The notes beneath the pieces are model-generated. The model saw only the letters and a program-made list of their open reading frames with translations. It had not been told where the DNA came from and made no database searches. A DNA stretch of 64,000 nucleotides. It comes from Pseudomonas synxantha (GTDB taxonomy: Bacteria; Pseudomonadota; Gammaproteobacteria; Pseudomonadales; Pseudomonadaceae). Positions 1 to 64,000 of this stretch are shown in pieces; within the stretch, counting starts at the first letter, position 1, and each line of letters begins with the position of its first letter. The DNA lies in NCBI RefSeq assembly GCF_900105675.1, contig NZ_LT629786.1, positions 2,294,001 to 2,358,000 of the forward strand, in the 5' to 3' direction. The position numbers and the translations under genes were made by a program.

Positions 1-1484
1 GAGTTGGGCTCATCCAGCACGATCAGGCGCGGGTTGCCGTACAGGGCGCGGGCCAGGGCTACCCGCTGTTTCTGGCCACCGGACAGGCCGCCGCCGTTGT
101 CGCCCAGCACGGTGTCATAGCCTTGGGGCAGGCGCAGGATCAGTTCGTGTACACCGGCCTGTTGCGCGGCCTTGACCACCTGCTCCGGGTCGGCGTCGCG
201 AAAGCGCGCGATGTTGTCAGCGATGCTGCCGCTGAACAGCTCGATGTCCTGGGGCAAATATCCGATATGCGGACCGAGGTCGTCGCGGTCCCAACGATGG
301 ATATCCGCGCCGTCCAGGCGCACGGTGCCGGCCAGGGTCGGCCAGACGCCCACCAGCACCCGAGCCAGGGTGGACTTGCCGGAGCCCGACGCGCCCAGCA
401 CACCGAGCACTTCCCCGGCCGCCAGGTTGAAGCTGACCTGATGCAAAGTCGCCATGCGTCGCCCCGGCGGACCGGCGCTGACCTGCTCGAAACTGACCTG
501 GCCCTTGGGTGCCGGCAAGGCCATCTGCTCGACTTCCGGGGGGAATTCGCGCAGCAGTTCGTCGAGGCGCTGGTAGGCCAGCTTGGCCGAGCTCCATTGC
601 TTCCACACGGCAATCAGCTGGTCGATGGGGCTGAGTACGCGGCCCATCAGGATGGAGCCTGCGATCATCATACCGGCGGTCATTTCACCCCTGATCACCA
701 GGAAGGCGCCGAGGCCCAATACCAGGGATTGCAGGCACAGGCGCAGGGATTTACTCAGGGAGCTGATCACCGAACCGGTATCGCTGGCCTTGTTCTGGAA
801 ACCGAGAAATTGCGCGTGCACGCCAAACCAACGCTGGCGCAGCGCGCCGAGCATGCCCATGGCCTGGATTGTCTCGGCGTTGTGCAAGTGGCTGGTGGCC
901 AACTGGGTGGATTGCTGGGAGAAGATACTCGCTTCGCCCAACGGTTTTTTCGTCAGGTATTCATTCAGGCACGCCAGCCCAATCAACAGCACCGCACCGG
1001 CCGTGGCCAGCACGCCGAGCCACACGTTGAAGAGGAAAATCACGAACAGGTAGATCGGAAACCACGGCGCATCGAAGAATGCGAACAGCGCAGGCCCGGT
1101 GATGAATTGGCGGATAGCGGTCAGGTCGCCCAGGGACTGCCCGGCATGCCCCTGGCCGCGCTGCAGGTTGCGCTCGAACGCGGCTTTGTACACGCGCAGG
1201 TTGAAACGCCGCTCCAACTGGCTGCCAATACGAATCACGACAAAACTGCGGACCACTTCCAGCAGGCCGATAAACGCAAAGAAGCCCACGACCATCAGCG
1301 TCAACATCACCAGCGTGGTTTCATTCTGGGAAGACAACACACGGTCATACACTTGCAGCATGTAAATCGACGGTACCAGCATCAGCAGGTTAATCAGCGC
1401 CGTAAAGCAGCCGACGCTGATCAAAATACTCTTGTATTCACCCAACGCCCTGAATAAGGGCGCAACCCCATGGGACTTCGCCAT
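1..1484 (-). CDS. aprD: Type I secretion ABC transporter ATPase AprD (3' end missing)
   Basis: Inner-membrane ATPase/permease of the alkaline protease type I secretion system; it would work with AprE (membrane fusion) and AprF (outer membrane), which lie outside the window. The reading frame opens at the ATG at 1484, preceded by AGGAAG, and runs off the left edge after about 494 codons. The first part holds hydrophobic membrane segments. The nucleotide-binding domain follows, with a Walker [10 protein letters not shown] (coded near 370-400), the ABC signature LSGGQKQR (near 70-95) and a Walker B ending in LDEP at the window edge. It lies just downstream of the protease and its inhibitor on the same strand, the usual aprA-inh-aprDEF order. 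Family assignment is firm; the name AprD rests on context. Confidence 0.93.
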
Positions 1485-1585
1485 ATTATTTGATCTTCCT
1501 TGGAGCGAATGACGCGCAATAATCACCCTTGCCCCAAACAGGGCTCGGCCAACTATTAAATCTAGTTATATGCTTATAACTTGAA

Positions 1586-1954
1586 CTAAGGCATCCGTTT
1601 CAGCTCGACAACTTCCCCGGCTTTAGTGCGGGCTTGATATTCACCCTCGCTTTGACGATTCAAGTGCGTAATCCCTGAACCCTCAGCGTTAAACAGCCAA
1701 ATACCATCCGGTGTGGGCGACCAGGTCAGTGGCTTATCGCCCAGCCATTGCGCGGCACACGCGATATCGCCATCCAGGGAATTGGCCTGCTCCAGCAACT
1801 CCAGGGCACACACCTTATCCTGCTGCTTCAACTCCCAATGCCCGGCCAATTGCGCGGTGGTGGGTAAAACCAGACTGCTCGCCATTGCATGGGCTCCTGC
1901 CGACACGAACAACACCTGCGATACACAGGCGATCAAATGGGAAAAACGCGGCAT
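1586..1954 (-). CDS. inh: Alkaline protease inhibitor (Inh/AprI family)
   Basis: Small periplasmic inhibitor that protects the producing cell from its own serralysin. The 122-residue product has an N-terminal signal peptide (hydrophobic stretch ending around AHAMA) followed by the compact Inh domain: a GHWELKQQ segment, the two cysteines typical of the family (in KVCALELLE and DIACAAQW) and a C-terminal EVVELKRM. I chose the ATG at 1954 because GGAG lies 7 bases upstream; in-frame ATGs at 1966 and 1969 lack a comparable site. It sits between the protease gene and the secretion ATPase gene, the usual position. Confidence 0.9.
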   Translation of the reverse strand: MPRFSHLIACVSQVLFVSAGAHAMASSLVLPTTAQLAGHWELKQQDKVCALELLEQANSLDGDIACAAQWLGDKPLTWSPTPDGIWLFNAEGSGITHLNRQSEGEYQARTKAGEVVELKRMP

Positions 1955-2002
1955 TTCAAGCTCCATCATAGAGCGCGGCGCCGAAGCACCGCGCGCTTCA
2001 CA

Positions 2003-3436
2003 TCACGCCACGATGTCGCTGACCGCTGCCTGGCCTACGGTGGTGACGAGGAAATCCGCCACGCCGTGCCCGGAGAAGTCCACGGCCAACGTACCCAGGT
2101 TGGTGCCTGAGGCGTAGGACAGAACAGCATCGCCGGCATGCCCGGTGAATGCATTGACGAAGGTCACGCCCGCACCCTTGGTGATACCGGACAGGTCGAT
2201 CTTGTCCGAACCCGAGGTGAAGTCGAAGAGCTTGTCCGCAGCGCCTGGCCGGGAGTCGGAACTGGCACCGTACACGAAGGTATCGCTGCCGGCGCCGCCC
2301 CACAGTTGGTCCGCACCGCCACCACCGTAGATGAGGTCGTTGCCGGCCCCGCCCTTGATGAGGTTAGCGGCTTGGTTACCAATGATCAGGTCGTTGCCCG
2401 CGCCACCAAAGGCGTTCTCGACGGTGACGCCCTTGGCGATGGACACGTTGCCCACCAGGCCACCGACGTCGGAGAACGAGGTGGCATTGAGATTGATCTT
2501 CTGGTTTTGAGTGAAACCGGAGAAGTCCAGGGTGTCATTGCCACCACCGTCCCAGACCGAGAACACCAGCTTGTCGGCATTGGATGTGGCGCTGAGGAAA
2601 TCACGCCCGGTGTTGGAGTTGAACCCGTAGGTGGTGTCACCGGCACGGGTGTTGAGGTTGGCACCGTAGAGCTTCTGGATCGCGGCGATGTCGTCGATCA
2701 GCGGGCCGGAAGCGTAAGCCTCGACGCCGCCTTTGCTGAAGTTCTGGTTGGTGTTGCTCTCGCTCCAGTAACTCATGAGGCTGTAGCCGCGCGTGTCCTG
2801 TCCATAGGTCGCGTCGTTGTAGGTCGGGTTGCCATTCCCGGCGTTGTAGTCGCCAGGGTGAGCCAGGCCCAGGGTGTGGCCGATTTCATGGGTGAGGGTT
2901 TGCCGGCCATAGTTGTTCAGGTCCGGGGTCTTGTTCGGCGTGTAGCTGTTGTTGGTCAGGTACCACGAGGTGCCGTCGTAGCCAGCGCCAGTGCCGGGCA
3001 GGTAAGCGAACGCCGCCGCGCCGTCCTGGCCGCTGCTGTAATTGCCGAAGGTCATGTGACCATCACCACCGCTGGCTTTCTCGGTGAAGGTGACGTTGGC
3101 AACGTCCGACCAGGATTGCATGGCCAGTGCGGCCTGTGCTTTCTGCTGGGCGTTGAACTGGCTGAACCCTGAGATGCCATGTTTGTTCATGGTGCTCTGG
3201 GTAGCCGAGGTGAGGAAGGTGTAGGTCAGATCGATCTTGCCGTTGCCATCAAAGTCCCGGTACGCGGCGCCATCCCGCAACAGCTGGGTAGCTGCCTGGT
3301 CGACGGTGTAGGACGGTTTGCCATTGACCGTGAGGTTGCCGCCACGGTCATACAAATGGCTGAAACTATCGATTTGCGAGTAAGCAGTGCTGGCTTGCGC
3401 GGCAGATACAATAGCCTTGTCTTTTACTTTTGACAT
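2003..3436 (-). CDS. aprA: Serralysin-type alkaline metalloprotease AprA
   Basis: Secreted zinc endopeptidase (family M10B) exported by the adjacent type I system. The 477-residue product shows the zinc motif [11 protein letters not shown] (H183, E184, H187, H193) and the Met-turn SLMSYW (M221, Y223). The C-terminal half has glycine-rich calcium-binding nonapeptides (about residues 342-385, such as [11 protein letters not shown] and GGAGSDTF) followed by the beta-roll and secretion signal region. There is no N-terminal Sec signal, as expected for type I substrates. Length matches AprA/AprX of fluorescent pseudomonads (about 475-480). It is the first gene of the aprA-inh-aprD run and is preceded by a long spacer that should hold its promoter. 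Confidence 0.97.
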
Positions 3437-3804
3437 AAACGTACTTCCTTGTTTGCAAGTGCATCAGTCTTTGTTCGATAGGAACCTCGCGGGCGAGGAT
3501 AGTCCTATCACTCACCTCTTTTGAAGGCGTAAGAAAACTGACACAACTTGAAATCTTTCGTCTACCACTATTTCCACGGCTAAAATGTGACGCAGGTTCA
3601 ACTTGAGTAAGTCGCACGTAGTGTTTACTGGGAACCCTTGCTTTTTAGCCGCCTCGTTTGACGCCGTGATATTTAAATATTAAATAGCAGTAAAGCCGCT
3701 CGAGTTGAGCGGCGCACTTGAATAATGGATCCAATATATTGTCACGGTGTCAATGGCAGCATTAAAGAGCCATCATTCGCACTACTAAAGCGCGTTGTCC
3801 CCTA
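3437..3804. other. Spacer upstream of aprA
   Basis: This 368-bp AT-richer spacer separates the aprA start from the 3' end of the peptidase gene, both on the minus strand. It should contain the aprA promoter. It also contains a GCCGCTC/GAGCGGC hairpin (listed separately). I see no convincing gene here; short open frames lack coding character. Confidence 0.5.
3695..3713 (-). terminator. Possible terminator of the peptidase/permease operon
   Basis: A perfect 7-bp inverted repeat (GCCGCTC, 5-base loop, GAGCGGC). Read on the minus strand it is followed by TTTA. It lies about 90 bases past the stop codon of the minus-strand peptidase gene. The T-run is short, so this is only a candidate. Confidence 0.4.
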
Positions 3805-4908
3805 TTACCGGGACATACACCACCCGCACTTGTGCAATGCTTCAAAGAGCGTCTCGCCGGTCAGCCCAGGCACTTTGACGCCCTCTTGCGTGCTCATGTC
3901 TTCGCCCGCCAGTATCGCGTTGATGATCGCTTCTTCCACTGCCTCGGCCGCAGCGCTGAACAGCGGCGAGATATGATCGTTATTGACCATGTGCAGCGCC
4001 GTTTGCAGTGGCAGGTCTCTACGCCCGTAGTCTGCCGGCGGCAAATCCTGGTTACCGGTGGCAAAGGCTAAAAACAGGTCGCCACTGGAATCCTCGGTGC
4101 CACCCCCGGTGCGCGCGATGCCAATGGATGCACGCTGCGCCAGGCGTTGGCATTGGTGGGGCAGCAACGGTGCGTCGGTGGCAATAATCACCACGATAGA
4201 CCCCATGCCGGGCGTACCCTGCTCGGCGAAAGGCGAGGCAATATCCATCAAGTGGCGCCCCACTGGATAACCATCGACCCGCAGCTCCTGGCGCTTGCCA
4301 TGGTTGGCCTGCACCAGCACGCCGACTGTCCAGCCGCCCTGCTCCGCCGGCAAACGCCGTGACGCCGTGCCGATGCCGCCCTTGAACTCATGGCAGATCA
4401 TGCCGGTGCCGCCGCCCACCGCGCCCTCCTGCACCGGGCCGCTTTCAGCGTTTTCCAGGGCCTGGCGTACATGCTCAGGTTGCACATGCTGGCCCCAGAT
4501 ATCGTTGAGCAAGCCGTCGTAGGTTTCCATGACCACCGGCATGCACCAGTACACCGCGGGGTCCGCCAGGCGCTCGCGCTCCAGGGCGATCAAGGTGTCA
4601 CGCACAATCCCGATGCTGTGGGTGTTGGTAATCGCCATCGGCGTGGTCAGCAGACCCGCCTCGCTGATCCACTCAAGGCCGGTGGCGTCGCCGTTGCCAT
4701 TGAGCACGTGGTAACCGGCGAAACAAGGTTGGTGCCGCGCCTCGCCGGCACGCGGTTGGATCAACGTGACCCCGGTTCGCACCTGCTTGCCGTCGATCTC
4801 TGCCTTGAGCGTGGTGTGACCCACGCGAACCCCGGGAACATCGGTGATGGCATTCAATTCGCCGGGCGTGCCCAGCCCCAACGTGATGCCCAATTGACGT
4901 GCACGCAT
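3805..4908 (-). CDS. P1-family N-terminal-nucleophile aminopeptidase (DmpA/BapA type)
   Basis: Self-processing amidohydrolase of peptidase family S58. Relatives release N-terminal L-amino acids, D-alanine esters or beta-amino acids from peptides. The 367-residue product has the family features: an opening GTPGELNAITDVPGVRVGH, a GGGTGMICHEFKGGIGTASR block, and the autocleavage site G-SIVVIIATDAPLLP. The serine there (about residue 237 from the chosen start) becomes the N-terminal nucleophile of the beta chain. The start is the ATG at 4908, where AAGGAG sits 5 bases upstream. That Shine-Dalgarno overlaps the stop codon of the upstream permease gene, so the two genes are translationally coupled. 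This suggests uptake and hydrolysis of one small peptide or amino acid amide; the substrate is unknown. Confidence 0.9.
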   Translation of the reverse strand: MRARQLGITLGLGTPGELNAITDVPGVRVGHTTLKAEIDGKQVRTGVTLIQPRAGEARHQPCFAGYHVLNGNGDATGLEWISEAGLLTTPMAITNTHSIGIVRDTLIALERERLADPAVYWCMPVVMETYDGLLNDIWGQHVQPEHVRQALENAESGPVQEGAVGGGTGMICHEFKGGIGTASRRLPAEQGGWTVGVLVQANHGKRQELRVDGYPVGRHLMDIASPFAEQGTPGMGSIVVIIATDAPLLPHQCQRLAQRASIGIARTGGGTEDSSGDLFLAFATGNQDLPPADYGRRDLPLQTALHMVNNDHISPLFSAAAEAVEEAIINAILAGEDMSTQEGVKVPGLTGETLFEALHKCGWCMSR

Positions 4909-4917
4909 ACCCACTCC

Positions 4918-6282
4918 TTACAGTTTCTGGAACGCCGGGCTCAACCGGCCACTGATGCAATACAGAATCACCGACAAGGCCAGCAAGCCGATGATGATCA
5001 TGATGTCGCGCACCGATGCCTCCAGGATCAAGGTCACCAGCAGGTACCCCGCGCCGAGTACCGCCAGCAAGGCCGGCAGCGGCCACAACGGCATGCGATA
5101 GGGATGCTCGCGATCACGCAGCAGGACCCGGCTCATCAGCGCACTCAGCGCCACCACCAGGTACACCAGCATGATCAGCAAGACGCTGAACGAGGTCAGG
5201 TCGGCCAGGTTCGAGCTGAAACTCAACAGCGCCGAAGGAATCGCCAGGAACAGCGTCGCCAGCCACGGCGAATCCCAGCGCGGGTGAATGCGCGTGAACA
5301 GCTTGTTGATGCTCGGCGTCCACAACGCATCACGACCGCTGCTGAACACCACCCGGCCAATCTGGATGACGATGGCGACAATGGCATTGAACACCGACAG
5401 GAAGATCCCGGCACTGACCAGTCGCGACAGGGTTTCATTGCCATGGCTGGTCAACAGGTAACCGATGGGATCGGGGCTGCTGATCATCGCGCTCAGGGAC
5501 GGCGCGCCAATCAACAATGCCGTGATCGGCACGAGCTCGATCACCACCACCAGGCCCAGGGACCACAACACCGCCTTGTGTACGCCCTTGCCGCCGCATT
5601 TCATGTCTTCGGCCAGCAACACCGCCGGGCCGTAACCATTGAACGAGAACAGACCGATGCCAACCGCGCCGATCACCAGGGCCCAGGGCGCCAGGTGCAA
5701 CACGCCGTTTTCGACGATCTGCGGCTGGAACAACACACTGGCCGGCTGTACCGGGTTGCCGAAGCCGATCACCACGATCACCAGCAGGGCCGCCACTTCC
5801 AACAGCAGGCACGTGCCGGTGATCCAGGCATTGAGCTTGATATTGAGAATACCCAGGGCATAGCTGGATACCACAATTACCAGGGCGACGGTCTGTGAGT
5901 CGAAATTCGTGCCCAGGGCATTATTCAGGTAAGTGGCCGCCCCCGTTGCCAGCACCGGCGGGATAAACAACAACATCACCAGCACGGTCAGGAACGTCGC
6001 GTAGCCGGCCATGCCGCCAAACACCCGCTTGGCATACACATACTCACCCCCGGCGCTGTTATGGGCACGGCCCAGCTCCGCGTAACAGAAGGCGAACATC
6101 AGCGCGAGCAACGCGGCCATCACAAAAGCGAGGAACACGCCGCTGCCCGCCTGCTGGATGGCAAACGGGGCGATCACGAATACGGAACTGGCCGGCGTTA
6201 CCGCGGAAACGGTAATCGCCACTACATCAAAGACGCTCAGGGTGGGCTTGAGCACGCCATCGGGCGCGGGAGTAGCGCTCAT
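4918..6282 (-). CDS. APC-family amino acid permease
   Basis: Inner-membrane secondary transporter of the amino acid-polyamine-organocation superfamily. The 454-residue product has about 12 hydrophobic segments and the family's N-terminal pattern (VAITVSAVTPASSVF, then the conserved AELGRAHNSAGGEYVYAKRVFG region). Its stop codon overlaps the ribosome binding site of the DmpA/BapA-type peptidase, so the two form an operon and the cargo is probably an amino acid derivative processed by that enzyme. Substrate cannot be read from sequence. The divergent LuxR-type gene may regulate it. Confidence 0.9.
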   Translation of the reverse strand: MSATPAPDGVLKPTLSVFDVVAITVSAVTPASSVFVIAPFAIQQAGSGVFLAFVMAALLALMFAFCYAELGRAHNSAGGEYVYAKRVFGGMAGYATFLTVLVMLLFIPPVLATGAATYLNNALGTNFDSQTVALVIVVSSYALGILNIKLNAWITGTCLLLEVAALLVIVVIGFGNPVQPASVLFQPQIVENGVLHLAPWALVIGAVGIGLFSFNGYGPAVLLAEDMKCGGKGVHKAVLWSLGLVVVIELVPITALLIGAPSLSAMISSPDPIGYLLTSHGNETLSRLVSAGIFLSVFNAIVAIVIQIGRVVFSSGRDALWTPSINKLFTRIHPRWDSPWLATLFLAIPSALLSFSSNLADLTSFSVLLIMLVYLVVALSALMSRVLLRDREHPYRMPLWPLPALLAVLGAGYLLVTLILEASVRDIMIIIGLLALSVILYCISGRLSPAFQKL

Positions 6283-6480
6283 ATCGTTATCCTCTGTCGT
6301 TGTTTTTGGTGTGAGGCAGAAACGAAAAATGATGTTTTTGCGGGATATGCTTCCCGTTGGATGACTGCGACGTTATCGGCCCTGGATCTATCAGCCAATT
6401 CCCCTATTGGCGTACTCCCCTTGACGATGCCCGCTAAAAGCCGAACCCTTGGCCGATATTTCGATGATGGAGCCAGGTAC

Positions 6481-7266
6481 ATGCATCTGTTCAGGGAAAT
6501 CGGCATGCATGCGGGGTTGGGTCGCACCCTGTCCCAGATCGGCACTGAGCGGTTCTGGAAACAGCTGGTGCTGTTGCTGCACCAATGCCTGCCCTTCGAT
6601 AACGCCCTGGCGATTTTCTACCCGCTGGATGGCCCGCCCCAGGCCCTGGAGGAATACGACGCCCAACCCAGCAGCAAACCTGCTTCGATGCTGGTGTACC
6701 TCAATGGCCTGTACCTGCTCGATCCGTTTTACCAGGCGTGCCGCGAGCACTATGCCAGCGGCGTTTACCGCCTGGAGGAAGTGGCGCCGGACCATTTCCG
6801 TCAGAGTGAGTACTTCCTCAACTACTTCCACGACAACGTGTTGGAAGACGAGGTGCAATTTATCCTGCAATTGCCCGGCGCGGGCACGCTGTCACTGTCG
6901 CTGGGCATGCAGCGACGGTTCAGTTTCGAGGAAACCGGGCTGTTGACCACGCTGGCGGCCTGGGTGCTGCCGCTGATGCTGCAGCACTGGCAACAAAGCA
7001 CTCAGCGGGCTCCGGCGATGGACAGCCAGATCCGAGACGCATTGAGCCACTTTGGCAGTGGTGTGCTCTCGGATCGCGAACTGGAAATCGCCCGCCTGGT
7101 ATTACGCGGTTTTTCTTCCAAGGCCATGGCCGAACGCCTCAAGATCTCGCCGGACACGGTGAAAGTGCATCGTAGGCATTTGTACGCCAAGCTGGACATC
7201 TCGTCCCAGCCCGAGTTATTTTCATTATTCATCCAATCATTGGGGCACGACCTGGATAATCCGTAG
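6481..7266 (+). CDS. LuxR-family transcriptional regulator
   Basis: A 261-residue regulator with a C-terminal LuxR-type helix-turn-helix beginning near residue 196 (LSDRELEIARLVLRGFSSKAMAERL, then TVKVHRRHLYAKLDI). The N-terminal 190 residues lack a recognisable receiver or autoinducer-binding signature, so the input signal is unknown. The open frame extends upstream, but I chose the ATG at 6481 because GGAG lies 8 bases before it; 6427 is an alternative. It is divergent from the permease/peptidase operon, which makes that operon a plausible target (inference). Its stop lies 2 bases from the stop of the convergent RTX-tail gene. Confidence 0.85.
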   Translation: MHLFREIGMHAGLGRTLSQIGTERFWKQLVLLLHQCLPFDNALAIFYPLDGPPQALEEYDAQPSSKPASMLVYLNGLYLLDPFYQACREHYASGVYRLEEVAPDHFRQSEYFLNYFHDNVLEDEVQFILQLPGAGTLSLSLGMQRRFSFEETGLLTTLAAWVLPLMLQHWQQSTQRAPAMDSQIRDALSHFGSGVLSDRELEIARLVLRGFSSKAMAERLKISPDTVKVHRRHLYAKLDISSQPELFSLFIQSLGHDLDNP

Positions 7267-7268
7267 GT

Positions 7269-7736
7269 TTAATCCGAATGAAAGAAGTTGATATGCTCCG
7301 GCAATAGATTGACACCGTCAACGCGCACAGAAAAGTTCGGACCCTCAGGGGTGACTTTGATATTCAAGGTACTCACGCCAAACTCATGACTCAACTGCAC
7401 ATCACCGACGTCCACGGGTGGGCCCGGTTGAATGTTAATGGCCGATATATTGTGATCTTTTAGTACCAATGACACATCGATCTCGTCTTCCTTGGGGTTG
7501 AAGTTCAAGATCGTGTCCGGATCATCGCTGAGGGAGTCGGTACTTTGCTCATATTTGAATGTATTTTCACCTTGCCGGCCCACCAGTTGGTCGGCGCCAC
7601 CGCCGCCGATAAGCACTGAGGGCTCGCGGCGCTGGGCTTCCAGGCGCTCGCGCTGGTCTGTGCCGCGCAAGACAGGATGGCTATTTTCTGGCTGGGTCCA
7701 CGTGCCACCTGTTGGAAGGCTTTGTATGGAAGACAT
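7269..7736 (-). CDS. Small orphan RTX/serralysin C-terminal-domain protein
   Basis: A 155-residue protein that resembles only the tail of serralysins. It has a single glycine-rich repeat ([19 protein letters not shown], residues about 44-62) followed by a beta-roll continuation (DTILNFNPKEDEIDVS). It parallels the AprA segment [20 protein letters not shown] plus DKIDLS. There is no protease domain and no Sec signal peptide. AAGGTG lies 6 bases upstream of the ATG. Since the AprDEF exporter is encoded 6 kb away, export by that route is plausible but inferred. Alternatives are a degraded protease tail or a small calcium-binding secreted protein. Confidence 0.75.
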   Translation of the reverse strand: MSSIQSLPTGGTWTQPENSHPVLRGTDQRERLEAQRREPSVLIGGGGADQLVGRQGENTFKYEQSTDSLSDDPDTILNFNPKEDEIDVSLVLKDHNISAINIQPGPPVDVGDVQLSHEFGVSTLNIKVTPEGPNFSVRVDGVNLLPEHINFFHSD

Positions 7737-7946
7737 TTAAATCACCTTTTAGATAATGCGTTTATGTGAAAGTGTTACGTGCAGCGGACCGAAATCTCTC
7801 ACACTGCAAACAACACTTTCCATGCGTAATATTTGACATCAAATGTCTTAAATATGACGTCATTATCTATTCAAGCGCTTTCGACGGTTAATGCCTGCCA
7901 ACGGATATGCAAAAGACTGGCTTACAGGGTAAGCCAGCTCACTTGA

Positions 7947-9026
7947 TCAGCGCCCTGTGCGAATGGTATTCCACACTCGCGTGCGAATCCGATCAATGTT
8001 CAACGGCATGGCTTCCAAGGCAAACAACTTGCCCATCATATCCGGGCTCGGATACACCTTGGTGTCCGCCTTGATCGCCGGATCCACCAGGCTATCGGCC
8101 GCCGCGTTGCCGTTGGCGTAATGCACGTAGTTGGTAATGCTGGCCATCACTTCCGGGCGAAGCAGGTAGTTCATGAAGGCATAGCCGGCTTTTTCATCGG
8201 GCGCGTCGGCGGGCATGGCGACCATATCGAACCAGATGGCCGCGCCTTCCTTGGGAATGTTGTAGCCGATGTTCACGCCGTTCCCGGCTTCCTTGGCGCG
8301 GCTTTCGGCCTGCAGGATGTCGCCGGAAAAGCCGACGGCCACGCAGATATCGCCATTGGCCAGGTCGGCGGTGTATTTCGAGGAGTGGAAATACGCCACG
8401 TAAGGCCGCACTTTCATCAGCAGGTCTTCGGCCTTTTTGTAGTCCTCGGGCTTTTTGCTATGGTGCGGCAAGCCCAGGTAGTTCAGCGCTGCCGGCAGCA
8501 GCTCCGGGCCGTTGTCGAGGATGGCTACGCCACATTTTTGCAGCTTGGCCATGTTTTCCGGCTTGAAGATCAGGTCCCAGGAATCCACCGGCGCGTTATC
8601 GCCCAACACGGCCTTGATCTTGTCGATGTTATAGCCGATACCGGTGCTGCCCCACAGGTACGGGAAGCCGTGCTCGTTGCCCGGGTCGTTGTTTTCCACG
8701 GCCTTGAGCAGCACCGGGTTGAGGTTCTTCCAGTTGGGCAACTGTCGCTTGTCGAGCTTTTTCAGGGCGCCGCCCTGGATTTGACGGGCCATGAAGTGAT
8801 TGGACGGGAACACCACGTCGTAGCCGGATTTACCGGTCATCAACTTGCCGTCGAGGGTTTCGTTACTGTCGTACAGGTCGTAGGTGAAACCGATGCCGGT
8901 GTCTTTCTGGAAGTTCTTGGTGGTGTCCGGGGCGATGTAGTCCGACCAGTTGTAGATCTTCACGGTCTCGGCGGCCTGGCTGATGGAGGCCAGCAACATC
9001 AAGGGCAACAGGGCAATGGCTTTCAT
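7947..9026 (-). CDS. Polyamine ABC transporter substrate-binding protein (PotF/SpuD-like)
   Basis: Periplasmic binding protein for putrescine/spermidine-type ligands. The 359-residue product has a signal peptide (MKAIALLPLMLLASISQAA) and the PotF-family pattern: IYNWSDYIAPDT, GYDVVFPSNHFMARQI, LWGSTGIGYN and a C-terminal RTRVWNTIRTGR. No ABC permease or ATPase lies beside it in the window. It ends a minus-strand run of AraC regulator, FAD oxidase, cupin and binding protein, consistent with polyamine or related amine uptake and oxidation. The precise ligand is not determinable. Confidence 0.9.
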   Translation of the reverse strand: MKAIALLPLMLLASISQAAETVKIYNWSDYIAPDTTKNFQKDTGIGFTYDLYDSNETLDGKLMTGKSGYDVVFPSNHFMARQIQGGALKKLDKRQLPNWKNLNPVLLKAVENNDPGNEHGFPYLWGSTGIGYNIDKIKAVLGDNAPVDSWDLIFKPENMAKLQKCGVAILDNGPELLPAALNYLGLPHHSKKPEDYKKAEDLLMKVRPYVAYFHSSKYTADLANGDICVAVGFSGDILQAESRAKEAGNGVNIGYNIPKEGAAIWFDMVAMPADAPDEKAGYAFMNYLLRPEVMASITNYVHYANGNAAADSLVDPAIKADTKVYPSPDMMGKLFALEAMPLNIDRIRTRVWNTIRTGR

Positions 9027-9086
9027 GGTTCGATTTCCTGGCGGTTTTAGGGCTGTTGTTATGGCAGGCGATCAAGGATCAAAGCG

Positions 9087-9428
9087 TTACAGGATCAATA
9101 CGTAGGTCTTGCGCACGGTTTCCTGGATATCCCAGGTGCCGGTGCTGTTGGCCGGCAACATCAGTGCGTCGCCGGCTTGTATATGGAGGGGTTCACCGTT
9201 ATCGGGGGTGAAGGTGCAGCGGCCCTGGATGAAATGGCAAAACTCCTGGGACTTGATCTGCCGGCGCCAGCGCCCCGGGGTGCATTCCCAGATACCGGTC
9301 TCGACCCCATCATCGCGCTCCACGCTCAAGGTCGAGGCCACGGCGATAGGCTCGCCCAGGGGCGCGGCGACCGGTGAGGAGTCCGGCAGACGGGTGTTCA
9401 GTGCGTCTTTGAATTGCGTGATGCTCAT
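9087..9428 (-). CDS. Cupin protein (DUF861/EutQ-like)
   Basis: A 113-residue single-domain cupin with the conserved pattern WECTPGRWRR, EFCHFIQGRCTFTPDNGEP and LHIQAGDALMLPANSTGTWDI. Proteins of this family often accompany amine-oxidising FAD enzymes and polyamine binding proteins in Pseudomonas, as here. Function is unknown; a metal-binding or small-molecule isomerase or sensor role is possible. It lies 27 bases downstream of the oxidase gene and is probably cotranscribed. Confidence 0.85.
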   Translation of the reverse strand: MSITQFKDALNTRLPDSSPVAAPLGEPIAVASTLSVERDDGVETGIWECTPGRWRRQIKSQEFCHFIQGRCTFTPDNGEPLHIQAGDALMLPANSTGTWDIQETVRKTYVLIL

Positions 9429-9455
9429 GGGCTTTTCCCGTGTGAGTGGAACGAC

Positions 9456-10862
9456 TTAGTGCATGAAGCCTTCCATGAACCCGGCGATGCCGGTTGCCAG
9501 CCTGCGGCGCCAGGGCGCGGTATTGGGGTTGGCCAATACCTGGTCCTCATGGACAAAGCTGCGGATGATCGCGTTATAGCCCAGCCAACGGCACGGCTCG
9601 GGCTCCCAGGCCTTGAGGGCTTGCAGGCCGCGTTCGCGAATCACCCAGGGTTGACGGGTCAGAGGCGTTTCAAGGCCCAGTATCAGATCGGCCAAGGTGC
9701 GGCCGCCAAGGTTGGTGGCGCCTACGCCCTCCCCGCCATAGCCGCCGGAAAGCGCAACGCCGGTTTTATGGTCGCAGAGCATGTGCGGACGGAAATTGCG
9801 CGACATGCCGAGGTTGCCGCCCCATGAATGGGTAATCCTTACCTTCTTCAGCTGTGGGAAGAGTTCGCCAAACAGGTAGCGACGCAGCTGCACTTCGCTG
9901 TCGGTGAGATCAAAGTTGTGGCGCAACTTACCTGCAAATTGATAGCCGCCTCGGGCGCCGAACACCAGGCGGTTGTCGGCCGTGCGCTGGCCGTAGGTGA
10001 CTTGCCTGCTGCTCTCGCCAAACGCCTGGCCCCGGTTGAGGCCGATTTCATCCCACGTGCTGGCGGGCAAGGGTTCGGTGGCGACGATCAGGCTCTGTAC
10101 TGGCAACTGGTAACGGCCCAGGAGCGGCAAGGTATTGGCGTAACCCTCCACTGCTGGCACTACCCAGGCGGCACGCACACTGGCCTTGGCCGTGCGCAGG
10201 CTGCCGGATTGCCAATGGGTCACCGGGCTGTTCTCGTAGATGCTCACACCCAGGTTTTCAACGGCCCGCGCCAGGCCGCGCACCAGCTTGGCCGGGTTAA
10301 TGGTCGCGACATGGGGTGCATAGATACCGCCATAGGGCTTCGCGATACGGACCTGCTCGGCCAACTGCTGCGGGCTGAGCCAACGGTAGTCATCTTCGGT
10401 AAGGCCCTGGGCATACAGCTTGTCCAGGTACTGGCGCAGGCTGGCCTCCTGCTCGGGGTAACGTGCGGCGCAATACAGCGCGCCACCTTTGCGGTAATCG
10501 CAGTCGATTCCTTCGCGGGCCAGCACCTGCGCCACTTCATCAGGGATGCCGTGCAACAGGTCGAACGAGGCTCGCCGTTGTTGCGGGGCAAGGCCGGCCA
10601 GCAGGCGGTCCTCGCCCAGCAGATTGCCCATCAGCCAGCCTCCATTGCGCCCGGATGCGCCAAAGCCGGCGGTCTGCGCCTCAATGATGGCGATTTTCAG
10701 CTCCGGAGCCTGGCGTTTAAGGTAATAGGCGGTCCATAGGCCGGTATAGCCGGCGCCGATGATCGCCACATTGACATCCAAGTCATGCTCCAGACATGGC
10801 CGCGCCTCCAGCGGGTCGTCCAGCTGGTCCATCCATAGACTGATAGTGCGCCATGCCGGCAT
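9456..10862 (-). CDS. FAD-dependent amine oxidoreductase (PuuB-like)
   Basis: A 468-residue DAO-family flavoenzyme with an N-terminal Rossmann motif (VAIIGAGYTGLWTAYYLKR, about residues 32-50), the FGASGRNGGW segment and a C-terminal FAD loop GGYGGEGVGATNLGGRTLADLILG. Relatives oxidise gamma-glutamylputrescine or similar amines. The flanking polyamine-type binding protein, cupin and AraC regulator support amine catabolism. The exact substrate is inferred only from context. Confidence 0.88.
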   Translation of the reverse strand: MPAWRTISLWMDQLDDPLEARPCLEHDLDVNVAIIGAGYTGLWTAYYLKRQAPELKIAIIEAQTAGFGASGRNGGWLMGNLLGEDRLLAGLAPQQRRASFDLLHGIPDEVAQVLAREGIDCDYRKGGALYCAARYPEQEASLRQYLDKLYAQGLTEDDYRWLSPQQLAEQVRIAKPYGGIYAPHVATINPAKLVRGLARAVENLGVSIYENSPVTHWQSGSLRTAKASVRAAWVVPAVEGYANTLPLLGRYQLPVQSLIVATEPLPASTWDEIGLNRGQAFGESSRQVTYGQRTADNRLVFGARGGYQFAGKLRHNFDLTDSEVQLRRYLFGELFPQLKKVRITHSWGGNLGMSRNFRPHMLCDHKTGVALSGGYGGEGVGATNLGGRTLADLILGLETPLTRQPWVIRERGLQALKAWEPEPCRWLGYNAIIRSFVHEDQVLANPNTAPWRRRLATGIAGFMEGFMH

Positions 10863-10911
10863 GCCAGGTTCCCCTACCTCGTTTCGATAGGGTCGATCCT
10901 AGAGCGCGGCG

Positions 10912-11721
10912 TCAGGGGCTGTCTTGCGCGCGTGCACGCAGGGAAATTTGTTTAACGTAAGCCTTGGGCGATTGGCCGGTGTGCTGGCGGAAAGCACTGT
11001 AGAACGCCGAGAGTGAATTGAACCCGGCGGCAAAAGCCAGCTCATCGACTTTGACAGGGGCAGTGGCACTGTCCAGCGCGGCCAGCAGATGCTGGAGCCG
11101 CGCCTGGTTGACGTAGCGGTAGAAGCTCTGCCCCAGCACCTGATTGAGCAGGTAGGAGATCTGATTGCGGCTGTAGCCAACTTCCTTGGCGACCCGTTGC
11201 AGGTCCAGGTCCGGATCCAGATAGGGTTGCCTGGATTCAAAGTACTGCTGCAGGTCATTAGCCATATGCCCCAATTGCTGGGGCGACAGGCCCAGGCGAC
11301 TGACCGTGGGGCGCATGGACTGGGCAGGCTGCTCATGCACCAGGGATGCATATTCATTGACCCTCCAGATCAACCCGTCGCGCACGGTAATGGCTTCGCT
11401 GGTGCGAAACGACACCAGGCCCTGGCCGCCCCGCAAAGTGATGCGGTACTGGATAAACGCAGTGTCCCCATCGGCACGGATACGGTCGGTATGCTCAATC
11501 GCCTCGTCTGCTTCACGGGGCATGCTGGCCTTCAGGTACTCGCGCAGTTCGGCATAACCCATCACACGGTTCTGGAAGAAGTCGTGGTACTGAATCTCAG
11601 GGTGGTAATAAGCCATGACCCCGTCCAGATCGCGATGCCGCCAGCACAAGTGGTGACGCATCACCAACTCGCCGGTGGCGAGGGTGTTCTGGCGGTCATC
11701 GTCTGGGGCGATGTCGGGCAT
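10912..11721 (-). CDS. AraC-family regulator with N-terminal SnoaL-like domain
   Basis: A 269-residue protein. The N-terminal 120 residues resemble a SnoaL/NTF2-like fold (HHLCWRHRDLDGVMAYYHPEIQYHDFF), and the C-terminus is an AraC helix-turn-helix pair (EVGYSRNQISYLLNQVLGQSFYRYV and AFAAGFNSLSAFYSAFRQHTGQSPKAYV). An NTF2-like fold fused to AraC suggests small-ligand sensing. The open frame runs upstream to 11931, but that extension is low-complexity. The ATG at 11721 begins the recognisable domain, although its ribosome binding site is weak. It lies 49 bases upstream of the oxidase gene and probably controls the amine cluster. Confidence 0.82.
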   Translation of the reverse strand: MPDIAPDDDRQNTLATGELVMRHHLCWRHRDLDGVMAYYHPEIQYHDFFQNRVMGYAELREYLKASMPREADEAIEHTDRIRADGDTAFIQYRITLRGGQGLVSFRTSEAITVRDGLIWRVNEYASLVHEQPAQSMRPTVSRLGLSPQQLGHMANDLQQYFESRQPYLDPDLDLQRVAKEVGYSRNQISYLLNQVLGQSFYRYVNQARLQHLLAALDSATAPVKVDELAFAAGFNSLSAFYSAFRQHTGQSPKAYVKQISLRARAQDSP

Positions 11722-11979
11722 ATTTGGCTCTGCGACGAGTAAACAGCTGAGAGTGCCGAATTTTGCCGGCGCCTTCAATGGCCAATTGGCACTTCTGGAT
11801 AATGGCCTTTTGCCTGTTCTGCGGTAGGACATGACCCAGGTCAAGACCCCGGAAAAGAACCGCCGAACGGGGTGAAAAAAGTCACCTTGTACTTGCGAAC
11901 GAATGCTATTTTTAAAGCTCTTCAACGCCATGACCAGTGAAGGTCCTGGCCCCCTGCCGCGAGCTAAAGGAAGCGCTCA

Positions 11980-12252
11980 ATGAACAAGGTGGGCAACATG
12001 AACAAAGTGACATTTCCCAACGCCTGCCAGTTGATGCGCTGGCATTTCCATCCGCTAGGCTTCGAGGGCAGCATGGACGCCCCCGGTAGCATGGTCGCCC
12101 GCCTGTTTGACCGGGCCAGCGGCGAGACATTGATCGCCATCGCCGGCATCCCCTGCGCCACCGTGATGAACGCCGCAGATGTGGAGCGCATCATCGAGGC
12201 GGTGGAGGATGAGCTGGAATGTTTCGTGCCGCCGTTGTCGTTGCGGGCCTGA
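11980..12252 (+). CDS. DUF1652 family protein
   Basis: A 90-residue protein of a family common in Pseudomonas and of unknown function. Recognisable pattern: ACQLMRWHFHPLGFEG, then MVARLFDRASGETLIAIAGIPC and a C-terminal IIEAVEDELECF. AAGGA lies upstream of the ATG at 11980; an in-frame ATG at 11998 is an alternative. It stands alone, divergent from the AraC gene and convergent with the helicase gene. Confidence 0.8.
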   Translation: MNKVGNMNKVTFPNACQLMRWHFHPLGFEGSMDAPGSMVARLFDRASGETLIAIAGIPCATVMNAADVERIIEAVEDELECFVPPLSLRA

Positions 12253-12302
12253 ATACTATTTTTCAGCCCCCTCCCTCATTCAGCTGTGTATCAGCTGTGA
12301 GG

Positions 12303-14747
12303 TCAACGCTGGTCATCGAAAAAGGCTTTTTTGCCATCCACCCGCTCTGAGGCCCTGGGCACATTCACGCCCTGGCCTTCCGGCTTTTCCACATACCAAT
12401 AGCACTGGCTGACCGCTCGGGTAATACCGACATAGGTCAGGCGCAATATTTCTTCTTTCTGCGCAGTGTCATAAGGTTCGCTATCACCGTCCTTGCCCAG
12501 GCCTGCCATGCGGTAGACCTGATTCTTGTACGGCGAGCTGGTGAGATGCTGGCAGTCCCCCAGTAGAAATACCGCATCCGCCTGCAGGCCCTTGGCGCTG
12601 TGATAGGTCAGCTGTTTCAATCTGCGCTCGTGGGGCGGCAAGTTAGAATCTACATTAACTACAGACTGAATATGCTCCTGAATCAGTAGCTTATCGCTGC
12701 TTTTTCGATACAGCATCAGCACCGTCTCGCCCCGCTGATAGTGCTCCAGCAATCGCCGGCCCAGCGCCGCATCGTCGCGTTCGAGTACCGTCACAGGCAC
12801 GAGCGCCTTGGGCGCGCCACTGGCTTTGGCCTTCTTGCCGGGAATCGCCGGTGCGCTGCGCACGACATGTTCGGCCGCATCGATGATGTGCTGGTGGCTG
12901 CGATAGTTCTCCGCCAGCATCACTCGGGTGGTAGTTGGCGAAGCAAACTCGTTATTGAAGTCCATGAAGTACTTGGGCGAACTGCCACGCCAACCATAGA
13001 TTGATTGCCAGTCATCCCCTACGCATAGCAAAGAAGAACGCTGTGCGCCGCGCCCCACATGCATCGCCGGGCCGCGACTGCGGATCTCCCTGAGGCTTGC
13101 GCGTATCCACGAGACAATCTGTGGCGAAACATCCTGAAATTCGTCGATCATCAAGTGCGACATAGGCCGCAGCAATGGATCACTGAGCAACTTGAGGTTT
13201 TCCGGGGTGTTTTCACCGAACAGGGAGAACATCCGGTTGTAGGTCATGATCGGCGGCGATTGATCCAGCAGGTGATCTTCCAGGGCCTTCCAGAAAATGC
13301 TCAGGGCCTCAAAGAACAACCGATCCGGATCGTCCTTGGCAAAGCGCATCTGGCCCACGGCCGTCGGTACGTCCAATCCGAGGTTCTCGATAAACCCGGC
13401 AGCCATCACAAAACTATCCAACAGCGGCGCCGAGGCCAGCTCGCCCTTGACCTTGTAATCAAACCCAGGCCCGGCCGTTGCATCACCGGCCAGGCTGCTG
13501 ATCAAGCGCTTTGAAGCCTCATAGTTATCCAGCCAGATCATAGGCTTACGACAGAAAGCTTGAAACAGTGTGCGCTTGACCGCCCACTCCGCACGCACGG
13601 ATAGTTTCGAGTTCGGTCGGCTGAGCTGGGCGTTTTCCCGCGCATCGAAACCTAGCACCACCCACGCATCCAGCGCCGGGATATAGCCGTGACAATGAAA
13701 TTGCGCACCGTTGACTTCAAAGGTCTGGCGGCTGGGCTCTATGCCCTTTATCGGCCACGCCCCGGCGCGAAACCACAGGTCTTCGATCACATCGCAAAGT
13801 TCGTCATCACGTTTGGCCGCCAGTTCTGTCACCGCGATGCGTTTTTGCACGTCCGGATGATCGCGCTCCAGCTCCTTGAGTTGCAGACCTTGGCGGGCCA
13901 GCGGCGCAATCAGCTCGCGAAAACGCTGGTGGTGGCCATACAGGCGGTGATAACAGGCATTCATCTGTTGACGCTGGGCGTCGCCGATGCGCAGATCGAA
14001 GGGATTGCTGTCGGCGTCCGCAAAACCGTCGCTGAGGTTTTCAAAGGCCTGCAGACGCTCGAAGCCCGGCAGGCTGCGCACCATTGGCAGGATGCGCGAA
14101 TGGAAGGTACGCACTACAGCCTGGGCTTCCTTCATGCCAAGGGGTTGGCCCCACAAGCTGAGAATATCCATGAGCTTGTGAATGAAGTCTTTACGCGACT
14201 CGCGAGTAAAGGTCACCACCGTCATCGAACTCAGCTCAAAGCCCAGGTAATGGGTCAGCAGCAGGATGCGCAGCACCAGGGATGTGGATTTACCCGCGCC
14301 GGCCCCGGCGATCACCGAAGTCGAGGGCGTATCGCTGAAGATCATCTTCCATTGCGCGGCACTTGGCTGCGCATGGGCCGGCAGCAGCCGCGCCACATCC
14401 GCCTTCATGCGTTTCTTCACATCCGCCGTGAGCGGCAGCCGCCAATCATCGAACAGGCTGTCATCCACCCCCGGCGCAGGGTGTTCGTCGGGGCGGAAGT
14501 CGCGGATCAACAGGACCTGCCGGCCCTCCTCAATGCCATCGGCCTTGCCCTCGCGATAACCATATTCCACACCCGCCTCGTGCCCACTGCGAAAGCCGTC
14601 GGCTTGGCCATGCAACCAAGAGAACCGGTGCTGCGCGCGCAAACGAGTGAGGCCGTGGCCGAACAGGCGAGCAGCCAGTCGTTTCAATAGCGGCATTTCG
14701 GCCAAGGGGCGCAGTTCGGGGGGCAGATCAGGCTTGTGTTGCGGCAC
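12303..14747 (-). CDS. UvrD/Rep-family superfamily I DNA helicase
   Basis: An 814-residue ATP-dependent 3'-5' helicase. Motifs in order: Q-motif region QWKMIFS, Walker A AGAGAGKST (about residue 146), VVTFTRESRKDF, Walker B LMIDEFQDVSPQ, motif III GDDWQSIYGWRGSSPKYF, motif IV AENYRSH, motif V TYHSAKGLQADAVFLLG and motif VI TYVGITRA. The N-terminal 100 residues form a charged extension with repeated G-x-x-x-G spacing, similar to the HelD/helicase IV group. The start is a GTG at 14747 with AGGAG 6 bases upstream. A role in recombination or repair is known for the superfamily; the specific function is not known. Confidence 0.9.
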   Translation of the reverse strand: MPQHKPDLPPELRPLAEMPLLKRLAARLFGHGLTRLRAQHRFSWLHGQADGFRSGHEAGVEYGYREGKADGIEEGRQVLLIRDFRPDEHPAPGVDDSLFDDWRLPLTADVKKRMKADVARLLPAHAQPSAAQWKMIFSDTPSTSVIAGAGAGKSTSLVLRILLLTHYLGFELSSMTVVTFTRESRKDFIHKLMDILSLWGQPLGMKEAQAVVRTFHSRILPMVRSLPGFERLQAFENLSDGFADADSNPFDLRIGDAQRQQMNACYHRLYGHHQRFRELIAPLARQGLQLKELERDHPDVQKRIAVTELAAKRDDELCDVIEDLWFRAGAWPIKGIEPSRQTFEVNGAQFHCHGYIPALDAWVVLGFDARENAQLSRPNSKLSVRAEWAVKRTLFQAFCRKPMIWLDNYEASKRLISSLAGDATAGPGFDYKVKGELASAPLLDSFVMAAGFIENLGLDVPTAVGQMRFAKDDPDRLFFEALSIFWKALEDHLLDQSPPIMTYNRMFSLFGENTPENLKLLSDPLLRPMSHLMIDEFQDVSPQIVSWIRASLREIRSRGPAMHVGRGAQRSSLLCVGDDWQSIYGWRGSSPKYFMDFNNEFASPTTTRVMLAENYRSHQHIIDAAEHVVRSAPAIPGKKAKASGAPKALVPVTVLERDDAALGRRLLEHYQRGETVLMLYRKSSDKLLIQEHIQSVVNVDSNLPPHERRLKQLTYHSAKGLQADAVFLLGDCQHLTSSPYKNQVYRMAGLGKDGDSEPYDTAQKEEILRLTYVGITRAVSQCYWYVEKPEGQGVNVPRASERVDGKKAFFDDQR

Positions 14748-14965
14748 GCGGACTCCTGCGATGAGATTAGCTGTGATGAGGGCGTCATGGTCGCCGGAAT
14801 CGGCGCTCAGTTCCAGCCAATTGCTTTGCTGTCATGCAGTTAGGCGATGAAGTGAAAGTTGTTACAGACGACATCTATCGAATATATGGATAGGAATCAG
14901 GCAGTTTTTACGCTTTTTATCGATGTTGCGGTGCCGGATGATAGGCCCATCAACAGGAGACGATC

Positions 14966-15661
14966 ATGCTTGAACTTCGACCTTTCCACACCCTGGGCGG
15001 CGCCCATCACGGCTGGCTTGACGCCCATCACCACTTTTCCTTCGCTGAATACCACGACCCCGAGCGCATGCACTGGGGCAACCTGCGGGTATGGAACGAC
15101 GACATCATCGCCCCGGGCAGCGGTTTCCCCCAGCACCCGCACCGCGACATGGAAATCATCACCTACGTGCGTGAAGGCGCGATCAGTCATGCTGATAACT
15201 TGGGCAACAAAGGCCGCACCGAGGCTGGTGATGTGCAGGTGATGAGTGCGGGCACCGGGATCGCCCATAGCGAGTACAACCTGGAGGCTACACCGACCAA
15301 GATTTTCCAGATCTGGATTATCCCGAATCAGGCTGGGCTACCGCCGTCCTGGGGCGCCAAACCGTTTCCACAAGGTAACCGTGAGGGATTTGTGACACTT
15401 GCCAGTGGTAAGGCCGGCGACAGTGAAAGCCTGAGCATTCGTGCCGATGCACGCTTGGTGGCAGCGAACCTGAAAGACGGGGAAAGCGCTGAGTACCGAC
15501 TGGACAGCGGCCGCCGGGCGTACCTGGTGCCGGCCACGGGTGTGATTGACGTCAATGGTTTGCGGGCACAGGCGCGAGATGGCGTGGCGGTTGAGGATGA
15601 GCAGGTGTTGCGGGTGACGGCGATCGAGGACAGCGAGATCGTGTTGGTCGACCTGGCCTGA
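14966..15661 (+). CDS. Pirin family protein (YhhW-like)
   Basis: A 231-residue bicupin. The N-terminal pirin domain has the metal-binding residues in HPHRDMEIITYV and SHAD, and in GTGIAHSEYN. Characterised relatives (E. coli YhhW) are metal-dependent quercetinases; the physiological role in Pseudomonas is unsettled. AGGAG lies just upstream of the ATG. It is monocistronic and followed by the REP-rich spacer. Confidence 0.92.
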   Translation: MLELRPFHTLGGAHHGWLDAHHHFSFAEYHDPERMHWGNLRVWNDDIIAPGSGFPQHPHRDMEIITYVREGAISHADNLGNKGRTEAGDVQVMSAGTGIAHSEYNLEATPTKIFQIWIIPNQAGLPPSWGAKPFPQGNREGFVTLASGKAGDSESLSIRADARLVAANLKDGESAEYRLDSGRRAYLVPATGVIDVNGLRAQARDGVAVEDEQVLRVTAIEDSEIVLVDLA

Positions 15662-16025
15662 GCTTGCGCCCGATGCTGGCCTTACAGCAGAACGCTATCT
15701 GACTGACGCCCTGATCCAATATGGGAGGGGGCTTGCTCCCGATGGCGGCCTGATGTTGGATTAGACCGAGTACATATACGCCCCATCCAGGGTTACTGTT
15801 GACTGCTAAAAAGTTGCGTTGATACCCATGCCCCGACGAGGGCGTATCAGTAAATGCATCTGTGGCTGCCCCATCGCCATCGGGAGCAAGCCCCCTCCCA
15901 CAGGGTCCTGCGGCGCACCCAAAGGTGTGGATACCCATGCCCCGGTGAGGCGGTGTCAGTCAATGCAACTGTGACTGACTCACCGCCATCGGGGCACGGA
16001 CCTTCCCACATTGGGTTCGGTGTGA
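15662..16025. repeat. REP-rich spacer with inverted hairpins and a 110-bp-period duplication
   Basis: This gene-free 364-bp spacer between pirin and pgm holds several repeat copies. One REP-like unit (15721-15750, GGGAGGGGGCTTGCTCCCGA) is repeated in inverted orientation at 15871-15902, forming a BIME-like pair. A degenerate third copy lies at 15978-16012. In addition, 15825-15885 and 15935-15997 are direct repeats, both beginning GATACCCATGCCCCG and both ending at CGCCATCGGG, offset by about 110 bp. The hairpins may also end transcription of the convergent flanking genes. Confidence 0.8.
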
Positions 16026-17669
16026 TTACTGGGCGATCGCACCGTCTACAAGTACTTGCGCCTCCTCCACCAACCGCTTGAGGTGATCTTCGCCGATAAA
16101 GCTCTCGGCATAGATCTTGTAGATGTCCTCGGTGCCCGATGGCCGTGCGGCAAACCAACCATTTTCGGTCATGACCTTCAAGCCGCCAATTGCCTGGTTA
16201 TTGCCTGGTGCATGGCTGAGAATCTGCTGGATGCTCTCCCCGGCCAATTGCGTGGACGTCACCTGCTCCGGCGCGAGCTTGCCCAGCAGGGCTTTCTGCG
16301 CCGGGGTCGCCTTGGCATCGACGCGAATGGCAAACGGCTCGCCCAGCGCGTCGGTCAGGCCGCGGTAGATCTGGCTCGGGTCCTGGCCTTTGCGCGAGGT
16401 CATTTCCGCCGCCAGCAAAGCCGGGATCAAGCCGTCCTTGTCAGTGCTCCATACCGTGCCGTCCTTGCGCAGGAACGAGGCACCGGCGCTTTCTTCACCA
16501 CCAAAGCCCAACGAACCTTCGAACAAGCCGTCGGCGAACCATTTGAAGCCCACCGGCACTTCGTACAAACGGCGACCGATACGCGCAGCAACGCGATCAA
16601 TCAAGCCGCTGCTGACCACGGTCTTGCCCACGGCAGCATCAGCGCGCCAGTCAGGGCGGTTCTGGAACAGGTAATCAATGGACACCGCCAGGTAGTTGTT
16701 CGGCGCCAACAGGCCGCCGGACGGGGTGACGATGCCGTGGCGGTCGTGGTCCGGGTCGCAGGCGAACGCGACGTCGAAACGCTCCTTGAGGCCGATCAGG
16801 CCCTGCATGGCGTAGCTGGACGACGGGTCCATGCGAATCTGGCCGTCCCAGTCGACGCTCATGAAGCGGAAAGTCGCATCGACTTCGGTGTTCACTACCT
16901 CCAGGTTCAGACGGTAGTGCTCGGCAATCGCCGACCAGTAGCGCACGCCGGCCCCGCCCAATGGGTCCACGCCCAGGCGCAGGTCGGCGCTGCGGATCGC
17001 ATCCATGTCGATCACATTGACCAGGTCGGCCACATAGCTGTTGAGGTAGTCATGACGATGGGTGGTGTCCGCCTTGAGCGCCTGGGTGTGGGTGATGCGC
17101 TTGACCCCGGCCAGCTTGTTGGCAAGCAGTTCATTGGCCTTGGCTTCGATCCACTTGGTGACGTGGGTATCGGCCGGGCCGCCATTAGGCGGATTGTACT
17201 TGTAACCGCCACTCTGCGGCGGGTTGTGGGACGGTGTAATCACGATACCGTCCGCCAGGCCGCTGGTGCGACCACGGTTGTAGCAGATGATCGCGTGGGA
17301 AATTGCCGGGGTCGGCGTGTATTCATCGCCTTCGGCCAGCATGACGTGTACGCCATTGGCGGCCAATACTTCCAGGGCACTGGCACCGGCAGGTGTGGAC
17401 AGCGCATGGGTGTCCAGGCCCACGAACAACGGCCCGTTGATGCCTTGGGCTTCGCGGTACAGGCAGATGGCCTGGCTGATCGCGAGTACATGCCATTCGT
17501 TGAAGCTCAGCTCGAATGAGCTGCCCCGGTGCCCGGAGGTGCCAAAGGCCACGCGCTGGGTAGAGATTGCTGCATCAGGCTGGCCGGTGTAATAGGCCGT
17601 GACCAGTCGCGGGATATCCACCAGCAACTGGGCCGGCGCCGGTTTGCCCGCAAAAGGACTGATAGTCAT
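16026..17669 (-). CDS. pgm: Phosphoglucomutase (alpha-D-glucose phosphate-specific)
   Basis: Interconverts glucose-1-phosphate and glucose-6-phosphate in the cytoplasm, supplying precursors for polysaccharides and trehalose/glycogen metabolism. The 547-residue product matches the length of bacterial Pgm and shows [10 protein letters not shown] near the N-terminus. Further motifs are the phosphoserine loop [20 protein letters not shown], the metal loop DPDHDRHG, the sugar-binding GEESAGAS and the C-terminal phosphate-binding [19 protein letters not shown] lies 7 bases before the ATG. It appears monocistronic. Confidence 0.97.
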
Positions 17670-17772
17670 GCATAAACCTCGAAAAGAAGGATTCGGAAAA
17701 GTGTCAGTTTACTGGGACTTGGACTACTGCGCGACGGTATAGATCCTACAGCCTGAAGAGAAATTTCAAACA

Positions 17773-19179
17773 CTAGGCGGTCTGCGCCTCGAGCAACGCC
17801 TGAGCCAGCGCATCCAAAGTGACATCCAGATTGGGCTGCCCGGCGAACGTATGGCTCAAGCGCATATGCTGATGGTGCAAGCCGCTGAGGCTGAATAACT
17901 CACCCGGCGCTATCACGACCTGTTGCGTGAGCATCCGCTGAAAGATCAGGCGCATATCCACTGGAGCCACCGACTCCAGCCAGAAACTCGCCCCGGCGAT
18001 GGGCACCCGATAGCTCACGCGCCCTTGCATGCGTGCGTCCAGTCGCTGGCTCATGGCTTGCGCTTGCTCCTGTAGAAGTTGGCGCAATGCCCGCAGGTGC
18101 TGGTCAAAGCGCCCGCTCTGATAAAGCCGGGCAATGGCCCGCTGACGGATTGAGGACAAACGAAATGAGCGCAGTAAAAACTGGCGCTGCAATTCACTGC
18201 TCATTTGATGCGACAGTAAATAGCCAAAGGGCGCTTCCGGACCCAACACCTTCTCGAACGACGAGAACACCATCAGCCGCTCCGGGTTGACCAGATGACG
18301 CAAAGCCGCCTGGGATGGCGTATAGCTCAGCTCACCAAAGGTGTCGTTCTCCAGCAGCCAGCAACCGTATTGCTCGAGCAAATGCGCAATCTGCAACCGC
18401 TCCGGAACCGATAACGCCGTACCTGACGGCATGCTCACCACCGATGACAGCAGCACCAGGTGCACGGGTTCGTGGCGCAACAGGTGCTCGAACATCGCCA
18501 GGTCGAAGCGGCCATCGGCGAGCCAGGGCAATTCGATCACCCGTACACCAGCAGCCTGCAACAGGCGCAAGACCCGATAATCACAGGGTGACTCGGTCAC
18601 CAACACAGTGCCCTTGAGACCCAGGGCGTCAATCAGTATCTCCAGTACACCCTGTAGATCTGCCCCGATATATACCTCATCGGCCTGCCAGCAGCGTGTA
18701 GGCGACGAGGTATAACGTGCTGCCAACGCTGCGCGCAGCTCCCACACGCCACAGGGTTGCGACCAGGGCTGCAGTTGGTGCGGGTAGCGGCGCACCAATT
18801 TGCGCTCCAGTGTCAGCAAGTCACCATCCAGCGAGCCCAGCAGCGCCGGTTCATCCCCACTGAGCACGACCATGGCCGGCCGCCGCGCCGCCGCGTAGAG
18901 CCTTTCGAGCAGGTCAGCGCCCGCCATCAGCTGCGGGTTGGCGGCTACCGGCCAGGCGAAGTATCCGGACTTGGCCACCGAGTACACCCGCCCTTCCTTC
19001 TCCAGCAGCGAGTAGGCGTATTGGATCGTCGAGATCGACACGTTCAAGCGTGTCGACAGCTGTCGCAAGGATGGCAACTTGACCGGTGTTTCCAGGCTGA
19101 CTTCGTTGATCAGGTTGATCATGTAGCGGTAGACCGCCTGATAGGCAAAGTCTGCCTGCCGCTCTCCCCGAAGGTTCAT
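17773..19179 (-). CDS. MocR-type PLP-dependent transcriptional regulator
   Basis: A 468-residue fusion of an N-terminal GntR winged helix (residues 1-75; SLRQLSTRLNVSISTIQYAYSLLEKEGRVYSVAKSGYF) and an aminotransferase-like domain (about 95-468). The PLP lysine is most likely K310 in FSSFEKVLGP, and the LENDTFGEL segment carries the ring-contacting aspartate. MocR proteins usually control adjacent genes for amine, vitamin B6 or amino acid metabolism. The adjacent unrecognised 474-residue gene lies 33 bases upstream on the same strand, so the two may be cotranscribed. Target and ligand are unknown. Confidence 0.9.
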   Translation of the reverse strand: MNLRGERQADFAYQAVYRYMINLINEVSLETPVKLPSLRQLSTRLNVSISTIQYAYSLLEKEGRVYSVAKSGYFAWPVAANPQLMAGADLLERLYAAARRPAMVVLSGDEPALLGSLDGDLLTLERKLVRRYPHQLQPWSQPCGVWELRAALAARYTSSPTRCWQADEVYIGADLQGVLEILIDALGLKGTVLVTESPCDYRVLRLLQAAGVRVIELPWLADGRFDLAMFEHLLRHEPVHLVLLSSVVSMPSGTALSVPERLQIAHLLEQYGCWLLENDTFGELSYTPSQAALRHLVNPERLMVFSSFEKVLGPEAPFGYLLSHQMSSELQRQFLLRSFRLSSIRQRAIARLYQSGRFDQHLRALRQLLQEQAQAMSQRLDARMQGRVSYRVPIAGASFWLESVAPVDMRLIFQRMLTQQVVIAPGELFSLSGLHHQHMRLSHTFAGQPNLDVTLDALAQALLEAQTA

Positions 19180-19212
19180 GGCCGCTCACCGGCCCGTACA
19201 GACGAATACACG

Positions 19213-20637
19213 CTAACGCCCCGATAACCGTGCAGTCGGTGCTTCAGACTGCGTGAATCGCGGCTTGCGTGCCAGGATGCCACGCTCAACCTGCAGCGGG
19301 CGCTTGCGGTACACGTGCTGCAATATCGGCAACGGCAATCCGCTGGTATCCACCAGCCACTGTTGCAGCATGTCTGGCGCGGGCTTGCCTTGGAGCGCCT
19401 TGTGCAGTTCGGGGAGCGCCACCAACATGCCAGGATGGCATTGACGCAAGAAGCCCTCCAGCCGCTCGCCGTGCTCAATGAAGGGTGCGAACAGCAGGCA
19501 GGTCAACTGACCCTCGTCCAAGCCGAAAAATTCTTGGGCATAGGTGGTGGACAGGATGCGCCCATCCTCGCTTGACGCCTCGGCGATCAATGCATTTGGG
19601 ATTTTCCTACGGCGCATATAGTCCATCGCCTGGCGAATAAAACTCTCGACGCCATGCTCATAAGAAAGCTCACGCAGGCACTGGGCCTGCAAGCCGTGCA
19701 AGTGAGCCATGAGTAATGGATTGGGGGCGGCAGGATGGCTGAAGTGAAAATCAAACGGGTCCTGCTTGTGCGCCAGGAAGTCAGTCAGCAGCGTAGATCG
19801 GGATACATCCACATCATCGAGCAAGTCGGCAATGCCGATATAGGCCAGATGACGGTACCCGCCCCGGCCCAGCTCCTCTGTACCCACATAATGCTCGCCA
19901 TAGAGATCACGGTAGCAAGCGATACTCCACTCCTCCATGCGTGCAAACAGCCGGTTGAGCGACATCGGTTTGCCACGCGCGAAATCAAGGCCGGTTGCCA
20001 GCGCGGTTTTTTTCAGCCACGCCAGGTATTGGCTTTGCTTGCGTGGCGAGTCACCGCTGACCATGGCATGCACACCGCCGTTCCAGGTGGCGACGCATTG
20101 GTAGAACTCACCGAAGGCCAAGTAGGTGTCGTTGCACAGTGTGGCGCGGATATCGCCGGACGTCAGGTGGCCCAGCAGCAGCATATTGCGCTGACTGACC
20201 TCACGCCCGACGCTGGAAGCCGGGCGTTGCGGATTGAAAGGCTGGACGTCGCGGTTCTCGACCATCAACAGCTCCACACGCGGGTCGTCATGAAAGAAAA
20301 GCGCGCTATAGCCTTGGTTCAAGTTGTCGAGGGTGGCCTGCGTCATGCCGGCATAGCGCAGGGTAGCAACCCGCAGGTGAAACGTCTTGGGCGCGCGCCC
20401 CGCGATGGTCAGTTGCGCGGCTCGCAACATTGCCAGTGTGTAACTGCTGACCTCGCCGCCGCCGTGGGTGATCAGCACTTTGTAGTGCCCCACTTGCTCC
20501 ATGCCGCCGGCTGCCACCACAATTCGCTGGACCAACAATTGAAGTACAGTCCGCTCGGCCCGCGTGAAATGCCCGATCATACGCTGCAGAACTTGTTGGT
20601 AAACATAGTTCATGGCTTGTTCATGAATTGCGCTCAT
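19213..20637 (-). CDS. Uncharacterised 474-residue protein
   Basis: I do not recognise this family. The 474-residue product is soluble-looking, with no signal peptide or membrane segment. It is rich in aromatic and charged residues with well-mixed composition, so it is clearly coding. Segments such as KVLITHGGGEVSSYTLAMLRAAQ, VELLMVENRDVQPFNPQRP and ALIAEASSEDGRILSTTYAQEFFG suggest a globular enzyme or sensor fold. The N-terminal 45 residues (YVYQQVLQRMIGHFTRAERTVLQLLVQRIVVAAG) could form helices suited to dimerisation or DNA binding. It lies directly upstream of the MocR gene (33-bp gap) and downstream of a 700-bp spacer containing a TAGGAA inverted repeat. Confidence 0.75.
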   Translation of the reverse strand: MSAIHEQAMNYVYQQVLQRMIGHFTRAERTVLQLLVQRIVVAAGGMEQVGHYKVLITHGGGEVSSYTLAMLRAAQLTIAGRAPKTFHLRVATLRYAGMTQATLDNLNQGYSALFFHDDPRVELLMVENRDVQPFNPQRPASSVGREVSQRNMLLLGHLTSGDIRATLCNDTYLAFGEFYQCVATWNGGVHAMVSGDSPRKQSQYLAWLKKTALATGLDFARGKPMSLNRLFARMEEWSIACYRDLYGEHYVGTEELGRGGYRHLAYIGIADLLDDVDVSRSTLLTDFLAHKQDPFDFHFSHPAAPNPLLMAHLHGLQAQCLRELSYEHGVESFIRQAMDYMRRRKIPNALIAEASSEDGRILSTTYAQEFFGLDEGQLTCLLFAPFIEHGERLEGFLRQCHPGMLVALPELHKALQGKPAPDMLQQWLVDTSGLPLPILQHVYRKRPLQVERGILARKPRFTQSEAPTARLSGR

Positions 20638-21342
20638 TATTCTACTACCTGAGTTGAAGTGTCAGTTTCAAGCAACTATCAATATGAATTGCTCGACCCA
20701 TTACGACTGTAGGTGTGTCGGCTGCCACACGGCGCAAAGACAATTAAACATTAGCACCTTGCAATAAAAGCACCGGCAACCCCCATGCCTTCCCACTGTG
20801 GCCCAACCCCGGGGAAATCGCGTTCCAGCTTGACATAGACGCGTTGGGTTACCGGCCCTAGGAATACTCCGACAACTTCCTACACTGTTTTAACTAAAAA
20901 ACCAGGGACACATCTGACGAGTATTAATCACCCATTTCAATCTGCTCCTTGCAAAACAACCGGGCGCTTTCAGTACACTTTCAGGGTGCACAGAGACGCC
21001 TTGCTTAGTTCCTGAAGTACGCTGCGGGAATATCAGGTTATCAATCATTGCTCAATCCTTGAGATGACAGGGTAGGCACAATTATCGGCGCTCAAGTAAT
21101 GATTAACAGATACAGACTATCGCCGAAAACCCGTTCAGATTTGCCAGGTCCCAGACATTAATGGCGCCCACACGACAGCGCCGCACTGGGTTTCAGGGCG
21201 GCGTAAGGGAAAAAAGGTATTGTTTGCGGGGTGGAGCCCCCCTGGCCAGGCTCAACCCGGGGGTGGGTTAAGCCCTGTCAAATGGCGCATTTGCCTCATC
21301 GGCTCAGACGCCAGCGTATTCATTTGCGAATACTCCTACAGC
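20638..21342. other. 705-bp spacer upstream of the 474-residue gene
   Basis: No gene is apparent on either strand; open frames here continue antisense through the neighbouring reductase. The only recognisable structure is the inverted repeat TAGGAA-N12-TTCCTA at 20859-20882. GC content dips relative to the flanks between about 20680 and 21140. The spacer should contain the promoter of the minus-strand gene at 20637. Confidence 0.5.
20859..20882. promoter_or_regulatory. TAGGAA-N12-TTCCTA inverted repeat, candidate operator
   Basis: A perfect 6-bp inverted repeat with 12-base spacing in the spacer about 220 bases upstream of the 474-residue gene. A similar TAGG/CCTA dyad occurs at 49649-49660, upstream of another uncharacterised gene. 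The binding protein is unknown. Confidence 0.35.
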
Positions 21343-22365
21343 TCAAACAGCTTCAACCTGCAAGGCGACACGCTCGCGGCATGGGCATTCGTCCATATAG
21401 CGATGGGCTTCAACGAACTGATCGAACGCAAATACCGTGGTTTTCAGTGGGACAAGCACGCGGTCGGCCGTCAACTGGTTGATATCACGCAAGGCACGCT
21501 GCAGTGCCACCTGATCCTGGACGATGCCCAGCTCCGGCTTGCCGGTAAAGTTGCCGATACAGTGCACGAAGAACTGAATATTCTTCTGGAACGCTGCACA
21601 GGCCGGGAATGGCGTCTGGTTGCCACCTTGCAAGCCATACAACACCAGGCTGCCACGGGGCGCCAGGACGTCACCCAGCAACGACATCTGCGGGCCCCCC
21701 AGGCCATCGAACACGACGTCGACGCCACGGTTGTCAGTGAACTTGTTGATCTGCATCAGCAGGTCTTGTTCCTCGGTGACAATGACCTTTTCCGCCCCGA
21801 GGGAGAGCAGGTATTCGCGTTCGGCGCTGTTTTTCGTCGCGGCAATCACCCGCACACCCAGGGCCTTGCCCAGTTGCACAAAGGAAGGGCCGGAGCAGTG
21901 GCTGGCATCGGTCACCAGGGCAAACTGCCCGGGCTTGACCCGCGCCAGGTCCATATAGGCGAAATACGCAATCAGCAACGGCGTGTAGTGCACGCTGGCT
22001 TCAATCGGGCTCAAGACATCCGGGTAACGGGTCAGGGCAGAACGCGGCAAGATGATCTGCTCGCCATACACCGGGTAATCGTTGGGGCTTTCGGCCGGAA
22101 AACTGGCCACCTTGTCGCCCACAGCCAGGTCATCCACGCCGTCACCCAACGCGACAACCACACCCGCCATTTCATGCCCCAGGCCCGAAGGCAGGCGAGC
22201 ATGGGAAGACGCCAGGTTCTGGCGCCATAGAATGTCGTACCAGCTGATGCCAATCGCCTCGACACGCACCTGCACTTCGCCCGGTGCGGGCTGCGCGGCT
22301 GCATGCTCTTCGCATTTGAGCACCTCGGCCGGACCAAACTTGTGAAAACGGATCGTGCGGGACAT
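21343..22365 (-). CDS. Medium-chain dehydrogenase/reductase (quinone oxidoreductase-like)
   Basis: A 340-residue NAD(P)H-dependent oxidoreductase. It has the N-terminal GroES-like fold (GLGHEMAGVVVALGDGVDDLAVGDKV) and a Rossmann segment (ALVTDASHCSGPSFVQLGKALGVRVIAAT). Structural-zinc cysteine clusters are absent, placing it nearer the zinc-independent reductases. The start is the ATG at 22365, with GAGG 6 bases before it; the frame extends further upstream without support. It is divergent from the LysR-type gene at 22622, the usual arrangement of a LysR regulator with its target. Confidence 0.88.
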   Translation of the reverse strand: MSRTIRFHKFGPAEVLKCEEHAAAQPAPGEVQVRVEAIGISWYDILWRQNLASSHARLPSGLGHEMAGVVVALGDGVDDLAVGDKVASFPAESPNDYPVYGEQIILPRSALTRYPDVLSPIEASVHYTPLLIAYFAYMDLARVKPGQFALVTDASHCSGPSFVQLGKALGVRVIAATKNSAEREYLLSLGAEKVIVTEEQDLLMQINKFTDNRGVDVVFDGLGGPQMSLLGDVLAPRGSLVLYGLQGGNQTPFPACAAFQKNIQFFVHCIGNFTGKPELGIVQDQVALQRALRDINQLTADRVLVPLKTTVFAFDQFVEAHRYMDECPCRERVALQVEAV

Positions 22366-22621
22366 CGCAAACCTCGTCAAAGTAACCTCTAATGCCATGA
22401 ACTCTATCTGGGCTTTCCAAGTAAGGCCACCGGTCGCCATTAATAGTCGACATGCCTGTCATTGATTTCGCGAAGGAGGAGCAGACCTCAACTATCGTAG
22501 GAAAAATCAATTAGCCGGTGCAGAGTACCAGCCTTTCCCCGTAAGATTCATGCCGGTCATGCTGCTGAATCGTACGATATGGCCGCTCACGTCAAGTTTA
22601 CAGACTCTTCCAGGACACAAG

Positions 22622-23536
22622 ATGAACCGTAACGACCTGCGTCGTGTCGACCTTAACCTCTTGATCGTATTCGAAACTTTGATGCATGAGCGCAGTGTGA
22701 CCCGCGCCGCCGAGAAATTGTTCCTCGGCCAGCCGGCCATCAGCGCGGCCCTATCGCGCCTGCGTGGGCTGTTCGATGACCCGCTGTTTGTACGCACCGG
22801 GCGCAGCATGGAACCCTCGGCCCGCGCCGTAGAGATCTTCGCCCTGCTCTCCCCGGCCCTGGACTCGATCTCCACCGCCGTCAGCCGCGCTGCCGAATTC
22901 GACCCGGCCACCAGCACTGCGGTGTTTCGAATCGGCCTGTCCGACGACGTGGAATTCGCCCTGCTGCCGCAGTTGCTCAAGCGCCTGCGCGCCGAAGCCC
23001 CGGGCATCGTGCTGGTGGTGCGCCGCGTCAACTACATCCTGATGCCCGGCTTGCTCGCCTCGGGTGAAATCTCCATCGGCGTCAGCTACACCGCCGATCT
23101 GCCGGCCAACGCCAAGCGCAAGGTACTGCGCCGCAGCCTGCCGAAGCTGCTGCGTGCCGACAGCGTGCCAGGCTCATTGAGCCTGGACGACTTCTGCTCA
23201 CGCCCCCATGCCCTGGTGTCCTTCGCCGGCGACCTGAGCGGGTTTATTGATGAAGAGCTGGAGAAGCTCGGCCGCAAACGCCATGTGGTATTGGCGGTCC
23301 CGCAGTTCAACGGGTTGGGCACGCTGCTGGCGGGTACGGACATTCTGGCCACCGTGCCGGATTACGCCGCCGAGGCGCTGACGTCGGCAGGTGGCTTACG
23401 CGCCGAAGACCCGCCGCTGCCGGTGCGTTCGTTTGAGCTGCACATGGCCTGGCGTGGGTCGCAGGACAATGACCCGGGTGAGCGGTGGTTGAGGTCGCGG
23501 ATTCAGATGTTTTTTGGGGATCCTGAGAGTCTTTAG
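22622..23536 (+). CDS. LysR-family transcriptional regulator at the edge of island 1
   Basis: A 304-residue regulator with an N-terminal helix-turn-helix (DLNLLIVFETLMHERSVTRAAEKLFLGQPAISAALSRLRGLFDDPLFVR) and a substrate-binding-like domain. AGGA precedes the ATG at 22622. It is divergent from the reductase at 21343, which is its likely target. Its last ten codons (MFFGDPESL and stop) are repeated in a diverged form at 30749-30778, so the 3' end is probably the insertion point of the neighbouring island and may have been supplied by it. Confidence 0.9.
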   Translation: MNRNDLRRVDLNLLIVFETLMHERSVTRAAEKLFLGQPAISAALSRLRGLFDDPLFVRTGRSMEPSARAVEIFALLSPALDSISTAVSRAAEFDPATSTAVFRIGLSDDVEFALLPQLLKRLRAEAPGIVLVVRRVNYILMPGLLASGEISIGVSYTADLPANAKRKVLRRSLPKLLRADSVPGSLSLDDFCSRPHALVSFAGDLSGFIDEELEKLGRKRHVVLAVPQFNGLGTLLAGTDILATVPDYAAEALTSAGGLRAEDPPLPVRSFELHMAWRGSQDNDPGERWLRSRIQMFFGDPESL

Positions 23537-23620
23537 GCGTTGTCGGGCAGGCTGTTTATCTGATCAATTTTGCCTTTCGACAAACCATGGAGCTCCATTC
23601 ACTTCCGGTGGATTGCTACA

Positions 23621-23680
23621 TTGGGGGCATATTTGAGGGCATGCTTTGGATGGTTTGAAAAGGATGCCCCCAGCCTGGGG
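23621..23680. repeat. GGGGGCA...TGCCCCC island-edge motif, copy A
   Basis: Starts TTGGGGGCATATTTGAGGGC and ends GTTTGAAAAGGATGCCCCCA. The same elements recur at 30680-30702, 30890-30940 and 37194-37245, all at borders of accessory DNA. This suggests integrase or recombinase end sites. It begins 85 bases past the LysR stop codon. Confidence 0.55.
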
Positions 23681-23818
23681 CCAAGCAAGCTATTGATGAG
23701 GATGGGTGGACTAAGGGAGATATGAACCCTCGGCCCTACCCCGTATCAATGGCCGAGCCGTAGTGAGCGCACCACCCACCACGCTGGACAAATGCGTGCA
23801 AATGTAAAAAATTATGAT

Positions 23819-23829
23819 GGCATAATGCC
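23819..23829. promoter_or_regulatory. Palindrome GGCATAATGCC upstream of hxsD
   Basis: An 11-bp perfect palindrome containing a CATAAT -10-like element, 54 bases before the hxsD start. A related 15-bp palindrome overlaps the presumed parDE promoter at 29885-29899. It may be an operator, or it may be chance around an AT-rich -10. Confidence 0.35.
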
Positions 23830-23882
23830 TCGGCAACCTGCAAAATCCACACGTTTCCAACGGATTTGAAGGAGCGGTTCCG

Positions 23883-24182
23883 ATGACATGGCCAGTCACG
23901 CTGAAACTCGACAGCGCAGCCTACCCGCTCAGCGTGGTGCAACGCGCCGCTTATTCCCTAGCCGACACTGTCACGATCCAGGTCGGTATTGAAGCAAATC
24001 AGATAAGCCTCACGGCCCACCCCGCTAAATCAAGGCTAACGCTTTCCCCGGAGCAGGCTCACTCGCTGATCCTTCAGCATCTGAACGACTTCGCCCTACG
24101 CGACCATATCAACCGCGAAACAGTAGGGTTGCGCGAGGTCCTGGCCCGAGCCGCTCTCGCTGGATGTGGGATTTCCCAGTGA
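23883..24182 (+). CDS. hxsD: His-Xaa-Ser system protein HxsD
   Basis: A 99-residue accessory protein, first gene of the His-Xaa-Ser operon. The pattern KLDSAAYPLSVVQRAAYSLADTVTIQV followed by a C-terminal HLNDFALRDHINRETVGLREVLARAAL matches the HxsD family as I know it: a beta-rich start, then helices. No catalytic motif is visible, and its role is unknown. By analogy with other radical SAM peptide systems it could present the substrate (inference). A good AAGGAG lies 9 bases upstream. Its end overlaps the start of hxsB, so the genes are translationally coupled. Confidence 0.85.
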   Translation: MTWPVTLKLDSAAYPLSVVQRAAYSLADTVTIQVGIEANQISLTAHPAKSRLTLSPEQAHSLILQHLNDFALRDHINRETVGLREVLARAALAGCGISQ

Positions 24183-25666
24183 CACTGATTGCGACAGACG
24201 CCAAGCACTACCGCTTGCTGCCTTTTCGATTCATGCGCATGAACACGGGAAATGACCGTGACATCCTGCTCACCTCCGATACCGGTGAGTACATGCACGT
24301 GAACGACGCGCAATTACGAGCCCTCAGTTACTTCGACGTTCAACCAAGTACGCCTTTTTACAAGGACCTGCTGGCCCGCCACTTCATCTACGAACCAGGC
24401 TGCCACGACCCGTTCCCGGAAATGGCCGCGCAGTATCGCAGCCGCAAGGACTTTCTCTTCCAGGGCCCTGCTCTGCACTTGTTCGTGGTTACATTGCGCT
24501 GCAACCACACCTGCCAGTACTGCCAGGTGTCGCGGGCCCCTCTGGGAGGATCCGGCCACGATCTGTCGGAAGCGGATGCGCAAGCGGCGGTCGATCGCCT
24601 GTTCGAATCGAACGCTCCCGCCTTGACTGTGGAGTTTCAGGGTGGCGAGCCGCTTCTGGCCTTCGAGCGCGTCCGCCAGATTGTCGAATGGGTCGTCGAA
24701 CGAAACGTGGTCGAACAACGGGATATCCAGTTCGTCATCACCACCACGCTGCACCACCTGACGGAGGAAATACTCGACTTCGCAGAACAAAATCGCATCC
24801 AGTTTTCGACCTCGCTCGATGGGCCGGCGCCCTTGCACAATGCCAACCGCCCAACCCCGTCACGAGACTCCTACGAGCGCACTGTAAAAGGCATCCAGTG
24901 GGTCCGTGAGCGCCTTGGCCATGATGCGGTTTCCGCGCTGACCACGCTGACTTCAAGAAGCCTCGAACAACCTGAAGCGATCATCGATGAGTATGTAAGC
25001 CAGGGCTTCTCCAGCATCTCGCTTCGGCCTCTGAGCCCTTATGGGTTTGCCACCAAGAGTGCCCTTCGACTTGATTACCCTATTGAGCGATACCTGGCCT
25101 TCTACAAGAAGGCACTTGCCTATTTGCTGCATATCAACCAACAGAGCGTATACCTCTCAGAGAGTTATACGAGCCTGTTGCTGAAAAATATCCTAACACC
25201 CTTCTCCTCCGGCTATGTAGACCTGCGCTCCCCTGCTGGCGCAGGCACTGCAGCGCTGGTTTACAACTATGACGGTTACGTCTATCCCTCGGACGAAGCC
25301 CGAATGTTGCTGGAGATGGGTGAAGACGGCTTGAGGCTCGGCACCGTACAGCAACCCTTGTCTGAATTACTCGCATCGCCCGTTATGAATGCGTTGCTCG
25401 CCAGTGGTGTAGCAGAGGCGCTGCCGGGCTGTTCCGACTGCGCACTTGTCCCGTACTGTGGTGCTGACCCCGTCGAACACTATGCCCGCCAAGCTGACCC
25501 AATCGGACACCGAGTGTTCAGCAGCTTCTGCAAGAAGAACATGGGGCTGCTGAAGCATCTTTTCGGCCTGCTTTGCGATGGCGACGACAACGTGCAGAGA
25601 GTGCTGCTGTCTTGGTTGAACAGGCGCGCTTACAACGATGTTCGATTTCCGGGTTACAGGGGCTGA
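24164..25666 (+). CDS. hxsB: Radical SAM peptide maturase HxsB
   Basis: A 500-residue radical SAM enzyme expected to modify the HxsA repeat peptide. The SAM/iron-sulfur motif is CNHTCQYC (C113, C117, C120) and the SAM-contacting GGEP is at 160-163. A SPASM-like C-terminal region carries C423, C426, C432 and C456 (GCSDCALVPYCGADPVEHYARQADP), for auxiliary clusters as in other peptide-modifying members. The N-terminal YRLLPFRFMRM is typical of HxsB. The start is uncertain: the ATG at 24164 overlaps hxsD by 19 bases, but a GTG at 24179 would give a GTGA stop-start overlap like the one between hxsC and hxsA. The stop overlaps the hxsC start as TGATG. Confidence 0.93.
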   Translation: MWDFPVTLIATDAKHYRLLPFRFMRMNTGNDRDILLTSDTGEYMHVNDAQLRALSYFDVQPSTPFYKDLLARHFIYEPGCHDPFPEMAAQYRSRKDFLFQGPALHLFVVTLRCNHTCQYCQVSRAPLGGSGHDLSEADAQAAVDRLFESNAPALTVEFQGGEPLLAFERVRQIVEWVVERNVVEQRDIQFVITTTLHHLTEEILDFAEQNRIQFSTSLDGPAPLHNANRPTPSRDSYERTVKGIQWVRERLGHDAVSALTTLTSRSLEQPEAIIDEYVSQGFSSISLRPLSPYGFATKSALRLDYPIERYLAFYKKALAYLLHINQQSVYLSESYTSLLLKNILTPFSSGYVDLRSPAGAGTAALVYNYDGYVYPSDEARMLLEMGEDGLRLGTVQQPLSELLASPVMNALLASGVAEALPGCSDCALVPYCGADPVEHYARQADPIGHRVFSSFCKKNMGLLKHLFGLLCDGDDNVQRVLLSWLNRRAYNDVRFPGYRG

Positions 25667-26901
25667 TGGCGATGCTGCGCAAAGATACCCGCTTCGAAAT
25701 CCATCACCTGAATGAGCCGAAACTGCTCAAAGTCATCACTCTGGATGAATTCATCGAACAAGGCCTGGCTGTTTGTGCCGGAAGCGCTGAATTCGGTGAC
25801 TTGCTGCTTTGGCTGCCAAACGAAGAACGGCTACGGAGCCCGCATCTGCTCTCATTACCAGTGGGTGGATTCTTGATCCCGGAGCCATTGATCGGCGACT
25901 TCGACTGCGCGCGGCCATACCTGCACACCCCCAACGATGCGGATGTCGTGCAGCCCGGCGATGTCATTGCCATCACACCAGGCAGCGCGTTGGTGCGAGT
26001 GCTCTATCGACGAGGCTCAGACAGCAACCTGCTGTTCATGACCGATCGTTGCAACAGCCTCTGCCTGATGTGCTCGCAGCCGCCCAAAGATATCGATGAC
26101 CGTTGGCACATCGAGGAGAACCTACGACTGATCGACCTGATGGACTCGGGCGAGGAGAATCTGGGAATCAGCGGCGGAGAACCCACGCTTTATCGCGACG
26201 GCCTGCTCGAAATCCTGGCCAAGTGCAAAGCCGTTTTGCCACAGAAATCCATTCATGTACTCAGCAACGGGCGTCTGTTCCAAGACCCGAGCTGGATCGC
26301 TGCGCTCTCTTCCATCGGTCACCCTCAGTTGAGCTGGGGCATCCCGCTGTATGCCGACAATGCCGAAGACCATGACCATGTGGTGCAGGCTCCAGGCGCT
26401 TTTAGTGAAACCCTGCAAGGTCTTTACAATCTGGCGCGCGCCAACCAGATCATCGAGATACGCGTGGTGCTCAATCGCCTGACCACGCCACGCTTGCCCG
26501 AGCTCGCCCACTACGTGTTCAGGAACCTGCCCTTCGTGCGGCATGTTGCGCTGATGGGTATCGAGAGTACCGGCCTGGCCAGAAAGAACTACGAAGAACT
26601 GTGGATTGACCCGCTGGACTATCAAAAGTCGTTGAGCCAGGCCGTGTATTTCCTGTTCAACCGCGGAGTTCCGGTTTCGATCTACAACTTGCCCCTGTGC
26701 CTGATCCCGGCCCACCTCTCGCGTTTCGCCCGCCAGAGCATCTCCGACTGGAAGAACCTGTTCATCGATACCTGCCAGCAATGCGCTGCCGTCAAACATT
26801 GCTCTGGCTTCTTCAAATCCCACACCGACCGCTGGCAGAGCCGCGGCGTACAACTACTATCGCCCGAGGCCTTTAGCGCCTATACAAGGAGTGCACAGTG
26901 A
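25666..26901 (+). CDS. hxsC: Radical SAM peptide maturase HxsC
   Basis: The second radical SAM enzyme of the operon, 411 residues from the ATG at 25666. That ATG overlaps the hxsB stop (TGATG) and is preceded by AGGGG; the open frame extends further upstream only as an overlap with hxsB. The SAM motif is CNSLCLMC (C129, C133, C136) with SGGEPTLYRDGL at 169-180. A C-terminal cluster CQQCAAVKHC (C370, C373, C379) is shorter than a full SPASM domain. The N-terminal 120 residues form a separate beta-rich domain unlike that of HxsB. It presumably performs a different step on HxsA. Confidence 0.92.
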   Translation: MAMLRKDTRFEIHHLNEPKLLKVITLDEFIEQGLAVCAGSAEFGDLLLWLPNEERLRSPHLLSLPVGGFLIPEPLIGDFDCARPYLHTPNDADVVQPGDVIAITPGSALVRVLYRRGSDSNLLFMTDRCNSLCLMCSQPPKDIDDRWHIEENLRLIDLMDSGEENLGISGGEPTLYRDGLLEILAKCKAVLPQKSIHVLSNGRLFQDPSWIAALSSIGHPQLSWGIPLYADNAEDHDHVVQAPGAFSETLQGLYNLARANQIIEIRVVLNRLTTPRLPELAHYVFRNLPFVRHVALMGIESTGLARKNYEELWIDPLDYQKSLSQAVYFLFNRGVPVSIYNLPLCLIPAHLSRFARQSISDWKNLFIDTCQQCAAVKHCSGFFKSHTDRWQSRGVQLLSPEAFSAYTRSAQ

Positions 26902-27506
26902 AATTGCTCGACCGCTGGAAAGTCCTGATCAGTGGGATCAGCTTGCTGCCAATGGCAGGTACGACTCTGGCACAGGCGGGCCAACTGTCGCTCGCCGATG
27001 CGAACTGGCAACCCAACGACAAGCTACAGCCCCCAGTATTTGCCGATACGCTCAATGCGCCAGACACCGTCAACATCTATGCGGCACATCGCTCGCACAG
27101 TTCACACCGGTCCCACAGTTCGCACAGTTCTCACTACAGCGGCTCGGGTGGCTATAGCGCACCTCGCTACTACAGCCCACCCGCTACCAGTACCCGAAGC
27201 TACAGCGCGCCGAGTGCTTCGAGCAGCACCCCAAGCAGCAACAGCCTTTATCAGTCGTCTGGCACTACCAGCGGGACAAGTTCGAGCACTTCAAAGAGCC
27301 GCGCGACCAATGAGCAGAAAAGCAACCTGGTCACCCGTGTGCAGACCGCGCTGATGGTGCGCCAGTATTACCAAGGCACCATTGATGGGGTGATGGGCAA
27401 AGCAACACGTGGTGCGTTGATGGCCTTTCAGATGGACAGTGGGCTGACCGTGAATGGCCGGATGGATACGGCCTCGCTGAATGCGTTGGGTATCAAGATT
27501 CCATAA
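26898..27506 (+). CDS. hxsA: His-Xaa-Ser repeat protein HxsA (predicted modified substrate)
   Basis: A 202-residue predicted substrate of HxsB/HxsC. The start is a GTG at 26898 overlapping the hxsC stop (GTGA), with AAGGAG about 6 bases upstream. Residues 1-27 form a signal peptide (LLPMAGTTLAQA). Residues 64-81 are six perfect tandem His-Xaa-Ser triplets (HRS HSS HRS HSS HSS HYS). A Ser/Tyr/Thr-rich linker follows (82-137). Residues about 143-199 form a peptidoglycan-binding domain (VQTALMVRQYYQGTIDGVMGKATRGALMAFQMDSG). The layout suggests export and attachment of a modified repeat to the cell wall (inference). The family is known by name; its activity is not known to me. Confidence 0.9.
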   Translation: MKLLDRWKVLISGISLLPMAGTTLAQAGQLSLADANWQPNDKLQPPVFADTLNAPDTVNIYAAHRSHSSHRSHSSHSSHYSGSGGYSAPRYYSPPATSTRSYSAPSASSSTPSSNSLYQSSGTTSGTSSSTSKSRATNEQKSNLVTRVQTALMVRQYYQGTIDGVMGKATRGALMAFQMDSGLTVNGRMDTASLNALGIKIP

Positions 27507-27508
27507 GT

Positions 27509-27660
27509 TGTTGACGCTGATGCGATTTTTGACCCAGGCTACCGGAACTCATTGACCCACCCGAGTACTCAAGAAGTGATTACCTTGCGGGTGATTTCGG
27601 AGGCAGCGTGTGGGCCAGTCAAAATCAGCAACCTGGGTCAAAATCGCATCAGCGCCGACA
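27509..27660. mobile_element. 152-bp IS21-like terminal-repeat remnant or MITE
   Basis: Imperfect terminal inverted repeats of about 30 bp bound this segment: left TGTTGACGCTGATGCGATTT, right (read inward) TGTCGGCGCTGATGCGATTT. Both continue into TTGACCCAGG, and a further TTGACCCA occurs inside the left end. Ends beginning TGT with internal TTGACCC repeats are typical of IS21-family elements. No transposase is present, so it is a solo remnant or a miniature element. It begins 2 bases after the hxsA stop codon. I saw no clear target duplication. Confidence 0.65.
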
Positions 27661-27823
27661 ATCATGGGCTTATCTTGCACCGCAAATAGGTCGATTGGCT
27701 GGAGATGCAGCAAGTCGTCACCAGCCACCGTCGCTGCCACCGACCGACACGGATCTGACTACTCTTAGATAAGCCGATGCTCGCGCAGAAACCTCACCTC
27801 CCCGCTGAAATTTAGGAATGTGC
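27661..27823. other. Spacer between the IS remnant and the SIR2 gene
   Basis: No gene seen. It contains the TAGGA ribosome binding site for the SIR2 gene and presumably its promoter. A short minus-strand open frame (27549-27740) crosses the remnant and is not credible. Confidence 0.45.
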
Positions 27824-29599
27824 ATGACTGCTGCCATCAGTGATTCAACAGCCCAAATCGCGTTTTCAATGTTTGAAAACAAAGGCGTCTACGCAGTGCT
27901 TCTTGGCTCGGGGGTATCACGCTCGGCGGGAATACCGACCGGCTGGGAAATCACTATGGAGCTGGTGAAACGATGGGGCATAGCGTCTGGTACCGGCGAA
28001 CAGGAAGATTGGCTCGCGTGGTACGTAGGTCAAACAGGAGAGCAGCCCAATTACTCCACGTTGCTCGAACGCCTGGCGACAACCCAGACTGAGCGGCGAG
28101 CCATCATTCAAGGCTTTCTGGAACCTAGCGAAGACGAGTTAGAGGATGGCCTTAAACTGCCTACCCCCGCACATCGAGCGATCGCTGCGATGATCAAAGC
28201 GGGTTATGTGCGCGTGATCATCACGACGAACTTCGACCGACTCATGGAAAATGCACTTCGCGATGTCGGCGTTGAGCCAACTGTAGTCAGCTCAGAAGAC
28301 ACCCTCGGAGGAGCGGAGCCACTCACTCATGCGTCCTGCTACATCCTGAAGATCCATGGTGATTACAAGGATGCCAGGATCCTCAATACCGATGGGGAGC
28401 TGGGCAAGTATCCGCCAGCGTTCAATACGCTGCTTGACCGCATCATCGATGAGTTTGGGCTGATCGTCGCGGGCTGGTCAGGTGAGTGGGATCATGCGCT
28501 GAGGGCGGCTTTTTTGAGGGCGCCCTCCCGTCGCTACCCGACCTACTGGCTTTCGCGAGGAAAATTGAGCGAGCGTGGCCAAGAGCTCATCACTCAGCGG
28601 CGCGCCAACGTCGTGACGGGCCTGGATGCCGACACCTTCTTCGATGGGCTGAACCTCAAACTGGAAACCATCCAGCAATCCCGCCTGCAGAACCCAGCCG
28701 GCATCGAGCTGACTCTCGCTATGGCCAAACGCTTTATGGCCAGACCCGAACACAGGATTCAGCTCGATGATTTAGTGACAAGCCAGGCTCATCAAGCGAT
28801 CAGCCATCTGGCTCCTCTCTTCACAGAACGACCTCAGGGCAGCACGTCCAAGGACTTTATCGATCTGGTTGAGATATACGAAGCGGCCATCGAGCCACTA
28901 GCACGCCTTTGTGCAGTGTTAGGGCGATGGGGTGCAGGTGTTGAGCATCTGATCGTTTTGGATGCGATCAAGGGCCTGCACGCTGCGTCTCAAGTCGAGC
29001 AGTCAGGCTGGGCAGCTGGACTTGCATTGAAGAGTTACCCGATAGCACTTGTTACCTATGCGTATGGCATGGGACTTGTGCGGGCCAATCGCCTGAGCGA
29101 GCTAAACGAGCTGTTTAACACGACCCTTATCAATCGGCGCGAAATGCCTTTCCCTGTGGGAGTTGATCTATCACCGTTCTACGTTGAGGGAGCCAATGGC
29201 CTGCTTGAATTATGGAGGAGCTTCGAAGACCAAAGTAGAGCTCTTACCCCCTTGTGCAACCGACTCCATGACCGTCTTGCGTCTCGGTGGGCGCCTGACT
29301 TCGCAGGTCTGCAGGATCACGGGCTGCTTTACGAACGTTTTGAGTTTTTCAGTTTCCTGTTCTTCTGCGAGCAACGCGGAGTCAGTGAAGAGTCGCTCGC
29401 GGATGCCGTGAAAAACCACGATTTCAAAAGAATCGCATTGGGCCGGCTTTCCTGGCATTCAGAGACCATCAACCGCTTCGCTCACGAATATGCGACCAGC
29501 GAGTACAGGGCCCCGCTGCTGGCAGCAGGGTTCGCACTTGGGTCGCAAAGCTACCTGGAGCAAATTCTTGAAGGACTGAAGCGGCTGTCCAGGTACTGA
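27824..29599 (+). CDS. SIR2-domain protein, candidate NADase defence effector
   Basis: A 591-residue protein with an N-terminal SIR2-like fold: NAD-binding GSGVSRSAGIPTGWE (28-42), TTNFDRLME (134-142, N136), KIHGDY (176-181, candidate catalytic H178) and VAGWSGEWD (215-223). Residues about 300-591 form a helical region without a recognised domain. SIR2-like proteins of this type in bacterial islands commonly deplete NAD upon phage infection; that role here is inference. No HerA, Argonaute or TIR partner lies next to it. The start at 27824 is chosen over 27818 because AGGA lies 6 bases upstream. Confidence 0.82.
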   Translation: MTAAISDSTAQIAFSMFENKGVYAVLLGSGVSRSAGIPTGWEITMELVKRWGIASGTGEQEDWLAWYVGQTGEQPNYSTLLERLATTQTERRAIIQGFLEPSEDELEDGLKLPTPAHRAIAAMIKAGYVRVIITTNFDRLMENALRDVGVEPTVVSSEDTLGGAEPLTHASCYILKIHGDYKDARILNTDGELGKYPPAFNTLLDRIIDEFGLIVAGWSGEWDHALRAAFLRAPSRRYPTYWLSRGKLSERGQELITQRRANVVTGLDADTFFDGLNLKLETIQQSRLQNPAGIELTLAMAKRFMARPEHRIQLDDLVTSQAHQAISHLAPLFTERPQGSTSKDFIDLVEIYEAAIEPLARLCAVLGRWGAGVEHLIVLDAIKGLHAASQVEQSGWAAGLALKSYPIALVTYAYGMGLVRANRLSELNELFNTTLINRREMPFPVGVDLSPFYVEGANGLLELWRSFEDQSRALTPLCNRLHDRLASRWAPDFAGLQDHGLLYERFEFFSFLFFCEQRGVSEESLADAVKNHDFKRIALGRLSWHSETINRFAHEYATSEYRAPLLAAGFALGSQSYLEQILEGLKRLSRY

Positions 29600-29939
29600 C
29601 GCCTCACGCATTCCAATTAATGCAAATACGATTCAAATGGGGTACATGCGTTTGCTGCTGAAACTCTAAGACAAGTTTTGATTCTGGCAGCAGGCATCGA
29701 GGGAGGTGATTTATGCGTTCTTCATCAACGAAGGAGGTAGCTTGCTGACTGCCTGTAGGCTGCGTTGGGGGCTCAGTCCACAACGCCCCCCCTGCGACAG
29801 CCTTTTTTCGAATGGAGCAAAGGATGACGCCGTACGACACAGTCCTTCAGATTAAAATCCCAAACCATGTGTTCGCAAGCAAAATGGCATAATATGCCAA
29901 TGATCAGAAGAAACTGTTTACCGAAAGCTGGAGCTCATT
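29600..29939. other. Spacer between the SIR2 gene and parD
   Basis: This 340-bp spacer holds a 6-bp hairpin (GCGTTG at 29762-29767, CAACGC at 29781-29786). It also holds a tiny start-stop frame of 11 codons after GGAGG (ATG at 29713) and the parDE promoter/operator region. I see no convincing gene. Confidence 0.45.
29885..29899. promoter_or_regulatory. Palindromic operator candidate for parDE
   Basis: TGGCATAATATGCCA is a perfect 15-bp palindrome with one central base. It contains a CATAAT -10-like hexamer and lies 41 bases upstream of the parD start. Type II antitoxins usually repress their own promoter through such a site. Confidence 0.55.
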
Positions 29940-30230
29940 ATGGCAACGAGAAACGTTGTACTTACCCCTCACCAAGAACAGGTTATCCAGGATCTGGTGC
30001 AGTCCGGCCGTTATCAGAATGCCAGCGAAGTGATGCGAGAAGGTTTACGTTTATTGGAGCAGCGTGTCGCCGAAGACACCGCCAAAATTGAAGCCCTGCG
30101 TCAGGCGACCTCGATTGGCATCATGGATCTTGAACACGGGCGCTTTACTCAGGTGAACGAAGAGGATATGGAGCACTACCTCGAGGGCTTGAGCCTGGAG
30201 GCAACCCTCCCCGCGAGAGAGAAACACTGA
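29940..30230 (+). CDS. parD: ParD-family antitoxin
   Basis: A 96-residue type II antitoxin with an N-terminal ribbon-helix-helix (RNVVLTPHQEQVIQDLVQSGRYQNASEVMREGLRLLEQR) and a disordered, acidic C-terminal toxin-binding tail. GGAG lies 7 bases before the ATG. The toxin gene begins 2 bases after the stop, so the genes form an operon. It would repress its own promoter, probably through the palindrome at 29885-29899, and may stabilise island 1. Confidence 0.92.
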   Translation: MATRNVVLTPHQEQVIQDLVQSGRYQNASEVMREGLRLLEQRVAEDTAKIEALRQATSIGIMDLEHGRFTQVNEEDMEHYLEGLSLEATLPAREKH

Positions 30231-30232
30231 GC

Positions 30233-30589
30233 ATGCCGCAGTATCAGATTTCCAACGCGGCGCGCGCCGACATTGTCGACATCCTCAGGCTCTCCCAGAC
30301 GCAGTTCGGCGATCAAGCACGCCAGCGCTACCAGGCGCTGATCCTCGCGGCGCTGCAAGCGCTTGCCGACACGCCTTATCGCATTGGCAGCCACGACCGC
30401 GATGAACTTGCACCGGGCCTTCGCAGCTATCACCTCATCTATTCACGCCAGCAGGCCAAACAAACCCATGGAACGGTCAAAAGCCCACGCCATATAGTGT
30501 TCTATCGTGTGACAAACGACGACGTGATCGAGGTCGTCAGACTCCTTCATGACGCCATGGAAGTGCAGTTGCACTTGCCTAACGACTGA
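30233..30589 (+). CDS. parE: ParE/RelE-family toxin
   Basis: A 118-residue type II toxin. Features are the N-terminal YQISNAARADIVDILRLSQTQFG, central GLRSYHLIYS and C-terminal VFYRVTNDDVIEVVRLLHDAMEV typical of ParE. Family members poison gyrase; relatives in the wider superfamily cleave mRNA. It is longer than the usual 95-100 residues because of an insert (QQAKQTHGTVKSPRH) before the last strands. It lies directly behind parD. Confidence 0.9.
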   Translation: MPQYQISNAARADIVDILRLSQTQFGDQARQRYQALILAALQALADTPYRIGSHDRDELAPGLRSYHLIYSRQQAKQTHGTVKSPRHIVFYRVTNDDVIEVVRLLHDAMEVQLHLPND

Positions 30590-30679
30590 TTAGCGACCTG
30601 GCCCAACGGCTTAACTGGCCAGGAATAGCGAAGTCCGTCGGAGATCGCCATTTGCGATCACTCGCACACTCGGTATGAA

Positions 30680-30702
30680 TGGGGGGCAAAAGTGGGGGCA
30701 AA
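30680..30702. repeat. Island-edge motif, copy B
   Basis: Two closely spaced GGGGGCA units (TGGGGGGCAAAAGTGGGGGC). They resemble the opening of copy A at 23621 and may mark the right end of island 1. Confidence 0.45.
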
Positions 30703-30748
30703 CGAAAGTGTTATCGACCTGAAAACATCGTCCCAGAGCCTAGTCAAA

Positions 30749-30778
30749 ATGTTCTTCGGGGACCCCGATAGCCTGTAA
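30749..30778 (+). pseudogene. Diverged 30-base duplicate of the LysR 3' end
   Basis: Codes MFFGDPDSL and stop, against MFFGDPESL and stop at 23507-23536. 22 of 30 bases match and the differences are mostly synonymous. No similarity to the LysR gene is visible upstream of the methionine. This is the expected footprint of an element inserted at the 3' end of the gene. Confidence 0.65.
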
Positions 30779-30889
30779 TGGAGCCCCAGTGAATCCCATA
30801 AAACTGTTTTATAACAATAGGTTATTGGCAATTTAAGTTCATTGTCGCCTGTCTAAATCCAATGGATTCCACGACTCATGGGGACATAG

Positions 30890-30940
30890 TTGGGGGGCAA
30901 ATTTCGGTTCCTTGAAAAGGATGCCCCCACCGATGCCCCC
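30890..30940. repeat. Island-edge motif, copy C (left end of island 2)
   Basis: Opens TTGGGGGGCAAATTTCGGTT, continues with CCTTGAAAAGGATGCCCCCA and closes on a second TGCCCCC. It aligns over about 50 bases with copy D at 37194-37245 in the same orientation, giving island 2 direct flanking repeats. Similarity extends weakly upstream (CCACG-CTCAT in both). Confidence 0.6.
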
Positions 30941-30947
30941 GGAGGGC

Positions 30948-31065
30948 GACGAGTTCTCCGGGCGGATGCTGGGAGCCATCAACTCAATGTTGGTGGATAT
31001 GATGGCCGCCATCGCGCAAGGACGAGCAACCCCGCGAACGTCAGGCTCAGGCAGTCGTCAGGCGC
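30948..31065 (+). pseudogene. Serine recombinase (resolvase) fragment, frameshifted
   Basis: One frame reads DEFSGRMLGAINSMLVDMMAAIA. The next frame then continues RKDEQPRERQAQAV. Together they match the conserved region of resolvase/invertase family recombinases just before the DNA-binding domain (of the type GRMFAAINAMLLDMLAA...ARKDYEDRRRRQAQG). The frameshift lies at about 31015. The fragment begins immediately after edge motif C and lacks the catalytic domain. Confidence 0.6.
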
Positions 31066-31268
31066 GCAATGTGACAACAAATGGTCGATAGACGACGACG
31101 AGCTGCGTCCTTGATTGCAGCATAGATCGATAGGCAGTTATCGGCCACGAGCCCTCGTGATGACTGTTGGGCCACGCCGTGGGGGCGCGCCGATGTCGTC
31201 TACTACCTTGCAGCATTGAAGCAATCTACAATATTTAGATGCGTCATCTTACCGGCCAGCGGCCCGTC

Positions 31269-32186
31269 CTATCTGCACGTGCGCTGCAATCGGTATTCGC
31301 TCGGCGATACGCCAACAGTTTTTCTGAAAGATCGAGCAAGATTAGCTGCAGAGGTAAAGCCTGATTGCATCGCAATTTCGCTAATGCTTACATCTTTATC
31401 AATAAGCAAAGATTGCGCGCGCTTAATGCGCAGGTCTGATATATATCTGATAGGAGATGCGCCAGTCGCAACTTTGAATGACCTCGAAAAATGAAAAACA
31501 CTAAGGCAGGCTGCGTTAGCCAGATCGTCGAGCGAAATATCTCTGTCCAGGTTGTGTTGTATATACTCTAGTACACGTTTGAGCCGTGCTCGGTCTAAGC
31601 CTCTCCCCGAATTAGCATCAAAGTATGATTCAGTAAAGTTTTTACGGTCATCAATACGGTATCTCTGCAGTAGTCGTGCCGCCAGCCCGACGGCTAACGA
31701 ATCCAACATTAATCGGCTTGTCGCTTCCTGTGAGTCTCTTCTTGCAAGTTCCTCGGCCACAGCAAAACCAATTCCTTGAATGAGTGGGTCATGGAGCCCC
31801 CCTATATATTCAAAGCTAGGGTTCATTGTACTTTCTTCCCGCTGACGTAGAGTTCCAAAGAGATCTGGCGGCATATAAATGTGCAGTAAGTCCACGGGAC
31901 CAGAATTAAGGTGTAGATATCTAACGGCGACTCCCTGGGGACAGATGCTGGCAGAACCTGTATGAGAAACGAATCTCTGTTCAGTTCCCGCTGCCCTTCT
32001 GCGAAAATATGCTGTGCCGGCAATATTGACAACGACTTCTGTCACTGGCTGCAGAAAATCGGAGCATTCAAGCGTCACGTGCCGATACATTTCTGCCGTC
32101 AGTACGCTAGTCCACCCTAGATCCGCCGATGATTTCAACAGATTACTTCCGCCGTCTAGGTATTTGCTTCCAAAACCTCCACTCAT
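31269..32186 (-). CDS. AraC-family regulator of island 2
   Basis: A 305-residue regulator. The C-terminal AraC domain has two helix-turn-helix units (DISLDDLANAACLSVFHFSRSFKVATGASPIRYI and VSISEIAMQSGFTSAANLARSFRKTVGVSPSEYRL). The N-terminal 180 residues are a ligand or dimerisation domain with no recognised fold. GGGGAG lies 5 bases before the ATG. Codon use is more AT-rich than in the core genes. It is on the same strand as the amidase at 32358 and likely controls the amide-hydrolase genes of the island. Confidence 0.88.
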   Translation of the reverse strand: MSGGFGSKYLDGGSNLLKSSADLGWTSVLTAEMYRHVTLECSDFLQPVTEVVVNIAGTAYFRRRAAGTEQRFVSHTGSASICPQGVAVRYLHLNSGPVDLLHIYMPPDLFGTLRQREESTMNPSFEYIGGLHDPLIQGIGFAVAEELARRDSQEATSRLMLDSLAVGLAARLLQRYRIDDRKNFTESYFDANSGRGLDRARLKRVLEYIQHNLDRDISLDDLANAACLSVFHFSRSFKVATGASPIRYISDLRIKRAQSLLIDKDVSISEIAMQSGFTSAANLARSFRKTVGVSPSEYRLQRTCR

Positions 32187-32357
32187 GAGCTCTCCCCTGA
32201 CTACACAAAACTTCTAGCGCTAATGATGGATAAGGTTTGGGTGTGCAAATCTTATGCATCCATTAAGGATTTTGACAAAGTACCCGCTTGAATTTGACAT
32301 ACCTTATCAATCCGACTGACCACGCTGTCTCTATTTCCTATCTTTTGTCAAGCCCAG

Positions 32358-33731
32358 TTAGTAATAACTGCTAGAACGGACCAAGGGCTCCATGGCGATT
32401 GTCGCCAACAACAATTGGCTGTCATCGCCCGGCCCACCTGAGAAAAGAACAGATGTCGGAAGACCAGTCGCATCGAATCCGCTAGGAATGGCCACGCCAC
32501 ACCAATTCAAAAAGCTGCCGATCATCGTGTTTCTGAGCATAAGCGCATTCGTCGCGGCAAATGCTTCGTCATCGTTTTCAAGGAGCACTAGGAGGGGAGC
32601 GACAATGGGGACTGTTGGAAATGCGACAAATGTATTGCCATCAAATAGCGCAGCCAAGGATTCAATTAAGCATCCACGCGAGGTACGTAGTGCTGCCGCC
32701 AATTCAGTGCTGATGCTGCCCCCCTCTACTAGACGTGACTTCACTCTTCTATCCATCAGGTTGGCTGCGGTTGTAAGCAAGCGGTGGCCGTGAAGCTCAT
32801 AGGCTTCAATGGCAACGAGTGTGCCGTATCTAGCCCCTAGTGACAGCACATCGTCCAAAACTGGCAACCGCCGACGTTCTATAACGGCACCTTCATCACT
32901 TAGACGGCCGATCGCGGACTCAAAGTTACTGAGGACGGCCGGCTCCACGCCATCCCAAACCGCGTTTGTGGGAACAACCAGCCGTATGCCCCGAACGGTT
33001 CGGCGGGGTCGCTCGGCTATGGCGAGTCCACGAGCAGCAGCATCAATAATGGCTGCATCTACGACCGTTTGTGTCAAGACTCCAGCCGTATCAAGAGTGC
33101 GCGAAAGAGGGTAACAACCATTAAGAGGCCACCGCCCGCTCGAAGTCTTAAATCCAATGATGCCATTGAGCGCAGCGGGTATCCGCACTGAGCCACTTGT
33201 GTCTGTTCCGATAGCTGCGGATACAAGGCCAAGCGCTACGGCGACTCCACACCCTGATGAAGACCCCCCCGGAATGCGTGGTTCTTTCCGGTCCCAAGGA
33301 TTCCTTGGCGTGCCATAATGAGGATTGAGCCCAAGCCCTGAAAAAGCGAACTCAGTCATATTCAGCTTCCCCACCGTCACCGCGCCCGCATCTGTTAAGC
33401 GACGCACCAATTCAGCGTCAACCAGAGCCGGGCCTTGGTCAAGAATGCGAGACCCCGCGCGCGTGACCATTCCCTTCAAGTCATAAAGATCCTTCCACGC
33501 CACAGGGATGCCATCAAGGACTCCAAGGGAACGACCTTCTAAGATTCGCTTGGAAGAGGCTTCAGCCTCTCTGAAAGCCCTCTCGGGAGTAACTGAAGTG
33601 AATATTGCGGTGTCGTCGCAATTGGCGATCGCGTGAAATGTGGCATGAGCGATGTCGGTGGCCGTCGTAGCACCGCTCTTAATTAGCTCCGTCAGTCCGG
33701 ATATTAAGCCATTATCCTCCCTAAGTTTCAT
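32358..33731 (-). CDS. Amidase-signature family hydrolase
   Basis: A 457-residue amidase with the Ser-cisSer-Lys triad visible as K80 (GIPVAWKDLYDLKG), S157 (PGGSSSGCG) and S181 (GTDTSGSVRIPAALNG). It hydrolyses a carboxamide, carbamate or related bond; substrate unknown. Length matches the family. A GGGGGG tract precedes the ATG. It is divergent from the hydrolase and second amidase to the right and belongs to the same lower-GC island. Confidence 0.92.
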   Translation of the reverse strand: MKLREDNGLISGLTELIKSGATTATDIAHATFHAIANCDDTAIFTSVTPERAFREAEASSKRILEGRSLGVLDGIPVAWKDLYDLKGMVTRAGSRILDQGPALVDAELVRRLTDAGAVTVGKLNMTEFAFSGLGLNPHYGTPRNPWDRKEPRIPGGSSSGCGVAVALGLVSAAIGTDTSGSVRIPAALNGIIGFKTSSGRWPLNGCYPLSRTLDTAGVLTQTVVDAAIIDAAARGLAIAERPRRTVRGIRLVVPTNAVWDGVEPAVLSNFESAIGRLSDEGAVIERRRLPVLDDVLSLGARYGTLVAIEAYELHGHRLLTTAANLMDRRVKSRLVEGGSISTELAAALRTSRGCLIESLAALFDGNTFVAFPTVPIVAPLLVLLENDDEAFAATNALMLRNTMIGSFLNWCGVAIPSGFDATGLPTSVLFSGGPGDDSQLLLATIAMEPLVRSSSYY

Positions 33732-34097
33732 TCTGCCCCCCCGAATTCCGTGTTAAGTGATTCGCCATTAAAGACACGAGACTGTAAGCATCGTAAAGAA
33801 GGCCATTCCATTCGAGACCAGCAGTCACTGAAGGCGGCTTATCAACCTCTTGGCTGAGTGACGCCGACGTGTAGACAGTGAGGCTACGACGGGCCCATTA
33901 AGTAACGCAGATTCGCTCTTTGGAATAGCCGACAATCCGTAAGCGGCTACCATCATACTGCTCGGACTGGTAACTTTTGGCAAGAGAACGCAGAACCGCA
34001 AGATTCGCTGCATAAGTCAGCAATTTTAGTGTGGCGTGCGTTTTTTTGGCGGACTAAGATTAGTTTCCGTATCTCGAACAAATTAAGGAAACCAACG
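33732..34097. other. Divergent promoter region between amidase and hydrolase
   Basis: This 366-bp AT-rich spacer lies between divergently transcribed genes and should hold both promoters, and possibly AraC sites. No gene, clear operator or RNA structure was recognised. Confidence 0.45.
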
Positions 34098-34997
34098 ATG
34101 ACGACTTTGAAGACGATGGATATTACTCATTTGGGCGGCTCCCAAATAGGATACAGGCTAAGCGCAAACTTTGATCCAGCTCTTCCAACCCTTGTGCTTA
34201 TAAACTCCTTTACTACTTCATCGGAGCTTTTTTGCGCGCAGTTTTCAGATAGTAGCTTGAGCGGCAGCACGAACTTGCTCGCCATTGAGCCTTATGGACA
34301 TGGAGCGACTCGTACAAACAGCGAGCAGTTCACCTATTGGGATAGTGCAGCCGCTAACCTTCAAGTTCTGGAAAACCTCGAAATTCGCTCAGCGTTTGCC
34401 CTAGGCACATCGCAGGGCGGATGGATTGCGGCGCGCATGGCACTGCTCGCGCCAACCAAAATCAACGGGATTATTTTGCTTGGCACCTCGATGGATTATG
34501 AAAGCGCCGAAAGTCGAGAGATCGGCTGCTGGAACGCAGATCAATTCTGCAGTCCGTGGATATCTGAGTTAGCTGAGCAAGTCGATACTGACTGGACGTT
34601 GTCCGACCAATACTGCAATGACCTCATTGATCCAGCGTTCGGCGCAACCGTAGATGCGCAGATGCGTTCATTTTGGACGGCTCGCTTGAAAGAGAATTAC
34701 AATGGCGACGATGGTAGAGCGCGCCTGCGCATGTGCACAATAAACTTGCGCGACCGAGATAGTTTGCGTGGTCGTCTGGATTCGATAACTTGCCCAGTCT
34801 TGTGGCTGCATGGCACAAACGACGTCGTATACTCTGTCTCGCATGCTGAGAAGGAAATCAAGATGTTCTCTCGTTCGCGCAGCGCAGAACTGGCTTCTGT
34901 AGAAGGTGGACACCATTTTTTGAGCGCCACGAACCCCAACGAAGTTAATAAGCTTACTTTGGAATTTATCAATCGTTGGCAAGCGCATTTGGCGTAA
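34098..34997 (+). CDS. Alpha/beta-hydrolase
   Basis: A 299-residue alpha/beta-fold hydrolase. The nucleophile elbow is GTSQGG (S105). A candidate acid lies in LWLHGTNDVVY, and the catalytic histidine in GGHHFLS. The N-terminal LVLINSFTTSSELF provides the oxyanion-hole region. AAGGAA lies 7 bases before the chosen ATG. Similar proteins act on lactones, enol-lactones or esters. Placed between two amidases, it probably handles an ester or lactone intermediate of the same pathway (inference). Confidence 0.88.
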   Translation: MTTLKTMDITHLGGSQIGYRLSANFDPALPTLVLINSFTTSSELFCAQFSDSSLSGSTNLLAIEPYGHGATRTNSEQFTYWDSAAANLQVLENLEIRSAFALGTSQGGWIAARMALLAPTKINGIILLGTSMDYESAESREIGCWNADQFCSPWISELAEQVDTDWTLSDQYCNDLIDPAFGATVDAQMRSFWTARLKENYNGDDGRARLRMCTINLRDRDSLRGRLDSITCPVLWLHGTNDVVYSVSHAEKEIKMFSRSRSAELASVEGGHHFLSATNPNEVNKLTLEFINRWQAHLA

Positions 34998-34999
34998 TC

Positions 35000-35287
35000 A
35001 TTTGATAATAGACAGGGCAGTGTCTCAAGCGCTCTTAAAGTCATCTGTTAACGGGGCGCTTCAATTCGAGACTCAAAGGCTGCTCTGTACTTATCGACCA
35101 GGTAATCAACTTTATAGGTTTCCAGTGCTGGCTGTAGTGCCGAAGTAATTGCGTATACTGGCTCGTGCCAAAACACCAATGCAATGCAAGGCCAATATCA
35201 GAATGTATTAAGTTTTTTGCCCCTCCCAAATGGGTGAGGGTCGTGCGCTCGAAGCGTAAAGAAGCATTTGAGTACGGGAATTTGAGA
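35000..35287. other. Spacer upstream of the second amidase
   Basis: About 290 bp without a gene. The amidase reading frame is open back to 35165, but the extension has no domain match. No terminator or operator was recognised. Confidence 0.4.
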
Positions 35288-36718
35288 ATGGACATTGATT
35301 GGCCGGATCTGTGTGAGCTGGACAGCGCGACGCTATTGGCAGCTTATAAAAGTCGGCATCTGTCACCTGTTGACGTTGTGCGTGCGGCGCTTGATCGTTG
35401 CATAAAAGTTCAAGATGCGTTGAACGCCTTTACATATATTGATTTCGATGGTGCGCTGACAGCAGCCAAGGCATCTGAAAAGCGTTGGCGGAATGGGAAG
35501 CCGCTTTCGCTTATCGATGGTATCCCGACGACCCTTAAGGACATCTTCCACGTTGAGGGATGGAGCGTCCGCTATGGAAGTATGACAACGCCGGGAACGC
35601 CGAACAACCAAGATGCACCGTCCGTTTCTCGGCTGCGCGAAGCCGGGGCAGTGTTCATCGGCCAAACTGCCGCTCCGGAATACAGCTGGAAAACGGTTAC
35701 TGACAGCCCAGCGTTCGGTGTAACGCGTAATCCGTGGGATCCAACCTGTACACCAGGTGGCTCTTCGGGAGGGGCGGCTGTGGCGGCGGCCTGCGGGGCG
35801 GGTGTGTTACACCTCGGTACGGACGGTGGTGGCTCCATCCGGATACCAGCGTCCTTCACCGGAGTTTTTGGGCTAAAGCCCAGTCACGGCCGCGTTCCTG
35901 TCTACCCGCCTAGTTCGTTCGGCACAGTAGCGCACATCGGTCCAATTACGCGTACTGTCGCTGACGCTGCGGCGATGCTTCGGGTTCTATCAGGTCGAGA
36001 TTTACGTGATTGGACGCAACCGCCGATGGCGTTCCCGAACGTTTCTTTGGCGCCATTCACATGGAGAGGCAAACGAATCGGATACTGGCGTACACCCTGC
36101 ATCGGAAACGTGGATGGCCAAGTGGCCACGGCTATTGAAGCAACACTCGTAGGTTTGGAAGCGGCAGGGGCGTCGGTGACTGAGATGCGGCTCCCTTATC
36201 AGGATGAGCTCCTCGAGATGTACAACCGACACTGGTATATCGGGGCGGCAAATCTTCTGACATCAATCAGCACGCGAAACCATGCCAATCTTGACCCAGG
36301 ACTCCTCCGGGCCGCTACCGTTGGGCGCAGATACAGTGGGGTCGAGAGGCTGGAGGCAGAGGTTTGGCGGAACAGATATGGCTCGGCGATGGATAATTTA
36401 CTTTCTGATTTCGACTTTATCATGTCTCCATCCGTCCCAATCCTTCCCTTTGAGGTGGGTAGAGACGTTCCTCGGTCCAGCGATGCAAAAAGTTGGACTG
36501 AATGGTGCTCATTTAGCTTCCCCATCAATCTCAGTCAGCAGCCAGCCTGTTCTGTGCCATGTGGCTTGAGCAAAGAGGGGCTGCCAATTGGTTTGCAAAT
36601 CATTGGATCACGTGGAGCGGACTCAGACGTCCTCAGTGCAGCGCTCTGTTACGAGAGAGCATTTCCCGACCGACTTATACGACTAAAAGGCGCATGGCGG
36701 GGAATTGGTGCGGTATAA
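35288..36718 (+). CDS. Second amidase-signature family hydrolase
   Basis: A 476-residue amidase with triad residues K84 (GIPTTLKDIFHVEGW), S159 (TPGGSSGGAA) and S183 (GTDGGGSIRIPASF). It is only distantly similar to the amidase at 32358, so this is not a simple duplication. The start is placed at the ATG at 35288, where the family's N-terminal helix (LCELDSATLLAAYKSRHLSPVDVVRAALDRC) begins; its ribosome binding site is weak. It follows the alpha/beta-hydrolase on the same strand. Substrate unknown. Confidence 0.9.
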   Translation: MDIDWPDLCELDSATLLAAYKSRHLSPVDVVRAALDRCIKVQDALNAFTYIDFDGALTAAKASEKRWRNGKPLSLIDGIPTTLKDIFHVEGWSVRYGSMTTPGTPNNQDAPSVSRLREAGAVFIGQTAAPEYSWKTVTDSPAFGVTRNPWDPTCTPGGSSGGAAVAAACGAGVLHLGTDGGGSIRIPASFTGVFGLKPSHGRVPVYPPSSFGTVAHIGPITRTVADAAAMLRVLSGRDLRDWTQPPMAFPNVSLAPFTWRGKRIGYWRTPCIGNVDGQVATAIEATLVGLEAAGASVTEMRLPYQDELLEMYNRHWYIGAANLLTSISTRNHANLDPGLLRAATVGRRYSGVERLEAEVWRNRYGSAMDNLLSDFDFIMSPSVPILPFEVGRDVPRSSDAKSWTEWCSFSFPINLSQQPACSVPCGLSKEGLPIGLQIIGSRGADSDVLSAALCYERAFPDRLIRLKGAWRGIGAV

Positions 36719-36903
36719 CCTTGATCGTTATCCCCTTGTACAGGTTCGTCGAGCTGCCACCAACGTTTTACGCGTAATACAAGCCCATGGACTCAGCCTC
36801 GATAATGAAGAAATCCGAGGCCGCACCTCTGTCGTGGGTCGGCTGGTATCTAGCGCTGCATGCGAGGGGGGAGCTCGATGCAGCTAATTCTCGACATGTT
36901 GCA

Positions 36904-37032
36904 AATCATCGCGGCACCGCCCAGCGGACCAAACTGTTCGCTGACGCCTCTGATCAATCCGGCGGCGGTGCTCCACAAAAGGATTGCCACCAAACCGCAC
37001 ATAGTGGCCGCCCGCTCACTTCTTATCTGCAT
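36904..37032 (-). pseudogene. N-terminal fragment of a YddG-like aromatic amino acid exporter
   Basis: The minus strand codes TMCGLVAILLWSTAAGLIRGVSEQFGPLGGAAMI, which closely follows the first transmembrane segment of YddG/DMT-family exporters. The similarity stops abruptly after that, and the rest of the roughly 290-residue gene is absent. A truncated gene at the island edge fits insertion or deletion during island formation. Confidence 0.65.
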
Positions 37033-37193
37033 CGTGCCCTCTGCAACAAAATCGCAAGTCGACCGCACAGACTACCGAGCAAAGCTGGGAGCATAAAATG
37101 ATATTTCTGCGGTACAAACGATGCGCTGTAGCCATGTCATGAAGCTTGAGCCGCCGAAGCCTTTCATCACAATGCCCTCCACGTCTCATCTGA

Positions 37194-37245
37194 TTGGGGG
37201 GGCAATTCCGGTTCCTTAAAAAAAGCTGCCCCCACCAACGTCCCC
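37194..37245. repeat. Island-edge motif, copy D (right end of island 2)
   Basis: Opens TTGGGGGGGCAATTCCGGTT, continues CCTTAAAAAAAGCTGCCCCC and ends ACCAACGTCCCC. It is the direct-repeat partner of copy C at 30890-30940. Confidence 0.6.
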
Positions 37246-37365
37246 TACCGCCCCGCACCACGTTTTCCTCTCCACGCACAATGCCCGGTCAATGCAGGCG
37301 CTCGAATGACTGCCATCGACGGCATATTTACCTATATCCAGCCACAGACATATAGCCCGAAAAAA

Positions 37366-38550
37366 CTACAGCGCAAACTCCGCCCGGATCAGCGTGCCCC
37401 CTTCGGCGCGGTTGCTGGCGGTAATGGCTCCGCCATGGGCCTGGCAGATTGCGCGGGCGATGGACAAGCCCAGCCCGCTGCCGCCTGAATAACGCGCCCT
37501 GGAGCGCTCCGCCCGCCAGAAGCGGTCAAATACGCTGTCCAGGTGCTGAACCTCGATACCTGGGCCGCGGTCACCGATCTCTAACACCACCCGGTCTTCG
37601 ACTCTATGCGCCATGACGCTCAATTCGCCCCCGCTAGCCGCGTAACGCAGCAGGTTATCCACCAGGATATTGATCACCTGGCCCAGGCGATCGCGATCGG
37701 CATGCAGACGAAACCCATCGGCAATACTGACCTGCGCACGCACGCGGGCCTCATTCAGTTGCGGCTGGAACCAGGCCAGTCGTTCGGCGACCAGGGCCGC
37801 CAAGGAAAAATCGCTGCGCTCCAGCACCAACCGGCCGGCCCGGGCCATCGACAACAGGTGCAGGTCATCCACCAGTTTTCGCAGTTGATCGAGCTGGCGC
37901 TTGACCATGCCCAACTGCGCGGCATCGCTGGGGAACACCTCATCGAGCATGCCCTGCACCCGGCCCATGGCGGCGTTCAATGGCGTGCGCAGTTCGTGGG
38001 CGATGACCGCGCTGGACTCGCGTACATCGCGCTCATAGCGCTCCAGTTGCGTGGTCATGCTGTTGAAGTCGCCAATCAGTCGCTGCAGCTCATCGGGTGC
38101 GTCGCGGTGAACCGGCAGGCGCGTCAGGAAATCACCGCCGGCAACCCGTCGCGCGCCCTGGGCAATCGCCGAGAACTGGCTGGACAAAGGCCGCGAAAAC
38201 CACAAGCCACAGGCGATGATGATCGGAATAGCCGCCAGCACCAGGCAAGCCAGAATCAGCCAGTCGCGGTTGGCCATGTCCGGCAGGAAGAATTCCACCG
38301 GATAGTATTCGGCAACCAGTTGGCGCAAGCGTGTCTCATTGAGCTGCGGCTCGACGCGCAGCTGCAGCAACTCCTCGCGCGCAGCTGGCGGCAGGTGCCG
38401 CAAAAAGTACTGGTCCGACAGTCTGAAGTTGATCCACATGCAGATGGCGATCACCACCACCGCGCCGATCGCCAACAGGCTCATGCGCATGCCGACCCAG
38501 CGCCACAGGGGTTTGTCGTTGACCCGTGAGTTCTCAAGCATGGTGCTCAC
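37366..38550 (-). CDS. Two-component sensor histidine kinase
   Basis: A 394-residue inner-membrane kinase. Transmembrane segments lie at about 24-41 and 98-117 with a short periplasmic loop between. A HAMP region follows (about 118-172), then the phosphoacceptor H185 in AVIAHELRTPLN and a HATPase domain (NILVDNLLRYA, DRGPGIEVQHLDSVFDRFWR, GGSGLGLSIA). It resembles BaeS-type kinases. The frame can start at a GTG at 38550, overlapping the regulator stop, or at an ATG at 38541 with AGGTGA upstream. It forms an operon with the response regulator. Confidence 0.93.
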   Translation of the reverse strand: MSTMLENSRVNDKPLWRWVGMRMSLLAIGAVVVIAICMWINFRLSDQYFLRHLPPAAREELLQLRVEPQLNETRLRQLVAEYYPVEFFLPDMANRDWLILACLVLAAIPIIIACGLWFSRPLSSQFSAIAQGARRVAGGDFLTRLPVHRDAPDELQRLIGDFNSMTTQLERYERDVRESSAVIAHELRTPLNAAMGRVQGMLDEVFPSDAAQLGMVKRQLDQLRKLVDDLHLLSMARAGRLVLERSDFSLAALVAERLAWFQPQLNEARVRAQVSIADGFRLHADRDRLGQVINILVDNLLRYAASGGELSVMAHRVEDRVVLEIGDRGPGIEVQHLDSVFDRFWRAERSRARYSGGSGLGLSIARAICQAHGGAITASNRAEGGTLIRAEFAL

Positions 38551-39236
38551 CTGAACCGATAGCCAATGGAGCGCACCGTCACCAGTACCCCGACGATGCC
38601 ATGGGTTTCGAGCTTGCGCCGCAGGTTGTGCACATGGGCGTCGACAACGCGGGCCAGGGCTTCGCTTTCCGGCAGGCAGATTTCCAGCAGCTCATTACGG
38701 GTGAAGGCCTTGGAGGGGGTCTTCAGCAAGGTGACCAACAGTTTGAACTCCGTCGGCGTCAGGTCCAGCAACTGCGACGGCACATCGCGGTGTTCAATGG
38801 CCGCGGTAAAGGCGATGAGGTCCACTCGCAGGTTTTCATGACGCAGTAACTGTTCCACCGGTTGGCTGCCCGTGGTACGCCGCAACACCGCATGCACCCG
38901 CGCCACCACCTCGCGTGGGCTATAGGGCTTGACCACATAGTCGTCCGCGCCATAGCGCAAGGCGCCGAGTTTTTCCGGCTCGTCGCCCATGGCCGTGACC
39001 ATGATCACCGGCGTGTCACTGCTGCGCCGCACCGCAGACAACACCTCGGTGCCACTCAAGCGCGGCAGCATTACGTCGAGCAATATCAGGTCGGGCCGCC
39101 AACTTTTGTGCAGGTCCAGACCGCGCTGGCCATCTTCGGCCAGGGCCACCTCAAAACCGTCCCGACGCAGATAGGCTTCGAGAATGTTGGCGCTGTCGGC
39201 GTCGTCTTCGACGATGAGGATACGTTTTCCTGACAC
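38547..39236 (-). CDS. OmpR-family response regulator
   Basis: A 229-residue regulator. The receiver has phosphoacceptor D54 (ILLDVMLPRLSG), an acidic pocket (VEDDAD) and K in VVKPYSPRE. The C-terminal winged helix spans about 130-229 (LTPTEFKLLVTLLKTPSKAFTRNELLE). It starts at a GTG at 39236 after an AGAGG. Its stop overlaps the kinase start. The divergent mipA/alginate-lyase-family pair is a likely target by position (inference). Confidence 0.94.
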   Translation of the reverse strand: MSGKRILIVEDDADSANILEAYLRRDGFEVALAEDGQRGLDLHKSWRPDLILLDVMLPRLSGTEVLSAVRRSSDTPVIMVTAMGDEPEKLGALRYGADDYVVKPYSPREVVARVHAVLRRTTGSQPVEQLLRHENLRVDLIAFTAAIEHRDVPSQLLDLTPTEFKLLVTLLKTPSKAFTRNELLEICLPESEALARVVDAHVHNLRRKLETHGIVGVLVTVRSIGYRFR

Positions 39237-39455
39237 AAAGAAGCCTCTTGATGAAACCTTGATAATTCACGAACGGTTTATTGAAAGTCCGCGGGCAGTA
39301 TTGCCCTACGCCCGGCTTTCGCGAGCCGATCCTATGCCGACCACTGCATCGCTGTCCAAGCCTATCCAGCTGCCTGAACGTCTTGGCGCGGTTTTGCTGC
39401 GGGTCGCCACGCTGTCCGGCGCACCGCTATTTTCCTCCGCTGAAAGGGTTTCACC

Positions 39456-40268
39456 ATGAACTTGACCACTCCTCCTACCCGTACCGCGCTATGGGGCGCC
39501 GCCGCATTGATGGCCTGCACGCTCGCGGCCCCGGCACAGGCGGCCGACGCCAGCCCGGCAGCCGACAAGACCACCACTACCCTGGGCCTTGGCATGGGGA
39601 TCACGCCGCGCTACATGGGCGCCGACCGCTACCGCGCGCTTGTGCTGCCGATGTTCAGTATCCAGCGTGGCGTGCTGTTCGCCGACACCACCCGTGGGCT
39701 GGGCCTGCAATATCAATCCGACAGCGGCTTTGGCGCCAGCGCGGCGATCAACTACGACCTGGGTCGCAAGGAGAAGGACAGCGCCAGTCGCCCGGGCGAC
39801 CGCGAGCTGAACGGCATGGGCGATGTCAACGGCGCCACCGTCGCCGACTTCACCCTCAGCCAGCAACTGCTTGACTGGCTGTCGGTCAGCGGCGAAGCCG
39901 AACTGCGCATGGCCGGCGAGCACCGTGGCAACCGTTACCGCTTTGGCCTGGAAGGCATCCTGGTTCATACCGACAGCGACACCCTGGCTCTGGACATTGA
40001 CGCCCATGCCGGCGATGGCCGCTACAACCAAACCTTCTTCGGCGTCACCCAGGCACAGAGCCAGCGTTCGCTCTATGGCAAATACAGCGCCGATGCCGGG
40101 ATCTACGCCTACTCCGCCACCATGAACTGGCAGCACAGCCTGGACGCACACTGGTCGACGCTGGTCAGCCTGACGCTGACCCAGTACGCCTACCAGGCCC
40201 GTAACAGCCCGCTGGTCCGGCGTGAGAGCGCCGGCCTGGGCATGTTCGCCATCAACTACATCTTCTGA
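39456..40268 (+). CDS. mipA: MipA/OmpV-family outer membrane protein
   Basis: A 270-residue outer membrane beta-barrel with a signal peptide (LMACTLAAPAQA, cleavage about residue 29). The MipA/OmpV pattern is seen in TLGLGMGITPRYMGADRYRAL near the N-terminus, and it has a C-terminal phenylalanine (MFAINYIF). MipA binds lytic transglycosylase and penicillin-binding proteins in E. coli; many Pseudomonas members are simply two-component-regulated porin-like proteins. It is divergent from the two-component genes and 16 bases before the next gene. Confidence 0.92.
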   Translation: MNLTTPPTRTALWGAAALMACTLAAPAQAADASPAADKTTTTLGLGMGITPRYMGADRYRALVLPMFSIQRGVLFADTTRGLGLQYQSDSGFGASAAINYDLGRKEKDSASRPGDRELNGMGDVNGATVADFTLSQQLLDWLSVSGEAELRMAGEHRGNRYRFGLEGILVHTDSDTLALDIDAHAGDGRYNQTFFGVTQAQSQRSLYGKYSADAGIYAYSATMNWQHSLDAHWSTLVSLTLTQYAYQARNSPLVRRESAGLGMFAINYIF

Positions 40269-40284
40269 TAACGAGGCGCCAGGC

Positions 40285-41502
40285 ATGCAGGGTTTTGCAC
40301 AATTGTTCCGTGCTTGGGGCCGTCTCCTGATGCTCGGCGCGCTGTCGCTGAGTATCGGTGCCCAAGCCTCCGCGTTCGTCCATCCGGGCCTGTTGCAGAC
40401 CGAGGAAGACTTCATACGCATCCGCGAAAAACTGGCCAACCATAACCAGCCGTGGCTGGCCGGCTGGCAGAAGCTGATCGCCAACCGGCACGCATCCCTG
40501 GCCTGGAACCCAAGCCCGGTTGCGGTGGTGTATCGGGGGGCGGATGGTCGACATCCGGAAAACTACGCCAGGTTATTCAACGATGCTGCCGCCGCGTACG
40601 CCTTGGCCCTGCGCTGGCAGCTTTCGGGCGATACCGCGTATGCCGACAAAGCCGTAGCGATGTTGAACCAATGGTCCACCACCCTGACGGCGATTGAAGG
40701 CACATCGGAACGTTTCCTGGCATCCGGTTTGTATGGTTATCAACTCGCCAATGCCGCAGAGTTACTGCGCGGTTATTCAAGGTGGACGGCTGCGGACTTT
40801 CATCAATTCCAGCGCATGATGCTCACGGTCTTCTACCCGATGAATCATGATTTCCTGGTACGTCACAATAACGCGCGGGTCGACCACTATTGGGCGAACT
40901 GGGACCTGGCCAACATGAACTCGATGCTGGCGATTGGCGTACTGACCGACCGCCGCGATATCTATGATGAAGCGGTCAACTATTTCAAACATGGCGCTGG
41001 CAACGGTGCCATTGAGCACGTGGTCTGGAAGCTCTACGGCAATGGCCTGGGCCAGGTCCAGGAAAGCGGGCGTGACCAGGCGCATACATTGCTTGATATC
41101 GCCTTGCTCGGCAGTTTCTGCCAAATGGCCTGGAGTCAGGGTGAGGACTTGTTCGGTTACCAGAACAACCGCGTGCTACAAGGCGCCGAGTACGTGGCCA
41201 AGTACAACCTGGGCCACGACGTGCCGTTCACCCCCTTTATCAACAACGGTTTCAAGCAAACCGTTATCTCGCCGGTACATCGCGGCGACATCCGTCCGAT
41301 CTGGGAACTGCTCTACAACCACTACGTCGTGCTTAAAGGCCTCAAGGCGCCGTATGTGAAAGCCTTCGCGCAGAAGGCCCAGGTGGAAGGTGGTGGCGGA
41401 GATTACGGGCCGAACAGCGGTGGCTACGATCAGTTGGGGTATGGAAGCTTGCTGTATTCGTTGGGGGAATACGGGCTGTCCAACACTCAGCTGATGCCGT
41501 GA
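40285..41502 (+). CDS. Alginate-lyase-family periplasmic protein
   Basis: A 405-residue protein with an N-terminal signal peptide (LLMLGALSLSIGAQASA). The helical toroid pattern of the alginate_lyase family follows (FVHPGLLQTEEDFIRIREKLANHNQPWLAGW; then HNNARVDHYWANWDLANMNSML). It probably cleaves a uronate or other acidic polysaccharide in the periplasm; the true substrate is uncertain because the active-site motif differs from classic AlgL. The ATG at 40285 is chosen because the signal peptide begins there. It follows mipA closely and likely shares its promoter. Confidence 0.82.
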   Translation: MQGFAQLFRAWGRLLMLGALSLSIGAQASAFVHPGLLQTEEDFIRIREKLANHNQPWLAGWQKLIANRHASLAWNPSPVAVVYRGADGRHPENYARLFNDAAAAYALALRWQLSGDTAYADKAVAMLNQWSTTLTAIEGTSERFLASGLYGYQLANAAELLRGYSRWTAADFHQFQRMMLTVFYPMNHDFLVRHNNARVDHYWANWDLANMNSMLAIGVLTDRRDIYDEAVNYFKHGAGNGAIEHVVWKLYGNGLGQVQESGRDQAHTLLDIALLGSFCQMAWSQGEDLFGYQNNRVLQGAEYVAKYNLGHDVPFTPFINNGFKQTVISPVHRGDIRPIWELLYNHYVVLKGLKAPYVKAFAQKAQVEGGGGDYGPNSGGYDQLGYGSLLYSLGEYGLSNTQLMP

Positions 41503-41518
41503 GGGCCTCAGTGCGCCC

Positions 41519-42412
41519 CTACGTCACTTCCTGACGCGGAGCGCGGCCCAGCGACCAACCGAAGTTCATCCCAGCGGCCGCCAGCAGGATGGCGCTCGCT
41601 CCGATCACTTGCAGGACGCTGAGCGGATGCGCAAAGGCAACCCAGTCGACCAGGATCGCCATGATCGGATAGATGAATGACAGAGCCCCCACCAGCGCCG
41701 TGGGGATTTTCTGAATGGCGCTGTACAGCAAGGTGGACATGAGCCCGGTATGAACCACGCCGATAATGATCAGGTACGTCCAGGCGCCCTCCACCGTATC
41801 GACCGTGCCCACGTCCACGAACGGGGCCAGGACCAGCGCACCGACCACCATCTGGATCAGCACGATCAGGTGCGCGGGCAGGTCCTTGAGGCGTTTGGTG
41901 ATCGCTGCAGCCACCGCGTAGAAGAAGGCTGAAGCCAGGGCCAGGCAGACGCCCAGCACGTAGTCGGCACCCGTGGCCTGGCCATTGCCCTTGGCGGATA
42001 CGATCAGCATCAGGCCGGCGAAGGCCAACAGCAGCCAGCAGACCTTGGCGGCGCTGAGGCGTTCGGCAAAAAACACTACACCCAGGCCCACCAGCATGAA
42101 CGGCTGGACGTGGTAGACCACCGTGGCAACGGCGATGGAGGAGTGTTTGTAGGCACTGAACAGCAGCACCCAGTTGAGGATCAGCGCCAGCCCGCCCAGG
42201 CACACCAGCATGAATTGCCGCAGGCTGATCACAGAGCGGCGCAGCACCCCAAGCACGAGGCACGCCACCAGCATCGCCATGGCGCCGAACACGCAACGCC
42301 AGAACACCACGGCCTCCGGGCTCTGCCCCGACATGACGACGAACCAGCCCACTGTGCCGGAGATCAACATGGCCGAGATCATTTCGAGGGTTCCGCGGGT
42401 TTGCGCCTTCAT
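41519..42412 (-). CDS. DMT/EamA-family transporter
   Basis: A roughly 297-residue inner-membrane exporter with ten predicted transmembrane segments and two EamA repeats (first ending about residue 140, second about 155-285). Family members export amino acids or metabolites. The frame also allows a GTG at 42415; the ATG at 42412 is adjacent. Divergent from the XRE-cupin regulator at 42565, the common arrangement for regulator and exporter. Confidence 0.9.
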   Translation of the reverse strand: MKAQTRGTLEMISAMLISGTVGWFVVMSGQSPEAVVFWRCVFGAMAMLVACLVLGVLRRSVISLRQFMLVCLGGLALILNWVLLFSAYKHSSIAVATVVYHVQPFMLVGLGVVFFAERLSAAKVCWLLLAFAGLMLIVSAKGNGQATGADYVLGVCLALASAFFYAVAAAITKRLKDLPAHLIVLIQMVVGALVLAPFVDVGTVDTVEGAWTYLIIIGVVHTGLMSTLLYSAIQKIPTALVGALSFIYPIMAILVDWVAFAHPLSVLQVIGASAILLAAAGMNFGWSLGRAPRQEVT

Positions 42413-42564
42413 CACTCACTGCTTCCTTGCTCTCGACATTGCCGTAACCTGAGCCGCCATAGGCAGTCCAGCCGCAAATTCGAACTTTATAATGAACTAT
42501 TGAACGGTATACTGAACAAGGCGTTTAAAAGCGTCAACTCATTTAAGGATGATTTATAAAACAA

Positions 42565-43146
42565 ATGACCGACATAACGAACGCCATGACCATAAACACC
42601 CCGAGCCGAATCGACCTGCTGGCACTTTCCATCAAACGCGAGCGCCTGGCCGCCGGGCTTTCCTTGACCGAATTGGCGAAACGCGCCGGGGTAGCCAAGT
42701 CGACCTTGTCTCAATTGGAGTCGGGCATCGGTAACCCCAGCATCGAGACCTTATGGGCGCTGGCGATGGCAATGGGTTTGCAAGTCACCCGGTTCTTCGA
42801 GCAACCCCAGCAGACGCTACGGGTGATCCGCGCCAACGAGGGCATGACCGCCTATGCCGAGACGGCCAATTACGCAGCGACACTGCTTGCCGATTGCCCT
42901 GCGGGGGTACAGCGCGACATCTACCGGCTGAAGGTGCAGCCCGGCGAAGTGCGGCTGTCTCAGCCTCACCCTTCGGGCACCATAGAGCACGTGGTGTTGT
43001 GCAGTGGCAGCGCCCATATAGGCCCGGCAAGCGGGCCTGTATTGCTGAACGCTGGCGACTACATCAGCTACCTGGCAAATGTGCCGCATGTGTTCGAAGC
43101 ACTCGAGGCGAATACCACGGCGGTGATGGTGATAGAGCATTCCTGA
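42565..43146 (+). CDS. XRE-cupin transcriptional regulator
   Basis: A 193-residue regulator with an XRE helix-turn-helix (IKRERLAAGLSLTELAKRAGVAKSTLSQLESGIGNPSIETLWALAMAMG, about residues 18-67) and a C-terminal cupin domain (PHPSGTIEHVVLCSGSAHIGP, LLNAGDYISYLANVPHVFEAL). Such proteins sense a small metabolite and usually repress the adjacent exporter. ATGs at 42565 and 42589 are both possible, and neither has a well-spaced ribosome binding site. Divergent from the DMT exporter. Confidence 0.9.
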   Translation: MTDITNAMTINTPSRIDLLALSIKRERLAAGLSLTELAKRAGVAKSTLSQLESGIGNPSIETLWALAMAMGLQVTRFFEQPQQTLRVIRANEGMTAYAETANYAATLLADCPAGVQRDIYRLKVQPGEVRLSQPHPSGTIEHVVLCSGSAHIGPASGPVLLNAGDYISYLANVPHVFEALEANTTAVMVIEHS

Positions 43147-43147
43147 G

Positions 43148-43390
43148 AAGGAGGCCCTGGAAACGGCGGGGCTGCGCGGTGTTGGCATCGCCAACCTGCC
43201 GACCGCCGTCGTGGCCGCTGAGATCGCCGATGGACGCCCGATTGCGTTGCTGCCTGAGTGGCAGCCCGCCGAAGGTGTGATTACCGTCGTCTTTGCGTCC
43301 AGGCGTGGGCTGATGCCCTCGGTGCGGTCCTCGATCGACTTCCTGGGCGAGGCGTTCGATGCAGCCGACTCAGTCAAGTCTGGCTCTTGA
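43148..43390 (+). pseudogene. C-terminal remnant of a LysR-family regulator
   Basis: An open frame without a start codes ALETAGLRGVGIANLPTAVVAAEIADGRPIALLPEWQP followed by ASRRGLMPSVRSSIDFLGEAF. This is the unmistakable end of a LysR effector domain (about 79 codons to the TGA at 43388-43390). The DNA-binding and central parts are absent; instead the XRE-cupin gene ends 2 bases before. Its position upstream of mexE on the same strand is where a MexT-like activator would lie, so a lost activator is possible (inference). Confidence 0.8.
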
Positions 43391-43658
43391 CCTTGCTCCA
43401 CAACCGCACCCGCTCCATTCTCAGCGTTGGCGTGCAGAAAAGCGGAAGACCAAAGGCCGCAAAGGTTCCTTGCACGCTCAGCAATAGTCTTTTGTCATCA
43501 CGTCCATTGATAGCACCCTAACGAAACGCTCATGCTAGAGGGCTAAGTGCGCGCTTATATCATTCCGAATGATAGTTACCTTTGCTTCATTCGATTCGTG
43601 ACATACCGCCTCGCCGCGCATGATCCGCCCATCTCAAATACATTGGCGGATGCACCTC
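43391..43658. other. Promoter region of the RND operon
   Basis: About 270 bp between the LysR remnant and mexE. An AT-rich section around 43550-43610 probably holds the promoter. No clear operator was identified. Confidence 0.4.
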
Positions 43659-44900
43659 ATGGAACAGTCACTCAAACATTTGCGCTTCCCCTTGGCGATC
43701 CTGGCCGTGGTGGTGATGAGCGCGTGCGGCAAGACCCCGGATCAAGCGGCCGCCATGCCCCCGGCCAAGGTCAGCGTAGCCAAGGTACTGGAGCAGCCGG
43801 TCAACGAGTGGGACGAATTCACCGGGCGCCTCGAGGCGCCGGAAACCGTGCAGATTCGTCCTCGGGTCTCGGGCCAGATTGACCAAGTCGCTTTTACAGA
43901 AGGCGCTTTGGTCAAGAAAGGCGACCTGTTGTTCCAGATCGACCCTCGCCCCTTCCAGGCTGAAGTGCGTCGTCTCGAAGCCCAGCTCGCACAAACCAAG
44001 GCGGCCGCCACCCGCAGTGAAAACGAAGCTCAGCGCGGCGAACGCCTGCGCCAGAGCAACGCGATTTCCGCCGAACTGGCCGACTCGCGCACCACCGCCG
44101 CCCAGGAAGCCCGCGCCGCCATGGCCGGGATCCAGGCGCAGCTGGACCTGGCCAGGCTGAACCTGAGCTTCACCCGCGTCACTTCGCCCATCAGTGGTCG
44201 CGTCAGCCGTGCGGAAATCACCGCCGGCAACCTGGTCACCGCCGATACCACCGCCCTGACCAGCGTGGTCTCCACCGACAAGGTCTATGCCTACTTCGAT
44301 GCCGACGAGCGTGTGTTCCTCAAGTACACCGAACTGGCCCGCCAGGGCCGTCGTGGCGCTACCACCCCGGTGTACCTGGGCCTGTCGAATGAAACCGGCA
44401 ACCCGCACCTGGGCCAGATGAACTTCGTCGACAACCAGGTCAACCCGGCCACGGGCACCATCCGCGGCCGCGCGGTGTTCGACAACAGCAAGGGCGAGTA
44501 CACCCCCGGCCTATATGCACGCTTGAAGCTGGTCGGCAGCGGCACCTACTCCGCCGTGCTGATCAACGACGAAGCCGTCGGTACCGACCTGGGCAAGAAG
44601 TTCGTGCTGGTGATGGAAGGCGACAAGCCGGCTTACCGCGCGGTAGAGCTGGGGCCGAAGATCGAAGGCTTGCGCATTGTGCGCAGCGGCCTGAACAAGG
44701 ACGACATCGTTATCGTCAAGGGCCTGCAGCGCGTGCGCCCGGGTTCGCCGGTCGCGCCGGAAACCATCCCGATGGCCAGCAAGGAAACCCTCGCCGCCTT
44801 GGCCCAACAACGACAAGCGCTTGAAGCCAGCAACCTGGAGCAAGTGGCGCCGGACAAACCCGTGCCCAAGCTCGCCAGTGTCGCGACTTCACGCGATTAA
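43659..44900 (+). CDS. mexE: RND efflux periplasmic adaptor MexE
   Basis: A 413-residue membrane fusion protein of a tripartite multidrug efflux pump. The lipoprotein signal ends in VVMSAC, with lipid-attachable C23. It has the HlyD/adaptor pattern (EFTGRLEAPETVQIRPRVSGQIDQVAFTEGALVKKGDLLFQIDPRPFQAEV), a coiled-coil hairpin (about 95-165) and a second lipoyl half (NLSFTRVTSPISGRVSRAEITAGNLV). The start MEQSLKHLRFPLA resembles MexE. The ATG at 43659 is chosen by that similarity; 43650 is in frame. First gene of mexE-mexF-oprN. Confidence 0.9.
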   Translation: MEQSLKHLRFPLAILAVVVMSACGKTPDQAAAMPPAKVSVAKVLEQPVNEWDEFTGRLEAPETVQIRPRVSGQIDQVAFTEGALVKKGDLLFQIDPRPFQAEVRRLEAQLAQTKAAATRSENEAQRGERLRQSNAISAELADSRTTAAQEARAAMAGIQAQLDLARLNLSFTRVTSPISGRVSRAEITAGNLVTADTTALTSVVSTDKVYAYFDADERVFLKYTELARQGRRGATTPVYLGLSNETGNPHLGQMNFVDNQVNPATGTIRGRAVFDNSKGEYTPGLYARLKLVGSGTYSAVLINDEAVGTDLGKKFVLVMEGDKPAYRAVELGPKIEGLRIVRSGLNKDDIVIVKGLQRVRPGSPVAPETIPMASKETLAALAQQRQALEASNLEQVAPDKPVPKLASVATSRD

Positions 44901-44915
44901 GGGATACGACTCAAG

Positions 44916-47900
44916 ATGAATTTTTCCAATTTCTTCATTTCGCGGCCGATCTTCGCAGCGGTGCTGTCGCTGTTGATCCTGATCGCAGGTGCGATCTCGC
45001 TGTTCCAACTGCCGATCAGCGAATACCCGGAAGTGGTGCCGCCAACTGTAGTGGTACGCGCCAACTTCCCGGGCGCCAACCCCAAGGTTATCGGTGAAAC
45101 CGTGGCCGCGCCGCTGGAGCAAGCCATCACTGGTGTCGAGAACATGCTGTACATGTCCTCGCAATCCACCGCCGACGGCAAGCTGACCCTGACCATCACC
45201 TTCGCCCTGGGCACCGACCTGGACAACGCGCAGGTGCAGGTGCAGAACCGTGTGACGCGCACCCAGCCCAAGCTCCCTGAGGAAGTGACGCGCATCGGTA
45301 TCACCGTAGACAAGGCCTCCCCCGACCTGACCATGGTGGTGCACTTGACCTCCCCGGATCAGCGCTACGACATGCTCTACCTGTCCAACTACGCGATCCT
45401 CAATATCAAGGATGAGCTGGCCCGCCTGGGCGGCGTTGGCGATGTGCAGTTGTTCGGCATGGGCGACTACTCCCTGCGCGTGTGGCTGGACCCGAACAAG
45501 ACCGCCTCGCGCAACCTGACCGCGACCGATGTGGTCACGGCGATCCGCGAGCAGAACCGTCAAGTGGCAGCCGGTGCCCTGGGCGCGCAACCTGCGCCGA
45601 GTGACACCAGCTTCCAGTTGTCGGTCAATACCCAGGGCCGCCTGGTCACCGAGGAAGAGTTCGAGAACATTGTGATTCGCGCCGGCGCCAACGGTGAAAT
45701 CACGCGCCTGAAGGACATCGCCCGGGTCGAGCTGGGTTCCAGCCAATATGCACTGCGCTCGCTGATCGATAACCAGCCCGCCGTTGCGATTCCGATTTTC
45801 CAGCGTCCCGGCTCCAATGCCATCGACATCTCCAATGATGTGCGCAGCAAGATGGCCGAGCTTAAAAAGAGCTTTCCGGCGGGGATGGATTACCGCATCG
45901 CCTATGACCCGACCATCTTTGTACGCGGCTCTATCGAAGCGGTGGTACACACCCTGTTCGAAGCACTGATCCTCGTGGTGCTGGTGGTGATCCTGTTCCT
46001 GCAGACCTGGCGCGCCTCGATCATTCCATTGGTGGCGGTGCCGGTGTCCTTGATCGGTACATTTGCGGTGATGCACCTGTTCGGGTTCTCCCTCAATGCG
46101 CTGTCATTGTTCGGCCTGGTACTGGCCATCGGTATCGTGGTGGACGACGCCATCGTGGTGGTGGAGAACGTCGAACGTAATATCGAGCTGGGCCTGGAAC
46201 CGTTCCCGGCTACCGAAAAAGCCATGAGTGAGGTCACCGGTCCGATCATCGCCACCGCGCTGGTGCTGTGTGCGGTGTTTATCCCGGCCGCCTTTATCAG
46301 TGGCTTGACCGGGCAGTTCTACAAGCAGTTCGCCTTGACCATTGCGATCTCGACCGTGATTTCTGCGTTCAACTCGCTGACACTGTCCCCTGCCCTGGCT
46401 GCCGTGTTGCTGCGTGCTCACGACGCGCCGAAGGATCGTTTCTCCAGGTTCCTCGACAAGCTCTTCGGTGGCTGGCTGTTCCGGCCCTTCAACCGCTTCT
46501 TCGAAAAGGCCAGCCATGGCTACGTAGGCACCGTGCGCCGAGTGATTCGCGGCAGCGGCATTGCCCTGTTCGTATACGCCGGCCTGATGGTGCTGACATT
46601 CTTCGGCTTTGCCCACACCCCGACCGGTTTCGTACCGGCCCAGGACAAGCAATACCTGGTGGCCTTCGCCCAACTGCCCGACGCTGCGAGCCTGGACCGC
46701 ACCGAAAACGTGATGAAGCGCATGTCGGAGATCGCCCTTAAACAACCCGGCGTGGAAGCCGCGATTGCATTCCCTGGCCTGTCGATCAATGGGTTCACCA
46801 ACAGCCCGAACAGCGGCATTGTGTTCGTGACCTTGAAGCCCTTCGACGAGCGTAAAGACGCGAGCATGTCGGCCGGTGCGATTGCCGGTGCGCTGAACGG
46901 CCAATACGCCAATATCGAAGAAGCCTACATGGCGATCTTCCCGCCGCCGCCGGTACAAGGCCTGGGCACCATTGGCGGGTTCCGCCTGCAGATCGAAGAC
47001 CGTGGCAACCTCGGCTATGACGAGCTGTATAAAGAAGTGCAGAACGTCATCGCCAAGAGCCACGGGGTGCCTGAACTGTTCGGCCTGTTCACCAGCTACA
47101 CGGTCAACGTGCCGCAAGTCGATGCCGCCATCGACCGCGAAAAGGCCAAGACCCACGGCGTGGCGATCAGCGACATCTTCGACACCCTGCAGGTCTACCT
47201 GGGCTCGTTGTATGCCAACGACTTCAACCGCTTCGGGCGTACCTATCAGGTCAACGTGCAGGCCGAGCAACAGTTCCGCCAGGACTCCGACCAGATCGGC
47301 CAGCTGAAAGTGCGCAACAACAAAGGCGAGATGATCCCGCTGGCAACCTTTATCAAGGTCAGCGACACCTCGGGCCCGGACCGCGTGATGCACTACAACG
47401 GCTTTATCACCGCTGAAATCAACGGCAACGCCGCACCGGGCTACAGCTCCGGCCAGGCCCAGGCCGCGATTGAAAAGCTGCTCAAGGATGAATTGCCCAA
47501 CGGCATGACCTACGAGTGGACCGACCTGACTTACCAGCAGATCCTCTCGGGCAATACCGCGCTGTTCGTGTTCCCGCTCTGCGTACTGCTGGCGTTCCTG
47601 GTACTGGCCGCCCAATACGAAAGCTGGAGCCTGCCGCTGGCGGTGATCCTGATCGTACCGATGACGCTGCTGTCGGCCATTACCGGGGTGATCATCTCGG
47701 GCGGCGACAACAACATCTTCACCCAGATCGGCCTGATCGTACTGGTGGGCCTGGCGTGCAAGAACGCGATCCTGATCGTCGAGTTCGCCAAGGATAAACA
47801 GCAGGAAGGTCTCGACCCGCTCGCCGCGGTACTGGAAGCCTGCCGCCTGCGTCTGCGGCCGATCCTGATGACCTCGTTCGCGTTCATCATGGGCGTGGTG

Positions 47901-48095
47901 CCGTTGGTATTGTCCACCGGTGCCGGTGCCGAGATGCGCCATGCCATGGGTGTGGCGGTGTTCTCCGGGATGATCGGTGTGACCTTCTTCGGTCTGTTGC
48001 TGACACCAGTGTTCTACGTACTGATCCGGCGCTATGTGGAGCGCCAGGAAGCGCGCAAAGCGGCCAAGGCCTTGAAGCTGGAGACACAGCAATGA
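44916..48095 (+). CDS. mexF: RND efflux inner-membrane transporter MexF
   Basis: A 1059-residue proton-driven RND pump of the HAE1 class. The N-terminus MNFSNFFISRPIFAAVLSLLILIAGAISLFQLPISEYPEVVPPTVVV is typical. The proton-relay region carries paired aspartates (GIVVDDAIVVVENVERNIELG), and the C-terminal half repeats the 12-helix layout. MexF in P. aeruginosa exports chloramphenicol, fluoroquinolones and quinolone-signal precursors; the local substrates are inferred. It begins 15 bases after mexE and its stop overlaps the oprN start. Confidence 0.95.
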   Translation: MNFSNFFISRPIFAAVLSLLILIAGAISLFQLPISEYPEVVPPTVVVRANFPGANPKVIGETVAAPLEQAITGVENMLYMSSQSTADGKLTLTITFALGTDLDNAQVQVQNRVTRTQPKLPEEVTRIGITVDKASPDLTMVVHLTSPDQRYDMLYLSNYAILNIKDELARLGGVGDVQLFGMGDYSLRVWLDPNKTASRNLTATDVVTAIREQNRQVAAGALGAQPAPSDTSFQLSVNTQGRLVTEEEFENIVIRAGANGEITRLKDIARVELGSSQYALRSLIDNQPAVAIPIFQRPGSNAIDISNDVRSKMAELKKSFPAGMDYRIAYDPTIFVRGSIEAVVHTLFEALILVVLVVILFLQTWRASIIPLVAVPVSLIGTFAVMHLFGFSLNALSLFGLVLAIGIVVDDAIVVVENVERNIELGLEPFPATEKAMSEVTGPIIATALVLCAVFIPAAFISGLTGQFYKQFALTIAISTVISAFNSLTLSPALAAVLLRAHDAPKDRFSRFLDKLFGGWLFRPFNRFFEKASHGYVGTVRRVIRGSGIALFVYAGLMVLTFFGFAHTPTGFVPAQDKQYLVAFAQLPDAASLDRTENVMKRMSEIALKQPGVEAAIAFPGLSINGFTNSPNSGIVFVTLKPFDERKDASMSAGAIAGALNGQYANIEEAYMAIFPPPPVQGLGTIGGFRLQIEDRGNLGYDELYKEVQNVIAKSHGVPELFGLFTSYTVNVPQVDAAIDREKAKTHGVAISDIFDTLQVYLGSLYANDFNRFGRTYQVNVQAEQQFRQDSDQIGQLKVRNNKGEMIPLATFIKVSDTSGPDRVMHYNGFITAEINGNAAPGYSSGQAQAAIEKLLKDELPNGMTYEWTDLTYQQILSGNTALFVFPLCVLLAFLVLAAQYESWSLPLAVILIVPMTLLSAITGVIISGGDNNIFTQIGLIVLVGLACKNAILIVEFAKDKQQEGLDPLAAVLEACRLRLRPILMTSFAFIMGVVPLVLSTGAGAEMRHAMGVAVFSGMIGVTFFGLLLTPVFYVLIRRYVERQEARKAAKALKLETQQ

Positions 48096-49507
48096 GTGTG
48101 AAAGTATTCCTGCCGAGCTTGCTGGTACTGGCGCTCGCCGCCTGTGCCGTAGGCCCGGATTACAAGACCCAACAGTTGGAGGCGGCCAATATCACGGCCG
48201 CAGCCGACAGCAAAAGCTATGACCATGCCAAGTACGAAGGCATCTGGTGGCAGCAGTTCGACGACCCGACCCTCGACCAACTGGTGACCCAGTCACTGAG
48301 CGGTAACCGCGACCTACGCGTGGCCTTCGCCCGCCTGCGAGCGGCACGGGCGATCCGCGATGATGCCGCCAACGACATCATGCCGGTGGTCACCTCCCGC
48401 GCCAGCAGCGATGTGGGCAAGGGCCAGATTCCCGGGCAGACCACCAAGCGCGTCAACAGCGAGCGCTACGACCTGGGCCTGGACATGGCCTGGGAGGTGG
48501 ACTTGTTTGGACGCATCCGCCGTAACCTGGAAGCCAGCGACGCCGACCAGCAGGTGGCCGAAGCCGACCTGTACCAACTGCAAGTCACCATGATTGCCGA
48601 GTTGGTAGATGCCTACGGCCAGCTGCGCGGTGCGCAACTGCGTGAACGCATCGCCCTGGACAACTTGAAGAATCAGCAAGAATCGCGCGCCATCACCGTC
48701 AGCCTGCGTGATGCCGGCGTCGGTGATCAGCTCGACGTGGAACGTGCCGATGCGCGCCTGGCGGCGGTGGAAGCCAGCGTGCCGCAACTGCAGGCCGAAC
48801 AAGTGCGCGAACGCAATCGCATCGCCACCCTCCTCGGCCAGCGCCCCGACAAGCTGAGCGTGGACCTGAGCCCCAAAGACCTGCCGGCAATCGCCAAGGC
48901 ATTGCCGATCGGCGACCCAGGGCAATTGCTGCAACGTCGCCCGGACATTCTCAGCGCCGAACGCAAGCTGGCCGCCGCCACTGCACGGATCGGCGTGGCC
49001 AAGGCCGACCTGTTCCCACGGGTCAGCCTCAGCGGCTTCCTCGGCTTCACCGCCGGGCGGGGCTCGCAGATCGGTTCGGCCGCGGCGAATGCCTGGTCTC
49101 TGGGCCCAAGCATTACCTGGGCCGCATTTGACCTGGGCAGCGTGCGCGCACGTTTGCGTGGTGCGAATGCCGAAGCCGATGGCGCGTTGGCGACCTATGA
49201 GCAGCAGGTGTTGCTGGCGCTGGAAGAATCTGAAAACGCCTTCAGCGATTACGGCAAGCGCCAGCAACGCCTGGTCTCGCTGATCCGTCAAAGCGAATCC
49301 AGCCGCGCCGCCGCCGACCTCGCGGCGATCCGCTACCGCGAAGGCACCGTGGACTTCCTGGTATTGCTCGACGCCCAGCGCGAACGCCTGGCTGCCGAAG
49401 ATTCCCAGGCCCAGGCCGAAGTGGATCTGTATCGCGGCATTGTGGCGATCTACAAGGCGTTGGGTGGTGGCTGGCAGCCAGATACGGTAGTCGCCAGCAG
49501 CAAGTGA
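48092..49507 (+). CDS. oprN: RND efflux outer membrane lipoprotein OprN
   Basis: A 471-residue TolC-like outer membrane channel of the NodT lipoprotein family. The lipobox is ALAAC with C18. The two repeated coiled-coil halves are visible (WWQQFDDPTLDQLVTQSLSGNRDLRVAFARLRAARA; RRPDILSAERKLAAATARIGVAKADLFPRVSLSGFLGF). The ATG overlaps the mexF stop (ATGA), so translation is coupled. Last gene before the terminator. Confidence 0.93.
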   Translation: MSVKVFLPSLLVLALAACAVGPDYKTQQLEAANITAAADSKSYDHAKYEGIWWQQFDDPTLDQLVTQSLSGNRDLRVAFARLRAARAIRDDAANDIMPVVTSRASSDVGKGQIPGQTTKRVNSERYDLGLDMAWEVDLFGRIRRNLEASDADQQVAEADLYQLQVTMIAELVDAYGQLRGAQLRERIALDNLKNQQESRAITVSLRDAGVGDQLDVERADARLAAVEASVPQLQAEQVRERNRIATLLGQRPDKLSVDLSPKDLPAIAKALPIGDPGQLLQRRPDILSAERKLAAATARIGVAKADLFPRVSLSGFLGFTAGRGSQIGSAAANAWSLGPSITWAAFDLGSVRARLRGANAEADGALATYEQQVLLALEESENAFSDYGKRQQRLVSLIRQSESSRAAADLAAIRYREGTVDFLVLLDAQRERLAAEDSQAQAEVDLYRGIVAIYKALGGGWQPDTVVASSK

Positions 49508-49548
49508 GGTAAAGAGCTCCTTTGGTTGGTCGCATCCAGCCAATTTTT

Positions 49549-49584
49549 AGCCCCGTGGATCATTCGGTCACGGGGCTTTTTTTT
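49549..49584 (+). terminator. Rho-independent terminator of the RND operon
   Basis: A 9-bp perfect stem (AGCCCCGTG / CACGGGGCT) with an 11-base loop and a run of eight T, 42 bases after the oprN stop. Confidence 0.92.
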
Positions 49585-49714
49585 GCCAAGACTTCCTAAA
49601 ATATTGAAAGCTATTTCTGTAAGACAATTAAGAAGTCCTTCGTAGGTAATTTCCTAGTACCGCGCTATATCCGGTTTCCAGGTTTAAATACTTCAGAAAC
49701 AACTGTGCACTTCA

Positions 49715-49731
49715 TGTAAGCAAGCGTTACA
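49715..49731. promoter_or_regulatory. TGTAA-N7-TTACA dyad upstream of the 174-residue gene
   Basis: A perfect inverted repeat ending 66 bases before the ATG. It recalls the GacA upstream activating site (TGTAAG-N6-CTTACA) but has one base less between the arms, so GacA binding is doubtful. A TAGG/CCTA dyad at 49649-49660 lies just upstream. Confidence 0.4.
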
Positions 49732-49797
49732 CCCACGCTAAAGTAATTGGCACAAGCGTCGACAACCCAATGTCACTTACCAATGGAGGAAGGCGAC

Positions 49798-50322
49798 ATG
49801 GCTATCATGTTGACTGCTGAGCAGATGAGGTATACCAAGGCAACCAATGCATTCGTGATCAAAAATCCAGAGCAGACAACCAATGCATTTACGATTACAA
49901 AGAAGAACGTAGCGGCTGACACCCTACAGCTCAATGACAACAGTCAAATCACCAAACTCAAGGCTTATCTGAAAGATTATGACATGACGTCTATCAATTC
50001 AGACGACTTAAGAAAGGTGGGACGCACGCTGTTCGAACACGATATGATTGATATCTATGCATATAGAATGTTCATAGGTGGCAATCTGCACACCGATGCA
50101 AACGGCGTTCCAACGGAGACGCACGTAAAATTCAACGCGATTGCCTTATTTAACGAGCGACTGGTGGAGTACAGCGAATTCCTGGAAGACAACCCTGCGG
50201 GGGCAAACGAGCATACGTTGAGATGGAGGCAGGGAATGGTAGCCGCTAATCACGCCATGGGAGCACTGGCCTATTTTGTAAAATCTTCCAACAGCGCTTT
50301 ATCAGTAGATGAAAAAGCTTGA
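49798..50322 (+). CDS. Uncharacterised 174-residue protein
   Basis: I do not recognise this family. The product starts MAIMLTAEQMRYTKATNAFVI, with two similar segments TKATNAFVIKN and QTTNAFTITKK, followed by a helical region (LKAYLKDYDMTSINSDDLRKVGRTLFEHDMIDIYAYRMFIGG). It has no signal peptide, no membrane segment and no cysteine. Asparagine and threonine content is high and codon use is more AT-rich than in the neighbours, suggesting recent arrival or a secreted-effector-like protein. GGAGG lies 8 bases before the ATG. It is monocistronic with operator-like dyads upstream. Confidence 0.75.
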   Translation: MAIMLTAEQMRYTKATNAFVIKNPEQTTNAFTITKKNVAADTLQLNDNSQITKLKAYLKDYDMTSINSDDLRKVGRTLFEHDMIDIYAYRMFIGGNLHTDANGVPTETHVKFNAIALFNERLVEYSEFLEDNPAGANEHTLRWRQGMVAANHAMGALAYFVKSSNSALSVDEKA

Positions 50323-50382
50323 TTAAGATGCTCGCAAACAGTGCGCCAATAAACCTCGTGGCGCACTGTTTGGCTCAACGAC

Positions 50383-50763
50383 TCAGCGGCCGTATCTAGC
50401 GGTGCCAGAATAAGATTGCGCCTCCGAACCAGAATTAATCATGACGATTCGATAGGTTCCAAACACACCAGAGTAGGACGTAGTCCCTCCAAAGGTTCCA
50501 GCAACATCCCCCCAGGAAGCGCCCGCCTGTTTTTGAATAATCAACTGTGGCGCCCTCCCGCCACCGCTCGTGGAAGCTGAGGCATCAATAGTCGCACCCG
50601 CACATCCATTCGCGGAAGTTATTGTGAACGGGCCATACACTGTCGTTTCCACACCAGGCTGCAAAAGCCCGCTATAGCTATCACTTATATACAGACACAA
50701 GGCCGACACCTGAGTAGAAAAAAGCATTAACGCGAGACACGGCAACGCAATAAGACCTTTCAT
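50383..50763 (-). CDS. Small secreted protein of unknown function
   Basis: A 126-residue protein with a clear signal peptide (MKGLIALPCLALMLFSTQVSA). The mature part is short and Gly/Ser/Thr-rich, with two cysteines that may pair (ALCLYISDSY and SANGCAGAT). It ends in a beta-strand-rich region (TYRIVMINSGSEAQSYSGTARYGR). I do not recognise the family; it looks like a single beta-sandwich. Convergent with the 174-residue gene. Confidence 0.65.
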   Translation of the reverse strand: MKGLIALPCLALMLFSTQVSALCLYISDSYSGLLQPGVETTVYGPFTITSANGCAGATIDASASTSGGGRAPQLIIQKQAGASWGDVAGTFGGTTSYSGVFGTYRIVMINSGSEAQSYSGTARYGR

Positions 50764-50787
50764 GATCTCACCTCAAATCAGTAAACA

Positions 50788-51054
50788 ATGAATGAATACT
50801 CACTCGAAATATCGGATTTTTTATTTCCCCATAAGCGCACCTCACAGTTAAGCAACGGCTGCCAGCACACGACACTCGATATCAACCCAGCAGATATCAA
50901 GCACCCACTAATGCAGGTAGGAACACGTTGCTTACGGTGCGCGAAATCAAGCGCCAAATATGCCAGCCGCTTCCTAAAACATAGAAGGATCGATCTGTCA
51001 TACCCAGATGAAGGAATAAGAGAGAAATGTCCTAGTCCTGATAACAGCGGTTAG
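50788..51054 (+). CDS. Doubtful 88-residue open frame
   Basis: An open frame divergent from the secreted-protein gene and overlapping the 3' end of the AraC-type gene by 4 bases. Its sequence (many Ser, Lys, Arg and Cys, no domain) does not look convincingly coding, and no ribosome binding site precedes the ATG. It may simply be the promoter spacer of the secreted protein. Confidence 0.2.
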   Translation: MNEYSLEISDFLFPHKRTSQLSNGCQHTTLDINPADIKHPLMQVGTRCLRCAKSSAKYASRFLKHRRIDLSYPDEGIREKCPSPDNSG

Positions 51055-52073
51055 AACCGACTTGGCTCGTTCAAAATCAAACTCCGATAATGCCCGGGAT
51101 TGGACCCCGCCCACTTACGAAACGCCTTGTAAAACGAACTCGCATCGGCAAACCCCAGCCGCGAGGCAATCTCGGCAAAGCTGATCTGCGGCTCAGCCAG
51201 CCACACAATCGCCAACTCCTTGCGTACGCTGTCCTTGAGGCCCTGATAAGTTTGCCCTTCTTCCGCTAGACGTCGGCGCAATGTGGACGCCGAAATGCAC
51301 AACGTAGCCGCAAGCCCGTCGGTTTCAGGCCAGGCGTCGGGAGGCATCTGCCGAAGGTCATGCTTGATGCGGGTAGCGAGGCTCTCAGGGTCGCGGTATT
51401 TGACCAGAATATTGGCCGGCGCATGGGCCAGGAAACGTTGGAGCTCCTGCGGGCTGCGCTTGATCGGTAGGTCCAGGCAGTCCGCAGAAAAGATCATGCG
51501 AGTGCGGGGTCGATCAAAGCGCAGGTTGTCGGAAAACATTACCTGGTAATCGTCACAGAAGCCCGGCTGCGCACAGCGCAACTCAATGGCGAGGATGGGG
51601 ATTCGACGCCCTGCCAGCCAACAGGCAACGCCGTGCACGATCATCCAGTAGGTGAAATAGGTGAACGCACGCTTAGGCTCAGGCTCGGGTTCGAGCAGGA
51701 CGATCTCCGCCAGGCTCTGTTGGCGAACCAGCTGCGCGGGCATGCGCTCAAGCATCAGCGACAGAAACGCCAAGCCCGTTTCCAGGCCCGGGGCCAGGCT
51801 GGGTTGCGCCATGGCGGCACGACACAGAAACGCCAGGCTGCCGGATTTGAGTTTGCGCGGGTCCATGCCGAAGAACTCATCGTCCGTGCGCCGCGCCAGC
51901 AATCTCCACAGGCGCGCATAGGCCGTGGCCGCAACCCGTGCGCTTGGCTGCTCCAGCAATGCGGGATCAATCCCGACCTTGCTTAACGCCTCAACGGTGG
52001 CCGCCCCAGGCGCACAGCTCTGCAACAGGGCTTCACGCACGAGGTGGATGGAGATGGTGTCTTTTTCCGACAT
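51051..52073 (-). CDS. AraC-family regulator (OruR-like)
   Basis: A 340-residue regulator with an N-terminal arabinose-binding-type AraC domain (about residues 15-200, LLQSCAPGAATVEALSKVGIDPALLEQPSARVAATAYARLW). The C-terminal helix-turn-helix is TLCISASTLRRRLAEEGQTYQGLKDSVRKELA and ISFAEIASRLGFADASSFYKAFRKWAGSNPGHYR. Relatives regulate ornithine, lipid or quorum-related genes. It is divergent from the iron operon, but that operon has a Fur site, so a functional link is uncertain. Confidence 0.9.
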   Translation of the reverse strand: MSEKDTISIHLVREALLQSCAPGAATVEALSKVGIDPALLEQPSARVAATAYARLWRLLARRTDDEFFGMDPRKLKSGSLAFLCRAAMAQPSLAPGLETGLAFLSLMLERMPAQLVRQQSLAEIVLLEPEPEPKRAFTYFTYWMIVHGVACWLAGRRIPILAIELRCAQPGFCDDYQVMFSDNLRFDRPRTRMIFSADCLDLPIKRSPQELQRFLAHAPANILVKYRDPESLATRIKHDLRQMPPDAWPETDGLAATLCISASTLRRRLAEEGQTYQGLKDSVRKELAIVWLAEPQISFAEIASRLGFADASSFYKAFRKWAGSNPGHYRSLILNEPSRF

Positions 52074-52183
52074 GAGCTGTTGGCCAATCCGACGGCTACT
52101 TCAGTGGCGTGCATCATAAAGGCGGTTGCGCTTCGCCACCACCGTTCAGCCCAGGTTCAGCAAAGGTCAATATTTCTTGTTTA

Positions 52184-52202
52184 GCAATGAGTATCATTAT
52201 GT
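52184..52202 (+). promoter_or_regulatory. Fur box upstream of efeU
   Basis: GCAATGAGTATCATTATGT matches 13 of 16 positions of the core AATGATAATCATTATC of the Fur consensus. It lies 39 bases before the efeU start, in an AT-rich promoter region. This predicts iron repression of the operon. Confidence 0.75.
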
Positions 52203-52241
52203 TACAACTTAGCTTCCTAACTAGTTACGCCCCGGTGCCCG

Positions 52242-53087
52242 ATGCTCGTTCCGTTTTTAATCATGTTGCGCGAAGGCATTGAAGCCGCCTTGATCGTTGG
52301 CATCATCGCCAGTTACCTGCAGCAGACCGGCCGTGGCCAGTGGATGCCTGCGGTGTGGATCGGCGTATTCCTGGCCGCGGCCCTGGCGTTGCTGGTGGGC
52401 GGCGGTCTGGAACTAGTCAGTGCGGAATTTCCGCAAAAGCAGCAGGAATTGTTCGAAGGCGTCGTCGGCCTGGTTGCCGTGGGTGTCCTCAGCTCCATGG
52501 TGTTCTGGATGCGCAAGGTGGCGCGTTCGATCAAGCATACCCTGCACGAATCCCTCGATCATGCGCTGGCAGGTTCCAGGCACCAGGTGATCGCGTTGAT
52601 CGCCATGGTGTTTTTCGCCGTGGCCCGCGAAGGTCTGGAGACGGTATTTTTCCTGTTGGCCGTGTTCCAGCAGAGCGAAGGCCCGGGCGCACCGATCGGT
52701 GCCCTGCTCGGCCTGATCCTGGCCATCGTCGTCGGTTTCCTCATCTATTCCGGCAGCATGCGCCTGAACCTCGGCGCGTTTTTCCGCTGGACCGGCCTGT
52801 TCATCCTCGTGGTGGCCGCCGGCATTCTCGCCAACTCGGTGCAGGCCCTGCACGAGGCCGGCGTGTGGAACCACTGGCAGACCGTGCTGTTCGATTTCAG
52901 CGCTGCGCTGCCGATGGACAGCCCGTTGGGCTCAGTACTGGCCGGCATGTTCGGCTACCAGGAGGCGCCGACGGTCAGCACCCTGGGTGCCTATGTGATT
53001 TACCTGGTGGTGGCGTTGGTGATGTTCTTCCTGCCCTCGCCCTCCGCCAAGCCCGTTGCCAAGACCTCTTCCGTTTCCAGCCAGTAA
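52242..53087 (+). CDS. efeU: Ferrous/ferric iron permease EfeU (FTR1 family)
   Basis: A 281-residue inner-membrane iron permease with seven hydrophobic segments and the two REGxE iron-binding motifs: REGIE at residues 10-14 and REGLE in FFAVAREGLETVFFLLAVF. EfeU imports iron supplied by EfeO/EfeB. First gene of the operon, preceded by a Fur box. The ribosome binding site is weak. The C-terminal tail is Ser/Lys-rich and ends 10 bases before the TTG start of efeO. Confidence 0.94.
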   Translation: MLVPFLIMLREGIEAALIVGIIASYLQQTGRGQWMPAVWIGVFLAAALALLVGGGLELVSAEFPQKQQELFEGVVGLVAVGVLSSMVFWMRKVARSIKHTLHESLDHALAGSRHQVIALIAMVFFAVAREGLETVFFLLAVFQQSEGPGAPIGALLGLILAIVVGFLIYSGSMRLNLGAFFRWTGLFILVVAAGILANSVQALHEAGVWNHWQTVLFDFSAALPMDSPLGSVLAGMFGYQEAPTVSTLGAYVIYLVVALVMFFLPSPSAKPVAKTSSVSSQ

Positions 53088-53097
53088 GGACCGTCCC

Positions 53098-54300
53098 TTG
53101 TCCAACCCAACCCCTCAATCGGCCCCGCCGTCCCGAGCCTTGCGCTGGGGCGTGGCCGGCTCGGTGGTGGTGATGATCGCCGCCGGTGGCCTGTTCTACT
53201 ACGCCTCGCAACTGGCCGCTACCAAACGCCAGGTCAACCACAATGAAATCGCGGTGACGATCCACGCCCACGCCTGTGAGCCCAACGCCCTTACCGTACC
53301 GGCCGGACGTGCGAGCTTTCGTATCATCAACCGCTCCGACCGTGCTGTGGAATGGGAAATCCTCGATGGCGTGCTGGTGGTCGAAGAGCGGGAAAATATC
53401 GCACCGGGCCTGAGCCAGGTGATCAACGCCAATCTGCAGCCCGGCGACTACGCGATCACCTGCGGCCTGCTGAGCAATCCCCGTGGCACGCTGCATGTCA
53501 CGCCGACCGCTGAGTCCGACGCCCAGGCCAAGGCCAAGCCGTCGATGGTGGCGTTTATCGGCCCGCTGTCGGAGTTCCGTGTGTACCTGAGCGGCCAAGG
53601 CGGCGCGCTGGTCAAGGCCGCAGCCGCCCTGCAACAGGCGATCGACGCCGGCGACCTGGCCCAGGCCCAGGCGCTGTACGCGCCGGCCCGTGAAGCCTAT
53701 CAGCGCCTGGCGCCGGCAGCCCAGCGCCTCGCCGAGCTGGACAACGCTATCAATGCTCGCGCCGATTACTTTGAAAAACGCGAGCAGGATCCGGCCTTCA
53801 GCGGCTTCCACCGCCTCGAATACAGCCTGTTCCAGCAACGCAGCCTCGATGGCCTGGCGCCGGTCGCCCAACGCTTGGTCACCGACGTCACCACGCTCAA
53901 GCAACAGCTGCTGGCTCAGTCCCTGCCGCCGGAGCAATTGGTCAGCATTGTGGTGCGCAACCTCAACAGTCTGGCGGATGTACGCGCGGTCAGCGGTGAA
54001 GAGGAGCGCTACAGCCATATTGACCTGAATGGATTTGCCGCCAACCTGCAGGTCGCCCGCAAAGTGATCGACCTGATGCGTCCACTGTTGACCAAGTCCG
54101 CCGCCGACCTGCTGCCCCACATCGACAGCGCGCTCAACGCCTTCGATGCCGAGCTCAATGGATTGAAGGTCGACAACCACTACGCCCGTTACGACAGCGT
54201 CACCGACGATCAGCGCAAGCAGATCGCCGACAAGGCCAAGGCACTGGCCGCCGCACTCGATGGAATCGACCCCGCCCTCGGCCTTTCCGGCCTGCAGTGA
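53098..54300 (+). CDS. efeO: Iron uptake protein EfeO (cupredoxin + M75)
   Basis: A 400-residue periplasmic protein. An N-terminal membrane anchor or signal ([19 protein letters not shown]) comes first, then a cupredoxin-like domain (about 45-120, [25 protein letters not shown]). The imelysin/M75 domain (about 140-400) carries the HxxE metal motif in FHRLEYSLF. The start is read as a TTG at 53098 with AAGGA 6 bases upstream, directly after the efeU stop. The only in-frame ATG (53056) lies inside efeU. Confidence 0.9.
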
Positions 54301-54313
54301 AGACGACCGCACT

Positions 54314-55615
54314 ATGAGTGATACACCACAGTTTGATCTCCAACGCCGCCGCGTCCTGCTGGGCATGGCCGCCACTGGCGCGGCAATTGCCGGCAGCAGC
54401 TTGAGTTGCCCGGCCATGGCCGCAGCGGCAGAGCAAGTGACCAGCGCACCGCGCAGTGACAAGACCCATGACCGCCAGGCGTTTTTCGGCCAGCACCAAA
54501 GCGGCATCGTCACACCGCGCCCGGCCTGCGGCATGGTCGTGGCGTTCGATGTACTGGCCAGCGACCGTGAAGATCTGGAGCGGCTGTTCCGTACCTTGAA
54601 CGAGCGCATCGCGTTCCTGATGAGCGGCGGCACCGTGCCCCAGGTCGATCCGAAATTGCCACCTACCGATTCCGGCATCCTCGGCCCCGTAGTGTCGCCG
54701 GATAACTTGACTATTACCCTGTCGGTGGGCGAGTCGTTGTTCGATGAGCGCTTCGGCCTCAAGGCGGTCAAACCCAAGCGCCTGAGCCGCATGGTCGGTT
54801 TTCCCAACGATGCGTTGGAACCGGCGCAATGCCACGGCGACCTGAGCCTGCAGTTCAGCTCCAATACGCCGGACACCAATATCCACGCCCTGCGCGACAT
54901 CGTAAAGAACCTGCCCGACCTGCTGCTGGTGCGCTGGAAACAGGAAGGCAGCGTGCCGCCCCAGGCACCGGCCAAGCCCGGCGAGCCTGCGCAGAGCGCG
55001 CGCAATTTCCTGGGTTTTCGCGATGGTTCGGCCAACCCGGACTCCAACGATGCCAAGGCCATGGACCAGATCGTTTGGGTCCAACCCGGCAGCGACGAAC
55101 CGGCCTGGGCCGCCCATGGCAGTTACCAGGCCGTGCGTATCATCCGTAACTTTGTCGAGCGTTGGGATCGCACCCCGCTGCAAGAACAGGAAAGCATCAT
55201 AGGCCGCGTCAAACCCACGGGCGCCCCCATGGATGGCCAGCATGAAACCCAGGTTCCGGACTACAGCAAAGACCCGGAAGGCAAGTTGACCAAGCTCGAC
55301 GCCCATATCCGCCTGGCCAACCCGCGCACCCCGCAGACCCAGGCCAACCTGATCCTGCGTCGGCCTTTCAACTACTCCAACGGCGTCAACAAAAACGGTC
55401 AGCTAGATATGGGGCTGTTGTTCATCTGCTACCAGGCCGACCTGGAGAAAGGCTTTATCAGCGTGCAAACCCGGCTAAACGGCGAGCCCCTGGAGGAATA
55501 CCTCAAGCCGGTGGGTGGCGGCTATTTCTTCACCTTGCCGGGGGTCACCGGGCCCAAGGATTTCCTTGGGCGCACGCTGCTCGCCGCAACGTCCTCAACC
55601 ACTGCCAATACCTAA
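54314..55615 (+). CDS. efeB: Dye-decolorizing heme peroxidase EfeB
   Basis: A 433-residue periplasmic DyP-type peroxidase that oxidises ferrous iron or heme-bound iron for uptake. A Tat signal lies at the N-terminus ([20 protein letters not shown]). The family motif GxxDG appears as GFRDGSANP. The proximal region [23 protein letters not shown] and the C-terminal [11 protein letters not shown] are conserved. The start is the ATG at 54314, 13 bases after efeO. Length matches EfeB (about 420-430). Confidence 0.93.
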
Positions 55616-55640
55616 AATAAACCAGAGCGGAATGTCTCCC

Positions 55641-56459
55641 ATGAAGAAGTCGTTTATCGCATTGCCGTTGTTAATGAGCCTTGCGCCACTGGCGGCCTTC
55701 GCCGCCACAGCGCCGCTGGACCTGGTAGGCCCGGTGTCGGACTACAAGATCTACGTTACCGAGGAAATCGGCGAGCTGGTCACCCAGACCCAGGCGTTCA
55801 CCGACGCCATCAACAAAGGCGACCTGGCCGCTGCCAAGCAGCTCTATGCGCCGACCCGCGTGCACTATGAGGCCATCGAGCCGATCGCCGAGCTGTTCAG
55901 CGACCTCGACGCGTCCATCGACTCCCGCGTCGATGACCATGAAAAAGGTGTGACGGCCGAAGACTTCACCGGCTTCCACCGGATTGAATATGCGCTGTTC
56001 GCGCAGAACTCGACCCAGGGCCTGGAGGCACTGACCGCCAAGCTCAACACCGATGTGAATGATCTCCAGACCCGCGTCGACGGCCTGACCTTCCCACCGG
56101 AAAAAGTCGTCGGCGGCGCCGCCGCGCTGCTGGAAGAAGTCGCCGCTACCAAGATCTCCGGCGAGGAAGATCGCTACAGCCATACCGACCTGTATGACTT
56201 CCAGGGCAACATCGATGGCGCGAAGAAAATCGTCGACCTATTCCGTGGCCAGATCGGCCAGCAAGACCAGGCCTTCCTGGCCAAGGTCGACAAGAACTTC
56301 GCCACCGTCAACAAGATCCTGGCCAAGTACAAGACCCAGGATGGCGGCTTCGAGACCTACGACAAGGTCAAGGACAACGACCGCAAGGCGCTGGTGGGCC
56401 CGGTCAACACCCTGGCTGAAGACCTGTCGATGCTGCGCGGCAAGTTGGGCTTGAACTAA
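55641..56459 (+). CDS. efeM: EfeM-like M75 protein (EfeO without cupredoxin)
   Basis: A 272-residue periplasmic protein with a signal peptide ([12 protein letters not shown]) and a single M75/imelysin domain. It has the HxxE motif FHRIEYALF and the conserved [14 protein letters not shown]. It parallels the C-terminal part of EfeO but lacks the cupredoxin domain. An upstream ATG at 55632 is too close to the GCGGA ribosome binding site, so 55641 is preferred. It closes the efe operon just before a strong terminator. Confidence 0.9.
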
Positions 56460-56470
56460 GCGCTTCGAGC

Positions 56471-56514
56471 AAAAAAAACACCCAGGCCCCGTTGACGGGC
56501 CTGGGTGTTTTTTT
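56471..56514. terminator. Strong bidirectional terminator after efe operon and pssA
   Basis: A run of A, then an uninterrupted stem (AACACCCAGGCCC / GGGCCTGGGTGTT) with a 7-base loop and a run of T. It serves the efe operon on the plus strand and pssA on the minus strand, whose stop is 18 bases away. Confidence 0.95.
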
Positions 56515-56531
56515 ACCCGTGGCTTATTCGG

Positions 56532-57875
56532 CTACAGGATGCGGTACAGCAAACGCTCGATGCGCACCCGGCTGACCCGGCGCAGGAACTTGCCCACCGC
56601 TGGCGGATAATCCACCAGCGTCTGCAACTGCTGGTAACCCTGGATACGCGTGGTGTGCTGGAAAATCTGCGTCAACTCGGTACGCCGCGGCGCCAGCCAT
56701 TGGCCTTTGGGATCGTCGATCAACAAGCCGTTTTCCAGATCGAGGCGGAACGCCCGAGGGTTGAGGTTGTTGCCGGTAAGCAACGTGTAGCGTTGGTCAA
56801 CCCACAGGCCTTTGAGGTGGTAAGTGTTGTCGCCATCGTGCCACAGGTGCAGGTTCAACTGGCCGCTGTCGATCATTGGCTGGTGACGCTTGGCAAAACG
56901 CCGCAGGCTGATCTCGTACAGGTACGGTAATGCCGCGATCACCTTGAACGGCTCGCTGGGCGGAATGTAGAAATCGTTGGCGGTCTTGTCGCCGACCACA
57001 ATGTCGATCTTCACCCCACGCGCCAGGGCGCGGTTGATCTCGCGGGTCACCGGCAAAGGCAGGTTGAAGTATGGCGTGCAGATGGTCAGTTGCTGCTGGG
57101 CGCTGGCAATCAACTCGAGGATCACCCGGCTCAGGGGGTTATTCTTGCCGACACCGAGCAACGGGCTGACTGACAGGTGGCCGTTTGGCAACTGCCCTGC
57201 CGTGGTGTCATAGGCCGCATGCTTGAGGCGGCTGCGCAGGTCGCCGATGTCGTTGCGCAGGCTGCGGGTGGTCGGTGGGTTCGGCAGGTCCAGGCGATGC
57301 ACCGCCTTGGATGCGACCAGGCCATGTTCCACCAGGTGCTGCATCGAATCGGCCAGGGCCTGGCTGTGGATCAGGTGGTAACGGTCGAAGCGGTATTTGT
57401 CGAACTTGTGCAGATACACATTGTTCAGGCTGGCACCGCTGTACACCACGCTGTCATCAATAATAAAGCCCTTGAGGTGCAACACGCCGAACAGCTCGCG
57501 GGTTTGCACTGGCACGCCATACACCGGCACTTCGCTGGCGTGGCTTTGGGTCATCGCCTGGTACCAGGCACTGTTGCCCGGTTGCTTGCCGGCGCCGATC
57601 AACCCGCGCTGGGCCCGCAGCCAGTCAACCATCACCACGATGTCCAATTCGGGTCTTGCAGCCTTGGCGGCGTGCAGGGCGTCATAGATTTCCTGCCCCG
57701 CTTCGTCCTGTTGCAAGTACAGCGCAACAATGTAGATACGCCGCGTGGCCTGGGCGATTTTCTCCAGCAGGCAGCGACGATACGCGTCAGCGCTGGGCAG
57801 CACCTCGATGGCCTCGGGGGACAATGGAAAACCGCGCAGCTTGGGCAACAGGGAACGTTTGAAGAACGTCGGCAT
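56532..57875 (-). CDS. pssA: CDP-diacylglycerol-serine O-phosphatidyltransferase (PssA, PLD family)
   Basis: Makes phosphatidylserine, precursor of phosphatidylethanolamine, at the inner face of the membrane. The 447-residue product is the gamma-proteobacterial phospholipase-D-type enzyme with two HKD motifs: HLKGFIIDD (H133, K135) and HLKGLWVD in the C-terminal half. Each is followed by the SGASLNN / TGNNLNPRAF segment. The frame extends upstream to 58034, but the ATG at 57875 is where homology begins (MPTFFKRSLLPKL). Convergent with the efe operon. Confidence 0.92.
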   Translation of the reverse strand: MPTFFKRSLLPKLRGFPLSPEAIEVLPSADAYRRCLLEKIAQATRRIYIVALYLQQDEAGQEIYDALHAAKAARPELDIVVMVDWLRAQRGLIGAGKQPGNSAWYQAMTQSHASEVPVYGVPVQTRELFGVLHLKGFIIDDSVVYSGASLNNVYLHKFDKYRFDRYHLIHSQALADSMQHLVEHGLVASKAVHRLDLPNPPTTRSLRNDIGDLRSRLKHAAYDTTAGQLPNGHLSVSPLLGVGKNNPLSRVILELIASAQQQLTICTPYFNLPLPVTREINRALARGVKIDIVVGDKTANDFYIPPSEPFKVIAALPYLYEISLRRFAKRHQPMIDSGQLNLHLWHDGDNTYHLKGLWVDQRYTLLTGNNLNPRAFRLDLENGLLIDDPKGQWLAPRRTELTQIFQHTTRIQGYQQLQTLVDYPPAVGKFLRRVSRVRIERLLYRIL

Positions 57876-57969
57876 AAGGCTCGCAATGGGTCGAATCCGA
57901 AGAGGCCCCGAGCTTACACCATGGGGCGGCTCAGGTCTCGCCATCGACAAATGAAAAAGTCGCTTGACC

Positions 57970-58563
57970 ATGAAGAACGATCGTTCTACTTTGCTCGACA
58001 TGAACGATATAGCCAGCAGTGAAACCCGCGACATTATCCTCGACGTGACCGAGAAGTTGATCTATCGGCATGGCATTGCCGCCACCGGCATGGACTTGCT
58101 GGTGAAAACCGCCGGTGTGTCGAGAAAAAGCATCTATCGCTACTTCGCCAACAAGGACGAGTTGGTGATTGCCGCCCTGCAACGCCGCGACGAGCGCTGG
58201 ATGCAATGGTTGCGCGACGAAGTGGAGCGTAGTGAAGGCAGCGGCGAGCGCCTGCTGGCGCTGTTCGACGCCCTCAAGCACTGGTTTGGCTCGGCGGACT
58301 TTCGTGGCTGCGCCTTTATCAATACCAGTGGTGAAACCGGCAATGCGCAAGATCCGGTTCGCCTGCTGGCCAAAGCACATAAACAAAAACTGTTCGAGTA
58401 CGCACTTGAACTGTGCCAAGCACATGGCACCCCCGACCCGGAACGGCAGGCCGCGCAACTGCTGATCCTGATCGATGGCGCCATTACCGTTGCCCTGGTC
58501 ATGGGCGATTCAACAGCTGCCGATAATGCGCAATGCATGGCGCGGACGTTATTGCAACTTTGA
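57970..58563 (+). CDS. TetR-family transcriptional regulator
   Basis: A 197-residue repressor with an N-terminal TetR helix-turn-helix ([44 protein letters not shown]) and a helical ligand domain. The conserved [10 protein letters not shown] in the effector domain is seen in the group that controls adjacent NTF2/DUF1348 or oxidoreductase genes. It lies 55 bases upstream of the DUF1348 gene on the same strand, the likely target. A TTG at 57964 is in frame; 57970 is the first ATG. Confidence 0.9.
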
Positions 58564-58618
58564 ACCCCACTGGCCAGGCAACTTTCGATCTAACTTAATT
58601 GTATTCAGGAGCCGCCCA

Positions 58619-59098
58619 ATGTCAGCACAAGCAGAAGTCCGTCCGCCCCTGCCGCCGTTTACCCGCGAGTCGGCCATTGAAAAAGTCCGCCTGGCCGAAG
58701 ACGGCTGGAACTCCCGCGACCCGCAGCGCGTGTCCCTGGCCTATACCCTGGACACGCAGTGGCGTAACCGCGCTGAATTTGCCCACAGCCGCGAAGAAGC
58801 CAAGCAGTTCCTGGCGCGCAAATGGGCCAAGGAGCTGGATTACCGATTGATCAAGGAACTGTGGGCGTTCACCGGTAACCGCATTGCCGTGCGCTATGCC
58901 TACGAGTGGCACGATGATTCGGGGAACTGGTTCCGTTCCTACGGTAATGAAAACTGGGAGTTCGATGAGAACGGCCTGATGGCCAACCGCTTTGCCTGCA
59001 TCAACGACAAGCCGATCCAGGAAAGCGAACGCAAGTTCCACTGGCCGCTGGGCCGTCGCCCGGATGATCATCCAGGGTTGTCGGACTTGGGCCTGTAA
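58619..59098 (+). CDS. DUF1348 / NTF2-like protein
   Basis: A 159-residue protein of the nuclear-transport-factor-2-like superfamily. Pattern: [61 protein letters not shown] and [21 protein letters not shown]. No enzymatic function is established that I know of. AGGAG lies 8 bases before the ATG. It follows the TetR gene and is probably regulated by it. Confidence 0.9.
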
Positions 59099-59130
59099 CA
59101 CTCCCGCTCTACAACCAGATGTGATCCAAA

Positions 59131-59157
59131 TGTGGGAGGGGCTTGCCCTCTCCCACA
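59131..59157. repeat. REP-like hairpin between convergent genes
   Basis: TGTGGGAGGG...CCTCTCCCACA forms a near-perfect hairpin of the same type as the REP units at 15721 and 15871. It lies between the convergent DUF1348 and sugar dehydrogenase genes and may act as a terminator. Confidence 0.75.
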
Positions 59158-59166
59158 CAAGCCTGA

Positions 59167-60324
59167 TCAGTCCTGGTTGAGCCCGACCCTATACAGCACG
59201 CCATCATCTTCATCGGTCAGCACATACAGAAAGCCATCCGGCCCCTGCCTCACGTCGCGAATCCGCGCTTTCAACTCACCCAGCAAGCGTTCCTCGTGAA
59301 TGACCTTATCGCCATCGAATTGCAACCGAATAAGCTCCTGGCTGACCAGCGCGCCGACAAACAGGTTGTGCTGCCACGCCTTGAAACGGTCGGCATCATA
59401 GAACGCCATGCCGCTGATGCCCGGGGACTTCTCCCACACATGGTGCGGCGCCACAGTGCCTTCTGCCGTCTTGCCCTTGGCTTCGGGAATAGGCTGCAGG
59501 GAATAGTTGATGCCATGGGTCGCCAGCGGCCAGCCATAATTCTTGCCGCGCTCGATGATATTGACTTCATCACCGCCACGGGGCCCATGTTCGTTTTCCC
59601 AGATCGTGCCGCTCCACGGGTTCAGCGCCAGGCCTTGGGGGTTGCGCTGGCCGTAGGACCAGATCTCGGGACGTACACCGGGCTGGCCGACGAAGGGATT
59701 GTCATCGGGTACGCGGCCATCCGGATAGATGCGCACGACCTTACCCTGCAATTTATCCAGATCCTGGGCCGTCGGGCGGTCGTTGTTCTCTCCCAGGGTC
59801 ACGAACAGGTAGCCGTCACGGTCAAACGCCAGCCGCGAACCAAAATGATTGCCGGTGGACAGCTTGGGCTCCTGGCGCAAGATGACCTTGAAATCCTTCA
59901 GGCCGCTCAAGTCGTCAGCCAGACGCCCGCGCCCTACGGCGGTTCCGGCTTTACCGCCTTCACCGCCCCCTTCGGCGTAGGACAGGTAAACCATACGGTC
60001 CTGCTTGAAGTCCGGCGACAGCACTACATCGAGCAAGCCGCCCTGCCCTTTGGCCCATACCTGCGGTACGCCCGTCAATGGCGCGGAAAGCTTGCCGTCC
60101 GGGCTTACAAAACGCAGGTGCCCAGGACGCTCTGTCACCAGGAAACCTTGCTGGTCGGGCAGAAACGCCGGCGCCCACGGATGGTCCAGGCCCTTTGCAA
60201 TCGGCGTGGCGGTGACGCTGCCTTGCTCACTGGGAAATTGCTGGCCATCGGCGGCGTGTACCGCGCTCAACGGCAGAAGCACGGTGGCGCACAATGCGGC
60301 CAACAGGTTTTTGCGTAGCAACAT
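59167..60324 (-). CDS. PQQ-dependent sugar dehydrogenase (YliI/Asd type)
   Basis: A 385-residue periplasmic beta-propeller dehydrogenase with a signal peptide (LLAALCATVLLPLSAVHA). Family motifs include GLDHPWAPAFLPDQQGFLVTERPGHLRFV, GNHFGSRLAFDRDGYLFVTLGENNDRP, SYGQRNPQGLALNPWSGTIWENEHGPRGGDEVN and GKNYGWPLATHG. It oxidises aldose sugars with soluble PQQ. It follows the small secreted gene at 60336 with 11 bases between. Confidence 0.93.
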   Translation of the reverse strand: MLLRKNLLAALCATVLLPLSAVHAADGQQFPSEQGSVTATPIAKGLDHPWAPAFLPDQQGFLVTERPGHLRFVSPDGKLSAPLTGVPQVWAKGQGGLLDVVLSPDFKQDRMVYLSYAEGGGEGGKAGTAVGRGRLADDLSGLKDFKVILRQEPKLSTGNHFGSRLAFDRDGYLFVTLGENNDRPTAQDLDKLQGKVVRIYPDGRVPDDNPFVGQPGVRPEIWSYGQRNPQGLALNPWSGTIWENEHGPRGGDEVNIIERGKNYGWPLATHGINYSLQPIPEAKGKTAEGTVAPHHVWEKSPGISGMAFYDADRFKAWQHNLFVGALVSQELIRLQFDGDKVIHEERLLGELKARIRDVRQGPDGFLYVLTDEDDGVLYRVGLNQD

Positions 60325-60335
60325 AAGACGAGTCC

Positions 60336-60650
60336 TTAGCGGCGATTGCCGTTGGCATCATAGGTGGGCGCTTTGGGTTCGGTGGCCGGGCGACTCGGGG
60401 GAGCTTCCTGCCTCGGATAACGGTTGCCGATGCCGCCGTTTTCCACAGTCGGTCGCGGGCTGCTCGGGGTAGTCTGGATTCCACGAACAGCCGGTGCGTT
60501 GGGCTGGGTGCCCTGCATGCTGTTGGGATTGGCCCGATGAATCGGACTGTTGTTGGTGTCGTAACGGCCCGGCAGGTTTTGCGCCTGGGCCAATGGCGCC
60601 AGGGCCAGGCCCAGCGCAAGTGCTGCAAGATGACGTACACAACGGTTCAT
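60336..60650 (-). CDS. Small secreted Pro/Asn-rich protein
   Basis: A 104-residue protein with a signal peptide (LAALALGLALAPLAQA) and a mature region rich in Pro, Asn, Arg and Thr. It has little predicted secondary structure (LPGRYDTNNSPIHRANPNSM through APTYDANGNRR). No family recognised. The ATG at 60650 has AGAGG 7 bases upstream. It is just upstream of the sugar dehydrogenase and probably cotranscribed. Confidence 0.75.
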   Translation of the reverse strand: MNRCVRHLAALALGLALAPLAQAQNLPGRYDTNNSPIHRANPNSMQGTQPNAPAVRGIQTTPSSPRPTVENGGIGNRYPRQEAPPSRPATEPKAPTYDANGNRR

Positions 60651-60834
60651 GAGCAAACCTCTCTATGCCGAGTACTACCTGCGTTCGATAACACGCTACC
60701 CCGAGGGTTCGCGTTGTGACACTAAATAGTTTCTCATCAGGTGTAACACGATCTGTCCGAGCATCTACCCGTCGAAACTTTTGTCCTGGCCCATGAGTCA
60801 CCAGAACACAGTCTCTTCGTTAAGGAGTTCATCT

Positions 60835-61674
60835 ATGCCGCGGGCAATCTGGAAAGGCGCCATCAGTTTCGGCTTGGTTCACATCCCGGTATCGCTGGTC
60901 TCGGCCACGTCATCCCAGGGTGTCGATTTCGACTGGCTGGACAAGCGCAGCATGGACCCGGTGGGCTATAAGCGCATCAACAAGACCACCGGCAAGGACG
61001 TCACCAAGGAGAATATCGTCAAGGGCGTCGCTTATGAAAAAGGTCGCTACGTGGTGCTCAGCGAAGATGAAATTCGCTCGGCCCACCCCAAGTCGACCCA
61101 GACTATCGAGATCATCGCCTTCGTCGCCAGCGACCAGATCCCGCTGCAAAACATCGACACGCCGTATTTCCTGGCCCCGGACAAACGCGGCGGCAAGGTC
61201 TATGCGCTGCTGCGTGAAACCCTGAAGAAAACCGGCAAGGTCGCCCTGGCCAATGTCGTGCTGCACACCAAACAGCACCTGGCCGCGTTGATGCCGTTGG
61301 AGTCGGCCCTGGTGCTGGTGATGTTGCGCTGGCCTGCCGAAGTGCGCAGCCTGGATGAGCTGGAACTGGGCAGCGATGTGACCAAGCCGACTTTGGCCAA
61401 GGGCGAACTGGACATGGCCAAGCGCCTGGTGGAAGACATGAGCGCCGACTGGCAGCCCGATGAGTACCGCGACAGTTTCCAGGACAAGATCATGGCGCTG
61501 GTGGCGAAGAAGGCCAAGGCTGGCAAGATCGAAGATGTAGAAACGGCCGAGGGCAGCGAAGAGCGCAAATCTGCCGACGTAATCGACCTGACGGAATTGC
61601 TCAAGCGTAGTCTGGCGGGCAAACCGGCAGCGAAGAAGCCCGCCGCAAAAAAGTCCAGTAAAAAAGCCTCTTGA
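60835..61674 (+). CDS. ku: Ku DNA end-binding protein
   Basis: A 279-residue bacterial Ku, forming the homodimeric ring that binds double-strand break ends and recruits LigD for non-homologous end joining. The N-terminus MPRAIWKGAISFGLVHIPVSL is diagnostic. The beta-barrel core contains RINKTTGKDVTKENIVKGVAYEKGRYVVLSEDE. The C-terminal tail is lysine/alanine-rich (KPAAKKPAAKKSSKKAS). AAGGAG lies 8 bases before the ATG. ligD follows 24 bases later. Confidence 0.96.
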   Translation: MPRAIWKGAISFGLVHIPVSLVSATSSQGVDFDWLDKRSMDPVGYKRINKTTGKDVTKENIVKGVAYEKGRYVVLSEDEIRSAHPKSTQTIEIIAFVASDQIPLQNIDTPYFLAPDKRGGKVYALLRETLKKTGKVALANVVLHTKQHLAALMPLESALVLVMLRWPAEVRSLDELELGSDVTKPTLAKGELDMAKRLVEDMSADWQPDEYRDSFQDKIMALVAKKAKAGKIEDVETAEGSEERKSADVIDLTELLKRSLAGKPAAKKPAAKKSSKKAS

Positions 61675-61698
61675 GTCCGCCATCGGTTGGAGAATGAC

Positions 61699-64000
61699 AT
61701 GGCAAAGCCCCTGAGCGAGTACAACCGCAAACGCGATTTTGAGATCACCGCCGAACCGGCCGGCAGTTCACCAGCCACAAAGCGCAAAACCTCGGCCCTG
61801 AGTTTTGTAATCCAGAAGCATGATGCGCGCAATCTGCACTATGACTTTCGCTTGGAGCTCGACGGCGTGCTGTTGAGCTGGGCCGTGCCCAAGGGCCCGA
61901 GCCTGGATCCGACCCAGAAGCGCCTGGCGGTGCATGTCGAGGACCATCCCCTGAGCTACGGCAGTTTCGAGGGCAGCATTCCCGCCGGCCAATACGGCGC
62001 CGGGGATGTGATCGTCTGGGACCGTGGCCTATGGCAACCCCATGACGATCCGCACAAGGCTTACGCAGCCGGCAAACTCAAGTTCACTCTGGTTGGTGAG
62101 AAACTCTCGGGGGATTGGGCCCTGGTGCGTACCCGGCTCAAAGGCAGCGGCGACAAGGAGCAATGGTTGCTGATCAAGGAAAAAGACCAGCAGGCCCGCC
62201 CGGCGGCCGACTACGATATCGTCCAGGCCCAGCCCGACAGTGTGCTCAGCGACGCCTCAGTGGGCAAAGTCAAGGCTGCCAGCAAAACCAGGAAAGCTGC
62301 AAAACCCAAGAAAGCAACCTCCGCCCTTCCAGACCAGTTCTCCCCGCAACTGGCAACCCTGGTCGACCGCGCCCCTGCTGGCGACTGGCTGTACGAGATC
62401 AAGTTCGACGGCTACCGCATGCTGGCACGTATCCGCGACGGTGAGGTGCGCCTGTTTACCCGCAACGGCAACGATTGGACCGAGCGCTTGCCCCGCCAGG
62501 TGAAAGCGTTGGAGGCGCTCAAGCTCAAGGACAGTTGGCTGGACGGTGAAGTGGTCAGTCTCAACGCCGATGGTCTGCCGGATTTCCAGGCGCTGCAGAA
62601 TGCCTTCGATATTGGCCGCAGCCTGGATATCGTCTATTACCTGTTCGATGCGCCCTTCCTCGATGGGCAAGACCTGCGCAACGTAGCGGTAGAAGAACGC
62701 CGGGCCGCCCTCAAGGCCGCGCTTTCCGGCAGCCGTAGCAAACTGCTGCGCTTCTCAGAAGCCTTCGCCGCCAACCAGCGCGACATCTTCGAAAGTGCCT
62801 GTGACCTGGCCCTTGAGGGTGTGATCGGCAAGCGCGCAGGCAGCCTCTACGTATCAAGCCGCAGCGCGGACTGGATCAAGCTCAAATGTCGCTTGCGCCA
62901 GGAGTTCGTGATTGTCGGCTACACCCGCCCGCAAGGGTCGCGCAGTGGGTTTGGCGCACTGTTGCTGGCGGTCAACGACGACAACGGGCTGGTTTACGCC
63001 GGGCGTGTAGGCACCGGCTTTGATCAGGCGGCGCTGAAGAGCATCTACGCCAAACTCACCGCCCTTGAACGCAAAACCTCGCCACTGGAAAAGCCACTGA
63101 CCAGCGCTCAGGCCCGAGGCGTGCATTGGGTTGAGCCGACGCTGGTGGGCGAAGTGCAATTTACTGAGTGGACCCGTGAGGGTGTGGTGCGCCAGGCGGC
63201 GTTTCTCGGTTTACGCACGGATAAGCCTGCCGCACAGATCATCCATGAACAACCACGCACGGCAAAATCCCTGGAGAAGCCCAAGAAGCCCAAGGCAAAA
63301 ACCACCGAGAGTGGGGTGAAAGTCACCCACCCCGAGCGCGTCATCGACACACAAAGCGGCACGCAGAAACAGCAACTGGCACAGTTCTATGCCGGCATCA
63401 GCCAATGGATCTTGCCATTCCTGCGCAGCCGGCCCGTGTCGCTGCTCAGGGCACCAGAAGGCATTGAGGGCGAACAGTTCTTTCAGAAGCACTCCGAGCG
63501 CATGGCCATTCCCCACATCAAGCAACTTGACCAGGCGCTGGACCCTGGCCACGCGCGCCTGATGGAAATCGACAGCCGGGACGCGTTGGTCGGCGCTGTG
63601 CAAATGGGCACCGTCGAATTGCATACCTGGGGCGCCACGACGGACAAGATTGAAACCCCCGACCTGTTCGTGCTGGACCTAGACCCGGATCCGGCCTTGC
63701 CGTGGAAAGCCATGCTGGAGGCGGCACAGTTGACCTTATCGGTACTCGATGAGCTGGGTTTGCAAGCCTTCGTCAAGACCAGCGGCGGCAAAGGCCTGCA
63801 CCTGATAGTACCGCTGGCCCGGCGCGATGGCTGGGACACCGTGAAAGCATTCGCCAAGGCAATGGCCCAGTTCATGACCCAGCAGCTGCCGGAGCGTTTC
63901 ACCGCCACCAGCGGCCCCAAAAACCGCGTAGGCAAGATCTTTATCGATTACCTGCGCAACGCCCGGGGCGCCAGTACGGTGGCAGCTTATTCCGTGCGGG
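61699..64000 (+). CDS. ligD: Multifunctional ATP-dependent DNA ligase LigD (3' end missing)
   Basis: The end-joining ligase of the Ku system, open to the right window edge (767 codons seen). Domain order is that of Pseudomonas LigD. The N-terminal 3'-phosphoesterase (about 30-190) has HDARNLHYDFRLELDG and HPLSYGSFEG. A lysine-rich linker (about 195-215) follows. The ligase domain has the adenylated lysine K235 in EIKFDGYR and an OB fold ending about 520. The polymerase/primase domain then begins (VTHPERVID near 541; DLDPDP and TSGGKGLHLIVPL further on). Its end lies outside the window. Confidence 0.96.
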   Translation, partial: MAKPLSEYNRKRDFEITAEPAGSSPATKRKTSALSFVIQKHDARNLHYDFRLELDGVLLSWAVPKGPSLDPTQKRLAVHVEDHPLSYGSFEGSIPAGQYGAGDVIVWDRGLWQPHDDPHKAYAAGKLKFTLVGEKLSGDWALVRTRLKGSGDKEQWLLIKEKDQQARPAADYDIVQAQPDSVLSDASVGKVKAASKTRKAAKPKKATSALPDQFSPQLATLVDRAPAGDWLYEIKFDGYRMLARIRDGEVRLFTRNGNDWTERLPRQVKALEALKLKDSWLDGEVVSLNADGLPDFQALQNAFDIGRSLDIVYYLFDAPFLDGQDLRNVAVEERRAALKAALSGSRSKLLRFSEAFAANQRDIFESACDLALEGVIGKRAGSLYVSSRSADWIKLKCRLRQEFVIVGYTRPQGSRSGFGALLLAVNDDNGLVYAGRVGTGFDQAALKSIYAKLTALERKTSPLEKPLTSAQARGVHWVEPTLVGEVQFTEWTREGVVRQAAFLGLRTDKPAAQIIHEQPRTAKSLEKPKKPKAKTTESGVKVTHPERVIDTQSGTQKQQLAQFYAGISQWILPFLRSRPVSLLRAPEGIEGEQFFQKHSERMAIPHIKQLDQALDPGHARLMEIDSRDALVGAVQMGTVELHTWGATTDKIETPDLFVLDLDPDPALPWKAMLEAAQLTLSVLDELGLQAFVKTSGGKGLHLIVPLARRDGWDTVKAFAKAMAQFMTQQLPERFTATSGPKNRVGKIFIDYLRNARGASTVAAYSVR

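Follow-up and report, generated by a model that had tools for sequence, protein, structure and literature searches.

The locus at 23883-27506 of the window (the whole 64,000-nucleotide stretch of Pseudomonas synxantha DNA that we analysed) raises the question of what two radical SAM enzymes do to a protein with six His-Xaa-Ser triplets in a row. By its sequence, the operon is an intact, complete member of the His-Xaa-Ser (Hxs) system, a family that is already annotated. The two radical enzymes very probably remodel the strictly repeated His/Ser stretch of HxsA.

The original prediction was that four overlapping open reading frames, hxsDBCA, lie in this interval, and we located all four, on the forward strand. 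The first, hxsD (23883..24182), encodes a 99-amino-acid accessory protein; hxsB (24164..25666) encodes a radical SAM/SPASM-type maturase of 500 amino acids, counted from the ATG at 24164; hxsC (25666..26901) encodes a second radical SAM maturase of 411 amino acids; and hxsA (26898..27506) encodes the putative substrate, of 202 amino acids. The family names had been assigned by recognition, with a search of the HxsA-D models proposed as the check, and all four proteins exceed the curated NCBIfam cut-offs: 73.1 bits for HxsD (TIGR03976, cut-off 50), 564.2 bits for HxsB (TIGR03978, cut-off 370), 384.4 bits for HxsC (TIGR03977, cut-off 267.9), and 255.8 bits for HxsA (TIGR03979, cut-off 121.65). 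The order D-B-C-A and the HXS repeats are also those of other Hxs systems, and the window's copy differs from them in nothing essential. (The other gene layout, A-D-B-C, is found in 14 of 80 named loci.) The available portion of PMC9062424 credits the His-Xaa-Ser motif to Haft and Basu. The minimal overlaps were read correctly as well: TGATG at 25664-25668 joins hxsB to hxsC, and GTGA at 26898-26901 joins hxsC to hxsA. An in-frame GTG at 24179 is an alternative start for hxsB; with it, hxsB would overlap the stop of hxsD as GTGA, and all three junctions would be minimal. The in-frame start nearest the hxsD stop is at -4 in 39 of 72 loci, by a method that favours short gaps. (These 72 are the loci, among the window and the 80 named loci, in which D, B, and C were each found once.)

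HxsB is present in 40 of the 298 sampled genomes of the genus, and HxsA or full-length HxsA2 is present in exactly these 40. HxsC is found in 39 of the 40. The remaining 258 genomes have no HxsC at E <= 1e-60 and no type of HxsA at the thresholds used. The exception without HxsC (G597) has a partial match to HxsB with an internal stop, so its hxsB is broken. HxsA2 matched proteins in 24 genomes, to the full model in 10; in the other 14 the match falls within the HXS block of the long HxsA, and we left them out of the HxsA2 count (2 of the 14 reach the cut-off). The genes are thus clustered and co-inherited, as expected of an Hxs system, with overlapping reading frames and co-occurrence across genomes. 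Because the scores surpass the cut-offs and the genes co-occur, we consider this to be more than chance. Individual loci deviate, which counts against our reading. HxsD was not detected in L112, L113, L116, L117, L118, or L122, nor in L110, where it would lie at the contig start; neither HxsC nor an HXS protein was detected in L109, a metagenome-assembled contig; an HXS protein was not detected in L119 or L124, where D is near the contig start; and in L068, hxsB is broken into two reading frames.

This locus had been put forward as a poorly described system with no proven product. Our search of the literature by system name found no reported product or purpose for Hxs, so that much holds, but the system is already annotated well beyond the window, including many plasmid copies and a copy in a phage record. 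In the parts of the papers that were available, Hxs is mentioned as a reference point (PMC9062424), in a gene list (PMC8446631), and as putative prophage cargo (PMC10686908). Many bacteria have Hxs systems, and conjugative plasmids and phages carry them too, with no product in the literature searched by name. Hxs is a known kind of system whose chemistry is unsolved in the literature that we found, and this operon is a directly testable target.

HxsA begins with an apparent signal peptide (judged by eye), followed by the HXS block, a linker rich in Ser, Pro, and Thr, and a peptidoglycan-binding domain (PG_binding_1 at residues 143-197, 27324..27488, forward strand; PF01471 at 46.6 bits, cut-off 23). 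The block spans residues 64-81 (27087..27140, forward strand) and, as originally described, consists of six contiguous triplets, HRS HSS HRS HSS HSS HYS. Such blocks are conserved as unbroken runs of 5-8 triplets each. Across 495 triplets from 81 distinct nucleotide blocks, Ser occupies the third position throughout, encoded by both codon families (403 TCN and 92 AGY), and the middle residue is variable (Ser 239, Arg 149, Tyr 73, and Ala 25). We counted codons within the blocks only, since a wider tally of the reading frames included over-long N-termini. dN/dS was computable for 26 of the 32 gene comparisons and lay at 0.04-0.22, with several of the dS values saturated. As judged from these comparisons, the HXS blocks are under purifying selection. 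We also looked for the Cys thiol donors that sactipeptides and ranthipeptides require and found none in the 202 residues of HxsA, so thioethers are excluded. Similarly, 72 of 77 HXS proteins have no Cys from 25 residues upstream of the block onward. The contiguous triplets, the exact co-occurrence of substrate and enzyme, and the absence of Cys therefore limit the chemistry to a few options.

The radical SAM motifs are where they were predicted to be: CNHTCQYC at residues 113-120 of HxsB (24500..24523, forward strand), with its three Cys in 117/117 sequences, and CNSLCLMC at residues 129-136 of HxsC (26050..26073, forward strand), with its three Cys invariant in 54/54 aligned sequences. HxsB also has a single auxiliary-cluster motif, C423-x2-C426-x5-C432-x23-C456 (25430..25531, forward strand), that is kept in its relatives (C423, C426, and C432 in 117/117 sequences and C456 in 116/117). 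The Cys positions of the other SPASM cluster, the first auxiliary cluster, hold other residues, and HxsB retains the ligands of one auxiliary cluster only. A GrrM-family protein from L136, which NCBIfam labels as cyclophane-forming, likewise has no Cys at the first-cluster positions (this is the one GrrM relative that we compared). A presumably QhpD-like relative, in contrast, has kept the first-cluster Cys. HxsC has four further Cys, C345, C370, C373, and C379 (26698..26802, forward strand), that are invariant in 54/54 sequences and are a probable auxiliary cluster.

In our model (pLDDT 88.7), HxsB has the form of a peptide maturase of the radical-SAM type. Ahead of the radical SAM core, an RRE-like (PqqD-like) domain is predicted at the N-terminus, at residues 20-95 (24221..24448, forward strand), as three strands and then helices. 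The nearest folds are anSMEcpe, 5wgg/5why, ChlB, and TigE. The SPASM enzyme anSMEcpe aligns to the model over 100-486. In Pfam, HxsB matches Radical_SAM at 53.2 bits, and its SPASM match is under the cut-off (13.5 vs 21.5). We also looked at HxsD for a PqqD-like (RRE) fold: its predicted fold (pLDDT 92.2) is beta-alpha-beta-beta-long helix, and it had no match in the PDB at E <= 0.001. ChlB is termed a multiple cyclophane synthase in the title of a reference in PMC12636437.

With its Radical SAM core and SPASM-type domain, HxsB has the architecture of triceptide (3-CyFE) maturases. Like the triceptide synthases (GrrM/OscB, MscB/FxsB, HaaB, and YhhB), it would be a SPASM-kind radical SAM enzyme that acts on aromatic-X-X triplets, and it shares with the one GrrM compared the absence of first-cluster Cys. 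However, it is a separate family, as it scores below the cut-offs of the models for GrrM (64.1 vs 310 bits), FxsB (45.5 vs 370), and YhhB (69.1 vs 445). Hxs also differs from the triceptide systems in having a second radical SAM enzyme, contiguous triplets, and a 202-amino-acid wall-binding substrate. The best sequence relative outside the family is PapB (99.1 bits), and 5wgg, which we take to be CteB, is a near-full-length match to the HxsB model from residue 20 onward. PapB/CteB-type maturases differ from HxsB, which is without the first-cluster Cys, and thioether formation of their type is ruled out by the lack of Cys in HxsA. The TvgA/TvgB poly-cyclopropylglycine system also has a radical SAM enzyme that acts on repeated motif units (PMC9062424, in the text available), but its repeat is TVGG, the modification is within Val, and there is a single radical SAM enzyme (PMC11002830, likewise in part), whereas Hxs has another repeat and two enzymes.

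By analogy to these systems, we think that there is about an even chance that hxsDBCA yields a modified, exported, cell-wall-bound protein with crosslinks from His rings to Ser beta carbons along the block. HxsA would be synthesised in the cytoplasm, and the RRE-like domain of HxsB would bind the stretch immediately upstream of the HXS block, with HxsD acting as a small helper. HxsB would then proceed along the block and, by radical chemistry, link a carbon of the His imidazole to the beta carbon of Ser within every H-X-S triplet, so that crosslinking successive triplets would give a row of three-residue rings. HxsC would contribute a second radical-SAM step on the same block. Export would follow modification, the C-terminal domain would bind peptidoglycan, and a stiff, imidazole-rich block would be displayed in the envelope. 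Such a crosslink would combine elements of three precedents that are given in the available part of PMC11002830: the bond made is Phe C4 to Ser Cbeta for MscB, His C2 to Ala Cbeta for HaaB, and His C2 to Arg Cbeta for YhhB. A stronger version, which we offer as speculation and consider improbable, is that HxsB and HxsC together convert the (HXS)5-8 block, over its full length, to an unbroken ladder of His-Ser rings. This would be a rigid, imidazole-bearing rod on a peptidoglycan-anchored envelope protein, a stiffening modification and not a released natural product, and islands, conjugative plasmids, and phages would spread it as an envelope trait (for example, as a barrier to the entry of phages or plasmids). 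A crosslinked ladder attached to the cell wall would make this a modification whose outcome is an envelope structure instead of a secreted peptide.

The enzymes might instead oxidise the invariant Ser to a formylglycine-like aldehyde or change stereochemistry, with no His-Ser crosslink. This is unlikely: HxsB scores lower on the model for anaerobic sulfatase maturases than on that for PapB (59.1 vs 99.1 bits), it is without the first-cluster Cys that anSMEcpe keeps in our alignments, and an oxidase would not need the invariant His two residues upstream. HxsA could also be a precursor from which a bacteriocin-like peptide (a RiPP) is cleaved and secreted, and not a structural envelope protein. 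Maturases of RiPPs resemble HxsB, the near-constant Ala at -2 before the block (51/54 and 19/23 distinct segments) could mark a cleavage site, and the block is the C-terminal end of most short HxsA2 proteins. However, HxsA proteins of the window's type continue into a peptidoglycan-binding domain, and in single other members a PEGA domain, or PG_binding together with TonB_C, follows. Among the 53 loci from L083 on, no protein family besides HxsA recurs in more than 5, so we see no shared gene for a protease, an exporter, or immunity across them, and we consider a cleaved peptide quite unlikely. The lack of any widely shared neighbour family also counts against a block that mainly binds metal or buffers, with the modification tuning the imidazoles for copper or zinc. 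Six imidazoles in 18 residues, in a protein that would be located in the envelope, speak for this reading, and copper-binding RiPPs with His crosslinks are known (PMC10206099, from the text available). A chromate transporter gene is close to 2 of the 5 plasmid hxs copies that we read. As the main role of the block, metal binding seems very unlikely. It is also compatible with the crosslinks that we favour.

A further alternative is that hxsDBCA works together with the SIR2 and parDE genes in a defence or addiction island. The operon had been described as lying on a mobile-looking island beside a SIR2 gene and a toxin-antitoxin pair, and empty sites in relatives confirm the insertion. The 7.2-kb insertion adjoins a core lysR gene and carries hxsDBCA, SIR2, and parDE. 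In 2 of 10 relatives fetched, lysR continues directly into the right-hand sequence. The 3' end of lysR (23506-23536) is repeated at 30748-30778 in diverged form (22/31 bases identical, which is too diverged for an 8-mismatch scan). A target repeated at both ends and empty sites in relatives are what a site-specific integrated element shows; among the seven genes of 23537-30777 that we ran, none matched an integrase or recombinase in Pfam or NCBIfam. SIR2 and parDE do share the inserted segment with the operon, and the SIR2 protein matches a phage-defence candidate, PDC-S65, at 706.3 bits. But they are not partners of hxsDBCA: BLASTP against the 80 other hxs loci (E <= 1e-12, half coverage) found no relatives of SIR2, ParD, or ParE. 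In 27511-30590, none of 32 compared loci matches the window's DNA over >=100 bases (some of these loci end early), yet they are up to 96% identical within the operon. PADLOC gave weak viperin-model matches for HxsB and HxsC and none for HxsD or HxsA. We regard SIR2 and parDE as neighbours outside the hxs system, and a joint defence or addiction island is highly improbable. On the lysR side, close Pseudomonas loci do share families, in a recount over all loci.

The hxsDBCA operon (window positions 23883-27506, + strand) belongs to a known, chemically unsolved family, of which it is a genuine and intact representative. The four ORFs lie where the original prediction placed them (hxsD, 23883-24182; hxsB, 24164-25666; hxsC, 25666-26901; hxsA, 26898-27506), and all four proteins exceed the NCBIfam cut-offs for the Hxs families: 73.1 bits for HxsD (cut-off 50), 564.2 for HxsB (370), 384.4 for HxsC (267.9), and 255.8 for HxsA (121.65). 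The sequence contains the minimal overlaps TGATG and GTGA that had been described, and an in-frame GTG at 24179 gives a possible third one, between hxsD and hxsB. HxsA, the putative substrate, has an apparent signal peptide (judged by eye) at its N-terminus, the expected HXS block of six triplets in an unbroken row (residues 64-81), and then a Ser/Pro/Thr-rich linker before a peptidoglycan-binding domain (residues 143-197).

Hxs is not new as a system. The part of PMC9062424 that concerns it refers to the motif, HxsB, and HxsC and gives no product; hxs genes are listed for a strain of Pseudomonas aeruginosa (in a portion of PMC8446631); and an account of a Salmonella Typhi prophage mentions four genes resembling hxsDBCA as putative cargo, with no more than a general remark on function in the section concerned (PMC10686908). 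Name searches of the openly licensed literature gave no further paper on the Hxs system, and the other results were judged to be unrelated by title.

Among the best 80 loci from a scan of public genome contigs (up to 10 kb per flank, with close relatives over-represented), 56 have the D-B-C-A layout, 14 have A-D-B-C, 7 have B-C-A with no detected D, and one (L109) has D-B only, as assigned with models that we built in this analysis. In the other 2, D-B-C lies at a contig start and no HXS protein was found. HxsD was not detectable in six loci that are alphaproteobacterial by record title (L112, L113, L116, L117, L118, and L122). Counting the longest unbroken stretch in each segment, 12 segments have 5 HXS triplets, 50 have 6, 16 have 7, and 2 have 8 (80 distinct segments from the window, the best 80 loci, and 13 further loci). 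Alanine is found at position -2 of the block in 51/54 and 19/23 distinct segments of the two layouts. What follows the block differs: PG_binding_1, PG_binding_1 with TonB_C (L113), PEGA (L133), or a short tail only. Thus, the block is constant and the anchor exchangeable.

With the four models, we searched 298 genomes of the genus that had been sampled evenly from a larger group. HxsB is present in 40 of them (E ≤ 1e-60; 39 above the cut-off), HxsC in 39, HxsA in 31, and full-length HxsA2 (the second HxsA type) in 10, and the genomes with HxsA or HxsA2 are together exactly the 40 with HxsB. The sole HxsB genome that lacks HxsC is G597, whose HxsB match spans only model positions 206-442 and has an internal stop. 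In a class-level sample, 5 of 369 genomes, including the window's, have HxsB (E ≤ 1e-60). One genome of the genus (G448) has both layouts about 50 kb apart (C1:787577-790728 and 839063-842265), and another has a second HxsA-like match about 10 kb from its operon (G481:C46:179809-180204, model positions 58-190).

Codon comparisons indicate that all four hxs genes are under purifying selection. Of 32 gene comparisons against eight relatives, 26 gave a dN/dS of 0.04-0.22 and 6 were not computable; several dS values are saturated. Across 495 triplets from 81 distinct nucleotide blocks, the third residue remains serine, encoded by either codon family (403 TCN and 92 AGY), and the X residue varies (Ser 239, Arg 149, Tyr 73, Ala 25, and a few others).

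These data narrow the chemical question to one short experiment. Since HxsA has no cysteine anywhere in the protein, thioethers are excluded. According to the relevant part of the review PMC11002830, enzymes that form three-residue cyclophanes bond an aromatic residue at position i to the beta carbon at i+2; its examples are MscB, which links Phe to Ser; HaaB, which links His to Ala; and YhhB, which links His to Arg. A His-to-Ser link within H-X-S would combine these linkages. ChlB is called a multiple cyclophane synthase in the title of a reference cited in PMC12636437. We favor His-Ser crosslinks in the HXS block as the proposed product, which the cyclophane precedents support rather than show. 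Beside HxsB, the operon keeps a second radical SAM enzyme, HxsC.

The operon looks self-contained, as judged by clustering the 1280 proteins that flank it in the window and the 80 loci (BLASTP E ≤ 1e-12, half coverage; HxsD, HxsB, and HxsC excluded). The HxsA cluster covers 64 loci. Of the 53 loci numbered L083 and above, it covers 36, and every other family is limited to at most 5. The close Pseudomonas loci share common chromosomal genes in up to 15 loci, with lysR in 14 (counting the window). The window's SIR2, ParD, and ParE proteins have no cluster partner in the 80 loci at these thresholds.

HxsB relatives (E ≤ 1e-60) are on 328 of 72,556 plasmid records, of which 304 are from Klebsiella and 262 are typed as conjugative, although such records are not independent samples. 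Identity is 34-51% among the matches listed. We inspected five plasmid regions and saw no feature common to all of them. The HxsC and HxsA proteins are the same in the Klebsiella and Enterobacter copies, which also have IS66 and IS1 elements in common. A chrA gene is near the Klebsiella and Novosphingobium copies. On one conjugative Klebsiella plasmid (L188, 14759-18123), the annotated hxsD of hxsDBCA overlaps the end of an IS1 element. A phage collection of 50,697 records has 2 that match HxsB (E ≤ 1e-40); one, Leptospira phage KF114877.1, has a complete annotated A-D-B-C operon (L186, 5248-8557).

Every one of the 36 genus genomes searched has a match to the lysR gene beside the window's operon (22550-23536). 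The 3' end of lysR (23506-23536) recurs in diverged form at 30748-30778 (22/31 bases identical), and by eye this copy again encodes lysR's last residues and stop codon. In 2 of 10 relatives compared (G010 and G016), the site is empty: lysR directly joins sequence homologous to the window from 30749 on. The other 8 showed no such junction. In G016, hxs is found at another position on that contig, at a distance of 208 kb, and G031 and G017 have the same module ends with other cargo. Given the repeat, the empty sites, and the swapped cargo of G031, we conclude that 23537-30777 is an inserted 7.2-kb module, which bears out the proposed mobile-looking island.

The module's cargo is hxsDBCA, a SIR2 gene, and parDE; no recombinase was seen among its main genes. 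The 593-residue SIR2-domain protein (27818-29599; SIR2_2 in Pfam) matches phage-defence candidate PDC-S65 at 706.3 bits, and the ParD antitoxin and ParE toxin pair (29940-30589; Pfam) lies immediately before the right end. The reported proximity of SIR2 and the toxin-antitoxin pair to the operon thus holds within this one module; at other Pseudomonas loci, the operon adjoins lysR without SIR2 or parDE. Between hxsA and the SIR2 gene is an imperfect palindrome of about 154 bp (27508-27661), with no second copy in the genome, which is possibly a remnant mobile element. Beyond the module, 30778-37245 is perhaps a second one. This stretch has lower GC (about 0.49-0.55), and by eye from translations, two of its ORFs are amidase-like and one is AraC-like. 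At its end (37197-37245), a G-rich motif occurs for the third time, in weaker form.
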